The notes under the pieces: model-generated
The model's input: only the letters and a program-made list of their open reading frames with translations
Told to the model about the DNA's origin: nothing
The model's database searches: none
Translations under genes and position numbers: made by a program
NCBI RefSeq assembly: GCF_036322705.1
Contig: NZ_AP027270.1
Span: 1,675,501-1,739,500 of the forward strand
Length of the DNA: 64,000 nt
Direction: 5' to 3'
Source: Maricaulis maris
GTDB lineage: Bacteria > Pseudomonadota > Alphaproteobacteria > Caulobacterales > Maricaulaceae
Shown: piece after piece, positions 1-64,000 of the stretch
Numbering within the stretch: position 1 is the first letter of the stretch
How the letters are laid out: the number at the start of each line of letters is the position of its first letter

Positions 1-1085
1 GCGCCGCCGATGCCCATGCGCATGGCACCGGCGACCTGGCCAATGCGCCAGACCTGTCGGCCGCCATCCGCGCCGTCTTCGATACACCGTCCGTACAGGA
101 CCAGATGTTGATGGCCGCCGCCATCGAAGCCCAGATCGGCGGAAGCTGTCAGACCAGCTTGGCCCTCGAGGGCGAGGCCACAATCGATGATGTGGCCGCC
201 CTGATTGACCTCGGCGGAGAGCTCGGCCTTCGCGCGCTCAGCATTCGGCGCACGGCATCGGGTCTGTTCGATCTCCTGCCGGCGATTGACTTCGACAAGG
301 GCGATTATGCCGCCGAAGCCCCGCCGACCGAACGCATTGTGGAGCGGACGGTCGAACGGATCGTCGAAAAGCCGGCCGCCCGACGCAAACTGCCTGATCG
401 GCGAAAGGGCTATATCCAGAAAGCCAAGGTGGGAGGCCACAAGGTCTACCTCCACACTGGTGAGTTCGACGACGGGGAGCTCGGCGAGATTTTCATCGAC
501 ATGCACAAGGAGGGGGCCGCCTTCCGCTCGCTGATGAACAATTTTGCCATCGCGATCTCCATCGGCCTGCAATACGGCGTGCCCCTTGAGGAGTTCGTCG
601 ACGCCTTCGTATACACACGGTTTGAGCCGGCCGGCGCCGTCGAGGGCAATGACTCGATCCAGCATGCGACCTCGATCCTGGACTATCTCTTCCGCGAGCT
701 TGGCGTGTCCTATCTCGGCCGCGACGACCTCGCCGAACTGTCCCCCGATCGCGCCGACCCGGGCGGGCTGGGACGCGGTGTCGAGGAGGAGAAGCTTGCA
801 CAGGAAGATGCCGCAAAATTCATCTCTCGCGGCTTCTCACGCGGTCAGGTGCCGGACAATATCCTGATGTTCGCCAACGCGCCCAAACGGGCAGCCAGCG
901 GTGGCGATGGCCAGGACAGCCAGGCCGGTCACTACGAGATCGAGGACCGGACCGTGAGCCGGCCGGTCTCCCGCGATATCTCGGTCTATAGCGGTGACCC
1001 ATGCGCGGAATGCGGGCATTTTACTGTCGTCACAGACGATGTCGCCGGGCAGAAATGCGATGCCTGCGGCTGGACCGGAAGCTGA
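1..1085 (+). CDS. nrdJ: Vitamin B12-dependent ribonucleotide reductase, C-terminal part (partial)
   Basis: The reading frame is open from base 3, so the gene begins before the window; about 360 C-terminal residues are visible. Class II ribonucleotide reductase makes deoxyribonucleotides with adenosylcobalamin as radical source. The stretch with [19 protein letters not shown] and the following [20 protein letters not shown] is typical of the C-terminal accessory domain of NrdJ. The protein ends in a CxxCG...CxxCG zinc-ribbon-like tail (CAECG, CDACG), where this family carries its redox cysteines. Identification is firm from these motifs; the catalytic barrel lies outside the window. Confidence 0.93.
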
Positions 1086-1137
1086 GACGGCGCAAGCCTT
1101 GCAGGTCTGGACGCACCCTCTTTCGGAGTGCTCCACA

Positions 1138-1626
1138 ATGGTACGGATTCTTCTCGCCCTGGCCGCCCTGCTCGCAACATCCGGCCTCGCACAGGCCCAG
1201 GATGCCGGACAGATCGCGCGGGTCCAGGCGGGTCAGTCCTGCCCCGGCTGCAACCTCTTCCAGGCTGAACTGGGTTATCTGGACCTGCCCGGCATCGATG
1301 TCTCCGGCGCCCGTCTGCGGCAAGCAAACCTGGCGCTTGTGACGATGAACCGCGCCCGGTTTGACGGTACCAACCTGTCGATCGCCAACCTGTTCGGCGG
1401 CCGCTTCACCGGAGCATCCTTCCGCAATGCGGATCTGACCCGCGCCAATCTGGTGGGAGCCTATTTCGGCGGTGCGGATTTCGGCGGTGCCAATCTCTCC
1501 GGCGCCACCCTCTCCGGAGCGGAAATGGCCAGCGCACGCGGCCTCACCCAGGCCCAGCTTTCCAGTGCCTGCGGCGATGCCTCGACCCAATTGCCGGCCG
1601 GGCTGACGATCCCCCCCTGCCAATAG
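1138..1626 (+). CDS. Secreted pentapeptide-repeat protein (short)
   Basis: A 162-residue protein. The ATG at 1138 is chosen because GGAG (1125-1128) lies nine bases upstream and the first 21 residues form a clear signal peptide ending AQAQ. The mature protein starts with a CPGC pair, then carries about 15 pentapeptide repeats of the A(N/D)LxxA type (for example RANLVGAYFGGADFGGANLS), which fold as a right-handed beta-helix. It ends with GLTQAQLSSACGDAST and a final cysteine two residues from the end. The same N- and C-terminal cysteine blocks occur in the next gene, so the two are paralogues. Probably periplasmic; function unknown. Confidence 0.8.
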   Translation: MVRILLALAALLATSGLAQAQDAGQIARVQAGQSCPGCNLFQAELGYLDLPGIDVSGARLRQANLALVTMNRARFDGTNLSIANLFGGRFTGASFRNADLTRANLVGAYFGGADFGGANLSGATLSGAEMASARGLTQAQLSSACGDASTQLPAGLTIPPCQ

Positions 1627-1746
1627 GCTGACCCGCCAACTGACACCGTCAGGACTGGTCAGAAGCGCCGCCCCCTCATAGGATATACCTCAGGGTTACC
1701 GTGATTTAAGTCGCTTTGAGCAAGCCTCTGTCCTATCCGTGAGCAT

Positions 1747-3126
1747 ATGCGGACCAGTTTGAAGACATTGTCCTGTACGGTTGCGCTCCTCGCCTTGGCG
1801 GTCTCCCCCGCCCTTGCCGGGGGCGACGATCATCCGCGCCGCGGTCTGGCGATCGGTGGCGAGTGCGAGGCTTGCGACTTCTCCGACAAGAACATGGCCA
1901 ACGCCGTCTTCATCGGCGCCAATTTCGAAGGCACGACATTCGCAAATTCGGAACTGCCGTCGGTGACGATGATCGAGAGCCGGTTCAACGATGCCGACTT
2001 CGAAGACACGATCATGACGCATTCGCGTTTGACCGGGGTGACGTTTTCGCGCGCCAACATGAACGGTGCCAGTCTCGCCAATTCCATCATCGAGCGCGTC
2101 AATTTTTCGTCGGCCGACCTGACTGATACCGATTTCACAGGGTCGCAGATGGTGTTCGTCACCTTCATAGGATCCTCGCTCACGGACACGCTGTTCGCCG
2201 ATGCACGCCTGCGTCAGGTGAACTTTCTGCGAGCCGAACTCAACGACACGAATTTTCGCAGCGCCGAGCTGCGCCGTGCGAATTTCGCCGAGGTCAATGG
2301 CAGCGACGTGAACTTCCAGGACGCTGACCTGACCGGCGCCAATTTCGAGGGCGCCGAGCTGCATGATGTCAATTTCACGGGCGCGGTCCTGCTCGGCGCG
2401 AACTTCTCCGGTGCCCAGATCACTGGAACCACCGGCCTCACCAAGGAAAGCCTTTCCGGCACGTGTGGTGATGCCAGCACCATCGTGGGCGAGGGCATCG
2501 ACCTTCCCGGCTGCGACAGCGTCCCGGAAACCGGTGCCAGCCTGGTTCAAAACACCTATGCGCTCCGCTTTTCAGGTCCTGATCGGATCGAGCGCATTGT
2601 GGAAATTCAGGCTCTGGAGAATGCCCGGATCGAAATCCTGTCGGAGATCGGCGCGGCCTTGCAAGTGCACGCCACGGAACTCGACCAGGACGCGATCCGC
2701 GAGGCCACCAACGAGGCGATGCGCCAACTCGCCCGCTCCGAGCGAGAGCTGAGGCGCGTCGAGCGCGAACGCGAGAGCCAGCGCCAGAGCGTCAATGAGG
2801 AGCGGCGCCGCATTATCGAAAATGCACGCCGCGAAGCCATGGCCGCAAATGAAGCCGCCCGCCGCTCGCTACGCGATCATAGCCGCGCGCAAGGCGACAA
2901 TGCCGCACGGGCCACGGCCCGCATCGAAACCGAGAATGGCAGTATCGTTATTGATCTGCCCGACGGCGATACCGATACCCTCTGGGTCATCGATCATGAC
3001 CGGATCGGCCAGGGCGCGCCGGAGCTTCAGCCGACCGTGCCCCCACACCAGCCACGCTCCCAGCCAACGCCACCGGCGCCGCCGACGCCGCCGGAACACA
3101 ATACCGAGGCGAGCCCGGAGAACTGA
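1747..3126 (+). CDS. Secreted pentapeptide-repeat protein with coiled coil and proline-rich tail
   Basis: A 459-residue protein with a signal peptide (about residues 1-25, ending ALAGG). A CEAC pair is followed by roughly 200 residues of pentapeptide repeats (NFEGTTFANSEL, DLTGANFEGAEL), closed by GLTKESLSGTCGDAST and a cysteine, as in the preceding paralogue. After a short linker comes a long arginine/glutamate-rich segment (about residues 300-385, with RSERELRRVERERESQRQ), predicted as a charged coiled coil. The tail (about 420-459) is rich in Pro, Thr and Gln. A beta-helix, coil and proline tail suggests a periplasmic scaffold or cell-wall-spanning protein, but that is inference. A bidirectional terminator follows. 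Confidence 0.78.
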   Translation: MRTSLKTLSCTVALLALAVSPALAGGDDHPRRGLAIGGECEACDFSDKNMANAVFIGANFEGTTFANSELPSVTMIESRFNDADFEDTIMTHSRLTGVTFSRANMNGASLANSIIERVNFSSADLTDTDFTGSQMVFVTFIGSSLTDTLFADARLRQVNFLRAELNDTNFRSAELRRANFAEVNGSDVNFQDADLTGANFEGAELHDVNFTGAVLLGANFSGAQITGTTGLTKESLSGTCGDASTIVGEGIDLPGCDSVPETGASLVQNTYALRFSGPDRIERIVEIQALENARIEILSEIGAALQVHATELDQDAIREATNEAMRQLARSERELRRVERERESQRQSVNEERRRIIENARREAMAANEAARRSLRDHSRAQGDNAARATARIETENGSIVIDLPDGDTDTLWVIDHDRIGQGAPELQPTVPPHQPRSQPTPPAPPTPPEHNTEASPEN

Positions 3127-3162
3127 CCGCACTGACAAGCGTGCTCACCGCTTCCAGATACA

Positions 3163-3191
3163 AAAACGCCGACCCTAAGGGTCGGCGTTTT
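3163..3191. terminator. Bidirectional rho-independent terminator
   Basis: A perfect 13-bp stem (AAAACGCCGACCC, 3163-3175, with GGGTCGGCGTTTT, 3179-3191) around a TAA loop. A and T tracts on both sides let it end the pentapeptide gene on the plus strand and aspS on the minus strand. Confidence 0.92.
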
Positions 3192-3225
3192 CATGTCCAG
3201 GCGGGTTGGCCCGGGGGCCTGCCGA

Positions 3226-5043
3226 TCAGGCCTTCTTGGCGTCCGGCATCACAGAGCGGATGTGCAGCTCGCGCAATTGCTTCAGCTCCACCTCGGCCGG
3301 TGCATTCATCATCAGATCGCGGGCTTGCTGATCCTTCGGGAACATCACGACCTCGCGCAGGTTTTCGACACCCGCCAGCAACATGACCATACGATCAACG
3401 CCCGGCGCGATACCGGCGTGCGGCGGTGCGCCGTAACGGAAGGCGTTGAGCATGCCGCCGAATTCTTCCTCGACCGTTGCGGCATCATAGCCGGCAAAGG
3501 CAAAGGCCTTCAGCATCACGTCCGGACGATGGTTCCGCACCGCGCCGGAGGACAGCTCGACGCCGTTGCAGACGATGTCGTACTGATAGGCCTTGAGGGC
3601 GAGCAGCGTCTCGGCATCGGTATCCGGATCGAGCTTGAGGAAGTCTTCCGGATCGATCTGCGGCATGGAGAACGGGTTGTGCGAGAAGTCGACCTTCTTG
3701 TTATCCTCGTCCCACTCATACATCGGAAAATCGACGATCCAGCAGAAGCGGAAGGTGTTGGTCTCGCAGAGGTCGAGTTCCTTGCCGACCACATCGCGGG
3801 CCCGGCCGGCAAAGCCGGCGAAATCCTTGGGATCGCCAGCTGCGAAGAAGACCGCGTCCCCGGCTTCCAGACCGAGTTCCACCCGCAGAGCCTCGGTCCG
3901 CTCCTCGCCAATATTCTTGGCGATCGGACCCGCAGCCTCCAGGCCGGCTTCCGCCTCGCGCCAGAAGATGTAGCCCATGCCGGGCTGGCCTTCTTTCTGG
4001 GCCCAGGAATTCATCCGGTCGCAGAACGCCCGGCTGCCACCGGTCTTGGCCGGGATGGCCCAGACCTGGACCTTGGGATTGCGCTCGAGCATGCCGGCAA
4101 AGACCTTGAAGCCCGAACCACGGAAGGTGTCCGAGGCATCAGCCATCTTGATCGGGTTGCGCAGGTCGGGCTTGTCCGAACCATACCAGCGCATGGCGTC
4201 CTTGTAGGCGATCTGCACGAAGGGCTCGTCCGGCACGTGACGGCCATCGGCAAACTCGTCGAACAGGCCCTTCATGACCGGCTCGATCACGTCGAACACG
4301 TCCTGCTGGGTAGCGAAGCTCATTTCCATGTCGAGCTGGTAGAACTCACCCGGCGCACGATCGGCCCGGGCGTCTTCATCGCGGAAGCAGGGCGCGATCT
4401 GGAAATAGCGATCAAAGCCGGAGACCATGATCAGCTGCTTGAACTGCTGCGGGGCCTGCGGCAAGGCGTAGAACTTGCCCGGGTGCAAACGGCTCGGCAC
4501 GAGGAAGTCACGCGCACCTTCCGGCGAGGAGGCCGTCAGGATCGGCGTTTGATACTCGACGAACTTCTCGTCGACCATGCGCCGACGAATGCTATCGATG
4601 ATCTTCGAGCGCAGGACGATGCGCTTGTGCAGGCTTTCGCGACGCAGGTCGATATAGCGGTGCTTCAGGCGCACTTCCTCGGACCAGTCGGGCTCACCAA
4701 AGACCGGCAGCGGCAATTCTTCCGCTTCCGACTGGATCGCAAGATCGGCCAGGCGAACCTCGATCTCACCGGTCGGCAGGTTGGCGTTCACGGTCTCGGC
4801 CGAGCGCGCGATGACCTCGCCGGTGACGGTGATGACGCTCTCCACGCGCAGACGCTCCAGCGTTGCGAAATGCGGGCTTTCCGGCTCCAGCACGACCTGG
4901 GTCAGACCATAATGGTCGCGCAGGTCAATGAAGAGCAGACCGCCATGGTCGCGCTTGCGGTGGATCCAGCCGGAAATCCGGGCGGTCTGGCCGACATGAT
5001 CCTTGCGCAGCTCGGAACAGGTATGGGAGCGGTATGCATGCAT
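3226..5043 (-). CDS. aspS: Aspartyl-tRNA synthetase
   Basis: A 605-residue class II synthetase of the bacterial type that charges tRNA-Asp, and in many alphaproteobacteria also tRNA-Asn. The N-terminal OB-fold ([20 protein letters not shown]) binds the anticodon. Motif 2 is visible as [19 protein letters not shown] and motif 3 as [13 protein letters not shown]; the bacterial GAD insertion lies between. Length matches the family (about 590-600). It is transcribed alone towards the terminator at 3163-3191, and its promoter must lie in 5044-5271. Whether it is discriminating or non-discriminating cannot be settled here; no gatCAB genes are in the window. Confidence 0.97.
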
Positions 5044-5271
5044 GGCAAAGTGTCCGGTAAATCGGGGTTAGACAGGTTGCCGCGATGTGCCGGTTTACGG
5101 GGTGAAATGTCAAGCTGGCGCGGGGTCCGGGCGCAGCTGACACCTCGGCCGAGACAGCGTCAGACGGGATGGCGATAACGCGCCGGGCTCGAGCCGCGCG
5201 CCATCAGCCGCCAAGACCAGCCATGCAGCCCCTGCGAAATCACAACAGGCGCCTTGGCATCCTCTTCCCCG

Positions 5272-6240
5272 CTAGGTGCCCTCACCCGGTCTCAGATCGG
5301 AAAACCACTTCATCATGACAGGCTTTGGCTGGCGCTCGACAGTGAAGAGCCCCCAGTGCTTTTCGGGCTCATCCGGATCCGGAGAGCCTTTCCAAGGCTC
5401 GTCAAAGGCCTCAAACACGAATGTCATGATCTGCTCGGCCTCGGCCCATTCCATGAGTTGGGCGTAGTAGGTCGCCTGCAGGCTCTCGGACGCGTTGTCC
5501 GGCTCAATGCCGCGGCCGTTGGACCGGGTCGTCCATCCCGCTTCAGTGATGATGACCGGCATGTCGGGATACCGCCCTCGGACCGCGAAGTAGTTCTCCT
5601 GGGTATAGGCCAGGGCCTCGTCGATCGATTTGTATTCCCAGACTGGATAGGTGTGCACACTTATCACGTCGAGATGTCTGACCAGCGGCCTCAGCTTGTC
5701 GGTCCATGGCACGTAGTTCTCGCAGAACGTGACCGGATGACGGGTACGCCGGCGCAAGGTCTTGGCGAAATGGATGAGGCGCTCGACCTCGACCATGTGG
5801 TCATTCCAGTCGACGCTCGCCTCATTGCCGATCGACAGGCAGAGAACCTCGCGCGGGTATGCCTTCGACAGCGCAATCATGCGCCCCAGCTCGGCATCAT
5901 TTTCGGCGCGGTTCGCCGCGAGGACGGCATCGTCATAGACGCCCCCCCACGGGCAGCCCGGATTGCTCACCTCCGCCCCAAGGCCCATCCCCAGCATCAC
6001 CCTCAGAGGCAAACCCTGCTCGCGGATCACCCGCAGGACGGTTTCGGCGTGAGGGGTGCAGTCATAGACCCTCAGATAGCGCCAATGCCGAGCCAGTATC
6101 TCAAGGTCTTCGTGGATTTGCGCGTAGGACGGGAAAACGCCGGATGGCGGACTTTGCCCGTCGCGATAGCCGGAATAGCAGATCGCGTTGGCGAAGGGGA
6201 TGTCGGACCAGGGCTGCCGTGTTTTGAACAGACCGAACAT
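5272..6240 (-). CDS. Glycoside hydrolase family 17-like protein (second of pair)
   Basis: A 322-residue (beta/alpha)8 hydrolase. The ATG at 6240 shares its A with the TGA of the upstream gene (TGATG), which implies translational coupling. Catalytic residues typical of GH17 are visible: the acid/base in SIGNE (E140) and the nucleophile in VIITEAGW (E233). GH17 enzymes act on beta-1,3-glucans such as laminarin. There is no signal peptide, so it should act in the cytoplasm on imported oligosaccharides, unlike classic secreted endoglucanases. It is clearly paralogous to the next gene but diverged. A transglycosylase role is an alternative. Confidence 0.75.
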   Translation of the reverse strand: MFGLFKTRQPWSDIPFANAICYSGYRDGQSPPSGVFPSYAQIHEDLEILARHWRYLRVYDCTPHAETVLRVIREQGLPLRVMLGMGLGAEVSNPGCPWGGVYDDAVLAANRAENDAELGRMIALSKAYPREVLCLSIGNEASVDWNDHMVEVERLIHFAKTLRRRTRHPVTFCENYVPWTDKLRPLVRHLDVISVHTYPVWEYKSIDEALAYTQENYFAVRGRYPDMPVIITEAGWTTRSNGRGIEPDNASESLQATYYAQLMEWAEAEQIMTFVFEAFDEPWKGSPDPDEPEKHWGLFTVERQPKPVMMKWFSDLRPGEGT

Positions 6241-7130
6241 CAGCGGCCGCAATACTTCGGGACACCGTCTTTGTCCCAGAGTCCCCAATACGCGCCGACA
6301 TCGCCTTCCTTGGCGACCTTCCAAGCTTCGTCGAAACCGGCAAAATAGAACAGATCGATACCCTCTTCATTGGTCCAGCGTACGGCGTCGATGAAATACT
6401 TCATCGCATTGGAAACGGAGGGAACCGCGCCACGGTCAGCGGTTCCGATGTTTGGCCAGCCGGTTTCCGCAATGATCACCTTCTTGCCATTCGCGACACG
6501 TTCGGCTCGCCGGTACATTTCACGCATATAGATGTGTGCATGTTCAATCGGATAGCCTTCCCAGAACGGGTAGCAATTGACCAGGAGCAGGTCGCAAGCA
6601 TCGGCCACGCGGGGGTGGTTCTCGAACAGGAAGTAGGCGTCAACATAGCCTACCGGCACATCAACCGCGGCCTTGGCCCGATTGATGTACTCGATCAGCT
6701 GATCTTCGGTGAGCTCCTCACGCAACAGGACTTCGTTGCCGATGGCGAGGATACCCGCATCACCACGCCGGGCGATCTCGATTCCCTTCGCCAGTTCGAT
6801 CTCGTTGCGCGCCAGATCATCATCGATCCAGACTCCCACCATCGAATTGAGACCCATCTCGCGAGCGATCGCCGGGGTCAGCTCATTCCCGCGCGTACAG
6901 GAGAATGTCCGCACCCAGTCGACATGCGGTGCCAGCACACCGAGCCGGGACCGGATCTGGTCGGCATCGACCTCGAACGTATTGTCCTGACCATCCACAT
7001 AGGGGCTGAAGGCAAGCCCGTGCAGGCCGGCATCAATGATGTCCCGGATGATCCGGGCCATGCCCTCATCTCCCAACTGGTCCATGTCGATCCCGGAGAG
7101 GGCAAGCTTTTGGCGTGAAATTCTGGACAT
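6240..7130 (-). CDS. Glycoside hydrolase family 17-like protein (first of pair)
   Basis: A 296-residue protein. The ATG at 7130 is preceded by GGAGG (complement of 7135-7139), which fixes the start. It contains AIGNEVL (acid/base E133) and the near-perfect GH17 signature VIIAETGWPNIG (nucleophile E222). No signal peptide or membrane segment is visible, so a cytoplasmic enzyme for beta-1,3-glucan oligosaccharides is likely (inference). It is the first gene of a two-gene operon with the downstream paralogue. A perfect TGACAACGTTGTCA palindrome 57 bases upstream suggests repression by a LacI-family regulator responding to a sugar. Confidence 0.8.
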   Translation of the reverse strand: MSRISRQKLALSGIDMDQLGDEGMARIIRDIIDAGLHGLAFSPYVDGQDNTFEVDADQIRSRLGVLAPHVDWVRTFSCTRGNELTPAIAREMGLNSMVGVWIDDDLARNEIELAKGIEIARRGDAGILAIGNEVLLREELTEDQLIEYINRAKAAVDVPVGYVDAYFLFENHPRVADACDLLLVNCYPFWEGYPIEHAHIYMREMYRRAERVANGKKVIIAETGWPNIGTADRGAVPSVSNAMKYFIDAVRWTNEEGIDLFYFAGFDEAWKVAKEGDVGAYWGLWDKDGVPKYCGR

Positions 7131-7186
7131 AGAGCCTCCGATGCGCAGCCTGGTTCTGAAGCTGGATAGCCTTGATGCTACACATT

Positions 7187-7200
7187 TGACAACGTTGTCA
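7187..7200. promoter_or_regulatory. LacI-family operator-like palindrome
   Basis: TGACAACGTTGTCA is a perfect 14-base palindrome with the central CG pair typical of LacI/GalR-family operators. It sits in the 220-base gap upstream of the GH17 pair, 57 bases before the first start codon, where a promoter-overlapping operator would be expected. No LacI-family gene is in the window, so the regulator is encoded elsewhere. Confidence 0.7.
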
Positions 7201-7350
7201 TAGATTGTCGAGGGGGCTGGTGGGGACAATCCTGCAATCCGCCCGCCACGCTCGCGCCGACACGGATACGTCCGTCAGGGAAGGCTTGCCAGGCCCTGTC
7301 ACCGGTCGGCTGGCGTGCGGGGGCTGCGTCAGGACGACGCTGCAGCGTGC

Positions 7351-8292
7351 CTATTCCGCGGCTTGGGCCTCAGCCGCCTCGCTGGTCTGCGCCTGCCGGG
7401 CTTTCCATTTCGCCAGGATCTGTTTTGAGGTTTCGCGCGACCCGTCAGGCGACCAGCCCGGCGGGGCCAGGAGATACAGGGCGGCATCCTTGGCAGATTT
7501 GGCCCCCGCCATGTCCTTCACGATCGAGAGCCATTCATGAACCGCGATCTTGATCGGGTTGTAGGTGCCCAGATTCTTGACAATGCCATAGCGACAGGGC
7601 TCCGCGTCCAGTTCGGCCTGGAAGGTTCCGAACATCTTGTCCCAGATGATCAGGATCCCGGCATAGTTGCGATCAAGGTAGAGCGGATTGGTGGCGTGAT
7701 GGACCCGGTGGTGCGACGGCGTGTTGAAGATCGCTTCAAACCAGGCTGGACAGCGCTTGATCGCCTCGGTGTGGATCCAGAATTGGTAGATCAGGTTGAG
7801 TGCCCCGACGAAGGCGACCAGTGCCGGGTGAAAACCGACAAAGACCATGGCGGACCCCAGCCACAGGAATTTCAGCGTGAACGGGCTGATCCAGGGCTGC
7901 CGCAGGGCCGTGGTGAGATTGTAGTGCTGGGATGAATGATGGACGACATGGTCGGCCCAGAACCACCGCACCGTGTGGGCAAGGCGATGTGACCAGTAAT
8001 ACAGGAAATCATCGAGAACGAATGCGATCACCCAGATCCACCAGGCAAACGGGATATCGAAAAGCCGGTGCTCGTAGACAAAAACCGACCAGGCCCCGAT
8101 CAGGCCGGCAAAGACGATGCTGGAGATATTATTCCCCAACCCCATGATCAGGCTGGCAGCGGTATCCCGCGTCTCGAAACGCACCCTGCCGCTCGTGCGC
8201 GCGTAAATCATTTCGGCAAAAACCGAAATGGTGAAGAAGGGAATCGCGATCGTGATCGGGTTCAGCGTCTGAACGAAAGCCGGGACATCCAT
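7351..8292 (-). CDS. Sterol desaturase / fatty acid hydroxylase family membrane protein
   Basis: A 313-residue integral membrane di-iron oxygenase. The histidine clusters of the family are present: HRLAH, HVVHHSSQH and HHRVHHA, set among hydrophobic helices (for example IAIPFFTISVFAEMIYA). These histidines bind the di-iron centre that hydroxylates or desaturates lipid or sterol-like chains. AGGAG precedes the ATG at 8292. It follows the small anchored protein by two bases, so the two are co-transcribed. The C-terminus is a charged Ala/Glu-rich tail. The substrate is unknown; bacterial members act on membrane lipids, carotenoids or hopanoids. Confidence 0.82.
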   Translation of the reverse strand: MDVPAFVQTLNPITIAIPFFTISVFAEMIYARTSGRVRFETRDTAASLIMGLGNNISSIVFAGLIGAWSVFVYEHRLFDIPFAWWIWVIAFVLDDFLYYWSHRLAHTVRWFWADHVVHHSSQHYNLTTALRQPWISPFTLKFLWLGSAMVFVGFHPALVAFVGALNLIYQFWIHTEAIKRCPAWFEAIFNTPSHHRVHHATNPLYLDRNYAGILIIWDKMFGTFQAELDAEPCRYGIVKNLGTYNPIKIAVHEWLSIVKDMAGAKSAKDAALYLLAPPGWSPDGSRETSKQILAKWKARQAQTSEAAEAQAAE

Positions 8293-8294
8293 GG

Positions 8295-8723
8295 TCAGCT
8301 CCTGCCCTGGGTCTTGAACATGTCGAGCTTGCCGGCCCAGTGCGACGCCGTGTCGGCGCTCTCGAAGCGCAGGCGGGCCGGAGCAAACACGAAATCGTTG
8401 AGGCTCAGCCTGACCGTATTGTCAGCCTCGGTGGTGACCTCACGAACCGAGCCCGGTGTGAGATAGCGGATGACGAAGTCACTGCCGCGCGCGATCAGGA
8501 CGCCCAGGCAGTCACCGGTCCGGTCCATCACCAGCGCCGCTTCACCGTCCGCTGCCAGGACACCCTCACCGGCCTCAAAGCCGACCCGATCCGTGTCGAG
8601 CCGCGTCACCGCGTCATCGAGGCTGCCCAGCCGGGCCTTGCCGCTGATGCCGAGACGGGCATTGAAGAAAACCATGACACTGACGCCGAGGACTGACCCC
8701 AGAAGCAGGAGAAGGATCGCCAT
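8295..8723 (-). CDS. Membrane-anchored protein of unknown function
   Basis: A 142-residue protein with one N-terminal membrane segment (LLLLLGSVLGVSVMVFF) followed by a soluble domain predicted to be mostly beta-strand (VTRLDTDRVGFEAGEGVLAA, DFVIRYLTPGSV). I do not recognise the family. It lies two bases upstream of the sterol-desaturase-family gene, which suggests a linked role at the membrane. The hairpin at 8749-8773 separates it from the TonB receptor transcript. Confidence 0.65.
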   Translation of the reverse strand: MAILLLLLGSVLGVSVMVFFNARLGISGKARLGSLDDAVTRLDTDRVGFEAGEGVLAADGEAALVMDRTGDCLGVLIARGSDFVIRYLTPGSVREVTTEADNTVRLSLNDFVFAPARLRFESADTASHWAGKLDMFKTQGRS

Positions 8724-8748
8724 GCCGCGCTCCGAAACAAAAGAAAAC

Positions 8749-8773
8749 GGGCGGGGACCAGAAGTCCCCGCCC
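8749..8773 (-). terminator. Rho-independent terminator of the TonB receptor gene
   Basis: A perfect 10-bp stem (GGGCGGGGAC, 8749-8758, with GTCCCCGCCC, 8764-8773) around CAGAA. On the minus strand it is followed by a T-rich run (GTTTTCTTTTG), so it ends transcription from the receptor gene. Confidence 0.85.
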
Positions 8774-8803
8774 GCCATCATAAGCAGATTTGAACGGCGT
8801 TCA

Positions 8804-11524
8804 CTAGCCGCGAACGCGCAGGGTGATGCCGTAGGTTTGCGGATCACCCGGATAGGTGTTGTAGCTGGTTCCGAGGTAACCGACCGACGGGAAACCACCC
8901 TTGGTGTAATCCTCGTCCATCAGGTTGCGGCCCCACACCTGCACGGCCCAGGCGCCATCATCGGCGCTGAGGGTCACGGAGGCATTGTAGAGCTGGAACG
9001 CGTCCTGGTTCGCGAACGAGCGGGTATCGAGACCCGTCGTGTGTGCGAATTCAGAGACATGGTTCATTTCACCACGCCAGGACAGCTCCATACCGTCGCC
9101 AACTTGCTGGGTGTAGGTCGCGGTCAGAGCGCCGAGGAGCTCCGAATTGCCACGGTCACGACCGGAGAGGTCGTTGAACAGGGCGGTCACGCCAGCATTA
9201 TTGGTCCGCTCATTACCCGGCACGCAGAGCGTGAAGTTCGGGTCGGTTGCATCGATGCTGTCCGGGCAAGGGGCGAAGCTGTACTCGCCATACTTGCTTT
9301 CGAACAGATAGGTGAAGCCACCCGTGATGAGCAGGTTGTCGGTCGGTGCCCACTGGCCTTCAAGCTCGAGACCGGACACTTCGATCGAACCGGCATTCTC
9401 AAGCGCGAAGCCGTTGCCGACGAAGTTGTTGGTCTGGAAGTCAGTGACTTCTTGCTGGAACAGCGCTGCGGCGTAGACGAAGCGTCCACCGTCGAGCGAG
9501 CCCTTGGCACCGATTTCGAAGCTTTCCGCCGTCTCTTCCTCGAACTCGAACACGCCGGTGAAGGCCGCATTGGTCGAGACGTTGAAGCCACCCGGCTTGT
9601 AGCCGGTCGCGTAGCTCGCATAGACGTTGAACGTGTCGGACACATCATACGACAGGATGAGGTTGCCCGAGAAGTTCGAGTCGTTGCGGGAGGTCGGGAA
9701 ATTCGCGGCGTTGACCGGCGCGAAGTTCTGGAAGGCGGTGAAGCCGAGCAGCGGGTTGAGCGCCGGGTTGGCCGCCTGGGCCGCCGTCAGCGGGGTCGTC
9801 GGAGAAATCCCGAGGGCCAGCAGCGTGTTCAACAGCGACGGGTCACCACCCACTGCGGCGGCCTGGGCCTCACCGAAGAGGATGGACGGCACGAGATACG
9901 CACACGCATCACCACCCACAGCACCAAACAGGACCGGATCACACGTGCCCGGCGTCACGAGACGCAGGTCGCGGGCGAGGTCCACGAAGGAGAAGGCCGA
10001 CATCGGATCAGGCTGGTTGATCGCCGTCGTCATTTCCTTGTCTTCATCGGAATAACGACCGCCGACCGTCACCGTGAACTGATCGTTCACATGCCAGTCG
10101 AAGGTACCGAAGGCCGACCAGGCCGTGGTGTCATACTGGTAACGCTCGGACAGGAGACCGTGCTGGGTCGAGATAAAGCCTTCAGCCGGGGTGGTCGGCA
10201 GCGCACCATTGCCCGAGGCCAGCGGCACGAAGTTACCCACGCCAGCGGCCTGGTTCATGTTCAGGAAGACTTCAAGCAGCGAAACGCCGCCGGTGCCGAC
10301 CGGAAGGCCAAAGGAGGCGACCAGCGGTGCCACGGACGGGGCCGAGGCCGCATCGAAGAAGGCCCGGGCGTCCGCGCCGTAAGGCGTCGAGTTCGCGTAG
10401 GTCAGCTCGTTGTTGTAGTAGAAACCGCCTACCATCCAGTCGATCATGTTGTCGCCGGTCGAGGTCAGACGGAATTCCTGGGTGAAGCTGTCATACTGGT
10501 TCTCGATATGACGCAGGCTGACCAGGTCGAGATCCGAGAAATCGGCGTCGAAGGTCTGGTCTTCGTCATACTGGCGGAAGGCCGTGATCGAGGTCAGGGT
10601 GAAGCCGTCGAAATCATGCTCGACCTGTGCGGAGATACCCTGCGTGGTGAGCTGGGTATTGAGGTCGCCATCGATCGCAATGCGGTCGCCACCATTGGGA
10701 TCGGCCGGGATCGCTGTCCCGCCAAGGCCAACGAGAGCGGCCAGGTCGATCGGGTCGTAGAAGCCGAACGGTGCCGCGCAGCAATTCTCGTCGAGATTGC
10801 CCCAGTCGGCGATGATCTTCACTTCGGTGTTATCGCTCGGATTGAACAGCAGCTGACCACGGAAGCTCATGCGGTCGCGATTGTTCGCCTCGCGGCCGTC
10901 AGCGACTTCGATATAGCCGTCATTCTGGTGGATATTGCCGTCGATGCGGAACGCCATGTTGTCGGAGAGCGGGCCGGTCACCGTGCCGCGCGCCTGACGC
11001 ATGCCGTAATTGCCGACGGTCACTTCACCGGCGTAGTTGAAGTCGAAGTCCGGCGCCATGGTGATGACGCTGACGACGCCGGCCGGCGTGTTGCGGCCGA
11101 AGATGGTGGACTGCGGGCCACGAATGACCTCAACGCGCTCAACCGACATCAGGTCGTTGATCGCGGAGCCCGAACGCGGGCGGTAAACACCATCGATGAA
11201 GACGCCAACCGAAGGCTCGAGGCCGGGGTTGAAGCTCGACGTACCGATGCCGCGCAGGTTGAATTCGGTGTTGGACGAGGTCGCGAACTCGGACACGCGG
11301 AGCGCCGGAACGAGGGTCTGCAGATCAGCGGCATCGCGGATTTGCGATTGCTCGAGCTGTTCGCCCGTGACCACGGCGACGGAAACCGGCGTATCCTGAA
11401 GCGTCTGCTCGCGCTTCTGGGATGTCACGGTAATCACGTCGACCTGAGCCATTGCGCTACCCGCAAAAAGCCCGGTCAGAATCGCCGTCGTGCCCATCGC
11501 GACGGCTTTGGAAAACATCTTCAT
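8804..11524 (-). CDS. TonB-dependent outer-membrane receptor
   Basis: A 906-residue receptor with a signal peptide (ending AGSAMAQ, about residue 26), a TonB-box-like start (VDVITVTSQKREQTLQDTPV), the plug domain (VERVEVIRGPQSTIFGRNTPAG) and a large beta-barrel ending in an aromatic/hydrophobic final strand (TYGITLRVRG). These proteins import scarce or bulky substrates across the outer membrane using the TonB-ExbBD system. It is divergent from the serine hydrolase operon starting at 11773, which suggests that its cargo is the substrate of that operon. The start at 11524 follows GGGGAGA. The large extracellular loops are Gly/Ala-rich. Confidence 0.93.
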   Translation of the reverse strand: MKMFSKAVAMGTTAILTGLFAGSAMAQVDVITVTSQKREQTLQDTPVSVAVVTGEQLEQSQIRDAADLQTLVPALRVSEFATSSNTEFNLRGIGTSSFNPGLEPSVGVFIDGVYRPRSGSAINDLMSVERVEVIRGPQSTIFGRNTPAGVVSVITMAPDFDFNYAGEVTVGNYGMRQARGTVTGPLSDNMAFRIDGNIHQNDGYIEVADGREANNRDRMSFRGQLLFNPSDNTEVKIIADWGNLDENCCAAPFGFYDPIDLAALVGLGGTAIPADPNGGDRIAIDGDLNTQLTTQGISAQVEHDFDGFTLTSITAFRQYDEDQTFDADFSDLDLVSLRHIENQYDSFTQEFRLTSTGDNMIDWMVGGFYYNNELTYANSTPYGADARAFFDAASAPSVAPLVASFGLPVGTGGVSLLEVFLNMNQAAGVGNFVPLASGNGALPTTPAEGFISTQHGLLSERYQYDTTAWSAFGTFDWHVNDQFTVTVGGRYSDEDKEMTTAINQPDPMSAFSFVDLARDLRLVTPGTCDPVLFGAVGGDACAYLVPSILFGEAQAAAVGGDPSLLNTLLALGISPTTPLTAAQAANPALNPLLGFTAFQNFAPVNAANFPTSRNDSNFSGNLILSYDVSDTFNVYASYATGYKPGGFNVSTNAAFTGVFEFEEETAESFEIGAKGSLDGGRFVYAAALFQQEVTDFQTNNFVGNGFALENAGSIEVSGLELEGQWAPTDNLLITGGFTYLFESKYGEYSFAPCPDSIDATDPNFTLCVPGNERTNNAGVTALFNDLSGRDRGNSELLGALTATYTQQVGDGMELSWRGEMNHVSEFAHTTGLDTRSFANQDAFQLYNASVTLSADDGAWAVQVWGRNLMDEDYTKGGFPSVGYLGTSYNTYPGDPQTYGITLRVRG

Positions 11525-11587
11525 TTGGATTTTCTCCCCTTTGGCGCGGTTTTATAAGCCAACCGTTCCGCGCATCTGTTTGATATA

Positions 11588-11613
11588 TGAACACCGCTCA
11601 ACAGCGCTGTCAG
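11588..11613. promoter_or_regulatory. Inverted-repeat operator candidate, receptor side
   Basis: TGAACACCGCTCA is followed directly by the perfect palindrome ACAGCGCTGT. It lies 64 bases upstream of the receptor start and resembles the site at 11738-11761. It could bind a TetR-type regulator, but no such gene is in the window. Confidence 0.4.
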
Positions 11614-11737
11614 CCGGTTTATCCCGACACAGCAAAAATCATGCCCGGCCTGATGCATGGATACCTCACCCGGCATTTTGAATTTGTGGCGAGATTCTGC
11701 CCCTTTTCTCCTGTGACAAGTCTGATACCTTGCTAGG

Positions 11738-11761
11738 TGAACAGCGTTCAAATCGCTGTCA
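11738..11761. promoter_or_regulatory. Inverted-repeat operator candidate, hydrolase side
   Basis: TGAACAGCGTTCA (arms TGAAC and GTTCA, 3-base spacer) is followed by CGCTGTC, so ACAGCG and CGCTGT also pair. It ends 12 bases before the hydrolase start codon and is the same arrangement as at 11588-11613, so one regulator may control both directions. Confidence 0.45.
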
Positions 11762-11772
11762 TGGGGAGAAAA

Positions 11773-13023
11773 ATGAAGAAATTTATCATTGGCTTAGGCG
11801 TCATTATCGGCGCTGCTGCCTTGGCGGGAGCCGGCTGGTTTTATCGGCCCTGGTCAGACTATTCACCCGCTGAAATCCAGGCTGCGACCCAACCCGACCA
11901 TCTCGTGGAAACATTTTCGAACATGGGGGATGTTTTCCCCTATCGCGCGATAAACCCATCCGAATCGGCGACCCATCTCGGGCGAAATCTGCAAAACGCG
12001 ACTGTCGGCTACACGCTGAACGGCCAGGCCCGAACGGTCGACGACTGGATGGCCGACAGCGACACCACCGGTCTGATGGTCCTGCACAATGGCGAGGTTG
12101 TTTACGAGACCTACCGGCTGGGCGCGGATCTCGACACACGCCACACATCCTGGTCGGTTGCCAAGAGCTTCGTGGCGACCATGATCGCCATGGCCATGCA
12201 GGACGGGCGCATCGCCAATCTTGACCAGAGCGCCGAGATGTTCGCGCCGCAATACGGCGGCAGCGACTATGGCGACACCACCCTGCGCCACCTTCTGATG
12301 ATGTCGGCCGGCATGGATTTCGAAGAGGACTACAACGCACCGAATTCCGATATTCGCCGTCTCTTCCTCGGCGCCAATATCTACGGCCAGAACATTGATC
12401 GCCTTGTCAGTGAGATCGAGCGCAATCGGGCCCCCGGTGAAGACCTGCACTATGTCAGCGCCAATACGCAGGTTCTCTCGGCGGTCGTGCGCGGCGTCTA
12501 TAACGACAATCTCGCCCACATCATACAGACCCGGATCTGGGAACCGCTCGGGATGACCGGCGAGGCCTACTGGAACCAGAACATCCCGGGCGAGCACGGC
12601 ATGGCCATCGGCTATTGCTGCCTCAACGCAACGCTCGAAGACTACGCTCGTTTCGGGCAGTTCTACCTCCAGGACGGCGTCTGGAACGACCAGCGCCTGC
12701 TGCCCGAGGGCTGGGTTGAACAGGCCACGCGGCCGAATGCACCCTTCCAGGAAGCCGGCCCCGACGCGGTCTATCCGCATCGCGGCTATGGCCTGCATTT
12801 CTGGGTCCCGGAGAACCATGACGGCGAATACTTCCTCGCCGGCGTCTATGGCCAGTATGTCTGGGTCGATGAGCGCCGGAACATCGTGATCGCGCGGACC
12901 GCCGCCGATACGGAATGGGGCGGCCGCACCGAAGAATCGATTACGGCCATGCGGGCCCTCGCCGCCCATTACGGGGACGACCCGACGATCATGCCGGCGC
13001 AGATGGAGGCGGGCGATGAGTAA
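11773..13023 (+). CDS. Serine hydrolase of the beta-lactamase/NylB-like family
   Basis: A 416-residue protein. The ATG at 11773 is preferred because GGGGAG sits just upstream and MKKFIIGLGVIIGAAALAGA forms a signal/anchor segment. The catalytic SxxK motif is SVAK (S128-K131), with a following YVSAN that serves as the Tyr-motif of class C beta-lactamase-like esterases and amidases. The C-terminal part (YARFGQFYLQDGVW) is typical of 6-aminohexanoate-dimer-hydrolase relatives. It probably hydrolyses an ester or amide in the periplasm. It overlaps the GMC oxidoreductase gene by eight bases, so the two are translated together. Confidence 0.87.
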   Translation: MKKFIIGLGVIIGAAALAGAGWFYRPWSDYSPAEIQAATQPDHLVETFSNMGDVFPYRAINPSESATHLGRNLQNATVGYTLNGQARTVDDWMADSDTTGLMVLHNGEVVYETYRLGADLDTRHTSWSVAKSFVATMIAMAMQDGRIANLDQSAEMFAPQYGGSDYGDTTLRHLLMMSAGMDFEEDYNAPNSDIRRLFLGANIYGQNIDRLVSEIERNRAPGEDLHYVSANTQVLSAVVRGVYNDNLAHIIQTRIWEPLGMTGEAYWNQNIPGEHGMAIGYCCLNATLEDYARFGQFYLQDGVWNDQRLLPEGWVEQATRPNAPFQEAGPDAVYPHRGYGLHFWVPENHDGEYFLAGVYGQYVWVDERRNIVIARTAADTEWGGRTEESITAMRALAAHYGDDPTIMPAQMEAGDE

Positions 13024-14620
13024 GACCGAATATGACTACATCATCTGCGGCGCCGGCTCGGCCGGCTGCACCGTTGCCGAGCGCCTGTCACGCGACCCGT
13101 CCGCATCCGTCCTCGTTCTCGAGGCCGGGGGAACAGACAACAGCCCGATCATCCGCACACCGATGCTGCTGCAATACGCCGTGACCGGCGAGCAGTTCAA
13201 CTGGGGCTATTGGACCGAACCGCAAAAGCACCTGAATGACCGCAAGCTCCTGTGGCCGCGCGGCAAGACGCTGGGCGGCTCCTCCTCCATCAACGCCATG
13301 CACTACATGCGCGGCGCCAAGGAGAATTATGACGAGTGGGAAAGCGCCTATGGTGCTGAGGGCTGGGGCTGGAAGAATGCCCTGCCCGCCTTCAAGGAAG
13401 TCCAGAACCAGACCCGAGGCGAAAGCGAGCTGCATGGCACCGGCGGCCCGCTCTGGGTCCAGGACATCAAGCCGCTCAACCCGCTGACCGAGGATTTCCT
13501 CAAGGCGGCGGACCAGCTGCAATACAAGCGCAATAACGACTTCAACGGCCCCGACCAGGAGGGCTTTGGCACTTATCAGGTGACCCAGAAGGGCAATAAG
13601 CGCTGCTCAGCCGCCGATGCCTTCCTGCGCCCGGCCCTGGAGCGGGAGAACTGCGCGGTACAGACCGGTGCGATGGTTCATCGTATCGTGATCGAGAACG
13701 GTCAGGCGACCGGCGTCGAAGTCGAGATCGGCGGCGAAATCCAGACCTTGAATGCGCGCAAGGAAGTCATCCTGTCGGGCGGGGCCATCAACTCGCCCCA
13801 GACCCTGCTCCTCTCGGGCATTGGCCCGGCCGACGAATTGCGCGAAGCCGGGGTCAGCGTCGAGCACGACCTGCCCGGAGTCGGCAAGAACCTGCAGGAC
13901 CATCTCGATGTGACCTCCCAGGTCTGGACAAAGTCCGCGACCTCGATCGGCACGTCGCTGCGGTCTTTCCCCAATCACATGTACATGGTCGCGCGATGGG
14001 CCCTGCGCGGAGACGGGCCGTTCACGGTCAATCCGGTCCAGGGCGGTGCCTTCGTCAAATCCGCCTATGCCAAGGACCTCCCGGACCTCCAGCTGGTCTT
14101 CATTCCGGCGATTTCCAATGCCCATGGGATGGAGAAAATGAGCGGGCACGGCATCACGCTGCATGTCTGCCAGCTCTATCCGGAAAGCCGTGGTGAGATC
14201 CGGCTGAAGAGCACGGACCCGAATGACCATCCGGCGATCCAGCCGAACTATCTCGCCGAGGAGTTCGATCTCGACGTTTTGACCGATGGGCTGGCGAAGG
14301 TTCGTGATATCCTCAATGCGCCGGCCTTCGATCATGACCGCAAGGAAGAGCGCTTCCCGGGGGCCCATATCAATACCATGGCCGGCCTGCGCGATGATGT
14401 CCGGGCGCGAGCCGAGACGCTCTACCACCCGACCTCGACCTGCGCGATGGGATCCGGCGAGCTCGCCGTCACCGACAGTCGTTGCCGGGTCAAGGGCGTG
14501 AAGGGCCTGCGCGTCATCGACGCCTCGGTCATGCCGCGCCTTGTGGGCGGCAACACCAACGCGCCGACCATCATGATCGCGACCCGAGCGGCCGCAATGA
14601 TCGCCGAAGACAACTCTTAA
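13016..14620 (+). CDS. GMC-family FAD-dependent alcohol oxidoreductase
   Basis: A 534-residue flavoprotein. The FAD-binding GAGSAG lies at residues 12-17, the GMC signature around LWPRGKTLGGSSSINAMHY, and the catalytic C-terminal region contains LYHPTSTCAMG and GGNTNAPTIMI. The family (choline dehydrogenase, alkanol dehydrogenase AlkJ) oxidises alcohols to aldehydes. The ATG overlaps the end of the hydrolase gene and an aldehyde dehydrogenase follows after ten bases. This gives a hydrolysis, alcohol oxidation, aldehyde oxidation order. Length fits AlkJ/BetA-like enzymes. The natural alcohol is not known. Confidence 0.92.
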   Translation: MSKTEYDYIICGAGSAGCTVAERLSRDPSASVLVLEAGGTDNSPIIRTPMLLQYAVTGEQFNWGYWTEPQKHLNDRKLLWPRGKTLGGSSSINAMHYMRGAKENYDEWESAYGAEGWGWKNALPAFKEVQNQTRGESELHGTGGPLWVQDIKPLNPLTEDFLKAADQLQYKRNNDFNGPDQEGFGTYQVTQKGNKRCSAADAFLRPALERENCAVQTGAMVHRIVIENGQATGVEVEIGGEIQTLNARKEVILSGGAINSPQTLLLSGIGPADELREAGVSVEHDLPGVGKNLQDHLDVTSQVWTKSATSIGTSLRSFPNHMYMVARWALRGDGPFTVNPVQGGAFVKSAYAKDLPDLQLVFIPAISNAHGMEKMSGHGITLHVCQLYPESRGEIRLKSTDPNDHPAIQPNYLAEEFDLDVLTDGLAKVRDILNAPAFDHDRKEERFPGAHINTMAGLRDDVRARAETLYHPTSTCAMGSGELAVTDSRCRVKGVKGLRVIDASVMPRLVGGNTNAPTIMIATRAAAMIAEDNS

Positions 14621-14630
14621 GGAGGCCACC

Positions 14631-16052
14631 ATGAGTGAAGCCGAAGCCAAGCAGATCGAACGCATGAAAGGCCTTCTGGCCGCACAGCAATCCGCTTTCC
14701 GCACGGAACGGCACCGGCCGATCGACAAGCGCAAGGCCGATCTGGACCGCATTGCCGACCTGTGCCGCAAGAATGCGGACGCCATTGCCGAGGCCATCAG
14801 CAAGGATTTCGGCAACCGCGCCAAGCAGGAAAGCGTGATCGCCGAGATTGCTTTCGTGATCCAGGACGCAGCGCACGCGAAGAAGCACCTGTCCAAGTGG
14901 ATGAAGACCCGCAAGGTCGGTGTCCCGATGACGCTGATGCCCGGTTCCGCGACGATCCGGCGCGACCCGAAAGGGGTCGTCGGAATTGTCTCGCCGTGGA
15001 ACTACCCCTTCCAGCTGGCCATGGCGCCTCTTGTGGCGGCGATCGCAGCGGGTTGCCGGGCCATGATCAAACCGTCCGAATACACCCCGGCGACCGGCGA
15101 CCTGATGAAATCCCTCCTCGCCGAGGCCTTTGAGGAGGATCACGTGACCGTCATCACCGGCGGTCCGGCGGTCGGCGAAGCGTTCACCAAGCTCAAATTC
15201 GACCATCTCTTCTACACCGGATCGACCCAGGTCGGACGGCTGGTCGCCAAGGCGGCGGCCGAAAATCTGGTCCCGGTTACGCTCGAGCTGGGCGGCAAGT
15301 CGCCGGCCATCGTCACACCCTCCTATCCGCAGGGACCGGCAGCCAAGTCGATCGGCTGGGGCAAGTTCTTCAACGCCGGGCAAACCTGTGTCGCGCCGGA
15401 TTACGTATTGGCCCCGAAAGGATCCGAGAAAGCCCTCGGTGAAGCCATTATCGCGGTTGCGCAACACGAATTCCCGGAAGCCGCGAGCGACGATGCCTAC
15501 ACCGCCATTGTCTCGGATCGCCATTATGAGCGTCTCAACGCCATGATCGAGGAAGCCCGCGCTGCGGGTGCCGAAATCCTGCAGCCCGAGCACGACGCCC
15601 AGGCCGCCCAGGCCGCGCGCAAGATCCCGCCGACCGTGGTCATCAACCCGCCGGAAGACAGCCGCCTCATGACCGAGGAAATCTTCGGACCGGTCCTGCC
15701 CGTGATGGGCTATACCGAGCTCGATGCGGCGACCGATTATGTCGGCGATCACGACCACCCGCTGGCGCTCTACGTCTACTCGACGGACAAGACCGAAGCG
15801 AACCGTATCCTCGATAACACCATGTCCGGCGGCGTCGGCGTGAATATCAACCTGCTCCACCTCTCCGTCCCCGATCTGCCCTTCGGCGGCATCGGCGGTT
15901 CGGGACAGGGCAGTTATCACGGCGAGGCCGGTTTCCTGACCTTCACCCATGAGCGTTCGGTCTTCCGGACCGGCAAATGGCACCCGTCGCGCCTGCTTGC
16001 CCCGCCCTATGGCAAGATGTACGAAACCGTCGCAGAGAAGCAGATGAGCTAG
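14631..16052 (+). CDS. Coniferyl-aldehyde-dehydrogenase-like aldehyde dehydrogenase
   Basis: A 473-residue NAD(P)-dependent aldehyde dehydrogenase of the class-3 type lacking the long N-terminus. Active-site residues are visible: N124 in SPWNYP, E219 in TLELGGKSP and the nucleophile C253 in FNAGQTCVAP. A C-terminal hydrophobic stretch of class-3 fatty-aldehyde enzymes is not obvious. AGGAGG (14621-14626) precedes the start. It should convert the aldehyde made by the GMC enzyme to an acid. The family includes CalB (coniferyl aldehyde) and long-chain aldehyde enzymes, so the substrate remains open. Confidence 0.92.
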   Translation: MSEAEAKQIERMKGLLAAQQSAFRTERHRPIDKRKADLDRIADLCRKNADAIAEAISKDFGNRAKQESVIAEIAFVIQDAAHAKKHLSKWMKTRKVGVPMTLMPGSATIRRDPKGVVGIVSPWNYPFQLAMAPLVAAIAAGCRAMIKPSEYTPATGDLMKSLLAEAFEEDHVTVITGGPAVGEAFTKLKFDHLFYTGSTQVGRLVAKAAAENLVPVTLELGGKSPAIVTPSYPQGPAAKSIGWGKFFNAGQTCVAPDYVLAPKGSEKALGEAIIAVAQHEFPEAASDDAYTAIVSDRHYERLNAMIEEARAAGAEILQPEHDAQAAQAARKIPPTVVINPPEDSRLMTEEIFGPVLPVMGYTELDAATDYVGDHDHPLALYVYSTDKTEANRILDNTMSGGVGVNINLLHLSVPDLPFGGIGGSGQGSYHGEAGFLTFTHERSVFRTGKWHPSRLLAPPYGKMYETVAEKQMS

Positions 16053-16059
16053 GGTTTTC

Positions 16060-16818
16060 ATGACGGGACAATTGGCGGGCAAACGTGCCCTGATCACCGG
16101 CTCCAGCCATGGCGTGGGCCTGGCGGCAGCGCATATGTTTGCCGCCCAGGGCGCCGAAGTGGTGCTGCACGGCAATCAGAACATGGCCGATGCGGACACC
16201 GCGGTTCAGGCGATCGGGCCGGCTGCGCTCGGCGCGGTCCAGGCTGACCTGTCCCAACCCGGCGCGGGCCGCGAGCTCTATGACGCGGCCCTGCATCTGG
16301 CCTCTGGCCGGCTCGACATCATCGTCAACAATGCCGGCATCCACTGGGCCAGCCCGCTCGATAGTTCCGATAGCGAGTGGGAGACCAATTGGGCCACCAC
16401 GCTGCAGGTCAATCTGATGGCGGTTGCGGATATCTGCCGCGCGGCAATCCCGGAGATGGTCGCCTCGGGCGGGGGTGCGATCATCAACATCGCCAGCCGG
16501 GCCGGCTATCGCGGTGAGGACCGCAACCACATGGCCTACGGCGCCTCCAAGGGGGCCCTGCTCTCGCTGACCAAGACCATCGCACGGCAATGGGGCAGTG
16601 ACGGCATCTATGCCTACGCCCTCGCGCCGGGCTGGATCGATACCCGCATGGGCCCGCAGCATGAAGACGATCGGGCCCGGGCCAAGGCCGAGATCCCGAT
16701 TGGCGAGCTGGCTCACCCCGACGAGATTGCCGCCATGTGCGCCTTCCTCGCCTCCGGCGCCTGCCGCAGCGCCACCGGCAGCTGCATCGACATCAATGGC
16801 GCGAGCTATGTCAGGTAG
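16060..16818 (+). CDS. Short-chain dehydrogenase/reductase
   Basis: A 252-residue classical SDR, last gene of the operon that begins with the serine hydrolase. It shows the nucleotide motif TGSSHGVG (residues 14-21), NNAG (90-93), and catalytic S146, Y160 and K164 (YGASK). The fold and length suit an NAD(P)-dependent alcohol or ketone oxidoreductase. It starts seven bases after the aldehyde dehydrogenase stop, so it is co-transcribed. The substrate is unknown. Confidence 0.9.
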   Translation: MTGQLAGKRALITGSSHGVGLAAAHMFAAQGAEVVLHGNQNMADADTAVQAIGPAALGAVQADLSQPGAGRELYDAALHLASGRLDIIVNNAGIHWASPLDSSDSEWETNWATTLQVNLMAVADICRAAIPEMVASGGGAIINIASRAGYRGEDRNHMAYGASKGALLSLTKTIARQWGSDGIYAYALAPGWIDTRMGPQHEDDRARAKAEIPIGELAHPDEIAAMCAFLASGACRSATGSCIDINGASYVR

Positions 16819-16983
16819 GTCCCGGCTGATCTTCGCTGACTGTCCACACCCGGCGCTCGCCGCCAATGGACGGGTTGTCGCGCTTCACAGCTTTGAAAAT
16901 TAGCTCCAAGCATCCGCTCGGGGTTGTGCCGGAGCCTTCACGAGCGCAGTAAAGGGCTTGATCGTCGCGGCTGGCGGCCCGCC

Positions 16984-17367
16984 ATGCCGGCTTTCAACAA
17001 ATCCAAGGACCAGAACAGTTTGAAAAACTTCGCTAACCCAAGCTTCGCCGACCGCAAACAACATGCTGCAGAGGCCAAACAAAAGCTTCTGGAAAAATTC
17101 AAGGCTGCCCCAAAACCCGATGACGCGCAGCTCGCTGCCAAGCGCGCCGAGCGCGCGGCAGCTGCCGAAGCGCGCGAGGCGCGTCGCATTGAGCGCGAGC
17201 GCGTGAAAGCGGAAGCCCAGGCCCGCAAGGCCGCCGAACTGGCCGCGGAGGCTGAAGCCGCCCTCGCCGCCGAAAAGGCCGCTGCCGATGCACTCGTCGC
17301 CGAAGCTGCCGCCAAAAAGGCGGAACGCGACCAACGCTATGCCGCCCGCAAGGCCCGCAACCGCTAG
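16984..17367 (+). CDS. Small Ala/Lys/Glu-rich protein, DUF6481-like
   Basis: A 127-residue, highly charged, mostly helical protein. The N-terminus (NPSFADRKQHAAEAKQKLLE) followed by long Ala/Arg/Glu/Lys heptad-like repeats (RAAAAEAREARRIERERVKA) resembles a family of small alphaproteobacterial proteins (DUF6481, from memory). It ends in a basic tail (RYAARKARNR), which could bind nucleic acid. The start is chosen at the Met just before PAFNKSKDQ; the upstream frame has no sensible N-terminus and the ribosome site is weak. Function unknown. Confidence 0.55.
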   Translation: MPAFNKSKDQNSLKNFANPSFADRKQHAAEAKQKLLEKFKAAPKPDDAQLAAKRAERAAAAEAREARRIERERVKAEAQARKAAELAAEAEAALAAEKAAADALVAEAAAKKAERDQRYAARKARNR

Positions 17368-17448
17368 CGACGCCCGCGGCGCACGCCGGAAGTCCACAAA
17401 CAGCGTCCCCGCCGACTGGCCTGCGCCGGCAGGTTGCAGGGTGGGGAG

Positions 17449-19224
17449 CTACTCCGCTGCCAGCGCCTGCTGCTGGCCGGCCCGGTAGACCGTGCCCGGC
17501 ATGGCGCCGGTGAGCTTTCCCTCTTCCATCACCACCTCGCCGGCGACGATGGTCGCGACATAGCCCGTCGCGCCTTGCAGGAGACGCTGGCCGCCGGCTG
17601 GCAGGTCGCGCTCCATGTGCGGCGGTTCCATCTGCAGCCGGTCAAGATCGATGATGTTGATATCGGCCTTGAGCCCGGCCCGCAGATAGCCGCGGTCTGT
17701 CATTCCCATATAATCCGCCTGGGCGCCGGTCAGCATGCGCACCACGCGCGGCAGGTCGAGCTTGCGGCCGCGCTTGCGGTCGCGGGTCCAGTGCGTGAGC
17801 ATGTAGGTCGGCATGGAGGCGTCACAGACCGTGCCGACATGGGCGCCGCCATCGGACAGGCCGTAGAGCGCCTGGGGGTGCTCCATCATCTTGAGCACAT
17901 TGTCGTAATTGAGCTCCGTATAGTTATAGAGCGGCAGGTAGATCAGCTCGTGACCGTCGCGTTCCAGCAGCGTGTCATAGATCATCTCCATCAGCGAGAC
18001 GCCCTGCTCACGGGCCCGCGCAGCGAGTGAATTCTCCCCGGATTGCTCATAGTCCGGTGGATTGCCGAGCTGGAAGAATTTCTCGGCGACGAACTCGATA
18101 TGCTCCATCAGGAGATCGGCGAGCGGCGGCACGGACGAGCCGGGACCGGACAGCTTGTCGGTCTTCTCCGACAGGATCTGCGCCTTGAAGGCCGGGTCCT
18201 TCATGCGCGCCACCCGCTCGTCCAGCGGCAGATCAGCGATGGTCTTGTAGGTCGGGTACCCCATGAACGGATGGAAAGTGCAATTGAAGCCGAGGAAGAC
18301 GCCGATGGCGCGCGGCGCAACCTGCATGCGGGCATCCACACCGTCAGCCTTCAGGGCCTCGGTGCGCTCGATCAGCTTGAGCCATTGATCCGGCGCAAAG
18401 TCGCGCTGCATCAGGGAAAAGGAGAAAGGACGGCCGGACGCCTTGGCGTAGTCAGCGATGATCGACCATTCCTCGTCGAACTCCTGCTCGCCGCGCTCGA
18501 GGTTGAAATCGGAGACCGCCTGAACGACGCCATGCCCCAGCCCTTCAAAGGCGCGGGCAATGCCGGTCAGCTCCTCACGGGTGGATTCGGACGAAGGCGT
18601 CCACTCGCCATCGGCCGTCTTGTGAACGTCGGAACGCCCCGTGGCAAACCCGATCGCGCCGGCCTCCAGCGCTTCACGGGTCAGCCGACGCATCTCGGCG
18701 ATGTCGGTATCATTGGCGGGTTCGGAGTGGACTGCGCGGTCGCCCATGACATAGACGCGCAACGGGTCATGCGGGACCATGGCCGCGATATCGATCGTGC
18801 GCGGGATCCTGGCCAAGGCGTCGAGATAGTCCGGAAAGCTCTCCCAGTCCCAGGTCAGGCCCTCGTGAAGGGCGGTACCGGGAATGTCCTCGACCCCCTC
18901 CATCAACTTGATCAGCTTGTCATGATCGGCCTCGCGCACCGGCGCGAAGCCGACACCGCAATTGCCCATCACAGCCGTTGTGACACCGTGATCAATGGAT
19001 GGGCGCAGCATCCCATCCCAACTCGCCTGGCCGTCATAATGGGTGTGGATATCGATAAAGCCCGGCGTGACGAGTTTGCCGTTGGCATCGAGGGTGCGCG
19101 CCGCCGGGCCGAGATCGGGACCGATGGCTGCGATGACGCCATTGTTGATCGCAATATCCGCGACAACCGGTTCAGCACCGGCACCGTCATGGATCTGACC
19201 GTCGGTGATCTTGAGATCATACAT
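17449..19224 (-). CDS. D-aminoacylase-type metal-dependent amidohydrolase
   Basis: A 591-residue amidohydrolase-superfamily enzyme. The metal-binding HTH lies at residues 60-62 (TPGFIDIHTHYDGQ), with the family continuation TTAVMGNCGVGFAPVR and a late GLSDGGAHVG that supplies the catalytic Asp. Such enzymes cleave N-acyl-D-amino acids or related amides. Length is somewhat longer than classic D-aminoacylases (about 480) but usual for this environmental subgroup. GGGAG precedes the start. It lies 12 bases downstream of a BASS-family transporter gene, so the two are co-transcribed and may share a substrate. Confidence 0.85.
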   Translation of the reverse strand: MYDLKITDGQIHDGAGAEPVVADIAINNGVIAAIGPDLGPAARTLDANGKLVTPGFIDIHTHYDGQASWDGMLRPSIDHGVTTAVMGNCGVGFAPVREADHDKLIKLMEGVEDIPGTALHEGLTWDWESFPDYLDALARIPRTIDIAAMVPHDPLRVYVMGDRAVHSEPANDTDIAEMRRLTREALEAGAIGFATGRSDVHKTADGEWTPSSESTREELTGIARAFEGLGHGVVQAVSDFNLERGEQEFDEEWSIIADYAKASGRPFSFSLMQRDFAPDQWLKLIERTEALKADGVDARMQVAPRAIGVFLGFNCTFHPFMGYPTYKTIADLPLDERVARMKDPAFKAQILSEKTDKLSGPGSSVPPLADLLMEHIEFVAEKFFQLGNPPDYEQSGENSLAARAREQGVSLMEMIYDTLLERDGHELIYLPLYNYTELNYDNVLKMMEHPQALYGLSDGGAHVGTVCDASMPTYMLTHWTRDRKRGRKLDLPRVVRMLTGAQADYMGMTDRGYLRAGLKADINIIDLDRLQMEPPHMERDLPAGGQRLLQGATGYVATIVAGEVVMEEGKLTGAMPGTVYRAGQQQALAAE

Positions 19225-19236
19225 CTGTGTCTCCCG

Positions 19237-20175
19237 TCATGTGTCACGCTCTGAGGCGTTTCGGCCGAGTGTCCGCGAATCGGCAAGCCGGAACAAGCCC
19301 GCGAGCAGCGAGCCCCCGATCAGATGCCAGATGCTCCACATGCCGATGATCGCCGCGGCGCCGCCAACCCCGTCGAACTGGCTGAGCAGGATGACCAGAC
19401 CAAGCCCGGCATTCTGGATCCCGACCTCGAAGGTCAGGGCCCGCCGTCGCGCCGGCTCCATGCCGAGGGCCCGGCCGCTGAGCCAGCCAAGAGCAAAAGC
19501 CGAGCTGTTGTGCAGCACGACGATCGGCAGGATCAACGCGCCGGTGATCAGGATGATCGTCCAGTTCTGAACGATCCCCACCACCACAAGCAGGGCGATG
19601 CAGGCGAGCGCCAGCGGGGCAAGCACCCGACCGATGCGGTCCGACAGGACCGGCTTCCACGCATTGAGCGCCATGCCGAGCGCCAGTGGCACCGCCAGCA
19701 GGGCGGCGGTCTGGACAAAGAAGGGCAAGGGATCGACCTCGAGCGCGTGAACGAGGGCGTCTGCCGGCGCATAAAGCCCGGACCAGAAAAGGATCGACAG
19801 CGGAGTCAGGATCGCCGCAGACACGCTCGAGATCGAGGTGAGCGTGACCGAATAGGCGGTATTGCCACCGGCAATACGGGTCAGGAGGTTGGAAACATTG
19901 CCGCCGGGACAACTGGCCACGATCAACATGCCAAGAGCCACACTGGCCGGCGGCGACAACAGCAGTATCAGGCCGAGTGTCAGCAACGGCAGGCCGACCA
20001 GTTGAACGGCCACCCCGCCCAAAACCCGCAAGGGTTCCTTGCGGACCAGGGCAAAGTCCCGAACGCTCAGAGACAGGGCGACCGAGAACATCATCAAAAA
20101 AAGTATGGCGGCTATACCCAATCGTGATTGTTCATCCACGATAACCTGGAGCTGGTCTATCGATGAGGCGTCCAT
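19237..20175 (-). CDS. Bile acid:sodium symporter (BASS) family transporter
   Basis: A 312-residue, highly hydrophobic protein with about nine to ten membrane segments (LGIAAILFLMMFSVALSL; VQLVGLPLLTLGLILLL). The conserved SCPGGNVSNLLT motif is the sodium-binding signature of the BASS family. The ATG at 20175 with AAGAAGAGA upstream is preferred over a TTG six codons earlier. The family moves bile acids, pyruvate, pantothenate or other organic anions. Its operon partner is an amidohydrolase and the divergent neighbour is an HxlR regulator, so uptake of an acid for catabolism fits. Confidence 0.85.
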   Translation of the reverse strand: MDASSIDQLQVIVDEQSRLGIAAILFLMMFSVALSLSVRDFALVRKEPLRVLGGVAVQLVGLPLLTLGLILLLSPPASVALGMLIVASCPGGNVSNLLTRIAGGNTAYSVTLTSISSVSAAILTPLSILFWSGLYAPADALVHALEVDPLPFFVQTAALLAVPLALGMALNAWKPVLSDRIGRVLAPLALACIALLVVVGIVQNWTIILITGALILPIVVLHNSSAFALGWLSGRALGMEPARRRALTFEVGIQNAGLGLVILLSQFDGVGGAAAIIGMWSIWHLIGGSLLAGLFRLADSRTLGRNASERDT

Positions 20176-20246
20176 AAATTCTCTTCTTATCAATAACTTG
20201 AAAATCGGCTCGGGCGTCGGACGCGCCGTCGCCCGGTCGGCAAGAT

Positions 20247-20262
20247 TGTTGTCATGACAACA
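20247..20262. promoter_or_regulatory. Perfect 16-base palindrome, operator candidate
   Basis: TGTTGTCATGACAACA is perfectly self-complementary. It lies between the transporter gene (72 bases upstream of its start) and the HxlR regulator (190 bases upstream). HxlR proteins are dimers that often control the divergent gene, so this is the likely binding site (inference). Confidence 0.55.
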
Positions 20263-20451
20263 TCAGGGGTCGCAAAAAATGATCCAGCCTGTATCCTTTG
20301 CGTCAGGATCTGCTGGTTGGAGTCAGGGCTCTGACACTTTGGCGCGTCCCGGCCATAGGGACAACATCTCGCCTCGGGGCTGGGTGCTGTGGTCGTACCT
20401 TTTCAGTTGAGCGGGTCGCTCGGGCAGCGACCAGGTGTTTGGGGGACCGGA

Positions 20452-20919
20452 ATGGGCCGAAAACGTTTTGATGAAATGTCATGCGCGATCGCGCAGACTT
20501 TGAATCAGGTGGGTGATTGGTGGACGCTCCTGATTGTGCGTGATGCCATGAAAGGGGCTCGCCGGTTCAGCGATTTCCACGACAGCACCGGTATTGCCAA
20601 GAACATTCTGACCGACCGACTGAACAAGCTGGTCCAGAACGGCATCATGATGCGCGAAGAAGTCGGTGTCCGCGGCCAGCGCCAGGAGTATGTCCTGACC
20701 GAACGTGGCGAAGCGCTTTTCCCGATCCTCATCGCCATGCAGCAATGGGGCGATAAATGGATTTACGGTGAGACCGAGCTTCCGCTTGAACTCTTCGATG
20801 TCCGGACGGGTGAGCAGCTGGCACCAATCAGCGTTGCCAATGAAAGCGGCGAGGAAGTGACCCATCGCGATGTGGCCGGTCGCGAGCCGCGGAGCGGGTC
20901 TGTTCGCGAAGCCGGCTAG
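20452..20919 (+). CDS. HxlR-family winged-helix transcriptional regulator
   Basis: A 155-residue regulator. The N-terminal MSCAIAQTLNQVGDWWTLLI is the family signature with its redox/dimer cysteine, followed by the winged helix (RFSDFHDSTGIAKNILTDRL). The ATG at 20452 is chosen because GGGGGA lies immediately upstream; an earlier in-frame start would add an unconserved extension. The C-terminus is longer than a minimal HxlR domain and rich in Glu/Arg. It is divergent from the transporter/amidohydrolase operon and probably regulates it through the palindrome at 20247-20262. Confidence 0.9.
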   Translation: MGRKRFDEMSCAIAQTLNQVGDWWTLLIVRDAMKGARRFSDFHDSTGIAKNILTDRLNKLVQNGIMMREEVGVRGQRQEYVLTERGEALFPILIAMQQWGDKWIYGETELPLELFDVRTGEQLAPISVANESGEEVTHRDVAGREPRSGSVREAG

Positions 20920-20953
20920 GCACTCCAGGACGGCTTCCCTGCAAGGGCCAAAC

Positions 20954-20988
20954 ATCGCGTCGCCGACTTCGCCTGCGACGCGATTTTT
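20954..20988 (+). terminator. Rho-independent terminator of the HxlR gene
   Basis: A perfect 10-bp stem (ATCGCGTCGC, 20954-20963, with GCGACGCGAT, 20975-20984) followed by TTTT. It lies 35 bases after the stop codon. Confidence 0.88.
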
Positions 20989-21105
20989 CTTCACAGACAT
21001 ATTGAGACAGGCGAGCTCCTGCCCTACCCTCCAGCGCGGTGCATGAGACGGCAATTGTGCCATCCACCAACCCATGCGCACCGAACAAAAAGGGGGAGAC
21101 CAAAC

Positions 21106-21420
21106 ATGCTGATAAGTTCGATTATCCTGGCCGCCACGCTCCAGGCCTCACCGGTTCAGCCTCTGCTGGACAATGCGCTTGAAGTCTCGAGCGACGCTGG
21201 CAGCTACATCACCTACTTCAATGCTGATGGCACCTACACGACCAATGTCGGCATCTCCGGAACCTGGCACGTGGAAGGCGACGAACTTTGCGTCGTGCGC
21301 GCCACCGGCGAAGCTGGCTGCGCGCCCATCGAGCCCGGCCTCAGCCTCGGATCGACATGGACCGCGCCGAACGCCGCGACCGGTGCCATGGTGACCTACA
21401 CCATCATCGCCCGCGACTAG
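21106..21420 (+). CDS. Small secreted protein of unknown function
   Basis: A 104-residue protein. GGGGGAGA upstream supports the ATG at 21106, and the first 17 or so residues (MLISSIILAATLQASP) are signal-peptide-like. The mature part reads as a small beta-rich domain (TYTTNVGISGTWHVEGDELC) with two cysteines likely to form a disulphide. Similar to small exported proteins that report a missing or extra stretch of extract, but no family can be named. Stands alone between hairpins. Confidence 0.6.
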   Translation: MLISSIILAATLQASPVQPLLDNALEVSSDAGSYITYFNADGTYTTNVGISGTWHVEGDELCVVRATGEAGCAPIEPGLSLGSTWTAPNAATGAMVTYTIIARD

Positions 21421-21426
21421 ACAGCG

Positions 21427-21462
21427 GAGGGGCGGCGCACGGCTTTTCGCCGACCGCCCCTC
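21427..21462. terminator. Hairpin between convergent genes
   Basis: GAGGGGCGG (21427-21435) pairs perfectly with CCGCCCCTC (21454-21462); a smaller GGC/GCC hairpin with TTTT loop sits inside. There is no U-tract, so termination is possible but not certain. Confidence 0.5.
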
Positions 21463-21521
21463 ACAGTCGCCCCTCGCCGCCGTCCCTAACCGTCGGCCAT
21501 CACCGTCGTCCCTCAAGTTCC

Positions 21522-22091
21522 TCACCCTCCATCGGACGCAGGAACCGCCTCGCCCCGGTCAATGAGAAACCAGTCCGTTCCGGGATAGCGACGCTCGATC
21601 GTCCAGCGATAGCCGCCATCATCCGTCCGCATCGTCCGTGTACGCGCCTCGAACGGTCCGTAGCCATCCTCACCGGAGAAGGATGTGCCGTGGCCGGACG
21701 CGTCGAATTGGACGATCTGGCGGGTTTGCGACCAGCTGCCGGACCGGGCCGCATACCAGTGCTGCACCACCTCGCCTGTTTGCGGATCGAGGGATCGGGT
21801 CAGCTCGCCGAAGAAGTCCCCGTCCGGCGCTGTTCGCCAGACCGTCCGCACGCCGGCCCCGCCAAGCACGACCTCCGTCACGACGACGAAATGCAGCTCG
21901 CGGACATCGCCCGGCCCACTCATGACCCAGTTGGTCACATCGAAACGACCGATTTCCCCGGACAGCTGATCCACGAAACGCGTATCATCTGGCGACACCG
22001 CAGTGGCGCCCGAAGGCGTCTCCTGGCCGGCCGCCGCATCTTGCGACGGGGCTGAGGCGACCAGACAGGTCACCATGATCAGGGTTAGCAT
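21522..22091 (-). CDS. Secreted protein of unknown function
   Basis: A 189-residue exported protein. The ATG at 22091 follows GGGAGG, and MLTLIMVTCLVASAPSQ is a signal peptide. The mature protein is predicted beta-rich with many aromatic residues (FDVTNWVMSGPGDVRELHFV; RRYPGTDWFLID). The pattern of a beta-barrel-like domain that compares values across a surface resembles DUF1579-type lipocalin-like proteins, but the match is weak. Neighbours give no clear role; the next gene upstream encodes an M28 peptidase. Confidence 0.6.
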   Translation of the reverse strand: MLTLIMVTCLVASAPSQDAAAGQETPSGATAVSPDDTRFVDQLSGEIGRFDVTNWVMSGPGDVRELHFVVVTEVVLGGAGVRTVWRTAPDGDFFGELTRSLDPQTGEVVQHWYAARSGSWSQTRQIVQFDASGHGTSFSGEDGYGPFEARTRTMRTDDGGYRWTIERRYPGTDWFLIDRGEAVPASDGG

Positions 22092-22189
22092 GCGTGTGCC
22101 TCCCGGGCAGCTGAAACCGGAAGGCAGGATGTCGGCCAATGGCAGCGCTGCCCAGCCGGGTGCGCCGCCAAAGGGACGAATAAGGGTAT

Positions 22190-23563
22190 CTAGTTGCCGA
22201 ACGAGCCGGCCGGGCCGGGAAACACCACCGGCGTTTCCGAACCATCAAGCGCCACGGCCGAGACGCCGAAGTAGTAATTATCGATCACGACATTCTCGAG
22301 CGTGAATGTATCGGTCCGTCCGACGAACCGGCTCCACTGCCATTGCGGCTGATCGGTCAGGCGCCAGTAAATGCGATAGCCCGCGAGGTTTTCTGCCGCC
22401 TCACCCTCCGCCATGTTCCAGCTCAGGGTCGTCGACGGGCGCACTGCCCCCTCAATGGTGACATTGGACGGGAAAGGCGGCGCGCCGGCCATCTGGGCCA
22501 TCACGGCAACATTGAGGGAGGTGAGCCGTGCGGCATGGTCGAAATCGACCCCGTCGACGGTGTCGCCAAAGAGCCGACCATCTTCGCTCCGCAGGTCCTG
22601 ATGCTGGCGATCATAGTGCTCGTTGGTCTCCATGATGCGGACGCCGGGGAAACCAACCGCGTTGAACGGACGGTGGTGTCCACCGCGGCCAAAGCGATCG
22701 AGCCGGTAAACCATCATCACGTCCAGATTGGGGATGTACTGGTCCGCCGTTCGGTCCACAAAGCGGGCGATATTGCGAGACGGGCTATCCACCTCGCCGC
22801 CGGTGAAGCGGCGGATGCGGGCTTCTTCGGGTGTTTCCACGGCCCGTGTGCCTTCGGAGAAGACGCGGGCGGTCGTGTTGTTGATGACGCCATTGATACC
22901 GGAGATATTGCCGATCATGTCGTTGTTGAGGACGCCCTTGATCCGCCAACCATTCTCCATGGCGTGAGCGGCCACGATCTGGCCACCGAACAGACCCTGC
23001 TCTTCGCCGGACAGGCCGGCATAGATGATCGAACCGTCAAACTGGTGCTGGCTGAGCACGCGGGCCGCCTCGATCACGCCGGCCATGCCGGAGGCATTGT
23101 CGTTGGCGCCGGGACTATCCGAAGTGCCGTCCAGCGGATCGGTCACACGGCTGTCGATATCGCCGGACATCATCACATATCGGTCCGGGTCGATGCGGCC
23201 ACGCTGGATGGCGATGACGGATACCACCTCCACCGGATCGGGAATCCGGGTCTCGCCGGAAATCGTGTCGGAGATGTACATCACCTCGAGACAGCCGCCG
23301 CAGTCGGCGGAGATGCGTTCGAACTCATCGAAGATCCAGCGCCGGGCGGCCCCGATGCCGCGCGTTTCGCTCTCGGTCTCGGAGAGGGTGTGACGGGTAC
23401 CGAAATCCGCCAGCGTGCGGATATCGGCTTCGATGCGTTCGGCAGAGACGGCCGCCACATAGTCGTGGACCGCCAGAACTTCTGACGGCGGCGCGTGTTG
23501 CTGGGCCAGGGCTGGGGCCGAAAGGCTCCCGACGACGGCGGCAATACTCAGAAATCGGCGCAT
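22190..23563 (-). CDS. Secreted M28-family zinc metallopeptidase with C-terminal Fn3-like domain
   Basis: A 457-residue exported peptidase (signal peptide ending APALAQ, about residue 21). The M28 zinc site is visible: D in PGANDNASGM, EE in GLSGEEQGLFGG and the following NNDMIGN. The family cleaves N-terminal residues from peptides (aminopeptidase S, bacterial leucyl aminopeptidase). The last 90 residues (STTLSWNM...GYRIYWRLTDQPQWQW...YYFGVSAVALDG) look like a fibronectin type III domain, which may bind substrate or the cell surface. GGGGAGAG precedes the start. Confidence 0.87.
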   Translation of the reverse strand: MRRFLSIAAVVGSLSAPALAQQHAPPSEVLAVHDYVAAVSAERIEADIRTLADFGTRHTLSETESETRGIGAARRWIFDEFERISADCGGCLEVMYISDTISGETRIPDPVEVVSVIAIQRGRIDPDRYVMMSGDIDSRVTDPLDGTSDSPGANDNASGMAGVIEAARVLSQHQFDGSIIYAGLSGEEQGLFGGQIVAAHAMENGWRIKGVLNNDMIGNISGINGVINNTTARVFSEGTRAVETPEEARIRRFTGGEVDSPSRNIARFVDRTADQYIPNLDVMMVYRLDRFGRGGHHRPFNAVGFPGVRIMETNEHYDRQHQDLRSEDGRLFGDTVDGVDFDHAARLTSLNVAVMAQMAGAPPFPSNVTIEGAVRPSTTLSWNMAEGEAAENLAGYRIYWRLTDQPQWQWSRFVGRTDTFTLENVVIDNYYFGVSAVALDGSETPVVFPGPAGSFGN

Positions 23564-23586
23564 AAATCTCTCCCCAGAACAAAGCC

Positions 23587-23613
23587 GGTCGGCGCACGTT
23601 GGGCGCGCCGACC
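23587..23613 (-). terminator. Hairpin downstream of the acyl-CoA operon
   Basis: GGTCGGCGC (23587-23595) pairs perfectly with GCGCCGACC (23605-23613) about 38 bases after the last gene of the acyl-CoA operon on the minus strand. There is no strong U-tract after it. Confidence 0.5.
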
Positions 23614-23650
23614 GCTCGCGTCAAATTAGCCCGGTCGAAACCGGCTTCAA

Positions 23651-24625
23651 CTACGGCGTCAGGATCACTTTCCCGATCGCCTTGCGGCCCGACAGCGCGT
23701 TGAAACCGTCGAGGAAGCTTTCCAGCGGATAGGTCCCGGCCACGTGCGGCTTGATCTTGCCGGCCTCGAACATGTCAAACAGCTCGACCATGTTCTGCTT
23801 GTGCGCCGCGGGCATGGCCCCTGCCCAGGCGCCCCAGAACACACCGACCACGCTGGCCATTTTCAGGAGCGGCAGGTTGAGCGGCAGCTTCGGGATTTCA
23901 CCGGCAGCAAAGCCGATGACCAGATGTCGACCGCCCGCAGCAATGCCCCGGAAGGCAGTCTCGGCATAGTCGCCGCCGACAGGGTCATAGATCACATTGA
24001 CGCCCTTGCCGCCGGTCAGTTCCTTGATCCGGGCCTTCAGGTCCTCGGTCGAGTAATTGATCAGCTCGTCGGCACCATGCTCCTTGCAGACCGCCAGTTT
24101 CTCGTCGGTCGACGCGGCCGCGATCACCCTGGCGCCCATGGCCTTGCCAAGCTCGACCGTCGCCAGGCCGACACCGCCCGCCGCACCGAGAACCAGCAGG
24201 GTCTCGCCCGGCTTGAGGTCGGCGCGCTGTTTCAGGGCATGGTAGGAGGTGCCGTAGACGATGGTCAGGCCGGCGGCCGCATCAAACGGCATGGTGTCAG
24301 GGATCGGCGTCACCGACGCCGCGGGAACCACCGCCTGCTCGGCGAAGGCGCCGACTGGTGTATTGAACAAGACCTTGTCGCCGACCGAGAGACCTTCAAC
24401 GCCCTCGCCCAGCTCACTGACCACCCCGGCGCCCTCGGTGCCCGGGACGAAGGGGAGTGGCGGCTTGAACTGGTACTGGCCGCGCACACACAACAAGTCG
24501 GGGAAGTTCAGCCCCCCGGCCTTCACGTCAATGCGGACATGGCCCGGCTGGATGGCCGGTGCATCAATTTCGTCAACGACGAGCTGGTCCTCAGGACCGA
24601 ACTCCTTGCAGATAAGCGCTTTCAT
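23651..24625 (-). CDS. Zinc-independent NADPH:quinone reductase-like MDR oxidoreductase
   Basis: A 324-residue medium-chain dehydrogenase/reductase without the zinc-ligand cysteines of alcohol dehydrogenases. The Rossmann motif is VLGAAGGVGLATVELGKAMG and the substrate half has FPDLLCVRGQYQFKPPLPFV. The family includes quinone reductases and 2-enoyl reductases. It is the last gene of the acyl-CoA operon, 54 bases after the HSD17B4-like SDR, so it may reduce an enoyl intermediate (inference). Confidence 0.88.
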   Translation of the reverse strand: MKALICKEFGPEDQLVVDEIDAPAIQPGHVRIDVKAGGLNFPDLLCVRGQYQFKPPLPFVPGTEGAGVVSELGEGVEGLSVGDKVLFNTPVGAFAEQAVVPAASVTPIPDTMPFDAAAGLTIVYGTSYHALKQRADLKPGETLLVLGAAGGVGLATVELGKAMGARVIAAASTDEKLAVCKEHGADELINYSTEDLKARIKELTGGKGVNVIYDPVGGDYAETAFRGIAAGGRHLVIGFAAGEIPKLPLNLPLLKMASVVGVFWGAWAGAMPAAHKQNMVELFDMFEAGKIKPHVAGTYPLESFLDGFNALSGRKAIGKVILTP

Positions 24626-24679
24626 GGCGGTACCCTCGTGTTTCGTGGTGTTCGACTGTCGCGATCGGAAGCCCCGGGA

Positions 24680-25600
24680 CTAGCCCAGCTTCACGCCCAT
24701 GTGGGTTGCCGCCTTGGTCAGGAATTTGACGGTCTGCTCACCGCCGGCCTGCAGTTCTTTCTGGTCCGCTGCATTGCTGATGTCAGCGAAGCGAGCGGCG
24801 ACATTCTCCGGGGTCTGGTCCTCGGGCGACAGATAGATTCCATCGGTCTCATAAATCTTGGTGACGGCATATCCGCCGGCACCGGCGCAGAGGATGGTCC
24901 GGCTGGGCCCCTCTTCACTGACCAGATAAACCAGACCGGTAGACACCGATTCCGGGGTCATCAGATCGAGCGCAGCCGGTGGCAGCAGACCTTCGGTCAT
25001 CCGCGTTGCCGCGGTCGGCGAGAGGGCATTGACCCGGATATTGTATTTCGCGCCTTCCAGATGAAGCGTGTTCATCAGACCGATCAGGCCGAACTTGGCG
25101 GCGCCGTAATTGGACTGGCCGAAATTGCCATACATGCCCGAGGACGAGGTCGTCATGGCAATGCGACCATATTCCTGCTCGCGCATGATGTCCCAGACCG
25201 CCTTGGTACAGATCGCCGAGCCGTTGAGGTGGACATCGACCACGGCGCGGAAATCATCGATCTCCATCTTGGCGAAGGACTTGTCGCGCAGGATGCCCGC
25301 ATTGTTGACCAGGATATCGACCCGGCCCCACTTGTCCCTGGCTTGGGCGACCATGTCGGCGACTTCGTCCGGCTTGGTCACATTGGCCCGGTGAGAGATC
25401 GCCTCACCACCCGCCGCGCGGATCTCCGCCGCAACGTCCTCGGCCGCCGAGCCGGTCCCGGTCCCGTCGAGCGAACCACCGAGATCGTTGATGACCAGCT
25501 TGGCGCCACGCGCCGCCAGCCCGAGGGCATGGGTGCGCCCGAGGCCCTGGCCCGAGCCGGTCACAATGGCCACGCGGCCGTCAAAACGAATTTCACTCAT
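24680..25600 (-). CDS. SDR of the (3R)-hydroxyacyl-CoA dehydrogenase (HSD17B4-like) type
   Basis: A 306-residue SDR. The start FDGRVAIVTGSGQGLGRTHA and VINDLGGSLDG match the N-terminal dehydrogenase part of multifunctional enzyme type 2 (HSD17B4) and actinobacterial Hsd4A. YGAAKFG carries the catalytic Tyr and Lys. It should oxidise (3R)-hydroxyacyl-CoA. A MaoC hydratase gene lies 34 bases upstream, so the pair does the second and third steps of an R-specific beta-oxidation, as the two halves of HSD17B4 do. Confidence 0.88.
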   Translation of the reverse strand: MSEIRFDGRVAIVTGSGQGLGRTHALGLAARGAKLVINDLGGSLDGTGTGSAAEDVAAEIRAAGGEAISHRANVTKPDEVADMVAQARDKWGRVDILVNNAGILRDKSFAKMEIDDFRAVVDVHLNGSAICTKAVWDIMREQEYGRIAMTTSSSGMYGNFGQSNYGAAKFGLIGLMNTLHLEGAKYNIRVNALSPTAATRMTEGLLPPAALDLMTPESVSTGLVYLVSEEGPSRTILCAGAGGYAVTKIYETDGIYLSPEDQTPENVAARFADISNAADQKELQAGGEQTVKFLTKAATHMGVKLG

Positions 25601-25634
25601 GACGTCATCATTCCCTGATTGAGGTGTGTGGTGA

Positions 25635-26096
25635 TCAGCCGAGGATCTGGAGGGTCAGCCACTGCGCCATCAGCGCCGGCTTGTCCTCGCCCTCGATCTC
25701 GACCGTCACATCATATTTGAGCATCCACTGGCCGGGATTGCGCTCGACCGCATCGGCCAGTTTGAATCGCCCGCGGATCTTCTTTCCGGCCCGGACCGGG
25801 GTCAAAAAGCGCACTTTCTCGAAGCCGTAATTGATCCCCATCACGATGCCATCAATGACCAGCGTGGTATCGGCGGCCAGCGAGGACAGCATCGACAGCG
25901 TCAGAAAGCCGTGGGCGATGGTCCCGCCGAACGGGGTTTCCCTGGCCGCCCGCTCCGGATCGATATGGATGAATTGGTGATCATCCGTGACCTTGGCAAA
26001 GGTATTGATCTGCTCCTGGGTGATCTGCGTCCAGTCAGATACGCCGATTTCCTGGCCAATCTTGGCCGCCAATTCGTCTTTCTTGAGCACCGGCAT
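25635..26096 (-). CDS. MaoC-family (R)-specific enoyl-CoA hydratase
   Basis: A 153-residue hot-dog hydratase. The catalytic Asp and His lie in VTDDHQFIHIDPERA and the oxyanion segment in FGGTIAHGFLTLSM, which together are the hydratase-2 motif. It adds water to trans-2-enoyl-CoA giving the (3R)-hydroxy product. The ATG at 26096 shares its A with the TGA of the acyl-CoA ligase gene (TGATG), indicating coupled translation. Confidence 0.92.
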   Translation of the reverse strand: MPVLKKDELAAKIGQEIGVSDWTQITQEQINTFAKVTDDHQFIHIDPERAARETPFGGTIAHGFLTLSMLSSLAADTTLVIDGIVMGINYGFEKVRFLTPVRAGKKIRGRFKLADAVERNPGQWMLKYDVTVEIEGEDKPALMAQWLTLQILG

Positions 26097-27808
26097 CAGG
26101 CCGTCCCTCCTTCGGTCAAAAGCATTTTCCGCAAGCCCGGCTTGTCGATCTTGCTGGTCCCACCGCGCGGCAGCGGTCCATCCATGCGCCAGACATGGTC
26201 CGGGATCTTGAAGGGCGCCAGATGCGGCTTGAGAAACGCCTTGAGGTCCTCGTCCGACACGGTCGCGCCGGGACGAACCAGGATGGCGGCGCCGACGCGC
26301 TCGCCCAGACGTTCGTCCGGAATGCCGATCACGGCTGCTTCAAGGATGTCGGGATGGTGCGCGAGCGCACCTTCGACTTCGAGGCAGCTGATATTCTCAC
26401 CGCCGCGAAGCAGCATGTCCTTGATCCGGTCGACAATGAACAGGAAGCCGTCCTCGTCGATCACGCCGACATCACCGGTCTTGAACCAGCGATCCTCGGT
26501 CAGCACATCGGCGGTCGCCTCGGGCTGGTTGAGATAACCGCGGAAGACCGCCGGAGACTTGATCCACACTTCGCCCGGCTCGCCGGTCGGGGTTTCATTG
26601 CCCGCCTCGTCCACCGTCTTGATGAAGGTCACGGCCGGCAGCGGCGCACCACACGAGCCCGGCTTGGCCTGATACTCACCAAGGCCGTTATAGGTGCCCA
26701 GCGCGTTGGTCTCGGTCAGGCCATAGCCCGACGACGACCAGGCCTGCGGGAAGACCTCGTTGATCTTCTCGACATGGGCCTCGGGCCGCTTGGCGCCGCC
26801 GGTCCCCATGGACTGAAGGGTTTCGAGCACCACGCCGCGGCGCTCGGCCTCGAGCGTCAATTCATGCGACATCGTCGGCACACCGACCATGTCGGTCAGT
26901 TTCTCGGCCTGGATGATCTCGACGGCTTCGCCGGCATCCCATTTGCGCATCAGCGCCATCTTGCGGCCGGCGAACAGCGACATCATGAAGACCGCATGAG
27001 ATCCGGTGCAGTGGAAGAGCGGGAGGCAGACAAGAACGCCAGGATCACCGTCGACGAAATCCTCGTCCCCGTTCGCCAGCTTGAGCGCAGCACCGAGCAG
27101 GGCGAAGGACAGAACCGTTGTGACAGCGCCGCGATGGGTCAGCCGGGCGCCCTTCGGCTTGCCGGTCGAACCGGACGTGTAGAAGATCGCGAAATCGCTG
27201 TCAGTATCAATGATGAGCTCGGGCGGCGCCTTGCCGGCACTGGCGGCCACCATGCTGTCGAACGTGTCAGCAACACCATCGATCTCGCCGCGCCCGGCGA
27301 TCAGGGTCAGCCCCAGACGATCGGCATGCGGGCGGACCCGCTCGATCTGACGGGCGCCGGCGATGACGACCTTGGCGCCACTGTCTTCCAGACCGAACGC
27401 CATTTCCTCGCTGGTCCACCAGCCATTCAGGGGCACGATCACCCCGCCGGCAGCGATCACCCCGAGGAAACATGCCATCCATTCCGGCGAATTGCGCATG
27501 GCCAGCGCCACCCGCGTGCCGGGGGTCACGCCGTGACGGTCGATCAGCGTATTGGCGACGGCAACCGACCGCGCCACCAGGTCAGCAAAGGTCCAGCGCT
27601 GGTTTTCGAAGACCACCGCTGTCTTCTCGCTATGCTCCATCGCCTTGAGCAGAAGAAAGCGCAGGTCGGCCGGCGCGTTGACATAGGCCAGCTGACGCGT
27701 GCCGAGCACATCGGTCTCGGCAATGTTGAGCACCTCTTCCGCTTCGGTCACCTGGCGCGCGATGTGTTCGATGACAGCCCGCGGCGGGGCGGGTTTACGC
27801 TGAGCCAT
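26096..27808 (-). CDS. AMP-forming acyl-CoA synthetase
   Basis: A 570-residue adenylate-forming ligase. The P-loop-like A3 motif is FYTSGSTGKPKGA; GYGLTETNA and RWFKTGDVGVIDEDGFLFI are the A5 and A7 motifs; and the C-terminal lysine region RGGTSKIDK is present. It activates a carboxylic acid to its CoA ester. It sits two bases after the ACAD11-like dehydrogenase gene and overlaps the hydratase gene, so it supplies the operon's substrate. N-terminal segment is longer than usual by about 30 residues. Confidence 0.93.
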   Translation of the reverse strand: MAQRKPAPPRAVIEHIARQVTEAEEVLNIAETDVLGTRQLAYVNAPADLRFLLLKAMEHSEKTAVVFENQRWTFADLVARSVAVANTLIDRHGVTPGTRVALAMRNSPEWMACFLGVIAAGGVIVPLNGWWTSEEMAFGLEDSGAKVVIAGARQIERVRPHADRLGLTLIAGRGEIDGVADTFDSMVAASAGKAPPELIIDTDSDFAIFYTSGSTGKPKGARLTHRGAVTTVLSFALLGAALKLANGDEDFVDGDPGVLVCLPLFHCTGSHAVFMMSLFAGRKMALMRKWDAGEAVEIIQAEKLTDMVGVPTMSHELTLEAERRGVVLETLQSMGTGGAKRPEAHVEKINEVFPQAWSSSGYGLTETNALGTYNGLGEYQAKPGSCGAPLPAVTFIKTVDEAGNETPTGEPGEVWIKSPAVFRGYLNQPEATADVLTEDRWFKTGDVGVIDEDGFLFIVDRIKDMLLRGGENISCLEVEGALAHHPDILEAAVIGIPDERLGERVGAAILVRPGATVSDEDLKAFLKPHLAPFKIPDHVWRMDGPLPRGGTSKIDKPGLRKMLLTEGGTA

Positions 27809-27810
27809 GA

Positions 27811-29040
27811 TCAGCCCTCATTGGCATAGGGCTTGAGTTCCTTGCGACCGATGACCATGCGGTGCACGGCATCGGGGCCATCGGCGAAGCGCAGGGTGCG
27901 AAGTCCCGTCCACATGGCAGCCAGCGGCGTATCCTGGGACACGCCGGTGCCGCCGTGCATCTGCATGGCTTCGTCGACCGTCTCGAGGGCGACGCGCGGG
28001 GCGACGACCTTGATCTGCGAGATCCACGGCGCAGCCGCGCGCGGATCGCCCTGATCCATCATCCAGGCGGCCTTGAGGCAGAGCAGGCGCGCCTGCTCGA
28101 TCGCCATGCGGCGCTCGGCGATGATGTCGTAATTGGCGCCCAGCTTGGCCAGGGGCTTGCCGAAAGCGGTCCGCGACACGGCGCGCCGACACATCAGTTC
28201 CAGCGCCCGCTCGGCCTGGCCGATGGCCCGCATGCAGTGGTGAATCCGCCCCGGCCCAAGACGGCCCTGGGAAATCTCGAAGCCACGGCCACGGCCGAGG
28301 ATCAGACACTCCTTGGGCACCCGCACATTGGTGAAGCGGATGTGCATGTGACCGTGCGGCGCATCGTCATGGCCGAAGACCGTCATCGGGCGCAGGATCT
28401 CGATGCCCGGAAGATCGGAATCGATCAGGAATTGCGAGTGGCGACCGTGACGCGGCGCGTCATCGCCTTCGGTACGGGTCATCAGCACGTAGACGGCACA
28501 GCGGGGGTCACCGGCCCCGGAAGCCCAGTATTTCTCGCCATTGAGGACCCACTCATCACCGTCCTCGACCGCCGAGAAGGCGATATTGGTGGCATCCGAA
28601 GAGGCCACGTCCGGTTCGGTCATCAGGTAGGCGGATCGCATTTTGCCCGCGAGCAGCGGCTCGAGATATTTCTTCTTCTGCTCGGCATTTCCGTAGCGCT
28701 CGATGACTTCCATATTGCCGGTATCCGGCGCCGAACAGTTGAAGGTTTCGGCGGCCAGGTGGGACCAGCCCATTTCCTCGGCAAGATAGGCGTATTCGAC
28801 AGTCGAGAGGCCGTAGCCCCGGTCGGAGCCGGTCAGCCAGAAGTTCCACAGGCCGCGCTTGCGGGCTTCCGCCTTGAGGCTCTCCAGGATCTCGGTCTGA
28901 CGATCAGTGAAGGCAAAGCGGTTACCGGCCTTGCCGATCTCCGCATGGTATTCCGCCTCAACCGGCATCACGACATCACGCACCATGGCGCGGACTTGTT
29001 CAATGAGCGGCTTGACGCGCTCCGACATACCCAGATCCAT
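27811..29040 (-). CDS. Acyl-CoA dehydrogenase, ACAD10/11-like
   Basis: A 409-residue flavoprotein. The FAD/acyl binding segments are visible (YLMTEPDVASSDATNIAF; MQMHGGTGVSQDTPLA). The C-terminal RFADGPDAVHRMVIGR, with Asp where medium-chain enzymes carry the catalytic Glu (YEG), is typical of the ACAD10/11 group acting on long or modified acyl chains. GGGGAGA precedes the start. It lies two bases upstream of the ligase gene. Confidence 0.9.
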   Translation of the reverse strand: MDLGMSERVKPLIEQVRAMVRDVVMPVEAEYHAEIGKAGNRFAFTDRQTEILESLKAEARKRGLWNFWLTGSDRGYGLSTVEYAYLAEEMGWSHLAAETFNCSAPDTGNMEVIERYGNAEQKKKYLEPLLAGKMRSAYLMTEPDVASSDATNIAFSAVEDGDEWVLNGEKYWASGAGDPRCAVYVLMTRTEGDDAPRHGRHSQFLIDSDLPGIEILRPMTVFGHDDAPHGHMHIRFTNVRVPKECLILGRGRGFEISQGRLGPGRIHHCMRAIGQAERALELMCRRAVSRTAFGKPLAKLGANYDIIAERRMAIEQARLLCLKAAWMMDQGDPRAAAPWISQIKVVAPRVALETVDEAMQMHGGTGVSQDTPLAAMWTGLRTLRFADGPDAVHRMVIGRKELKPYANEG

Positions 29041-29102
29041 GTTTCTCCCCTTTATCTCGTTCCGTTTGATTTGTTTTAGGCGTTGAATTTCGTGTGTTGG
29101 CG

Positions 29103-29894
29103 CTAGACCGGGCGGCCGCGCTTCTCGACCATCATGCGACGAAACTTGCGCATGCCGCCGAGCCAGCGATCGCGCTGGCTGGCCCGCGCCAGCTCGTATC
29201 CGGCGACGGTATCATGCGGCAGCGCCAGAAAGCGTTTTTCCGCAATCGCTGCGAGTGTCTCGGCGGCCACGTCCGACGGTTCGACAATCCCGTCCGCGCC
29301 GGCAATCCCGCCGTCCTCGCTGCCGCCAATCATATCCGTCCGCACCGCTTGCGGGCAGACGCAGACGACCTGAAGACCCTCATCGCCATGGGCAATGAGC
29401 AGGCTTTCCGCAAACGAGACAGCGGCGTGTTTGGTCGCCGTGTAGGACGCCGCGCCGATCTGGGCCAGAAGCCCGGCCGCGGACGCGACGATCACGAAGA
29501 CCCCGCCGCCACGCTGTTTCATGCGCGGCCAGACCTGGCGCGAACTGCGCACCGCGCCCATCACATTGACCTCGAAGCTGTCCTGCCAGGCCTTGTCATC
29601 GGCGCCCATGGCATCCCAGCTCGGCTCGTCGGTCCTCAGGATGCCGGCATTCGAGACGAACACGTCGACCGATCCCAGCTCGCGCTCGGCCCGATCCAGA
29701 AAAGCGCCGATCTCGGCTTCATTCGTCACATCGACCGTCATGCCGAGACCGCCGAGCGCCCTGGCGGCCTCCTCGGCTCCGGACAGGTCAGCCAGCGCAA
29801 CCTTTGCGCCTTTCGCATGAAAGGCCTCGGCCATGGCCAGACCAATACCGCGTCCAGCCCCGGTGATCGCAACCACCTTGCCCTGATAATCCAT
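29103..29894 (-). CDS. Short-chain dehydrogenase/reductase in the acyl-CoA operon
   Basis: A 263-residue classical SDR with TGAGRGIG (nucleotide binding), NAGIL and YTATKHA (catalytic Tyr and Lys). The ATG at 29894 with GGAGGAGAC upstream is preferred over a TTG one codon earlier. It resembles broad-range oxidoreductases for ketones or secondary alcohols. Placed between two acyl-CoA dehydrogenase genes with spacings of 26 and 62 bases, it belongs to the same transcript. Confidence 0.9.
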   Translation of the reverse strand: MDYQGKVVAITGAGRGIGLAMAEAFHAKGAKVALADLSGAEEAARALGGLGMTVDVTNEAEIGAFLDRAERELGSVDVFVSNAGILRTDEPSWDAMGADDKAWQDSFEVNVMGAVRSSRQVWPRMKQRGGGVFVIVASAAGLLAQIGAASYTATKHAAVSFAESLLIAHGDEGLQVVCVCPQAVRTDMIGGSEDGGIAGADGIVEPSDVAAETLAAIAEKRFLALPHDTVAGYELARASQRDRWLGGMRKFRRMMVEKRGRPV

Positions 29895-29923
29895 CAAGTC
29901 TCCTCCCCCGCGATTTGCGCGGA

Positions 29924-31063
29924 TCAGTACTGACGCATGCGTGCGAATTTCTCGGCGTGGAAGTTGGCATCGCCATAGAGCGCCTCGGCGACCCGGATCC
30001 GCTTCATGAAGAAGCCGATATCGTACTCGTCCGTCATGCCCATCCCGCCATGCATCTGCACACCTTCCTGGGAGGCAAGCTGGGCCACCTGACCCATCTT
30101 GGCCTTGGCCGCCGAGACCATCATCGCCGCGTGATCGGGCGCCGCATCAAGCGTCTGGAGTGCTTTCAGCACGATCGATTTGCCCAGCTCGACCTCGGAG
30201 TAGAGATGTGCCGCCCGGTGCTGCAGCGCCTGGAATGTGGCGATGATCTCCCCGAACTGCTTGCGTTCCTTGAGATAGGACACCGTGCTTTCGAGGCAGT
30301 GCTGTGCCGAGCCGGACATCTCTGCCGACAAGCCCGCGCGGCCCGCGTCCAGCACGGCTTCAAGCGCCTTGAGACCGCCATCGACATCACCGAGCACAGC
30401 GTCCGCCGTCACTTCGACGCCATCGAGCGTGACCGTCGCGAAATTTCGGCTGTCGACGGTCTGGATGCGCTCAACCGAGACCCCGGCCGCGTCGCGTGGC
30501 ACGAGGAAGAGCGAGATCCCTTCGGCTTCGCTCTCGCTGCCAGCCGTGCGGGCCGAGACAATCATCATGTCGGCAACATGACCTTCGGCCACAAAACCCT
30601 TCTTGCCGCTCAGCTTGAAGCCGTTGCCGGAGCGCTCAGCGGTGGTGGTCACGCTCGAGGGGTTGTGCTTTCGGCCTTCATCAACGGCGATCGCTGTGAT
30701 GGCGTCGCCCGCCGCGATGCGCGGCAGCCATTCCGACTTCTGCCCCGCGGACCCGAAGCGCGACAGCGCGGTTGCGCCCATGATGGCGGTCGACAGGAAG
30801 GGCGAGGCGGTCAGCGTCCGCCCCATTTCCTCGGCGATAACACCGGCCGCGACATAGCCCATTTCCACGCCGCCCTGGTCTTCCGGGACAAGCACGCTGG
30901 TCCAGCCCATCTCGGCCATTGCGGCCCAGGTCTTGCGGTCAAATCCGTCTGCATCCGCCCGGTCACGCAGCTGGCGCAACTGGGCGATCGGCGCACTGTC
31001 CGCGAGAAAGCCGCGGGCGGCATCCTTGAGCATGCCGGCTTCTTCATTCAGCACCATGGCCAT
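29924..31063 (-). CDS. Acyl-CoA dehydrogenase, non-catalytic-type partner subunit
   Basis: A 379-residue acyl-CoA dehydrogenase. The fold is clear (GGVEMGYVAAGVIAEEMGRT; QEGVQMHGGMGMTDEYD), but the C-terminal segment where active members have a catalytic Glu (YEG) reads EALYGDANFH, with no Glu there. Two adjacent dehydrogenases, one lacking this Glu, are known from actinobacterial sterol side-chain pathways (ChsE1-ChsE2), where they form a heterotetramer. The next upstream gene is the likely active partner, 27 bases away. Confidence 0.88.
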   Translation of the reverse strand: MAMVLNEEAGMLKDAARGFLADSAPIAQLRQLRDRADADGFDRKTWAAMAEMGWTSVLVPEDQGGVEMGYVAAGVIAEEMGRTLTASPFLSTAIMGATALSRFGSAGQKSEWLPRIAAGDAITAIAVDEGRKHNPSSVTTTAERSGNGFKLSGKKGFVAEGHVADMMIVSARTAGSESEAEGISLFLVPRDAAGVSVERIQTVDSRNFATVTLDGVEVTADAVLGDVDGGLKALEAVLDAGRAGLSAEMSGSAQHCLESTVSYLKERKQFGEIIATFQALQHRAAHLYSEVELGKSIVLKALQTLDAAPDHAAMMVSAAKAKMGQVAQLASQEGVQMHGGMGMTDEYDIGFFMKRIRVAEALYGDANFHAEKFARMRQY

Positions 31064-31090
31064 GGTGGTCTCTCCCCTTATGGTGCGTCG

Positions 31091-32257
31091 TTACGCGGAC
31101 GGCATTTCGAGAATGCGCTTGGAAATGATGTTGAGCTGGACCTCTGACGTACCGCCCTCGATCGAGTTGCCCTTCGAGCGCAGCCAATGGGCGGCGACAT
31201 CATCATCCGAACCCCATTCCAGGCCGTCCTGGCCGGCGCTGTCCATCATGAGTTCCATGCGGCGCTTGTTCAGTTCGGTGCCGTAATATTTCAGCATCGA
31301 GGAGTTGGCGCCCGTGCCCTGCCCGGCCTTGGCCTCGTCGGCAACGCGTTCCATCGTCGACATGAAGGCCAAGCCATCAATCTCGAGACGAACCACGTCG
31401 GTCCGCAGGAAGGGATCCGCCAGACGGCCCTGCTCGTCCTTGCCAATCATCTGGACAGCGACATCGCCGGCCGGACGCATGACATTGGAGCCCATGCCGC
31501 CGATCATCTCGCGCTCGTGAGTCAGGAGATACTTGGCGACCGACCAGCCCTTGTTCTTTTCGCCGATCAGATTGTGTTTCTCGGCGCGCGCGTCATCGAA
31601 GAAGGTTTCGCAGAAGGGCGATTTTCCGGAGATCAGCTTGATCGGCTTGGTCGTCACACCCGGCTGATCCATGTCGACCAGGATGAAGGAGATGCCTTCA
31701 TGCTTCTTGGCGGCAAAATCAGTCCGGACGAGCGCAAAAATCCAGTCCGCTTGGTCGGCATAGGAGGTCCAGATCTTCTGGCCGTTGATCAGATAGTGAT
31801 CACCCTTGTCCTCGCACTTGGTCATCAACGCTGCGAGATCGGAGCCGGCATTCGGCTCGGAATAGCCCTGCGCCCAGCGGATCTCGCCACGCGCGATGCG
31901 GGGCAGATGCTCGAGCTTCTGCTCATGCGTACCATATTTCAGAAGTGCCGGGCCGAGCATCCAGATGCCGAAGGATTGCAGCGGAACGCGCGCTTTCAGG
32001 CGCTTCATCTCATCGCGCAGGACCTTGGCGTGGGCCTTGTCGAGCCCGCCACCGCCATACTCGGTCGGCCATTCCGGAACCGTCCAGCCCTTCTCGGCCA
32101 TCCGGTCCAGCCACAGTTTTTGCGGTTCGGTGAACTTGAAGTTCCGACCACCCCAGACGACGTCGTCTTCGCCCTGCATCGGCTGACGCATTTCCTCGGG
32201 ACAATTGGCTTCGAGCCAGCCCCGGACTTCTTCGCGGAAGGCTTCCAGATCGGACAT
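31091..32257 (-). CDS. Acyl-CoA dehydrogenase, catalytic-type subunit
   Basis: A 388-residue acyl-CoA dehydrogenase and the first gene of the operon. The ATG at 32257 with GGGGAGA upstream is preferred to an earlier in-frame Met. Acyl- and FAD-binding segments include GYSEPNAGSDLAALMT and INGQKIWTSYADQADW; the catalytic Glu sits in SIEGGTSEVQLNII. It probably pairs with the following gene product. It oxidises acyl-CoA to 2-enoyl-CoA, passing electrons to ETF. The promoter should lie in 32258-32387. Confidence 0.9.
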   Translation of the reverse strand: MSDLEAFREEVRGWLEANCPEEMRQPMQGEDDVVWGGRNFKFTEPQKLWLDRMAEKGWTVPEWPTEYGGGGLDKAHAKVLRDEMKRLKARVPLQSFGIWMLGPALLKYGTHEQKLEHLPRIARGEIRWAQGYSEPNAGSDLAALMTKCEDKGDHYLINGQKIWTSYADQADWIFALVRTDFAAKKHEGISFILVDMDQPGVTTKPIKLISGKSPFCETFFDDARAEKHNLIGEKNKGWSVAKYLLTHEREMIGGMGSNVMRPAGDVAVQMIGKDEQGRLADPFLRTDVVRLEIDGLAFMSTMERVADEAKAGQGTGANSSMLKYYGTELNKRRMELMMDSAGQDGLEWGSDDDVAAHWLRSKGNSIEGGTSEVQLNIISKRILEMPSA

Positions 32258-32387
32258 GATCTCCCCTTTATCGACTTTATCGAGCATACGGTATGATGCA
32301 CTTGCGAAGACGCTAGCGCCGAACCGGGGTCAGGTCCATGGGCAGAAGCGGCGATTTCAGTGAAATCTCGGCATACATTCCCGCATG

Positions 32388-32417
32388 AAAAAGCCCCGGC
32401 CATGAGGCCGGGGCTTT
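32388..32417 (-). terminator. Rho-independent terminator of the desaturase gene
   Basis: A perfect 12-bp stem (AAAGCCCCGGCC, 32390-32401, with GGCCGGGGCTTT, 32406-32417) around ATGA. On the minus strand it ends in a run of five Ts, 31 bases after the desaturase stop codon. Confidence 0.9.
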
Positions 32418-32447
32418 GGAATGTCCGCGCTCAGCCTCGACGGGCAA

Positions 32448-33356
32448 TCACGCAAATTGCGGCGCGATCTGGAGGTTCTTGGCAAGCCCCAGTCGACGCA
32501 TCACCAGAAGCGCGGTGCCGTTATAGTCGACGACCCGGTTCCAGAAGCCTTTCTTGGGCAGGTGCAGGGCCGAACGCGGGAAGTCGTGATGGTGATCGTG
32601 CAACGCTTCGCCGCCGGTCAGAAGCGCCAGCAGATAGTCGAACCATTTCGGCGTCTTCATGTGACCGAACACGTTCACGCCCAGCGTGGTGGCGTGGAAT
32701 TGCAAGCCGCGGCCAATGATCACGCTGGCATGAAGCAGGGCCGTCAGGATGAGCGAGCCGCCGGTCAGCGCAACAGCCACGTAGACGGCGGCGGGGATGA
32801 CCAGGTGCACAACCAGCGATAGCGTGATGTGGAAACGGTCAGCGAAATGAACGACCGGGTTGTCCTTCAGCCACATCGGCATCGGGCGGGCGAGGTCATT
32901 TTCGTCCCGCCACAGGATCCAGCCGACCCAGGCCCAGACCTTGGATTCGAACGGATTGTGCGGGTCGCCCGGCTTGTCGGCAAAGCGGTGGTGCTGGGAG
33001 TGGTAATTGACCCAATCCTTCAAAGTTCCCTGCATCGCCAGGATGCAATTGATCATGATGATGACCTGGCCCGGCCATTTGATCTCGCCGGCGCGGTGTT
33101 GCCAGATCCGGTGCAGCGGGCCGATCCCCATATTGCACAGCACGATGGTCAGCGCGGTCACGCCGAAGCAGAGCGGCGCGTACCACCAATGCAGGGTCAG
33201 GCCGCTCAGGGCGAGGCCGAGGATGAGCATGGTGGTCAGCAACGCGACGCCGAGCGCCGGGTAGATGATCGCGGAAAACGCGCTCGCCCAGTTGAGCGTC
33301 CGCCAGGATTTCAGGATCGCATCGGAGCGCGCCATAAGACGGGATTCAAGGGTCAT
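32448..33356 (-). CDS. Delta-9-type acyl-lipid/acyl-CoA desaturase
   Basis: A 302-residue membrane di-iron desaturase. All three histidine boxes are present: HRIWQH (H82, H87), HSQHH (H119, H122, H123) and HDHHH (H253, H255-257). Two long hydrophobic stretches (YPALGVALLTTMLILGLALS; SLVVHLVIPAAVYVAVAL) span the membrane. Such enzymes introduce a cis double bond into fatty acyl chains and tune membrane fluidity. Transcribed alone. Confidence 0.92.
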   Translation of the reverse strand: MTLESRLMARSDAILKSWRTLNWASAFSAIIYPALGVALLTTMLILGLALSGLTLHWWYAPLCFGVTALTIVLCNMGIGPLHRIWQHRAGEIKWPGQVIIMINCILAMQGTLKDWVNYHSQHHRFADKPGDPHNPFESKVWAWVGWILWRDENDLARPMPMWLKDNPVVHFADRFHITLSLVVHLVIPAAVYVAVALTGGSLILTALLHASVIIGRGLQFHATTLGVNVFGHMKTPKWFDYLLALLTGGEALHDHHHDFPRSALHLPKKGFWNRVVDYNGTALLVMRRLGLAKNLQIAPQFA

Positions 33357-33728
33357 GAATGGATACTCTCAAAGAAAAACAAAGGAACCGGTACGGAGTT
33401 CACCTGAAGTTTCAGCCGACACGCGACCGTCGTCAAATACTCTATGTAGGGTGATTTATGCCGGAGTGCGGGGGTTTGCGACCAGTCATAACCAAATAGC
33501 CCCCGTTCGGGCGCGCGGTAAGGCAATCGCAAGACCTGGCACCGTCGCGATCAGGACGCAGCTCCCTCTGCGTTTTTGAAATTCGCCGAGGATCGGGTTC
33601 GGTTTGGCGCCTGACGGGCGGAATGGCAAAGAAACAGCCCGAATTATCGATTGTCGGGATGGACGCCGGTCGTTTCTTACGCTTTCGTAAGGTTACTGGA
33701 AATTCGATTCAGGGCTGGGGAGCGATTG
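33357..33728. other. Intergenic region between divergent genes
   Basis: A 372-base gap that must hold the promoters of the desaturase (minus) and the small secreted protein (plus). It is less GC-rich near the desaturase start (CAAAGAAAAACAAAGG). A short imperfect hairpin (GCCCCCGTTCGGGCGC) lies near 33500-33515. No RNA gene or convincing reading frame seen. Confidence 0.5.
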
Positions 33729-33944
33729 ATGAGAACACAAGCGATCATTCTGGGAAGTGCCGTAGCGGTTTCGCTGGTCGCCCTGAGCTGTCCGGCCTCG
33801 GTGCGGACTGCTGTCGTCGAGCGCACGCAGATCCCGGACCACGTCTATGTAGAGGCCGAGCGTCAACTCGGGGTCTTTGTCGCCTGGGCACGCAATGACG
33901 CGGCCGTTCCCGACTATTCGCCGCGAGACATCGCCGAATCCTGA
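33729..33944 (+). CDS. Small exported protein of unknown function
   Basis: A 71-residue protein. GGGGAG six to eleven bases upstream supports the ATG at 33729. Residues 1-22 (MRTQAIILGSAVAVSLVALS, then C) look like a signal peptide, possibly with a lipobox-like end (LSC). The rest is short and acidic (VYVEAERQLGVFVAWARNDA). It ends 55 bases from the convergent ccmI stop. I recognise no family. Confidence 0.55.
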   Translation: MRTQAIILGSAVAVSLVALSCPASVRTAVVERTQIPDHVYVEAERQLGVFVAWARNDAAVPDYSPRDIAES

Positions 33945-33998
33945 AATCTGCCAGATCCTGACCTCAGCCGGTCCTGAGCGTCTGTCAGAGCGCCCGTG

Positions 33999-34838
33999 CT
34001 AGGGCTCCGCTGACCCCGCTTCGGCTTCGGCCGCCGCAATCCGGGCCTCGACCATGCCCAGATAGGCAGCGCCGTCCGCCGCGCCGTCGATGATTGCCTG
34101 CCATTCCTGCATCGCTGCCTCCCGCTCACCATCCTGGTAGCGGGCCTCCGCCATGAAAAAGCGTGCGCGGATATCGTTGGCATCGATGTCGAGGGCCCGG
34201 GCAAAGGCTTCGCGGGCTGCCGGCGACATCGTGCCACCGCTCTCGAACAGGCGCGCCTGTCCCAGAGAGCTGAACAGGAACGCCGATCCCGGCTCCCAGT
34301 TGATGGCATTCTCGAAGGCAATGGCGGCTTCACCAAACCGGCCAAGGCGCAGATAGGCTTGCCCCAGAACCGCCCAGCCCTGGGGATTGTCAGGGTTGGT
34401 GGCCAGGTCCGTCCGGAGATTGTCGAGTTCCGCCATCACGGCCCGCGCCTCCTCGGGAATCGCCGGCATTTCAGCCGGTTGCCTGCCAACGAGCTGCGGG
34501 CTGCCGATCGCCATGTAGATCGCAAAGGCGGCGATCACGGTAATGCCGGATCCTGCCACCAGAGCCTGCCGCAGGACCTGTGAGGGCGCATGGGCCTCGA
34601 CGCTGTCCTCGTCCATCCGGGCATTGGCGAGACTCATCCGGCGACGGATGTCGAGTTCCGCCTGGCGGGAAGCCTCCGCATCGATGAAACCCAGCTCTCG
34701 ATCCCGCTCAAGCTCCGCCAGCTGGCCGGCAAACACCTCGCGCCCGTCGGACACCTGTCCCTTGACCCCGCGCATTACCGGCAGAGCCAGACCCAGAGCG
34801 ACGATGCTTGCGAGCAAGGCAATCAGAAACCAGATCAT
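33999..34838 (-). CDS. ccmI: Cytochrome c biogenesis protein CcmI (CycH)
   Basis: A 279-residue protein. Its N-terminal membrane segments (MIWFLIALLASIVALGLALP and a second near residue 105) flank a cytoplasmic coil (DGREVFAGQLAELERDRELG), followed by tetratricopeptide repeats (GWAVLGQAYLRLGRFGEAAI). In System I cytochrome c maturation, CcmI holds apocytochrome c and hands it to CcmF/CcmH. Its start overlaps the ccmH stop by four bases. It is the last gene of the ccmFGHI operon. Confidence 0.9.
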   Translation of the reverse strand: MIWFLIALLASIVALGLALPVMRGVKGQVSDGREVFAGQLAELERDRELGFIDAEASRQAELDIRRRMSLANARMDEDSVEAHAPSQVLRQALVAGSGITVIAAFAIYMAIGSPQLVGRQPAEMPAIPEEARAVMAELDNLRTDLATNPDNPQGWAVLGQAYLRLGRFGEAAIAFENAINWEPGSAFLFSSLGQARLFESGGTMSPAAREAFARALDIDANDIRARFFMAEARYQDGEREAAMQEWQAIIDGAADGAAYLGMVEARIAAAEAEAGSAEP

Positions 34839-35311
34839 GACAACCCCTCCTCCTCGCGCAGGCGCGCCAGTTCCGCTTCGTCTTCAGGGTCGAGACCGGC
34901 CGAAAGGCGGCGCGACTGGGCCCGGATATAGATGACAACCAACACGCCGCCGCCAACCAGAAGAATGGCCGGCAACAGCCACAGAAGCAGCGTATTGCCC
35001 TGCAAGGGCGGCGTCATCAGAACGTAGTCACCATAGCGGGTCTGCAGCCAGGTGCGGACCTCGGCATCGCTGTCACCGGCGAGCAGTCGCTCGCGCACCA
35101 CGGCGCGCATGTCGGCAGCCAGCGGCGCATTGCTCTCATCGATACTCTGGCTCTGACAGACAACACAGCGCAGGTCGCGGTAAAGCGCCCGTGCCCGCGT
35201 CTCCATCACCTCATCGGCCATCTGCTCATCCGGCTGCGGCGCCGCCAGGGCATTCGGCGCGGACAGCAGCAGCGCGAGAACCAGAACACTGAAACGAACC
35301 AGCCGGGTCAT
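34835..35311 (-). CDS. ccmH: Cytochrome c maturation protein CcmH (CycL)
   Basis: A 158-residue protein with signal peptide (ending NALAAP), the redox motif LRCVVCQSQSI and one membrane segment (LLLWLLPAILLVGGGVLVVI). CcmH reduces the apocytochrome haem-binding cysteines in the periplasm. It overlaps ccmG and ccmI by four bases each (ATGA type), so the operon is tightly coupled. Length fits the short alphaproteobacterial CcmH, with the CcmI function on a separate protein. Confidence 0.94.
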   Translation of the reverse strand: MTRLVRFSVLVLALLLSAPNALAAPQPDEQMADEVMETRARALYRDLRCVVCQSQSIDESNAPLAADMRAVVRERLLAGDSDAEVRTWLQTRYGDYVLMTPPLQGNTLLLWLLPAILLVGGGVLVVIYIRAQSRRLSAGLDPEDEAELARLREEEGLS

Positions 35312-35841
35312 TGGGCTTCCAGCTCCTCGATCACCGGCAGCAGCGTATTGCGCCAGACGTCTTCATCGATAATGCCGACATGATGGAAGCGGACACGGCC
35401 CTCACGATCGATCAGGAAAGTCTCCGGCGCGCCGGTAATCCCCAGATCGATTGCCAGGCGGCCCTGGGCATCATCGCCGACGCGCTGATAGGGATTGCCA
35501 TTGCGCTCGAGCCAGGCGGCGCCGGCTCCGGGCGGATCGCGCCAGTCGACGCCGTAGATCGGTACCCGTCCGGACCGGCTGATCTGCATCAGCATCGGAT
35601 GCTCGATGGCACAGGGCGGGCACCAGGAGCCGAACACATTGAGCAGCGAGACCTGGCCCAGCAGATCGGTGTTGGACAGGCCGGGCTCACCCTCAACCAC
35701 GCCGGCCAGCTCAAAATCAGGCAAGGCACGGTCGATCATCTGGCTGGGAATCTCGGACGGATCCTCACGCAGGCCCAGTCCGAAATAGACCAGCATGACG
35801 GCGAATATCGCCAGCGGCAGGAAGAGGAAGACCCGGTTCAT
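35308..35841 (-). CDS. ccmG: Thiol:disulphide interchange protein CcmG (DsbE)
   Basis: A 177-residue thioredoxin-fold protein anchored by an N-terminal segment (VFLFLPLAIFAVMLVYFGLG). The active site is WCPPC in FGSWCPPCAIEHP; the DsbE acidic GVDWRD segment follows. It reduces CcmH and apocytochrome. The ATG at 35841 overlaps the ccmF stop by four bases, which is why this start is chosen over a longer frame. Confidence 0.94.
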   Translation of the reverse strand: MNRVFLFLPLAIFAVMLVYFGLGLREDPSEIPSQMIDRALPDFELAGVVEGEPGLSNTDLLGQVSLLNVFGSWCPPCAIEHPMLMQISRSGRVPIYGVDWRDPPGAGAAWLERNGNPYQRVGDDAQGRLAIDLGITGAPETFLIDREGRVRFHHVGIIDEDVWRNTLLPVIEELEAQ

Positions 35842-37826
35842 TCGGCAGGCTCCGCGGCCGCGGGGGCGGATACCGGCGCCGGTTTTGCGACCAGCGAGCG
35901 GCGACCGCGATCCGCAATCGACAGCAGGCCGCCGAGGCCCAGTATGGCGGAACCGATCCAAAGCCAGACAGCGAACGGATAGAGATAGACATGGACCGGC
36001 CAGCCACGACCGGGGCTGGCCTGCCCGATGGTGACGTAGATGTCACCGCTGGCATGGGCATGGATCGCCGACTCGGTCGTTGACATGCCGCGGATCGAGT
36101 AGAAACGGCGCTCCGCTGTCAGGTTGCTGATCACCTGCTGGTCCCGCCGCGCTGTCAGATAACCGCGCTCGGCGACATAATTGGGGCCTTCAACCTGCTC
36201 CACGCTGTCCAGCGTGATGGTCAGGTGCCGGATGTCGAGATGCTGGCCCGGCATCAGGAAAGCACTGGTTTCCTGCTTCCAGGCGCTGACCCCGGTGATC
36301 GCGAAGACCACCACGGCCAGACCCAGATGGGCGACAGCCATGCCCCAGATCGCCAGCGGCAGACGGGCGGCGCGCGCCATCGAGGCCTTGAAGTCGATCT
36401 GCCCCAGCTTGAAGCGCTTGCCGAGATCGATCAGGACACCGACCCCGATCCAGATCGCCAGCGCCGTCCCGAGCGCACCGGCCACCAGGCTGCGGTCGGC
36501 AATCCAGAAAGCGGCCAGACCACCCGCCACAGCGGCAATAGCGGCAGGCGCCAGATCCTTGAGCACCGGCATCAGCCGTCCGCGTTTCCAGGCCAGCAGG
36601 CCGGCAATCGGCACCAGCACCAGCAACGCCCCCATCATCGGGTTGAAGGTCTTGTTGTAGAAGGGTGCGCCAACGGTCACCGTGGCATCGCTCACCGTCG
36701 TGATGAAGAGCGGGTAGAAGGTCCCGAAGAAGACCAGTCCGCACGCCGCCGCCAGCACCAGGTTATTGACCAGCAGCATGCTCTCGCGGCTCATCGCGGA
36801 GAACACGCCCGTCGGCTTGAGCAGGCCGGCCCGCAAGCCGTAGATCAGCAGCGATCCGCCCACCAGCGCGATCAGGATGGCGAGGATGAAGACACCACGC
36901 TCGGGGTCGACCGCGAAGGCATGGACCGAGGTCAGGACGCCGGAGCGCACCAGGAATGTGCCGGCCATCGACAAGGCAAAGGTCAGCAGGGCCAGAAGAA
37001 TCGTCCAAGCTTTCAGTGTATCGCGCTTCTCCATGACCCGCAGGGAGTGGATGAAGGCCGTCCCGGCCAGCCACGGCATCAGGGACGCGTTCTCGACCGG
37101 GTCCCAGGCCCACCAGCCACCCCAGCCCAGCTCGTAATAGGCCCAGCTCGCACCCAGCGCGATGCCGATGGTGAGGAAGGTCCAGGCCGCCAGCGCCCAG
37201 GGCCGGACAATACGGGCCCAGCGCGCATCGACGCGGCCGTCGATCAGGGCGGCCACGGCGAAGGAGAAGGTGATCGAGAAGCCGACATAGCCGGCGTAGA
37301 GCATGGGCGGATGCGAGGCGAGCCCCGGATCCTGCAGCAGCGGATTAAGGTCCTGGCCGTTTTCCGGTCCGGGCCACAGCCGGGCGAACGGGTTGGAGGT
37401 GAACAGCAGAAAGGCCGTGAACGCCGCCGTGATCAGGGACTGCACCGCGAAGGTCAGCGAGATCAGTCGCGCCTCGACCGGCTTGGCCGACCAGGCGAGC
37501 GCGCCGGTATACGCCGTCAGGATCAGGCCCCAGAGCAGCATCGAACCTTCGTGATTTCCCCACACGCCAGTGAGCTTGTAGAGCATCGGCTTGTCGGTAT
37601 GCGAATTGTCGGCGACCACCAGGGCGGTGAAGTCCGCGACCGCAAACAGGTAGGTCAGGCAGGCAAAAGCCGCGAGCACCAGCGCGAATTGGGCGATCGC
37701 GCCCATGCGCGCAAATCCGTGAACCACAGCGTCGCCCGTCCGCAGCCCGGCGAAGATGGCGACGGACTGGAAAAGGGCGACCACGAAGGCGAGGATAAGG
37801 GCGAACTGCCCGAGTTCTGCAATCAT
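35838..37826 (-). CDS. ccmF: Cytochrome c haem lyase subunit CcmF
   Basis: A 662-residue polytopic membrane protein, length as in the family. The WWD haem-handling motif lies in GWGGWWAWDPVENASLMPW, with flanking helices (FALSMAGTFLVRSGVLTSVH). With CcmH and CcmI it ligates haem from CcmE to apocytochrome c on the periplasmic side. It is the first gene of ccmF-G-H-I. The usual upstream ccmE is absent; a sodium symporter gene lies there instead. Confidence 0.96.
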   Translation of the reverse strand: MIAELGQFALILAFVVALFQSVAIFAGLRTGDAVVHGFARMGAIAQFALVLAAFACLTYLFAVADFTALVVADNSHTDKPMLYKLTGVWGNHEGSMLLWGLILTAYTGALAWSAKPVEARLISLTFAVQSLITAAFTAFLLFTSNPFARLWPGPENGQDLNPLLQDPGLASHPPMLYAGYVGFSITFSFAVAALIDGRVDARWARIVRPWALAAWTFLTIGIALGASWAYYELGWGGWWAWDPVENASLMPWLAGTAFIHSLRVMEKRDTLKAWTILLALLTFALSMAGTFLVRSGVLTSVHAFAVDPERGVFILAILIALVGGSLLIYGLRAGLLKPTGVFSAMSRESMLLVNNLVLAAACGLVFFGTFYPLFITTVSDATVTVGAPFYNKTFNPMMGALLVLVPIAGLLAWKRGRLMPVLKDLAPAAIAAVAGGLAAFWIADRSLVAGALGTALAIWIGVGVLIDLGKRFKLGQIDFKASMARAARLPLAIWGMAVAHLGLAVVVFAITGVSAWKQETSAFLMPGQHLDIRHLTITLDSVEQVEGPNYVAERGYLTARRDQQVISNLTAERRFYSIRGMSTTESAIHAHASGDIYVTIGQASPGRGWPVHVYLYPFAVWLWIGSAILGLGGLLSIADRGRRSLVAKPAPVSAPAAAEPAE

Positions 37827-37885
37827 GCCGCCGACTTGTTACGGGATGAGCCGCAGGTCAAGGCGCGAGGTGTCGCAGGCACGCC

Positions 37886-39355
37886 TCATGCCGCCCCCCT
37901 GACCCGTCCGAACCACAGGATCGACAGTGCCGGCAGCCAGGGAAAGACGCGTTCGAACGGGTCGCCCGGCAATTGCGCCCATTGCGCCAGGACGGCACCG
38001 GGGCCTGACAGGGTCGAGCCGTCGAGGGCCCCCATGGCGTTGAAGAAGACGGTCAGCCCGAAGCCGGCGATCATTGCGGCCAGCACCGCCCGATGGCCGG
38101 ACTGCACGCCAACCACCCGCATCACGATGATCGGACCGAAAGCCGCTCCCAGGGCCGCCCAGGCGAACAGGACGCGGGCGAAAATGGATGATGGCAGTGC
38201 CAGGGTCATCCAGACGGCGACCACCGCGATGGCGATCATGACGATCCGGGACACCAGCACTTCACGGCCCTTGAAGCGGCGCGACACACCAAGGTCCCGG
38301 CTGACCGCAGAGGCCGCGACCAGCAGGATGGAATCAACCGTCGACATCACCGCCGACAGCACCGCTGCGATCACCAGACCGCCGACGATCGGCGGCAGAT
38401 AGTCACGCGCCACCTGGTAGAAGACCGCCTCGCCGTTCGACCCGGCCCCGACCAGCGCACGGCCCGACAGGCCCAGCACCGTCATGCCGGTGAAGACCAG
38501 CACCGCCCAGATGATGGCGATCTGGAAACCGCGGCGGCGCGCCGCCTCATCCTTCACGGCCATCAGGCGGGTAATCAGTTGCGGCTGGCCGAGTGCGCCC
38601 AGACCGACACCCCAGACGCCGACCACGAAACCGAGCAGCACCATGACCGGCATCTCACCGGACAGGCTAAGATAGGCGGCGCTCTCATTGGCCTGCAGGG
38701 TGGCCATCACGCCGGACGGGCCTCCCGCAGCAACCAGGGCAGCAACCGGCAGCAGGAGGGCGACGAGCAGCATAAGCGCACCCTGCAGCATGTCGGTCAC
38801 GCTGACCGCCCAGAAGCCGCCGAGCAGGGAGTAGATCAGCACTACGCCGGCACCGACCAGCACCGACTCGAAGCGCGGCAGGGCGAACTGGGTCTCGAAG
38901 GCCACGGCTGCGGCGCCAAACTGGGCGGCAATGTAGAAGATGAAGCAGAACAGGATCATTGCGGCGGCAATTGCGCCGATCCAGCGGCGTCCGGTCGGAG
39001 ATTGTCCGCCGGAGAGGAAATCGGCAGTGGTGACATGACCGGCCTCGGCGGTCTCGGCCCGCAGGCGGCGTCCGAACCACAGCCAGACGGCGACATAACC
39101 GCCCCAGATACCCGGCACCATCCACAAGGCCGACAGGCCGCTCAGATAGACAAATCCGCTGAAGCCCAGCAGCACCCAGGCCGAGGAGGTCGAGGCGGCA
39201 TAGGACAGGCCGGCGACCCAGGGGCCAAGCCCCTGCCCGGCGATGAAGAAATCCGCCTCGGTCTGATTGCGCCGCGAGGCCCACACCCCGACCCCGATCA
39301 GCAAGAGCTTGTAGCCAATCAATGTGGCCAGAACGATCAGGCTTTCCTGCGACAT
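37886..39355 (-). CDS. Sodium:solute symporter (SSS family, PutP-like)
   Basis: A 489-residue transporter with about 13 hydrophobic segments. Sodium-site signatures are present ([16 protein letters not shown], and [20 protein letters not shown] in the later helix pair). Homologues carry proline, pantothenate or other organic solutes with sodium, which suits a marine organism. GGGAGGGA precedes the start. It ends 59 bases before ccmF, possibly in the same transcript, though functionally unrelated. Substrate not assignable. Confidence 0.88.
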
Positions 39356-39531
39356 CCATCCCTCCCCCGAACAGCGTCTGCGGCGACAACATCGCCCCGG
39401 TACAGGCCTTCCTTATCCGTGTTTGCGATATCACGCCAAGCCGAACCGCTCCGCTGACTTGCCCCGGATGCCCGGCGCGGCTACTTCCGAAATCCAGCAC
39501 ACTTCAAATGACCGCCGGGAGATTGCCCCTC

Positions 39532-40752
<1,221 letters not shown>

Positions 40753-40929
40753 GCCACGACCGACCTGACAGGCTAGCCGCTCTCCGCGCGAGGACCTCGC
40801 CTGGGGAGCGCGCAACCATGCCTGACCGGCACCGACGCGACAGTGCCCCCGCTTGCCGTCTGCAATCCGTCGTCAAAACGCCGCAACTCGCACTTGATGC
40901 CCACGCCGCCGCATTCTAAACCGGTCAGT

Positions 40930-41020
40930 GGAGAGGTGGCCGAGTGGTCGAAGGCGCTCCCCTGCTAAGGGAGTGTGCGCCAAAAGCGTACCGTGGGTTC
41001 GAATCCCATCCTCTCCGCCA
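40930..41020 (+). tRNA. tRNA-Ser (anticodon GCU)
   Basis: A complete class II tRNA with encoded CCA. The acceptor stem GGAGAGG (40930-40936) pairs with CCTCTCC (41010-41016); discriminator G, then CCA. The anticodon stem CTCCC/GGGAG encloses CTGCTAA with anticodon GCT at 40964-40966, reading AGC/AGU. It has a long variable arm (TGTGCGCCAAAAGCGTACC) and a T-loop TTCGAAT. Confidence 0.97.
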
Positions 41021-41190
41021 TTCCTTCCCTGAAATCGAGATGCGTGCGCTCCGGAACTCCCGCGGCGTTTCCATGGCGTCGCGAAGGCTGGCCCGAACCC
41101 AGACCGCGACGTTCCGGCGCTGGAAAAGCGGGGACGCGTACCGTTTTTCACTTGTGCCCCTCAACTCGTGCGCACCGCGCGCTCACCCAT

Positions 41191-41320
41191 CCATGAACCG
41201 CTTGCCGGGATCCCGCCGTATCCGGGTCTTCAGGTCAAGGGCGGCGCCGCCGCCGCTTCGCGGTTTCACCCTTGAGCTAAAGACCCGGATACGGCCTGCT
41301 GGCTGACAAGCGATCCATGG
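41191..41320. repeat. 130-bp palindromic element, copy A
   Basis: Imperfect terminal repeats CCATGAACCGCTTG (41191-41204) and CAAGCGATCCATGG (41307-41320, 10 of 14 complementary). A perfect 15-bp stem CCGTATCCGGGTCTT (41216-41230) with AAGACCCGGATACGG (41280-41294) continues as TCAAGGG/CCCTTGA around a 27-base GC-rich loop. Shares its layout with copies at 47854-47982 and 55856-55985. Looks like a MITE-like or structured intergenic repeat. Confidence 0.85.
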
Positions 41321-41511
41321 ATCGCCCTGCGCCGGGTGGCGCGGCCGGGTCACATCCCTGTTCCAGCCGTGGTCGCCCGGACCGGCCTCGCCCATCCGGT
41401 CCCGACCCTTGTGTCGCGCGCCTTTCAGCGCGCCCACGGCTATTGCTCTCCGCACGCTGTTGCGCCGAAGGAGTGGGAGGGAGCGGGTAAGTTTTGAGTT
41501 CAGGCGTCGTT

Positions 41512-41561
41512 GTCATCCCGGCCGAATGGCCTGCGAAAGCAGGCCGCAGAGCCGAGGTGAC
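41512..41561. repeat. Nested GC-rich hairpin with GAAA tetraloop
   Basis: Inner stem GGCCTGC-GAAA-GCAGGCC (41528-41545) within outer pairs CGGC/GCCG and GTCA/TGAC. Same nested design as the hairpin at 48031-48071. Confidence 0.65.
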
Positions 41562-41652
41562 AGTTGAAACCAGACTTGGATGAACAGGGTGGTGGGACAC
41601 GTGATCAGGGGGCAATGCGAGAACGCGAACAAGGCGACCGGTCGGCCTCACC

Positions 41653-41874
41653 TCACCTCACCTCGACATACACGACCAGCGCAATCAAAAATCCACTCAG
41701 AACGGCAAAGGACACACAAACACAACACGCGACAATCCAGAAGTTTCTGATCATCAGATCATGATCGGTCGACGTGTGGGTGATCGCCGGAGTTTTTCGT
41801 TTGGTCCAGATGCTGCCAATAACCGATATGACCAATATGGACACCAGTGTGCCGAACCCTAAAAATGCAGCCAT
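41653..41874 (-). CDS. Small membrane protein of unknown function
   Basis: A 73-residue protein with two membrane segments (FLGFGTLVSILVISVIGSIW and FWIVACCVCVSFAVLSGFLI) separated by a polar loop. The ATG at 41874 lies 11 bases after the stop of the CinA-like gene, with GAAGAA upstream; a TTG five codons earlier is less likely. The stretch is visibly less GC-rich than its neighbours, so it may be a recent acquisition. I recognise no family. Confidence 0.5.
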   Translation of the reverse strand: MAAFLGFGTLVSILVISVIGSIWTKRKTPAITHTSTDHDLMIRNFWIVACCVCVSFAVLSGFLIALVVYVEVR

Positions 41875-41885
41875 ATTTCTTCGAC

Positions 41886-42668
41886 TCAATCCACCGGATC
41901 GATGCGCGGTGTGATCCCGACGGCTTCGACCATCGCGGCGATGCGATCGATCACCGTGTCTAGCTGGCCCTCGTCGGTGGCGCGGGCGACCAGATGGGTG
42001 CCGCGCTTGATCTCGCCGGCGGTGACTTCGAGGAAATAGGGATAGGAGCCGATCGATACGTCCGGGAAATCGTTGGCCAGGGCGCCGAGCGGTTCGGCAA
42101 TATCGCCTTCGCGCAGATTGTCGCCCTTGACCGAGCGGGATTGTGTGACGGCCCCACCCTCTAGCCGGTGATCGATGTCGTTGAGCATGCCGGCGACGAT
42201 GGACGGCACGCCGGCCAGGGTGAAGACATTGCCGGTCTGGAAGCCCGGCGCGCCACTGACCGGATTGACGATCAGGCTGGCCCCGTCAGGAATGCGCGCC
42301 ATGCGCTTGCGGCTTTCAGTCACCGGCGTCCCGGTCTTGGCGTACCAGTGCTCGATGATCTCGAGCGCGTCGGCGCGGACATCGATGCCGACCCCGAAGG
42401 CCTTGGCGACGGCGTCGGCTGTAATGTCGTCATGGGTCGGGCCGATCCCGCCGGTAGTGAAGACATAATCGCAGCGCGCCCGCAGCGTGTTCAGCGCGTC
42501 GACGATGATATCGGTCTCGTCCGGAACGACCCGGCATTCCACGACATTGATCCCCAGCGGAGCAAGAAAGCGGGCGATCTGGTTGAGATTCTTGTCCTGG
42601 GTCCGGCCCGACAGGACCTCGTCGCCGATCAGGAGCACTGCCGCCGTCACCCGTTTGCCTGTCGTCAT
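41886..42668 (-). CDS. CinA-type molybdopterin-binding domain protein
   Basis: A 260-residue protein with the MoCF/MoaB-like fold: LIGDEVLSGRTQDKN, VFTTGGIGPTHDDITADAVA, and NPVSGAPGFQTGNVFTLAGV are typical of the N-terminal domain of competence/damage-inducible protein CinA. The C-terminal amidohydrolase domain of CinA (deamidase) is absent, as usual in the alphaproteobacterial short form. The start at 42668 is chosen because the family begins just before VTAAVLLIGDE. Related proteins hydrolyse ADP-ribose or bind molybdopterin. Confidence 0.85.
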   Translation of the reverse strand: MTTGKRVTAAVLLIGDEVLSGRTQDKNLNQIARFLAPLGINVVECRVVPDETDIIVDALNTLRARCDYVFTTGGIGPTHDDITADAVAKAFGVGIDVRADALEIIEHWYAKTGTPVTESRKRMARIPDGASLIVNPVSGAPGFQTGNVFTLAGVPSIVAGMLNDIDHRLEGGAVTQSRSVKGDNLREGDIAEPLGALANDFPDVSIGSYPYFLEVTAGEIKRGTHLVARATDEGQLDTVIDRIAAMVEAVGITPRIDPVD

Positions 42669-42734
42669 GAGAATCGCCCTTAGCTGTGCCGTGTCTGACC
42701 GGATATATGTGGCGCCAGCAGGGAAGTCCAAGAC

Positions 42735-43442
42735 ATGAAATTCGCGACCGAGCTCGTCCGCGGACGGCTGATCAAACGCTACAAGCGCTTCTTCGCCGAT
42801 GTTGAGCTGGAGAGCGGCGAGACGGTGACGGCGCATTGCGCCAATACCGGCGCCATGACCGGGATCAAGACGCCGGGCCTCACCGTCTGGCTGTCGCGCT
42901 CGGACAATCCCAAGCGCAAGCTGAAATACACCTGGGAGCTGGTCGAGGCCGAGGGCACGATGATCGGCGCCCTGCCCAATCTCGCCAACGCGCTGGCCGA
43001 GGAGGCGGTTGAGGCCGGCGTGATCGCCGAGTTGGCCGGCTACGACAGCCTGCGCCGCGAGGTGAAATATGGGACGAATTCCCGCATCGATCTGTTGCTG
43101 GAGGGCGGCGAGCGGCCACCCTGCTGGGTCGAGGTGAAGAATGTCCACTGGCAGCGCGGACCCGGCATCGCCGAATTTCCCGACGGGGTGACCTCGCGCG
43201 GCGCCAAACACCTAGTCGAGCTGGCGGGCCAGGTCGCCGCCGGCGAGCGCGCGGTCCAGCTTTTCATTGTCCAGCGCAGCGATTGCGATGTCCTGCGGCC
43301 CGCCGCCGACATTGACCCGGTCTATGCGCAAACCCTGCGTGAGAGTGCGGGTGCCGGGGTTGAAGTCCTCGCCTATGCCTGCGACGTGTCTCCCGAGGCG
43401 GTGACGATTACCCGCCCGATGCGCGTGGAGCTGGGATCATGA
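42735..43442 (+). CDS. sfsA: Sugar fermentation stimulation protein homologue SfsA
   Basis: A 235-residue protein matching SfsA in length and motifs (RGRLIKRYKRFFADVELESG near the start; AHCANTGAMTG; YGTNSRIDLLLEG; WVEVKNVHW, where the Glu-x-Lys is nuclease-like; FPDGVTSRGAKHL). In E. coli it was linked to maltose gene regulation and binds DNA; its fold combines an OB-like domain with a nuclease-like domain. It overlaps the downstream thioesterase gene by four bases and is divergent from the CinA-like gene with a 66-base promoter gap. Confidence 0.93.
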   Translation: MKFATELVRGRLIKRYKRFFADVELESGETVTAHCANTGAMTGIKTPGLTVWLSRSDNPKRKLKYTWELVEAEGTMIGALPNLANALAEEAVEAGVIAELAGYDSLRREVKYGTNSRIDLLLEGGERPPCWVEVKNVHWQRGPGIAEFPDGVTSRGAKHLVELAGQVAAGERAVQLFIVQRSDCDVLRPAADIDPVYAQTLRESAGAGVEVLAYACDVSPEAVTITRPMRVELGS

Positions 43443-43909
43443 CCGACAATTGGAATGGCTGGGACCTGCCGGACGCCTATATCCATCGCATCACCGTCGA
43501 GGCGAAGGATATCGACAGTTTCGGCCACGCCAATAATGCCCGCTATCTGGAATGGGCCGACGAGGCCGCCTGGACGCACTGGTTCTCCAAGGGCTACGCG
43601 ATGGAAGCCTGCGCGGCCGATGATCGCGGCATCGCCATCATCCGCACCGAGGCCGACTATCTCGGCCATGTCCGCCTTGGCGACGAGATCGACTGCGCGG
43701 TCTGGATCAGCCAGTCCGATCGCCGTCTGCGGGCCGAGCGTCGCTACCAGTTTCGCCGCGTCACTGACGGCGCCACTGTATTCAGGGCCCTGACCAAGGT
43801 CGTCTGCTTCCAGCTCTCTACCGGCCGACCGGCCCGGATGACGCCAATCTTTTCAGACCACTACTCGGTCCTGCCCTCGGTAGCCGCGGCGCTTGTGACT
43901 GAAAGTTAA
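43439..43909 (+). CDS. Acyl-CoA thioesterase, 4HBT hot-dog family
   Basis: A 156-residue hot-dog protein. The signature DIDSFGHANNARYLEWADEA has the catalytic Asp and the His-x-x-N of 4-hydroxybenzoyl-CoA/YbgC-type thioesterases. It cleaves acyl-CoA to free acid and CoA. Its ATG overlaps the sfsA stop (ATGA), so the two are co-translated. Substrate unknown. Confidence 0.88.
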   Translation: MTDNWNGWDLPDAYIHRITVEAKDIDSFGHANNARYLEWADEAAWTHWFSKGYAMEACAADDRGIAIIRTEADYLGHVRLGDEIDCAVWISQSDRRLRAERRYQFRRVTDGATVFRALTKVVCFQLSTGRPARMTPIFSDHYSVLPSVAAALVTES

Positions 43910-43987
43910 CACGCCGCCGAGATTGTGCCGCTCGCCCTGCCCCTTATAGTCCGCACCAAATAAATCACCTCTTTGGGGGAGGCTCCC

Positions 43988-45682
43988 ATGAAATATCTCG
44001 TATCGGCCCTTGCCGGCTTGGCCCTTGCGGGCTGCAGCGCCGCGACTGACACCGACGCCACAGTGGCGCCGGGCGCCGCTGAAACCACATTCATGCCAGA
44101 TGTCAGCGCAACCAATATCGAAGCGCATATCCGCTTCCTCGCCTCGGACTATCTGGCCGGCCGCGATGCCGGTACGGATGGCTACGAGATCGCCGCCAAT
44201 TATGTCGCCGCGCAGATGCGCCTGCTCGGGCTTGAACCGGCTGGCGATGACGGCACCTATTTTGCCGCGGTGCCAATGCAGGAAGTGCTGGCAGACGCCG
44301 ACTACAACCAGCTCACCCTGGATGGCGAAACCTTCGCCCACGGCACCGAGGTGCTGGTCGGGACCAATCCGAGCGTTCTGGAATCCACCGTCACCGGCGA
44401 GCTTGTCTTTGTCGGCCATGGCGTGTCGGCGGCCAATCGCGGCCATGACGACTATGACGGCCTCGATGTCGAGGGCAAGATCGTGGTCGTGATGGGCGGC
44501 GTGCCCGAAGGCGTTTTCGAGGGCCTGTCGGAAGAGCGCGCGCACCACAATTCCGGCACCACCAAACGCAATGTCGCGGCCGACCACGGCGCAATCGGCA
44601 TGATCTCGATCACCGGCTGGACCAGCGAACAGCTGGCCGGCTTTGCCTCCGGCTTCGGCTCGCGCCCCACGGTGCGTCTGACCGCAGCCACCGGCCCATC
44701 GAGCTATGACACGGTCGCCGCCGCGGCCAATGTCACCGTGGAACTCGGCGCGCGCCTGTTTGAAGGCGCCGAAATGAGCCTGGAAGAAGTCCAGGCCGCG
44801 ATGTCGGCGGAGGAGCCGAGCTATCCGCGCTTTGCCCTGCCGCACACGGTGACGATCCGCCAGCGCACCCTGTCGGAGCCGTTCGAGGACCCCAATGTCG
44901 TCGGCATGATCCGTGGTACCGACCCGGAACTGGCGGATGAGATCGTGGTCCTGTCGGCCCACTTGGACCATATCGGTTCGGTCACTGACCACATGCGCTC
45001 GGGTGGCTCCTGCCGCTCGTCCGACGAGACGGATTCGGTCTGCAACGGCGCCGTCGACAACGCCTCCGGCGTGTCGATCATGCTGGAAACCGCGCGCACC
45101 TTCCTCGAACAGGGCGCCCCGCGCCGCTCCATCGTCTTCGTGGCGCTGACGGCCGAGGAAAAGGGCCTGCTGGGCTCCGAGCACTTCGCCCGCAATCCGA
45201 GCGTCCCGGCCGAGCAGATCGTCGCCAACGTCAATCTCGACATGCCGGTTATCGTCTATGATTTCGCCGACGTGATCGCCTTTGGCTCGAACCACTCCAA
45301 TCTTGGCCCGATTGCCACCCGCGCCGCGGCCCGGATGGACATCATGGTCAGTGAAGACCCGCTGCCCGAGCAGTCGCTCTTCGTGCGCTCAGATCACTAC
45401 AACTTCGTGCGTGAGGGCGTTCCCTCGCTCTTCCTGATGACCGGCTTCTCCTCGCCGGATCCGCGCTGGGACGAGGGCGAAGGCTTCATGGGCTTCCTCA
45501 ACACCCATTACCACCGCCAGACGGATCAGCTCGATGGCGAGCTGGAAGTCCTGTTCGAGCAGGGCGCGAAGTTTGCCAACATCAACTACCTGATCGCCCG
45601 CGAAATCGCCGACAGCGACGAGCGTCCGGCCTGGAATGATGACAGCTTCTTCGGCAACCTGTTCGGCCACGACGGCGAATAG
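43988..45682 (+). CDS. M28-family metallopeptidase lipoprotein with PA domain
   Basis: A 564-residue lipoprotein: MKYLVSALAGLALAGC ends in a lipobox (LAGC). The ATG at 43988 follows GGGGGAGG. A PA insertion (ELVFVGHGVSAANRGHDDYD...GKIVVVMGG) lies inside the peptidase domain. Zinc ligands are visible: H in LSAHLDHIG, D in GAVDNASGV, EE in ALTAEEKGLLGSE, D in NVNLDM and the last H in RSDHYNFVREG. It cleaves N-terminal residues of peptides at the outer membrane or in the periplasm. A strong terminator follows. Confidence 0.9.
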   Translation: MKYLVSALAGLALAGCSAATDTDATVAPGAAETTFMPDVSATNIEAHIRFLASDYLAGRDAGTDGYEIAANYVAAQMRLLGLEPAGDDGTYFAAVPMQEVLADADYNQLTLDGETFAHGTEVLVGTNPSVLESTVTGELVFVGHGVSAANRGHDDYDGLDVEGKIVVVMGGVPEGVFEGLSEERAHHNSGTTKRNVAADHGAIGMISITGWTSEQLAGFASGFGSRPTVRLTAATGPSSYDTVAAAANVTVELGARLFEGAEMSLEEVQAAMSAEEPSYPRFALPHTVTIRQRTLSEPFEDPNVVGMIRGTDPELADEIVVLSAHLDHIGSVTDHMRSGGSCRSSDETDSVCNGAVDNASGVSIMLETARTFLEQGAPRRSIVFVALTAEEKGLLGSEHFARNPSVPAEQIVANVNLDMPVIVYDFADVIAFGSNHSNLGPIATRAAARMDIMVSEDPLPEQSLFVRSDHYNFVREGVPSLFLMTGFSSPDPRWDEGEGFMGFLNTHYHRQTDQLDGELEVLFEQGAKFANINYLIAREIADSDERPAWNDDSFFGNLFGHDGE

Positions 45683-45710
45683 ATCCACCCGACTTCGCTG
45701 AGAAATGCAG

Positions 45711-45744
45711 GCGCGCGCCGTTCCAAACGGCGCGCGCTCTGTTT
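45711..45744 (+). terminator. Rho-independent terminator of the M28 lipoprotein gene
   Basis: A perfect 12-bp stem (GCGCGCGCCGTT, 45711-45722, with AACGGCGCGCGC, 45726-45737) around CCA, then TCTGTTT. Confidence 0.88.
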
Positions 45745-45771
45745 ATATAGGGTCGCCAGAGGAGACATGCC

Positions 45772-46611
45772 TTGACGACTGCCTACGAGACCGTGACCGA
45801 TACCGAGACCGCCAGCCCGCGCGATGGCCGCATCAAGCTGCACGGGCCGGAGGCCTTCGCCGGCATGCGCAAGGCCGGACGTCTGGCTGCGGAAATCCTC
45901 GACATGCTGGTCGAACATGCCCGGCCGGGCACGACCACGGAAGCGCTCGACAAGCTGGCGCGTGACTATGCCTTCTCCAATGGCTCGATGCCGGCGACGC
46001 TGTTCTATCGCGGCTACCGGCATTCGGTGTGCACCTCGATCAACCATGTCGTCTGTCACGGCATTCCCGGTCCGAAACCGCTGAAGAATGGCGACATCGT
46101 CAATATCGATGTCACCGTCGTGGTCGATGGCTGGCATGGCGATACCAGCCGCATGTACATGATCGGCGAGCCGCGCCGGAAGGCCGAACTGCTGGTCGAC
46201 ACGACCTATGAAGCCATGATGGCCGGCATCAATGCGATCAAGCCGGGCGTCACGCTCGGCACCATCGGCGCGATCATCCAGGAATACGCCGAGGAGCGTC
46301 GCTGCTCCATCGTTCGCGACTTCTGTGGCCATGGTCTCGGCCAGCTCTTCCATGACAGTCCCAACGTGCTGCATTTCGGCACCCGTGGTGAAGGCGTCGA
46401 GCTGAAGGAAGGCATGCTGTTCACGGTCGAACCGATGCTCAATCTCGGCCGGCCGGATGTGAAGGTGCTGGCCGATGGCTGGACCGCCGTCACCCGCGAC
46501 AAGTCGCTGTCGGCGCAGTTCGAGCATTCCGTCGGTGTCACGGCGGACGGGGTGGAGATTTTCACGTCCTCGCCCAAGGGCCTCGACAAGCCGCCCTATT
46601 CCCTGCCCTGA
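45772..46611 (+). CDS. map: Methionine aminopeptidase, type I
   Basis: A 279-residue enzyme that removes the initiator Met from nascent proteins. Metal ligands are visible in NIDVTVVVDGWHGDTSRM, HGLGQLFH, TVEPML and QFEHSVGV. The start is TTG at 45772: AGGAG (45760-45764) sits seven bases upstream and no ATG lies near in frame. Overlapping it is a three-codon frame ATG-CCT-TGA (45767-45775). It precedes radC by three bases, so the two are co-transcribed. Confidence 0.95.
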   Translation: MTTAYETVTDTETASPRDGRIKLHGPEAFAGMRKAGRLAAEILDMLVEHARPGTTTEALDKLARDYAFSNGSMPATLFYRGYRHSVCTSINHVVCHGIPGPKPLKNGDIVNIDVTVVVDGWHGDTSRMYMIGEPRRKAELLVDTTYEAMMAGINAIKPGVTLGTIGAIIQEYAEERRCSIVRDFCGHGLGQLFHDSPNVLHFGTRGEGVELKEGMLFTVEPMLNLGRPDVKVLADGWTAVTRDKSLSAQFEHSVGVTADGVEIFTSSPKGLDKPPYSLP

Positions 46612-46614
46612 GCC

Positions 46615-47295
46615 ATGAACGACCTGGCCTCGCATACAGGTCATCGGGACCGGCTGCGTGAAAAACTAACCTCAGCGGGTGGTCTGGCACTTCACGATTA
46701 TGAATTGCTCGAGCTTTACCTGTTCCGCTGCATTCCGCGCCGCGACGTCAAACCCATCGCCAAGGACCTGATCGCCCGTTTCGGGGATCTGGGTGGCGTC
46801 GCCTCCGCCAGCGTGGTCCAGCTCACCACGGTTCGCGGCGTCTCGGAAAAGACAGCCGCCGAGCTCAAGCTGATCAAGGCGCTGTCGGAACGCCTCGCCC
46901 GCGAGCAGGCGATCGGGCGCCCCGTCATCACCTCCTGGTCCGCCCTGGTCGCCTATTGCCGGACCGCCATGCAGCACGCCACGACCGAACAATTCCGCGT
47001 CCTCTTCCTCGATCGCAAGAACAAGCTGATTGCCGACGAGGTGCTCGGTGAAGGCACGATCGACCACGCCCCGGTCTATCCGCGCGAAGTGGTCAAGGCC
47101 GCCCTCGCCCACGAGGCCTCCGCCATCATCCTGGTGCACAACCACCCGTCCGGCGACGCCACGCCCAGCCAGGCCGATATCGAGATGACCCGCACGCTGA
47201 TGGAGATCTGCAAACCGTTTGAAATCGCGGTCCATGATCACCTGGTGATCGGGCGCGAGAATACGGCGAGTTTCAAGACTTTGGGGTTGATGTGA
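46615..47295 (+). CDS. radC: RadC-family JAMM-domain protein
   Basis: A 226-residue protein. The helix-hairpin-helix part (LHDYELLELYLFRCIPRRDV; VRGVSEKTAAELKLIKAL) is followed by the JAMM metal motif HNHPSGDATPSQAD. Despite the name, a repair role has not been confirmed. Immediately downstream of map, and its stop codon overlaps the GTG of the next gene. Confidence 0.95.
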   Translation: MNDLASHTGHRDRLREKLTSAGGLALHDYELLELYLFRCIPRRDVKPIAKDLIARFGDLGGVASASVVQLTTVRGVSEKTAAELKLIKALSERLAREQAIGRPVITSWSALVAYCRTAMQHATTEQFRVLFLDRKNKLIADEVLGEGTIDHAPVYPREVVKAALAHEASAIILVHNHPSGDATPSQADIEMTRTLMEICKPFEIAVHDHLVIGRENTASFKTLGLM

Positions 47296-47831
47296 TCATT
47301 ACGCCATTCCGCACACTTTGCCTGGCACTGGCGGTGAGTGCCGTTGCCAACTCGGCTCAAGCCGAGTCTGACGGGCCGGGCTGGAACTTTTGGGACCAGG
47401 GCACTGGCGCCGGCTCACTGGCCTTTGGCTGGAGCGAGAGCGAGGCGGTCTTCGTGATGCGATGCGAGCCAGCAAGCTACATCGTATCGATAAGTGGTGA
47501 AGTGGCATGGGACCAGCCATACCCGCCTCACCCTGACGGGCGAGGTGGCTATGATGTGTCCGCCTTTCCTGTCTTGCTCGACTTCACACTCGGGCTTCCG
47601 CCCCATCAATTTAGAACCGAGGTCGAGGGTTGGCCGAATGACGTAACCGGCAGTGGCTTGACCGTCGACTTCACCATTCCCGTGAACGACCTGTCGCTGA
47701 TGACCATAGGCGGCGCGTCGTCGGATCGAATATTGCGCCATGCCGCAAACGGCATCGAAACGCGTATTTCCTTCAGCGACGAGGAATTTGAGCTTCTGGA
47801 AAGTTTCTGGCGCAACTGCCGCGCCGAATAG
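47292..47831 (+). CDS. Exported protein of unknown function
   Basis: A 179-residue protein that starts with GTG inside the radC stop (ATGTGA), so it is translationally coupled. A signal peptide (TLCLALAVSAVANSAQAES) precedes a mature domain with alternating strand-like segments (LAFGWSESEAVFVMRCEPAS; SGLTVDFTIPVNDL) and a helical end with a cysteine near the C-terminus (SFWRNCRAE). The DNA is slightly less GC-rich than radC. I do not recognise the family. Confidence 0.65.
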   Translation: MIITPFRTLCLALAVSAVANSAQAESDGPGWNFWDQGTGAGSLAFGWSESEAVFVMRCEPASYIVSISGEVAWDQPYPPHPDGRGGYDVSAFPVLLDFTLGLPPHQFRTEVEGWPNDVTGSGLTVDFTIPVNDLSLMTIGGASSDRILRHAANGIETRISFSDEEFELLESFWRNCRAE

Positions 47832-47853
47832 GAAGCGCACGACGCGGAACCGT

Positions 47854-47982
47854 CCATAAATCGCTTGTCAGCCAGCAGGCCGTATCCATTTCTTCCGGTC
47901 AAGGGCCCGAAGGGCCGCGCAGCGGGCATGCCCCTTGACCGGAAGAAATGGATACGGCGCACTCTCGGCAAGCGAACAATGG
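47854..47982. repeat. 129-bp palindromic element, copy B
   Basis: Opposite orientation to copy A. Ends CCATAAATCGCTTG (47854-47867) and CAAGCGAACAATGG (47969-47982, 11 of 14 complementary). Its central stem is a perfect 26-bp inverted repeat (47880-47905 with 47932-47957), starting CCGTATCCATTTCTTCC and ending TCAAGGG, around a 26-base loop containing a small GGCCC/GGGCC hairpin. Confidence 0.88.
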
Positions 47983-48203
47983 TGGGGAGAGGCACAAAAT
48001 GCCCTCCCCCTCACCAGGCAAGTACATTTCCCCCGGACGCAGCCCGGCGAAAGCCGGGCGAAGGTCCGGGGCCAACCGAACCCGACACCAGCCTCTGCCC
48101 CAGTCCTGCTGCGATAAGCCCAACGTCGATCCCGGATCGCGCTCTGCGCGTCCGGGAAAAATTGTGCGGCGCGCGTTGGGGAAAGACTCCCGGAACGCCG
48201 ACC
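47983..48203. repeat. Intergenic stretch with nested GC-rich hairpins
   Basis: Contains a perfect double hairpin (outer CCCCGGAC, 48031-48038, with GTCCGGGG, 48064-48071; inner GCCCGGC-GAAA-GCCGGGC, 48042-48059) and a second copy with outer CCCGGA/TCCGGG at 48131-48156. With element copy B these fill the 372-base gap between convergent genes. No gene seen. Confidence 0.7.
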
Positions 48204-48596
48204 CTACCCCTCCGGCTCGATCGGCTGCCAGAGCTCGATCTTCGTCCCGTCGGGATCCATCACCCAGGCAAAACGCCCATAGCTGAAATCCTGCGGCTCG
48301 CCTTCCAGCGGCACGTTCTTCTCGGTGAGACGCGCCAGCATCGAATCCATGTCGTCGATCATGAGATTGATCATGAAGGGCTTGTCGGACGGCTTGAAGT
48401 AATCGGTTCCGGTCTTGAAACCGGAGAAGATGGTCCGGGCGCTCTTCGGGAAGGCCTTGCCGGCCTCGGCATGCAGGAAATCAGCGCCTCCATAATCATT
48501 GAGCGCGAGCCCCAGCTTGTCAGCATACCAGGCCATCAAGGCCGATGGGTCCGGGCTGTGAAAGAAGATACCCCCGACACCAATGATTTTCGCCAT
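48204..48596 (-). CDS. VOC/glyoxalase-superfamily protein
   Basis: A 130-residue protein with the repeated beta-alpha-beta-beta-beta units of the vicinal oxygen chelate fold (GGIFFHSPDPSALMAWYADKLG; WVMDPDGTKIELWQP). The last motif carries the Glu used for metal binding. The start at 48596 is chosen because the fold begins there. Members include glyoxalase I, dioxygenases and resistance proteins; the reaction cannot be told. It lies 43 bases downstream of the zinc-ribbon gene. Confidence 0.85.
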   Translation of the reverse strand: MAKIIGVGGIFFHSPDPSALMAWYADKLGLALNDYGGADFLHAEAGKAFPKSARTIFSGFKTGTDYFKPSDKPFMINLMIDDMDSMLARLTEKNVPLEGEPQDFSYGRFAWVMDPDGTKIELWQPIEPEG

Positions 48597-48639
48597 GCTC
48601 GCCTCCCAGGTCAGCGGCAAGGATAACCGGAACAGGCGG

Positions 48640-49074
48640 TCAGGCCAGCAGTTTGTCGATCTTCCTGAGGACCGCCGTGCGGGCCTGGGCGCCGAGGAAG
48701 TGTGAGGGGATGCGCAGCAGATAGCGCCACCAGACGCTGGCCTTGCCGATCGCATTGCGATCCGCGCCGGCAGCAATGAAGCGTCGGATCTCGGCCATCA
48801 TCTCGGCGTCCTTGGCCCACAGGACCTGGCCCTTGTACTCGATGCGGAACCAGGCCTGGCCCGGCCAGTCGAGCGTGTGCGCGGCGACATGGTGGCAGGC
48901 AGTACAGCGCACCTGACCGTCCTGGTTGTTCGGCGACACCGTGCCGTCAGCCTTCCTGACCGTGACCGGCAGTGCCTTGTTGTGACGGGTGGTAAAGACC
49001 GCGCGTCCCTGACAGCGCGGGCAGGCAATATCCATCGGGGCGCGCAACAACGCGTGTTCGTAGATCTCGGTCAT
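48640..49074 (-). CDS. Zinc-ribbon protein of unknown function
   Basis: A 144-residue protein. Two CxxC pairs (CPRC near residue 18, CTAC near residue 57) predict a zinc ribbon. The rest contains aromatic-rich helices (WFRIEYKGQVLWAKDAEMMA; ASVWWRYLLRIPSHFLGAQA). I recognise no named family. It is followed by the VOC gene in the same direction. Confidence 0.65.
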   Translation of the reverse strand: MTEIYEHALLRAPMDIACPRCQGRAVFTTRHNKALPVTVRKADGTVSPNNQDGQVRCTACHHVAAHTLDWPGQAWFRIEYKGQVLWAKDAEMMAEIRRFIAAGADRNAIGKASVWWRYLLRIPSHFLGAQARTAVLRKIDKLLA

Positions 49075-49177
49075 GCCCCAGCTTAGCGAGAGCCCTGAGC
49101 GACGCCCACATGAAAAGCGGGCTGGACGCAGCGCGCCACTCGCCTAGCCTCTGGGCCAAGCCAGAAGGAGCCTATCC

Positions 49178-50404
49178 ATGATGCAAGCCCCCGCGAACTA
49201 CTTCACCCATCTGGAATGTTCCGAGACCGGCGAGCGCTATGAGGCCGATCAGCCGCACAACCTGTCCAAGGCCGGCAAGCCACTGCTCGCCCGCTATGAT
49301 CTCGAGAAGATGAAGGCCGAGACTGATCGCGGCGCGATCTGGGCCCGCGGCGGCGGTTTCTGGAAATGGCGCGAGCTGCTGCCGGTCGCCAGCGATGACG
49401 ATGTCTGCGCCTTGGGTGAACTCGACACCCCGCTGATCGACGTTCCGGCAACGGCCAAGGCCTCCGGCGCGACCGGCAAGGTCTGGGTCAAGGATGAGGG
49501 CCGCCTGCCGACCGGCAGTTTCAAGGCCCGCGGCCTCGCCCTCGCGGTCGCCATGGCGCACAGTTATGGCATCACCCGCATGGCGATGCCGACCAATGGC
49601 AATGCCGGCGCGGCGCTGTCGGCCTATTGCTCGCGTATGGGCATGGAGAGTTTCTGCTTCGCTCCCGAGGACACGCCGGAAGCCAATCTGCGCGAGATGG
49701 CGCTGCAGGGCGCGAAAGTCTTCAAGGTCAATGGCTATATCCACCATTGCGGCGCGCTGGTCGGTGCCGGCAAGGAGGCGATGGGCTGGTTCGACACCTC
49801 CACCCTCAAGGAGCCCTACCGGATCGAAGGCAAGAAGACGATGGGCCTGGAACTCGCCGCCCAGCTCGGCTGGAAACTGCCCGACGCGATCTTCTACCCG
49901 ACCGGCGGCGGTACCGGCCTCATCGGCATGTGGAAGGCCTTCGACGAGATGGAAAAGCTCGGCTGGATCGGTTCCGAGCGCCCGAAAATGTTCGCCGTCC
50001 AGGCCGAAGGCTGTGCCCCCATCGTCAAGGCCTACGAAGACGGCGCTCGCCACGCCGAGGAATGGCTCGACGCCAAGACCGCCGCCATGGGCATCCGCGT
50101 CCCCAAGGCGATCGGTGACTTCCTGATCCTCGACGCGGTCCGGGAAAGCGGTGGGGCAGCGCTTGCCGTCTCGGAAGAGGCGATCGAAACAGCGCGAACA
50201 CGCTGTGCGCGGGAGGACGGACTGCTGCTCTGCCCGGAAGGCGCGGCAACCCTCGCGGCGATGGAAAAGGCGATGGGCGACGGCCTGCTGGCGCGCGACG
50301 CCGAATCCATGCTGTTCAATTGCGGATCGGGGCTGAAATACGCGATGCCGGATGGGGCGAAGGCGCTGGATCGGCATGGGGATGTGGATTGGGGTAGTTT
50401 GTGA
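49178..50404 (+). CDS. thrC: Threonine synthase
   Basis: A 408-residue PLP enzyme of the fold-type II family. The PLP lysine is K116 in TGSFKARG, the phosphate-binding glycine loop is FYPTGGGTGLIG, and PTNGNAGAALSAYCSR follows. The N-terminal FTHLECSETGERY resembles the family's zinc-ribbon-like start, here lacking some cysteines. It converts O-phosphohomoserine to threonine. AAGGAG (49165-49170) sits upstream. A threonine synthase-like paralogue is possible because the protein is shorter than the E. coli enzyme, but it fits the plant/archaeal-type class. Confidence 0.82.
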   Translation: MMQAPANYFTHLECSETGERYEADQPHNLSKAGKPLLARYDLEKMKAETDRGAIWARGGGFWKWRELLPVASDDDVCALGELDTPLIDVPATAKASGATGKVWVKDEGRLPTGSFKARGLALAVAMAHSYGITRMAMPTNGNAGAALSAYCSRMGMESFCFAPEDTPEANLREMALQGAKVFKVNGYIHHCGALVGAGKEAMGWFDTSTLKEPYRIEGKKTMGLELAAQLGWKLPDAIFYPTGGGTGLIGMWKAFDEMEKLGWIGSERPKMFAVQAEGCAPIVKAYEDGARHAEEWLDAKTAAMGIRVPKAIGDFLILDAVRESGGAALAVSEEAIETARTRCAREDGLLLCPEGAATLAAMEKAMGDGLLARDAESMLFNCGSGLKYAMPDGAKALDRHGDVDWGSL

Positions 50405-50410
50405 GCCATA

Positions 50411-50437
50411 GGGACATGTACCTCTGGTACGTGTCCC
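50411..50437 (-). repeat. REP palindrome, left outer copy
   Basis: A 27-base imperfect palindrome beginning GGGACATGTACC and ending GGTACGTGTCCC with a TCT centre. It is the reverse complement of the REP at 50460-50486 except in the centre, so the two form a REP pair 22 bases apart. Confidence 0.85.
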
Positions 50438-50459
50438 GGTCAGGGAACTACATTTTTCC

Positions 50460-50486
50460 GGGACACGTACCGCAGGTACATGTCCC
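50460..50486 (+). repeat. REP palindrome, left inner copy
   Basis: A 27-base palindrome beginning GGGACACGTACC and ending GGTACATGTCCC, ten bases before the transposase stop. Identical to the copy at 51105-51131 on the other side of the gene. Confidence 0.9.
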
Positions 50487-50495
50487 TAGGCTGTG

Positions 50496-51026
50496 TCATG
50501 CATCCGGATCAACCGCGTGGAGATATTCGTCCCAGTCGGCAACTCGATCCTGCATGGGGGCAACGCGAACGACGCCATCATCCTTTCCCGCCAGATGCGC
50601 ATGCACGCTCGACCAACGCCAATCTTCGGTGCGTGCCACCAGACCGGCACGAACCGGGTTGAACTCGATATAGCGGCAAGCGGCAAAGAGGCGCGCCTCG
50701 TCCATGAACGAGGATTTGAAGCGGCCCTGCCACAGCAAGCCGGCACCTCCTGCACCCCGATTGTAGTACTGCGTGTAAAGGCGATGCGTTCGGCCGACTG
50801 CCCGCGACAGGCTTTGCCCGTCCTCTGGTACCAGGACCAGATGAACATGATTGGGCATCAGGCAGTAGGCCCAGCACTGGACGTTCTCGCTCCGGCAGGA
50901 TTCGGACAACAGGACGAGATAGTGGGCGTAGTCGTCTTCGGCGAAAAAGACCTGCTGCCGACGGTTGCCCCGCTGGGTGACGTGATGCGGGGCGCCGGGG
51001 TGTATGATGCGGGCGGATCTGGGCAT
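50496..51026 (-). CDS. REP-associated tyrosine transposase (RAYT, IS200-like)
   Basis: A 176-residue Y1-family HUH enzyme. The family start MPRSARIIHPGAPHHVTQRG fixes the ATG at 51026. The HUH motif is H60-V-H62 (MPNHVHLV) and the catalytic Tyr is Y119 (CRYIEFNPVRAGLV). RAYTs are domesticated single-strand transposases that cut and paste REP hairpins. It is bordered by REP palindromes on both sides, so its cognate repeats are identified. All key residues are intact. Confidence 0.94.
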   Translation of the reverse strand: MPRSARIIHPGAPHHVTQRGNRRQQVFFAEDDYAHYLVLLSESCRSENVQCWAYCLMPNHVHLVLVPEDGQSLSRAVGRTHRLYTQYYNRGAGGAGLLWQGRFKSSFMDEARLFAACRYIEFNPVRAGLVARTEDWRWSSVHAHLAGKDDGVVRVAPMQDRVADWDEYLHAVDPDA

Positions 51027-51104
51027 GAAGGTGATAGGATCAAGTGGCGCACGCGTTATACGAGCAGTTTTCATTATATACAATCTAAAGAATACCCCAT
51101 TTCC

Positions 51105-51131
51105 GGGACACGTACCGCAGGTACATGTCCC
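51105..51131 (+). repeat. REP palindrome, right copy
   Basis: Identical to 50460-50486 over 27 bases, with similar flanks (CATTTCC before, T after). It lies 79 bases upstream of the transposase start and about 80 bases before purB. Confidence 0.9.
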
Positions 51132-51210
51132 TCGGCGCCGCTCCCCTTGACCTTTCCGCCCCCGTGTCGCATCCCCCGCGCTTCTGTCACGCATCGCGCG
51201 GAGCCCGCTC

Positions 51211-52509
<1,299 letters not shown>

Positions 52510-52962
52510 CTATCGCGAAGTCCAGCGCAGGGCGGCAACCAGCAGGATGATATGCCAGACGGCATCGATCCCCAGATAGACGGTCCCCAGGAGCATCTCG
52601 CCCAGCACACCTGGGCCCATGACCGTATAACTTCGAAACGTGTCTGATGCCGCATCGCGCAAGGCATTGCCGCTGTCCGAGCGCTCCATGAGGAGTACCT
52701 GCAGGCCAATATCCAGGAATCCGGCGACCGTCGTCGCCAAGAATGACAGAACGATCCAGGCCGATACCGCACCACGTTTCTTGCGGATCAGGAACCAAAG
52801 GATGAGGATGTCAATTGCCGCGCCAGCTACCATGACAGGCATGAAGCCCGAACCGCTCAATCCGGCTATCGGCACAAAACCCAGCACGTCTGCCTGGCCG
52901 CCGGCATGCATGAACGCGATACCGGCCCATTTCAGGCCCAACAACAGGATAACTGTGATCAT
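52510..52962 (-). CDS. Four-helix membrane protein of unknown function
   Basis: A 150-residue protein with four hydrophobic segments (VILLLGLKWAGIAFMHA; FMPVMVAGAAIDILILWFLI; WIVLSFLATTVAGFLDIGLQ; AVWHIILLVAAL). The ATG at 52962 with GGGGGAAG upstream is preferred to a Met six codons earlier. It is convergent with purB with no gap at all. Family not recognised. Confidence 0.6.
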   Translation of the reverse strand: MITVILLLGLKWAGIAFMHAGGQADVLGFVPIAGLSGSGFMPVMVAGAAIDILILWFLIRKKRGAVSAWIVLSFLATTVAGFLDIGLQVLLMERSDSGNALRDAASDTFRSYTVMGPGVLGEMLLGTVYLGIDAVWHIILLVAALRWTSR

Positions 52963-53097
52963 CGCTTCCCCCACCAGCAAGCGTTGGCAACCAACCTCCA
53001 GCAGCCTCCCCGAACCTGCAAGTCAAATTACGATGACACGGACCGAAGACGATCCGTCAGCTTCCCCGGCTGGCGATGAAGGGCTACCGTCCCCCCC

Positions 53098-53658
53098 ATG
53101 GCCAAGACTCACCCCCATATCGACGACCGCATCCGCAGCTTCATCGAGGCCCAGAAGATGTTTTTCGTCGCCACCGCCCCGTCCGGTGACGGCGGTCATG
53201 TGAACCTGTCGCCCAAGGGCTATGACAGTTTCCGCATCCTGGGACCCAATGAGGTCGCCTATCTGGATCTGGGTGGATCCGGGATCGAGACGCTGGCGCA
53301 TGTGCGCCAGAATGGCCGCATCACCTTCATGTTCTGCGCCTTCGAGGGCACGCCGAACATTCTGCGGCTTTACGGCAGGGCGGAGGCGGTGTCGTTTGAC
53401 GAGCCCGGCTTTGCCGACAAGCTGGCCCTCTTTCCGGACTTCCCCAAGGCGCGCAGCATCTTCACTGCGAAAATCGACCGCATCCAGGACAGTTGTGGCT
53501 GGGGTGTGCCGTTCTACGAGCATGTCGGCGAGCGCGACCAGCTGGTCCGCGTCAATGCACACCGCAGCGACGAAGACTGGGCGGCGCGGCGCTATGAGAG
53601 CAATGCCAGCTCGATCGACGGCCTGCCCGGCCTCGCCAAACCCGACGCCGCGGAATAA
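53098..53658 (+). CDS. Pyridoxamine 5'-phosphate oxidase-family flavin-binding protein
   Basis: A 186-residue split-barrel protein (FFVATAPSGDGGHVNLSPKG; AYLDLGGSGIETLAHVRQNG; ITFMFCAFEGTPNILRLYG). This family binds FMN or F420 and carries out oxidation or reduction of small molecules. The Ser-Pro-Lys-Gly near residue 40 is typical of the PPOX-like group of unknown substrate. It precedes a thioredoxin-like gene by 33 bases. Confidence 0.82.
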   Translation: MAKTHPHIDDRIRSFIEAQKMFFVATAPSGDGGHVNLSPKGYDSFRILGPNEVAYLDLGGSGIETLAHVRQNGRITFMFCAFEGTPNILRLYGRAEAVSFDEPGFADKLALFPDFPKARSIFTAKIDRIQDSCGWGVPFYEHVGERDQLVRVNAHRSDEDWAARRYESNASSIDGLPGLAKPDAAE

Positions 53659-53691
53659 GACTTCGCCCCCAGCTTCAGCAAGCGAGACCCC

Positions 53692-54153
53692 ATGCGTACC
53701 AGCCTCATCCTTGTCGGCCTGCTCGCCGTCTTCATGGCCCCCAATTTCTTCCGCGCCAGCTGGGACGGCGCCGCGCAGGCCGAGATCACCGAAGCCGCGG
53801 CCGAGCCGCGCCTGGTCGCGGCCATGTTCCGCTCCTCCTGGTGCTCCGCCTGCCGCGTCATCGAGCCGCGTATCGAGGATGTCCGCGGCGAATATGAGGA
53901 CGCCGCCATCGACTGGGTGAAGTTCGACTTCACCCTGGGCCGCCGTGACAGCCTGCGCGAGATGGCCGAGGCCGAGGGGCTGGCTTCGATCTATAACGAA
54001 GCGGCCGGATCGACCGGCTTCATGCTGCTGATCGACCGCGACACCAACCAGGTCTTCGAGATGATCACAATGGATTATGGCCGCGACCAGATCCGCGAGG
54101 CGCTCGACCGCTGGCTCATCGTGGTCGAGCGGCTCGAGGCGGAGGGGGTTTAA
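53692..54153 (+). CDS. Exported thioredoxin-like protein
   Basis: A 153-residue protein with an N-terminal membrane/signal segment (MRTSLILVGLLAVFMAPNFF) and a thioredoxin fold. The active site is WCSAC in MFRSSWCSACRVIEP, with the later GFMLLIDRDTNQVFEM. Likely a periplasmic thiol-disulphide exchanger; the SA dipeptide between the cysteines differs from classic thioredoxin (GP) and DsbE (PP). The strong terminator at 54196-54224 ends it. Confidence 0.8.
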   Translation: MRTSLILVGLLAVFMAPNFFRASWDGAAQAEITEAAAEPRLVAAMFRSSWCSACRVIEPRIEDVRGEYEDAAIDWVKFDFTLGRRDSLREMAEAEGLASIYNEAAGSTGFMLLIDRDTNQVFEMITMDYGRDQIREALDRWLIVVERLEAEGV

Positions 54154-54195
54154 GACCCCTCACCCGGCCCGGCCGGCGGCCAAGGAATGCCCAGA

Positions 54196-54224
54196 AAAAA
54201 GCCCCGGTTGGACCGGGGCTTTTT
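54196..54224. terminator. Bidirectional rho-independent terminator
   Basis: A 13-bp stem (AAAAAGCCCCGGT, 54196-54208, with ACCGGGGCTTTTT, 54212-54224) around TGG, between the convergent thioredoxin-like and ATPase zeta genes. Confidence 0.93.
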
Positions 54225-54247
54225 CCTGTCAGCTCTGAGCTGCCGGA

Positions 54248-54571
54248 TCAGCTGCCGGAGCGGATCTGCTCGAGCGCCGTTTCCATCAGATCATCCATCT
54301 GCTTGCGCAGGAGGTGGTCGGACAACTCGACATTCTTGGCGTCGAGATCGGCGCGCACCTTGCGGAACACATCGTCGTCACCGGCTTCCTCGAAATCGGC
54401 GATGACGACCGACTTGGCATAGGCATCGGCCTCTGCGCCATCAATACCCATCAGCCCGGCAGCCCACAGGCCGAGAAGCTTGTTGCGGCGGGCCGTCGCC
54501 TTGAACTCGTTCTCCTGCTCGTGGGCGAACTTGTTCTCAAAGCCTTTTTCGCGATCATTGATGCCCGACAT
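54248..54571 (-). CDS. F1FO-ATPase inhibitor subunit zeta (DUF1476)
   Basis: A 107-residue helical protein. The N-terminus NDREKGFENKFAHEQENEF and the following ARRNKLLGLWAAGLMG are the DUF1476/zeta signature. In Paracoccus the zeta subunit enters the F1 rotor and blocks ATP hydrolysis. GAGGAGAG precedes the ATG at 54571. In many alphaproteobacteria this gene sits next to purC, as here, where it is divergent from purC with a 265-base gap. Confidence 0.9.
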   Translation of the reverse strand: MSGINDREKGFENKFAHEQENEFKATARRNKLLGLWAAGLMGIDGAEADAYAKSVVIADFEEAGDDDVFRKVRADLDAKNVELSDHLLRKQMDDLMETALEQIRSGS

Positions 54572-54836
54572 GGGTCTCTCCTCGAGGACGGTTGTGTTGC
54601 TAGTTGAGTAGCTTGGCGGCGGCGCCAAATCAATCTCCGTGCTGAGGCCCGGCTGCGACAGGACGGGCCCGCGGAGCCAACCCGCCCCGCACCGCGACAA
54701 GTGATTGCGCTGCAAGGCTGCGAAGGATATTTTCGCCCCTCGTTACGCGGTCCGGTCTTCGATTCGGGCCGCGTCATGCTTTTTCAAGGCCGGGCGTCCG
54801 CTGGGGGCTTCCGGGCCCGTCGCTGGAGCGTCGCTC

Positions 54837-55613
54837 ATGTCCCGTCGCAAGATGATTTACGAAGGCAAGGCCAAGATCCTCTATGAGGGCCCGGAGCCGG
54901 GAACGCTCGTCCAGTATTTCAAGGACGATGCGACCGCCTTCAACAATCAGAAACATGCCACGCTGGAAGGCAAGGGTGTGCTCAACAACCGGATATCCGA
55001 GCACATCATGCTCGGGCTCGGCCGGATCGGCATCCCGACCCACTTCATCAAGCGCCTGAACATGCGCGAACAGCTGGTCCGCCAGGTCGAGATCATCCCG
55101 CTGGAAGTGGTCTGCCGCAATGTTGCCGCCGGCTCGATCAGCACCCGCCTGGGCGTGCCCGAGGGCGAGCAATTGCCGCGCTCCATCATCGAATTCTACT
55201 ACAAGAAGGACGAGCTCGGCGATCCGATGATCTCCGAGGAACACATCACCGCCTTCAACTGGGCGACCCACCAGGAGATCGACGACATGATGGCGATGAC
55301 CCTGCGGGTCAACGATTTCCTGAGCGGTCTTTTCACCGGTGCCGGCATCCGCCTGGTGGACTTCAAGCTGGAATTCGGCCGCCACTATGAGGGCGACATG
55401 GTCCGCACCGTGCTGGCCGACGAGATCAGCCCGGACAGCTGCCGCCTGTGGGATCTCGAGACCAATGAGAAGATGGACAAGGACCGCTTCCGTCGCGACA
55501 TGGGCAATGTCACCGAGGCCTATGCCGAGGTTGCCCGCCGTCTCGGCATCATGAAGGAAAGCGGCCAAGGCGCCGCCGGTGGCGATGTCGGTAAAAGCGA
55601 CGCGCCGAAGTAG
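54837..55613 (+). CDS. purC: SAICAR synthetase (phosphoribosylaminoimidazole-succinocarboxamide synthase)
   Basis: A 258-residue ATP-grasp-like enzyme. The start [18 protein letters not shown] is the family N-terminus. [20 protein letters not shown] and [12 protein letters not shown] are typical, the latter for metal and nucleotide binding. It joins CAIR and aspartate. GGAG at 54825-54828 precedes the ATG. The next pur gene, purS, begins 530 bases later because repeat elements lie between. Confidence 0.97.
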
Positions 55614-55855
55614 GTCCTCACCCAGACAAGGCTAGGCGGGGAAGTAACATTCCGCGCGACCGCATCGTTTTGTCCCGGAAGCGCGCAGCGCCATCTTTTC
55701 CCGGAGGCGGGCAGCGCCATCCGGGACCAACGGGAGACTCATCATTTGCCGGATGGTCGGGTAGGTCCCGGCTCTTCACCCCGCTTTTGCGGGGCTCCGG
55801 CCGGGAAAAATGGTGAGGGTGAATTGAGTAGAACGTGCGCGCCAGCGCCAATCAG
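55614..55855. repeat. Intergenic CCCGG-type hairpin repeats
   Basis: A tandem direct repeat of 22 bases (55674-55695 and 55700-55721, 20 of 22 identical; core GCAGCGCCATC) lies within outer arms GTCCCGGA (55672-55679) and TCCGGGAC (55720-55727). A second nested hairpin has inner CCCCGC-TTTT-GCGGGG (55779-55794) inside TCCCGG/CCGGGA (about 55766-55806). With element copy C these make up the purC-purS gap. Confidence 0.7.
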
Positions 55856-55985
55856 CCATTCATGTATTGCCCGAACTTCGCCTCAGCCAGTTTTCGCGCT
55901 CAAGGGTGAAACCGCGAAGCGGCGGCTCTGCCGCCCTTGACCTCGAAAACTGGCTGGGGCCCGCGGGCTGACAAGACCCCAATGC
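55856..55985. repeat. 130-bp palindromic element, copy C
   Basis: Between purC and purS. Arms 55880-55906 and 55934-55960 pair at 24 of 27 positions plus one G-U; the stem core is CAGCCAGTTTTCG, different from copies A and B. The right flank GGGCTGACAAG matches copy A in the same orientation, yet the 27-base loop (55907-55933, TGAAACCGCGAAGCGGCGGC...) matches the reverse complement of copy A's loop at 24 of 27 positions. Confidence 0.83.
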
Positions 55986-56143
55986 CGTGTTCACAGCGGG
56001 CCCGGATTTCTGACGACGTCTGGCCCGAAATCACATCTCGCATCGCCACCCTGCTGAATCCGCACGTCGCGTCAATTGCGCGCGGGGCGACTCCGCTTTA
56101 TGCAGGGGCGAAATGTCGTGACCAGCACAAGCGAGTCGAGCCC

Positions 56144-56383
56144 GTGAAAGCGAAAATCCACGTCTATCTGAAACCCGGCGTCCTGGATCCCCAGGGAGCT
56201 GCCGTTGCCGGCGCCCTGCACAATATGGGTTATGACGAAGTCACCGCCGCCCGCCAGGGCAAGCTGATCGAGCTCGATCTGACCGGCGATGATGTCGAGG
56301 CCGCCCGCAAGCGCGTCGACGAGATGTGCGCCAAACTCCTCTCCAACCCGGTGATCGAGAGCTACTCGATCGAGCTGGCGTAG
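56144..56383 (+). CDS. purS: Phosphoribosylformylglycinamidine synthase subunit PurS
   Basis: A 79-residue small subunit. GTG at 56144 is chosen because the family begins directly with KAKIHVYLKPGVLDPQG; there is no good ATG near. The remainder (LIELDLTGDDVEAARKRVDE) fits the ferredoxin-like fold. PurS bridges PurL and PurQ and helps channel ammonia. Followed by purQ after 15 bases. The upstream region contains element copy C. Confidence 0.94.
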   Translation: MKAKIHVYLKPGVLDPQGAAVAGALHNMGYDEVTAARQGKLIELDLTGDDVEAARKRVDEMCAKLLSNPVIESYSIELA

Positions 56384-56398
56384 GGAGAGGCCGCGCTC

Positions 56399-57061
56399 AT
56401 GAAATCCGCCGTCATCGTCTTCCCGGGCTCGAATTGCGATCGTGATGCCCACGACGCGATCGAGAAGGTCACGGGTCAAAAGCCGGCCATGGTCTGGCAC
56501 CAGGAAAACGAGCTGCCCGAAGGCACCCAATTCGTGATGGTGCCCGGCGGGTTTTCCTATGGCGACTATCTGCGCTGCGGCTCGATGGCCTCGCGCTCGG
56601 CGATCATGCCGGCCATCATCGCCCATGCCGCGACCGGCGCGCCGGTTCTGGGCGTGTGCAACGGATTCCAGATCCTCACCGAGAGCGGTCTTCTGCCCGG
56701 CGCGCTGATGCGCAATGCCGGGCTGAAATTCGTCTGCGAGAAAGCCCCGCTCACCGTTGAGAACGCCAATACGCGCTTCACCTCGCGCTATGAGGCCGGG
56801 GCCCAGCTGCTGGTGCCGATCGCCCATCATGACGGCAATTACTTCGCCGACGACGCCACGCTCGACCGCATCGAGGGCGAAGGCCAGGTCGTCTTCCGCT
56901 ACGGCAAGAACCCCAATGGCTCGGCCCGCGACATCGCCGGCATCACCAATGAGCAGGGCAATGTCTTGGGGCTCATGCCCCACCCGGAACGCGCCGTGGA
57001 CATGGGCCATGGCGGCACGGACGGGCTGGCGCTGTTTGAATCTCTCCTTGGGAGCGCTTGA
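56399..57061 (+). CDS. purQ: Phosphoribosylformylglycinamidine synthase subunit PurQ (glutaminase)
   Basis: A 220-residue class I glutamine amidotransferase. The nucleophile is C87 in [10 protein letters not shown], with His and Glu in [10 protein letters not shown]. It releases ammonia from glutamine for PurL. The N-terminus [20 protein letters not shown] is typical. Its stop lies two bases before the purL start, so the genes are coupled. Confidence 0.97.
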
Positions 57062-57063
57062 CG

Positions 57064-59289
<2,226 letters not shown>

Positions 59290-59313
59290 AGACATCGCGG
59301 CGCTACGGATACA

Positions 59314-59343
59314 AAAAGGCCGCCGGCTGCCCGGCGGCCTTTT
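59314..59343 (+). terminator. Rho-independent terminator of purL
   Basis: A 13-bp stem (AAAAGGCCGCCGG, 59314-59326, with CCGGCGGCCTTTT, 59331-59343) around CTGC; also usable for the convergent M28 gene. Confidence 0.93.
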
Positions 59344-59364
59344 CCTTTGGCTGAAAAGTCCTGC

Positions 59365-60330
59365 CTACCGCCCCGATGCCTCACCGATGGCGTCGAGGCG
59401 AGCGTCGGCCTGGCGTGCGAAATCCACCACGGCGACGCTGGCGTCCTGGAAGAAATCCAGCGTCATGTTCTCATAGGTATCGGTCGGCTGGTGGTAGTGC
59501 GGGTGATAGTCGACCCCGAGATAGATGAAGGGGATGCCGACCGCGTGGAAGGCCCCGCTATCGGTGAGGTTGGTCCAGTCAGCCCCGGGCTCCTGGCTTG
59601 GCTCGTCATAGCCCATCGGCATCGACACCGTGGCGCGGCTGGCGACGTCGTCCACGATCGTCGTCAGGAAGGGGTAGTGATAGGTGCCAACGGCCCACAG
59701 GATGCGGTCGGTCGACATCGCGACCATGTCCATGTTGAGGTTGAAGGTGATGTTCTCGACCGGGATGGGCGGATTGGCGACGAAGGCGTGCGCGCCCTGC
59801 AGACCGCGCTCCTCGGCGTCGACAAAGGCGATGATGACATCATGCTCGGGCGGTTCGGCGAGGAACATCTCGGTGACCGCCAGAACAGAGGCCACGCCGG
59901 AGGCATTGTCATCGGCCCCGTTCCAGATCTGCCCGCCCCGCATGCCTTCATGATCATAGTGTGCCGTCACGACCATGGTGCGATCACTGTCGCTCGTGCC
60001 GGCGATGAAAGCCAGAATATTGACGCCTTCGACCTTCGCGCCGGTCCGCCGCTGCTCGAAGGTGAAGTCATGCTCAAAGCTGTCACCCATCGGCGCCGCG
60101 CCCATCGCCTCAAGGCGGCCGATGATGTAGGCGCGAGCCCGGGCATTGCCTTCGGTCCCGACCTCACGGCCTTCCATGTTGTCCGCCGCGAGCACGTCCA
60201 GATCGGTCAGCAATTGGGCCCGGTCGAGCGTCCATTCGCTCACCGCGGCTGTCGCTTCAGGCTGGATTGCCGCACAGGCCGTCGACAGCAAGGCAATGGA
60301 CAGAACGGATGACGCCAGTATGGCACGCAT
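59365..60330 (-). CDS. M28-family metallopeptidase lipoprotein
   Basis: A 321-residue lipoprotein (LSIALLSTAC, lipobox STAC). The ATG at 60330 starts the signal peptide. Zinc ligands are visible: H in TAHYDHEG, D in NGADDNASGV, E in VDAEERGLQG, D in NLNMDM and the final His in PHYHQPTDTYE. Compact, without PA or Fn3 domains. Third M28 enzyme of the window; cleaves N-terminal residues of peptides at the cell envelope. Confidence 0.9.
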   Translation of the reverse strand: MRAILASSVLSIALLSTACAAIQPEATAAVSEWTLDRAQLLTDLDVLAADNMEGREVGTEGNARARAYIIGRLEAMGAAPMGDSFEHDFTFEQRRTGAKVEGVNILAFIAGTSDSDRTMVVTAHYDHEGMRGGQIWNGADDNASGVASVLAVTEMFLAEPPEHDVIIAFVDAEERGLQGAHAFVANPPIPVENITFNLNMDMVAMSTDRILWAVGTYHYPFLTTIVDDVASRATVSMPMGYDEPSQEPGADWTNLTDSGAFHAVGIPFIYLGVDYHPHYHQPTDTYENMTLDFFQDASVAVVDFARQADARLDAIGEASGR

Positions 60331-60407
60331 GGAAAACCCCCGATTTGATAAGTCGCGCCAATCCTGCCATGCGTGGCCACGCCGCCCCACTTAAATTTCC
60401 GTGGGGT

Positions 60408-60911
60408 TCAGAACCAGCGCCTCGGACGCGCGGCAGGTGCGCTCTCAAGCGCGGGCCAATTGGCCTCCGAACGCTCCAGATAGCCCGCGATATCCCGTTC
60501 CCAGCGCGCCTGGATTGACGGCGAGAAATTCATGTAGAGCACGCCGTCCACGATGCGGTAGGCGAGCGGGTCGCTGCGCACCTTGCGGCCATCCGCCAGC
60601 GCATAGGCGCAGTGCCCGTCATAGGCCGGGACATAGCGCTCCGGGTCGGCGACGAAGCGGGCACGATTGGCCTCGGTGGCAAAATACCAGGTCACGCCGT
60701 TATGGTCGGCGGTAAGGCTCTCCAGCCCCTCGAGCGGGACGTCCTCGGTGTGGTAGCTGACCACGTCATGGCCACCGACCGGCCGCCCCTCGCGATCGCG
60801 AAAGGGCTCGCCGGCGGCGGCCGGACCGGTCAGGGTCAGAATGGAAAGCCCCAGCATGACAAGGCACAGAGCCGTTCCGATCAGAGTTTTGGCAGTCAAC
60901 AGGGCGGTCAT
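60408..60911 (-). CDS. Exported YHS-domain protein
   Basis: A 167-residue protein with a signal/anchor segment (TLIGTALCLVMLGLSILTLTG) ending AAAG. The YHS-type fold is seen in GHDVVSYHTE and WYFATEANRARFVADPERYV, then HCAYALADGRKV. YHS domains often bind metal ions, commonly copper or iron, in envelope proteins. The start at 60911 is chosen because the signal peptide begins there. Single gene, 77 bases upstream of the M28 gene. Confidence 0.82.
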   Translation of the reverse strand: MTALLTAKTLIGTALCLVMLGLSILTLTGPAAAGEPFRDREGRPVGGHDVVSYHTEDVPLEGLESLTADHNGVTWYFATEANRARFVADPERYVPAYDGHCAYALADGRKVRSDPLAYRIVDGVLYMNFSPSIQARWERDIAGYLERSEANWPALESAPAARPRRWF

Positions 60912-61079
60912 GGTCTTTTCCCGTGCAGCGGTCACGATTAGCGTGTCCGGCCTATGGGCCGATACGGCCCGGGGCGATAGTCCAGCTCGCGACACATCCG
61001 GTCACGCTTTCGACGGCGCCCCGTGATGACGCGTGAGCTGACGCTGCGCCCATGACGCCACCCGCCCTGGAGACCCACC

Positions 61080-61313
61080 ATGCCCATGCCCGCCGACGAC
61101 ATCATCGCCCTCATCAAGGCCGGGATACCCGACGCCGAAATCGAGATGACCGATCTGGCCGGTGACAATGATCACTGGAAAGCCGTCATCACCGCCGAGA
61201 GTTTCCGCGGCAGGTTGCGCGTCGCCCAGCACCAGATGGTCTATGCCGCCCTCGGCGACAAGATGGGCGGCGAGCTTCACGCGCTGGCGCTGGAAACGCG
61301 CGTGCCCGGCTGA
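61080..61313 (+). CDS. bolA: BolA-family protein
   Basis: A 77-residue BolA/IbaG-type protein: IKAGIPDAEIEMTDLAGDND, the loop HWKAVITAESF and the helix VAQHQMVYAALGDKM, with the invariant His. Such proteins bind monothiol glutaredoxins through a shared [2Fe-2S] cluster and act in iron-sulphur trafficking. The gene for the Grx4-type partner lies 860 bases downstream, after an aldo/keto reductase gene that overlaps the bolA stop by one base. Confidence 0.9.
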   Translation: MPMPADDIIALIKAGIPDAEIEMTDLAGDNDHWKAVITAESFRGRLRVAQHQMVYAALGDKMGGELHALALETRVPG

Positions 61314-62140
61314 TGATCGAGGCAGCGGCCCTCTCGCGGCTCGGCTTGGGCGTCACCGGTCCGCATGCCGGTCTCGGCGCGTCGCGGGCGGCCACGACCC
61401 GGCTGATCCATCAGGCGATCGATCTCGGCGTGACCCTGTTCGACACCGGACCGGCCTACGGCAGGGGCGAAGGCGAATATCGGCTGGGTGCCGCTCTGGG
61501 CAGTCGCCGACGCGATGCCGCTTTCATCGCCACCAAGGCCGGTATCCATGCCGGCGGGCACCGGGACTTTTCCGCCGGCGCGGTGGAGATGTCGCTGCGC
61601 GACAGCCTCAAGCGGCTGCGCCGCGACCATGTCGATCTTCTGCTCCTGCACGGCCCCGCTCCCGAGGAAATGACGGACAAGCTGATCCGCCGCCTCGAAG
61701 CCTTCAAGGCGCGCGGAATGATCCGCCATATCGGGGTCTGTGGGCGCGGAGCGGAGCTGGACCGGGCCATCGAGCTGGGCGTTTTCAATGCCCTGATGGC
61801 GCCGGTCAATGATCAGCTCGACGAAGCCGCGAGGCAGCGCCTGGTCCGCGCACGCGCGTCCGGACTGTCGGTGATCGGCATCGAGGTGATGGCCGGCGCC
61901 GCGCGCCCGTCCGGTCCACCGCGCTCACGCGGCGACCTGTGGTATCTGGCCCGCCAGATCAAGCGCCGGCTGCGACGTGACCCGCCGGCCGCGGCAGGCG
62001 CGGCCCCGGCCGAGGGGCTGGCCTGGGCCCTCTCCCAAAGCTGGACTGACAGCGTGGTCTGCCTGACGACACGCCCCGCTCACCTTTGCGCCAACGCAGC
62101 GCTGGTTGACGCTCTTGAACAGCGCCCGGCGACGTCCTAG
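61313..62140 (+). CDS. Aldo/keto reductase-family protein
   Basis: A 275-residue TIM-barrel protein. The catalytic tetrad of the family is intact: D44 and Y49 in DTGPAYG, K75 in ATKAG and H113 in LLLLHGP. It probably reduces an aldehyde or sugar with NADPH. Shorter than typical aldo/keto reductases (about 310-340). Its ATG shares its A with the bolA stop (TGATG), placing it in the bolA-grxD operon, an unusual position. Confidence 0.85.
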
Positions 62141-62172
62141 CTACATGCCATTGTCAATCGAGGAGAACCGCC

Positions 62173-62505
62173 ATGTCCGCGACCGCTCACGACACCATCA
62201 AGTCGACCATCGAGAGTCATGACGTCGTGCTCTTCATGAAGGGTACGCCGGTCTTTCCGCAATGCGGCTTCTCCTCGGTCGTGGCCCGCGTTCTGGATCA
62301 CCTCCAGGTCGACTTCCAGAGCGTCAACGTGCTCGAGGATGACGGCGTCCGCCAGGGCATCAAGGAGTTCTCGAACTGGCCGACCATTCCCCAGCTTTAT
62401 GTGAAGGGTGAGTTTGTCGGCGGATGCGACATCATCAAGGAAATGTTCGAGACCGGTGAGCTGCAGGCCTATTTCAAGGAGAAGGGCGTGGTCAACGCCG
62501 CCTGA
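62173..62505 (+). CDS. grxD: Monothiol glutaredoxin (Grx4/GrxD type)
   Basis: A 110-residue CGFS-type glutaredoxin: C31 in [18 protein letters not shown], then [20 protein letters not shown] for glutathione binding. It holds a [2Fe-2S] cluster and transfers it to partners including BolA. AGGAG at 62161 precedes the ATG. Ends the bolA-AKR-grxD cluster. Confidence 0.96.
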
Positions 62506-62580
62506 TCCATGGCCTGGGCCGAGCACCCGCCCCCACTCTGTCGAAGGTAAACCGGGCGGGCCGAGCGGCACGACCGCAGA

Positions 62581-63108
62581 TTATCGGCGTGACGCCACAT
62601 AGCTGCGGTTTTCGTTCCAGTCCCAGGGCCGCTCGGTGTCAATCGGGTTGAGGACGATCACCTCGCCGCCGATCGGCACACCCAGCTCTTCAAAACCGAA
62701 GCCGAGCTGGATTCCCCACGGCGTGGCGACATCACAGCGGTCCTCGACCTGGCGTGTCAGGCGGACCGTGTAGATGTCGTCATAATACTGCTCGACATTG
62801 ACGAGGAAGTCCGCGCGCGACGTACAGCCATTGGTGTCAGCATGGACAATCAGGATGTCGTCCTCGATCACCCGCCAGTAGATCATCGCCTCCAGCGACG
62901 GATCGACGGTCGGCGCCTGACGGTCCGTCCCCGGTATGCGCATGTCCGAGATGTTGATGGTCGGCAGGGACGGCATGGCGGGCATGGGCGGCAGGCTGGG
63001 CAGGAGACTGCGCCTCGCCTCGACTTGCGGGTCCCCGCTCGTTGCACATGCCGAAAGAAAAACAGCCAGCCCCAAACCAGCCACTACGCCCCGCCAACGC
63101 CCTGTCAT
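62581..63108 (-). CDS. Lipoprotein of unknown function
   Basis: A 175-residue lipoprotein: signal segment GRWRGVVAGLGLAVFLSAC with lipobox LSAC. A proline/methionine-rich spacer (LLPSLPPMPAMPSLPT) precedes a beta-rich domain (MIYWRVIEDDILIVHADTNG) with three cysteines. The start at 63108 is where the signal peptide begins, after GGGGG. Family not recognised. It is convergent with grxD. Confidence 0.65.
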   Translation of the reverse strand: MTGRWRGVVAGLGLAVFLSACATSGDPQVEARRSLLPSLPPMPAMPSLPTINISDMRIPGTDRQAPTVDPSLEAMIYWRVIEDDILIVHADTNGCTSRADFLVNVEQYYDDIYTVRLTRQVEDRCDVATPWGIQLGFGFEELGVPIGGEVIVLNPIDTERPWDWNENRSYVASRR

Positions 63109-63312
63109 GCTTGCCCCCAAGACAGCCCTCAACCACACACAACGACCCTGATCTTTGCCCCACAGGATCGGCTTCAGCGTCATGAAAACAGGAATTAGGG
63201 TCTGATCAACCAAAGACTCGTGTGTGGGGAAATATGACGGGGAGATGCTCCAGAATGCAGCACGGGCCCGGCACGCTGCATCGCAGCAGAGCGGTCCGCA
63301 TCGCCCGCCATG

Positions 63313-63344
63313 AAAAAAGGCCGCCCCGGTGTCCCGGAGCGGCC
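63313..63344 (-). terminator. Rho-independent terminator of rpsD
   Basis: An 11-12 bp GC-rich stem (GGCCGC...GCGGCC, 63319-63344) followed on the minus strand by six Ts (complement of 63313-63318), 24 bases after the rpsD stop. Confidence 0.92.
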
Positions 63345-63368
63345 TGTTTCTGGTCGATTGTCGTCCCC

Positions 63369-63986
63369 TTACGAGGAGTAGAATTCGATAACCAGGTTCG
63401 GTTCCATCTGTACCGGATACGGCACTTCAGAGAATTCCGGCATGCGCGTGAAGGTGGCCTTCATCGCCTTGGCATCGAGATCGATGTAATCCGGCAGGTC
63501 ACGCTCCGGGCTGTCCAGGGCTTCCAGGACCAGGGCCATCGAACGCGAACGCTCGCGGACTTCGATCACGTCACCCGGCTTGCAGCGGTAGGACGCGATG
63601 TTGACCTTGATGCCATTGACCTTCACGTGGCCGTGATTGACGAACTGGCGGGCGGCGAACACGGTCGGCACGAACTTGCAGCGGTAGACGATGGCGTCCA
63701 GGCGGCTTTCCAGCAGACCGATCAGCAGCTCGGCGGTGTTACCCTTACGGCGAGAGGCTTCGTCATAGGTACGACGGAACTGCTTCTCGGTGATGTTGCC
63801 GTAATAGCCCTTCAGCTTCTGCTTCGCCATGAGCTGAAGACCGAAATCGGACATCTTGGTCTTGCGGCGCTGACCATGCTGGCCGGGGCCATAGGAGCGC
63901 GAGTTGACCGGAGACTTCGGACGGCCCCAAAGGTTTTCACCCATGCGGCGATCAATTTTGTATTTCTGCGAATGACGCTTCGACAT
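63369..63986 (-). CDS. rpsD: 30S ribosomal protein S4
   Basis: A 205-residue ribosomal protein of the small-subunit core. The start [19 protein letters not shown] and the S4 RNA-binding domain ([40 protein letters not shown]) are conserved. GAGAGAAC precedes the ATG. Promoter lies beyond the window end. S4 starts 30S assembly and in other bacteria regulates ribosomal operons. It stands apart from the S10/spc operons, as is usual in alphaproteobacteria. Confidence 0.98.
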
Positions 63987-64000
63987 GTTCTCTCTATTCG

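What the first reader, a model, noticed from the sequence alone, without database searches (positions are those of the whole stretch)
41191..55985. Family of 129-130 bp palindromic elements in three intergenic gaps
Copies at 41191-41320, 47854-47982 (inverted) and 55856-55985 have nearly the same length, similar ends (CCAT...GCTTG / CAAGC...ATGG), a shared flank (GGCTGACAAG) and a long central stem capped by TCAAGGG/CCCTTGA around a loop of 26-27 bases. They contain no gene. This looks like a MITE-like mobile element or a structured transcribed repeat, and I know no name for it.
Basis: seen in the sequence. Interest (0 to 1): 0.75.

Follow-up and report, generated by a model that had tools for sequence, protein, structure and literature searches.

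The report
Invertible hairpin repeats of Maricaulis
A marine bacterium carries dozens of copies of a 170-letter DNA hairpin whose two arms stay mirror images while their sequence changes and whose tip is found either way round, which gives a natural test of how paired stems stay paired in evolution.

Summary
The three copies belong to a dispersed intergenic family: 24 full-length places plus 12 weaker or deleted ones in the 3.14 Mb genome, and matches in 17 of 19 Maricaulis genomes. Outside Maricaulis, 23 further genomes of the order ring (34 of 299 in all).

Inner-stem pairs are 98% Watson-Crick (2944 of 3002) although the sequence varies. The few mismatches show no wobble excess: 16 G.T, 14 A.C, 28 other. 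A small tRNA control gives 11 G.U, 0 A.C. Changes between orthologous copies are often double, and the apical module differs in orientation in 4 of 30 orthologue groups. This fits DNA-level arm copying and spacer inversion (replication template switching) better than a selected RNA fold.

Best reading: an old MITE-like element, now mostly inherited in place. Its mobilising enzyme was not found; IS200/RAYT genes are absent from five of the seven copy-rich genomes (present in the own genome and G003). Transposition itself is not shown.

The parts
41170..41339 (+).
   Evidence: R1 match 41169-41342, 173.9 bits
41215..41295 (+). Copy 1, inner palindrome (variable stem plus apical module)
   Evidence: R2 match G000:1716715-1716795, 90.4 bits
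41234..41276 (+). Copy 1, apical module GTCAAGGG...CCCTTGAG, GTCAAGG on the + strand
   Evidence: sequence; alignment A3
47835..48002 (-).
   Evidence: R1 match 47832-48004, 156.3 bits
47879..47958 (-). Copy 2, inner palindrome
   Evidence: self-match of the inner part on the other strand
47898..47939 (+). Copy 2, apical module GTCAAGGG...CCCTTGAC (GTCAAGG on both arms; mini-hairpin first on the + strand, i.e. module inverted relative to the element)
   Evidence: 1723398-1723439; sequence
55836..56005 (+). Copy 3, whole unit with diverged ends, between purC and purS; an orthologue is present in G015, G016 and G018, its inner stem is deleted in G006, and it is absent in G014 and G011; not determined in several other genomes
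   Evidence: R1 match 55835-56007, 120.9 bits
55880..55960 (+). Copy 3, inner palindrome
   Evidence: R2 match G000:1731380-1731460, 81.6 bits
55899..55941 (-). Copy 3, apical module, inverted relative to copy 1

Best explanation
The copies are an old, MITE-like, non-autonomous DNA hairpin element that spread in Maricaulis and is now mostly inherited in place. Shown: a dispersed intergenic family; a conserved unit of about 170 bp; a polar apical module (GTCAAGG on the side of the first mini-hairpin) that recurs in other genera of the order; near-perfect inner stems of changing sequence without wobble excess; double changes between orthologues; the apical module found in both orientations, including at orthologous sites. 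Inferred: the arms are kept identical and the tip is flipped by template switching at the replication fork, where the nascent strand copies the opposite arm. The module and the sub-terminal boxes are kept because an unidentified trans-acting recombinase or transposase must recognise them when the element moves.
For: In 158 copies the inner stem has 2944 of 3002 Watson-Crick pairs, with 16 G.T, 14 A.C and 28 other mismatches. tRNA stems from the same fetched sequence (13 tRNAs, 280 pairs) have 11 G.U, 0 A.C and 0 other non-WC pairs. Several outer-arm positions of the same elements pair far worse although their sequence is conserved. In 61 orthologue pairs (30 groups, not independent) 58 stem positions changed on both sides, 55 of them WC to WC, against 39 one-sided changes (12 G.T, 11 A.C, 16 other); with one pair per group 27 against 18. 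Per group there are 21 transversions and 11 transitions among WC-to-WC changes; PMC8604942 (passages read) says that published bacterial template-switch data favoured transversions. Among copies with C.C or G.G flanking bases 61 C.C are called R and 58 G.G are called F, with no G.G called R and no C.C called F (3 G.G uncalled). Opposite orientation occurs in 7 of 60 orthologue pairs, from 4 of 30 groups, 6 of the 7 with a double change too. GTCAAGG is on the mini-hairpin side in 158 of 160. The C.G state next to TCAAGGG occurs in 0 of 163 against 41 G.C. All 28 elements in about 640 kb of two genomes are intergenic by a home-made gene caller. One 98% identical pair at two places in G015 defines a shared unit against unrelated flanks.
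Against: No target-site duplication or clean filled/empty pair was found; absences look as much like deletions as like empty sites. Best paralogues within a genome are 86% alike at the median, so there is little recent movement. No partner enzyme was found: 49 neighbouring proteins of 29 distant loci show no transposase among the 25 of 94 families listed, and Y1_Tnp is absent from five of seven copy-rich genomes. Template switching is inferred from pattern, not observed. In one group with opposite orientation (L216/L168) flanks are 95-99% alike but the spacers differ far beyond inversion, which suggests exchange with another copy. Stem variation is uneven: the three foot pairs are WC in 156-157 of 158 and hardly vary, and positions 4 and 10 carry much of the change. 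Copies were filtered for at least 13-14 of 21 complementary arm positions, which raises the WC percentage. The tRNA control is small, and ARAGORN itself looks for paired stems.
Confidence: 0.5

Rival explanations
1. The perfect stem is kept by selection on a DNA hairpin or cruciform that a structure-specific recombinase recognises (attC-like or IS200-end-like logic); point mutations are compensated by selection, not by template switching.
For: Equal G.T and A.C fits a DNA structure formed by both strands; the apical module is polar and conserved; a GNA triloop sits on one strand in 122 of 151 copies against 6 on the other.
Against: It does not by itself explain opposite spacer orientation at orthologous sites or the roughly even orientations. 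Double changes outnumber surviving one-sided changes, with many C-G to G-C swaps, which is hard by two independent hits.
Confidence: 0.25
2. A structured RNA: the repeat is transcribed (small RNA, 3' UTR stabiliser or attenuator) and selected for its fold.
For: Strong covariation (18 of 37 pairs with changes on both sides, 0 of 500 shuffles as high); nested hairpins with conserved internal loops.
Against: No wobble excess in the inner stem, unlike tRNA. The 28 copies examined lie in convergent, tandem and divergent gaps. Copy number runs from no match in G004 to 116 rows (about 58 places if each copy rings on both strands) in G018. No Rfam family reached its gathering score at the copies in the window.
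Confidence: 0.15
3. A REPIN/REP family moved by a RAYT (Y1 transposase); one such gene lies in the window at 50496-51212.
For: A Y1_Tnp gene is in the window and a second in the genome; hairpin repeats moved by RAYTs are a known kind (PMC3116915, passages read).
Against: Both RAYT genes of this genome are flanked by their own, different repeats. Y1_Tnp rings in 5 of 19 Maricaulis genomes (own, G003, G005, G009, G011) and not in G015, G018, G006, G014 or G016, which are rich in copies.
Confidence: 0.03

Closest known systems
Bacterial MITE-like small repeats (ERIC, YPAL/RU-2, NEMIS, RUP; review PMC2229807, passages read)
   Same: Non-coding, 100-200 bp, dispersed in intergenic gaps, long stem-loop, no own enzyme. 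YPAL too has internal rather than terminal inverted repeats and no TA ends.
   Different: No TA ends in the consensus and no clean target duplication seen; the inner stem is near perfect with changing sequence, and the apical module is found in both orientations; the module recurs in other genera with different arms.
CIR repeats of Caulobacter and Brucella (Chen and Shapiro 2003, recalled; described in PMC2229807, passages read)
   Same: Alphaproteobacterial intergenic repeats of about 110 bp with long stem-loops.
   Different: CIRs carry a conserved GANTC in a terminal loop and have two arms joined by a linker; here GANTC occurs in 13 of 163 cores and the hairpins are nested.
REPINs/REPs with RAYT transposases (PMC3116915, passages read)
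   Same: Dispersed hairpin-forming, intergenic, non-autonomous repeats.
   Different: No association with RAYT genes seen; REPINs keep two inverted REP ends, here the conserved parts are the apical module and the sub-terminal boxes.
Repetitive hairpin-forming elements of mitochondrial genomes, including double-hairpin elements (PMC2800124, passages read)
   Same: Repeated hairpins with some complementary substitutions and no known adaptive function.
   Different: Organellar; no shared apical module and no inversion shown in the passages read.
Template-switch footprints at inverted repeats (PMC8794818 and PMC8604942, passages read)
   Same: Arm homogenisation plus spacer inversion, the pattern seen here.
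   Different: Those are single events in rRNA, microRNA or yeast genes; here one repeat family gives about 160 copies and 30 orthologue groups.

Membership tests
MITE | short, non-coding, multi-copy, dispersed between genes | tested here: met
   24 full places in the own genome; 28 of 28 elements in two genome regions intergenic by a home-made gene caller; among 29 distant loci 2 overlap a called frame
MITE | terminal inverted repeats | tested here: inconclusive
   GCGC mini-hairpins at both ends and partly paired outer arms, but no long perfect terminal repeat
MITE | target-site duplication and filled/empty sites | tested here: inconclusive
   flanks between species too diverged; absences look like deletions in several cases
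MITE | related autonomous element with a transposase | tested here: inconclusive
   none in the 25 of 94 families listed for 49 neighbouring proteins; one distant genome has an IS110-family element that carries a similar hairpin, homology uncertain
REPIN / REP-RAYT | RAYT gene flanked by the same repeat | tested here: not met
   both RAYT genes of the genome have other flanking repeats; Y1_Tnp missing from five of seven copy-rich genomes; flanks of the RAYT genes of other genomes not looked at
CIR repeats | conserved GANTC in a loop | tested here: not met
   13 of 163 cores contain GANTC anywhere
Structured RNA family | match to a curated family | tested here: not met
   only a tRNA reaches a gathering threshold in the window
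Structured RNA family | stem variation that tolerates G.U over A.C | tested here: not met
   16 G.T against 14 A.C in the inner stem; tRNA control 11 against 0
Structured RNA family | a transcript | not testable with these tools
   no RNA-seq at hand
Integron attC site | R boxes (GTTRRRY/RYYYAAC, recalled) at the ends | tested here: not met
   no such ends in the consensus, by eye
Integron attC site | an integron integrase in the genome | not tested
   not searched for

The most novel reading that the evidence does not exclude
An order-wide class of mobile DNA hairpins recognised as single-stranded or cruciform DNA through a polar, invertible apical module by an unknown recombinase. Its arms are continually rewritten by template switching, so that compensatory changes and loop inversions occur together in nature.
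Probability: 0.15. Interest if true: 0.85.

Novelty: new variant of a known kind. Interest (0 to 1): 0.6.

Why it matters
How paired stems stay paired while their sequence changes is an open question. The template-switch proposal predicts compensatory changes together with inverted loops; PMC8794818 (passages read) calls that the strongest possible support and found such cases extremely rare. This family offers many natural replicates: about 160 copies and 30 orthologue groups, 4 of them with opposite module orientation, in free-living marine bacteria. It also warns that strong covariation in a bacterial repeat need not mean a functional RNA: mismatch types (G.U against A.C) should be checked. 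If the apical module is a recognition site, it points to an unidentified mobilising enzyme in the order.

Tried and rejected
RAYT/IS200 mobilisation: rejected. CIR membership: rejected. A known RNA family: none in the window at gathering scores. Autonomous partner among neighbours of distant copies: none seen (the table shows 25 of 94 families). Target-site duplications: not resolvable. Replication-terminus function: 14 of 24 full copies of the own genome lie in 1.70-2.11 Mb (counted), but the collinear stretch of G015 is not at the GC-skew switch, so I did not build on it. Spread of the centre motif over the class by exact pattern: 13 of 385 genomes including the own one, the other 12 with one place each, against 5 genomes for the backwards control, so near chance. 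The apical model R2 rings in 8 of 385 including the own genome; G560 has 8 matches, the best 80.6 bits. Plasmids and phages: only weak partial matches at E above 0.01. Nothing on a Maricaulis repeat was seen in the listings (open papers only; one search listed 10 of 259).

Papers: passages read in PMC2229807, PMC8794818, PMC8604942, PMC2800124 and PMC3116915; all others seen only as search listings. Chen and Shapiro 2003 is recalled and was seen only as cited in PMC2229807.

Rows dropped: alignment A3 has 46 rows; its first list had 47. I left out L303, whose orientation was tied and which, as the script oriented it, would have CTCAAGG on that side. I turned three rows (L268, L300, L302) by hand so that the spacers line up. 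So the 46 of 46 GTCAAGG in A3 depends partly on my choice of orientation; the 158 of 160 does not. For one search I left out one of 50 references, a frame overlapping the element in L262.
Full report
OBSERVATION. Each fits a long nested hairpin that folds far better than shuffled sequence as single-stranded DNA. BLAST with each copy finds the family over the 3,142,398-base genome. A covariance model built from 23 BLAST-found copies (alignment A1; model R1) gives 62 rows in the own genome at E up to 0.1. Because the element is palindromic, 24 full-length places ring on both strands; the remaining 14 rows are 12 weaker, partial or internally deleted places. Several deleted copies keep both outer ends and lack most of the inner stem. 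On A1, 96.9% of 851 cells pair, 18 of 37 pairs have changes on both sides, and none of 500 shuffles reaches the observed scores; slid partners pair in 30-45% of cells.

ANATOMY. The conserved unit is about 170 bp (MAFFT profile of 163 copies). From left to right: a mini-hairpin GCGC..GGCGC; a linker ACACCCC; the box CCATNNATNNCTTG-CCGAGAG; an inner stem of about 20 bp; the apical module; the other stem arm; GCTGGCTGA-CAAGNNATNNATGG; a linker; and a second mini-hairpin GCGCGNGGCGC. The apical module reads GTCAAGGG, a G+C mini-hairpin, CGCNNNGCG, a tail and CCCTTGA(G/C). Oriented by the mini-hairpin alone, GTCAAGG is on that side in 158 of 160 Maricaulis copies (3 of 163 left out because orientation could not be called; the 2 misses have a substitution inside the motif). 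It is invariant in the 46 rows of the wider alignment A3, but there I turned three rows by hand and left out one tied row (L303) that would have broken it as the script oriented it. The NNN triloop is GNA on one strand in 122 of 151 copies and on the other strand in 6.

DISTRIBUTION. R1 matches 17 of 19 Maricaulis genomes, with 116 rows in G018, 94 in G015, 70 in G006, 59 in G016, 57 in the own genome, 46 in G014 and 42 in G003; G004 and the 65%-complete G012 have none. Rows count both strands and only a limited number of candidates was scored, so they are not copy numbers. An exact pattern from one end hit 38 stretches of the named genome collection, all titled Maricaulis. Contig lengths identify G018 as M. 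maris DSM 4734; that G015 is M. maris MCS10 is recalled from its length only. Over the order 34 of 299 genomes ring, 11 of them Maricaulis and 23 in eight other genera. I looked at 31 matches from 16 of those 23 genomes, six genera: they share the apical module, have other arms, and mostly have other outer parts, though a few keep CTTGCCGAG; three (L304, L295 and a second match in L287) are poorly paired as I parsed them. Over the class, 8 of 385 genomes including the own one ring with the apical model R2. One of these, G660, has five equal-scoring places; the four fetched are inside an IS110-family element. I cannot say whether that hairpin is homologous.

DNA OR RNA. I collected 163 distinct copies from 16 Maricaulis genomes (158 by an earlier de-duplication). 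These are the listed, mostly best-scoring matches plus those in fetched stretches, not all copies, and I required at least 13-14 of 21 complementary arm positions. In the 19 inner pairs of 158 copies, 2944 of 3002 are Watson-Crick; 16 are G.T, 14 A.C and 28 other, one of them with an N. If a fold of one transcribed strand were selected, G.U should far exceed A.C, as it does in 13 tRNAs from the same sequence (280 pairs: 11 G.U, 0 A.C, 0 other; a small control, and ARAGORN itself looks for paired stems). If either strand were transcribed, G.T plus A.C should exceed the rest; it is 30 against 28. Variation is uneven: the three foot pairs hardly vary, and positions 4 and 10 carry much of it. In the outer arms of the same elements several positions mismatch freely, for instance 52 A.C against 5 G.T at one position of 155 copies, though at another position G.T exceeds A.C 15 to 2. 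So the near-perfection is special to the inner stem.

CHANGE BETWEEN ORTHOLOGUES. Flank comparison gives 61 two-sided orthologue pairs in 30 groups. Over 1159 stem positions, 1062 are unchanged, 58 changed on both sides (55 WC to WC) and 39 on one side (12 G.T, 11 A.C, 16 other); mean identity of the aligned flanks is 87.7%. With one pair per group the numbers are 525, 27 and 18. Counted per group, WC-to-WC changes are 21 transversions and 11 transitions, 13 of them C-G to G-C; such swaps do not go through G.U. The module lies in both orientations: 61 R and 58 F among copies whose flanking bases are C.C or G.G (3 G.G copies could not be called), and no called copy breaks the link, so the flanking base turns with the spacer; the G.C copies are 26 R and 15 F. 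At orthologous sites 7 of 60 pairs, from 4 of 30 groups, have opposite orientation, and 6 of the 7 also show a double change in the arms. The cleanest is L226 (G016) against L003, L186 and L240. Against a simple story: the L216/L168 pair has flanks 95-99% alike but spacers that differ more than an inversion explains, and the L235/L256 arms differ at five pairs, so that replacement is possible. The state with no GTCAAGG next to the stem (C.G) is missing in 163 copies while its mirror G.C occurs 41 times (binomial), so something requires that motif.

MOBILITY. The copies are old: the best paralogue in the same genome is 86% alike at the median over the 141-base core, the best orthologue 91% (75 copies that have one), the best non-orthologue in another genome 89%. 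A 98% pair in G015 (948471 and 3360572) shares the unit from about 40 bases before the CCAT box to about 20 after the ATGG box, with unrelated sequence outside. Of 14 elements in 304 kb of the own genome, 4 have a G015 element at the matching place; 3 of the 14 could not be anchored. Absent sites are too diverged to show a target duplication, and one keeps a stump of the element. So spreading is inferred from copy number and differing sites; transposition is not shown.

SURROUNDINGS. In about 640 kb of two genomes all 28 elements lie between genes: 10 convergent, 12 tandem, 5 divergent and one unresolved, by a home-made codon-based gene caller. Among 29 distant loci 2 elements overlap a called frame. 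Copy 3 lies between purC and purS. This does not look like a cis-regulator of one pathway.

MECHANISM. The pattern of near-perfect arms, double changes without wobble, many transversions and spacer inversion is what template switching between inverted-repeat arms is described to leave (PMC8604942 and PMC8794818, passages read). I take that as the likeliest cause of the stem's perfection. The conserved, polar module and the sub-terminal boxes need another cause, most simply recognition by an enzyme that moves or moved the element. That enzyme is unknown; Y1/RAYT is excluded as the current partner in five copy-rich genomes, though the own genome and G003 have such genes.

Noticed in passing
window 50496-51212 (-): A Y1_Tnp (RAYT-like) gene flanked on both sides by its own palindromic repeat GGGACACGTACCGCAGGTACATGTCCC; a second RAYT gene at genome 2588057 is flanked by another repeat.
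   Followed up: partly
window about 55700-55830 and other intergenic gaps of G000/G015: Other repeat families (CCCGGATCGCGC..GTCCGGGAAAAATGG and GGGACAGACACAATT types) lie beside several hairpin elements, so these gaps look like mosaics of repeats.
   Followed up: no
G000:C1 1.70-2.11 Mb: 14 of 24 full-length copies fall in 13% of the chromosome; the collinear stretch of G015 is also rich.
   Followed up: partly
L316, L323, L327, L329 (genome G660): An IS110-family element carries a long hairpin with an apical TCAAGGA..TCCTTGA beside its transposase; one copy, L327, has longer matching arms than the others.
   Followed up: partly
L267, L270 (other genera of the order) and L314 (G560): A second hairpin, GGGCTGTAAGCC..GGCTTACAGCCC or similar, stands next to the apical-module hairpin.
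   Followed up: no
window 40930-41017 (+): A tRNA gene ends about 170 bases before copy 1.
   Followed up: no
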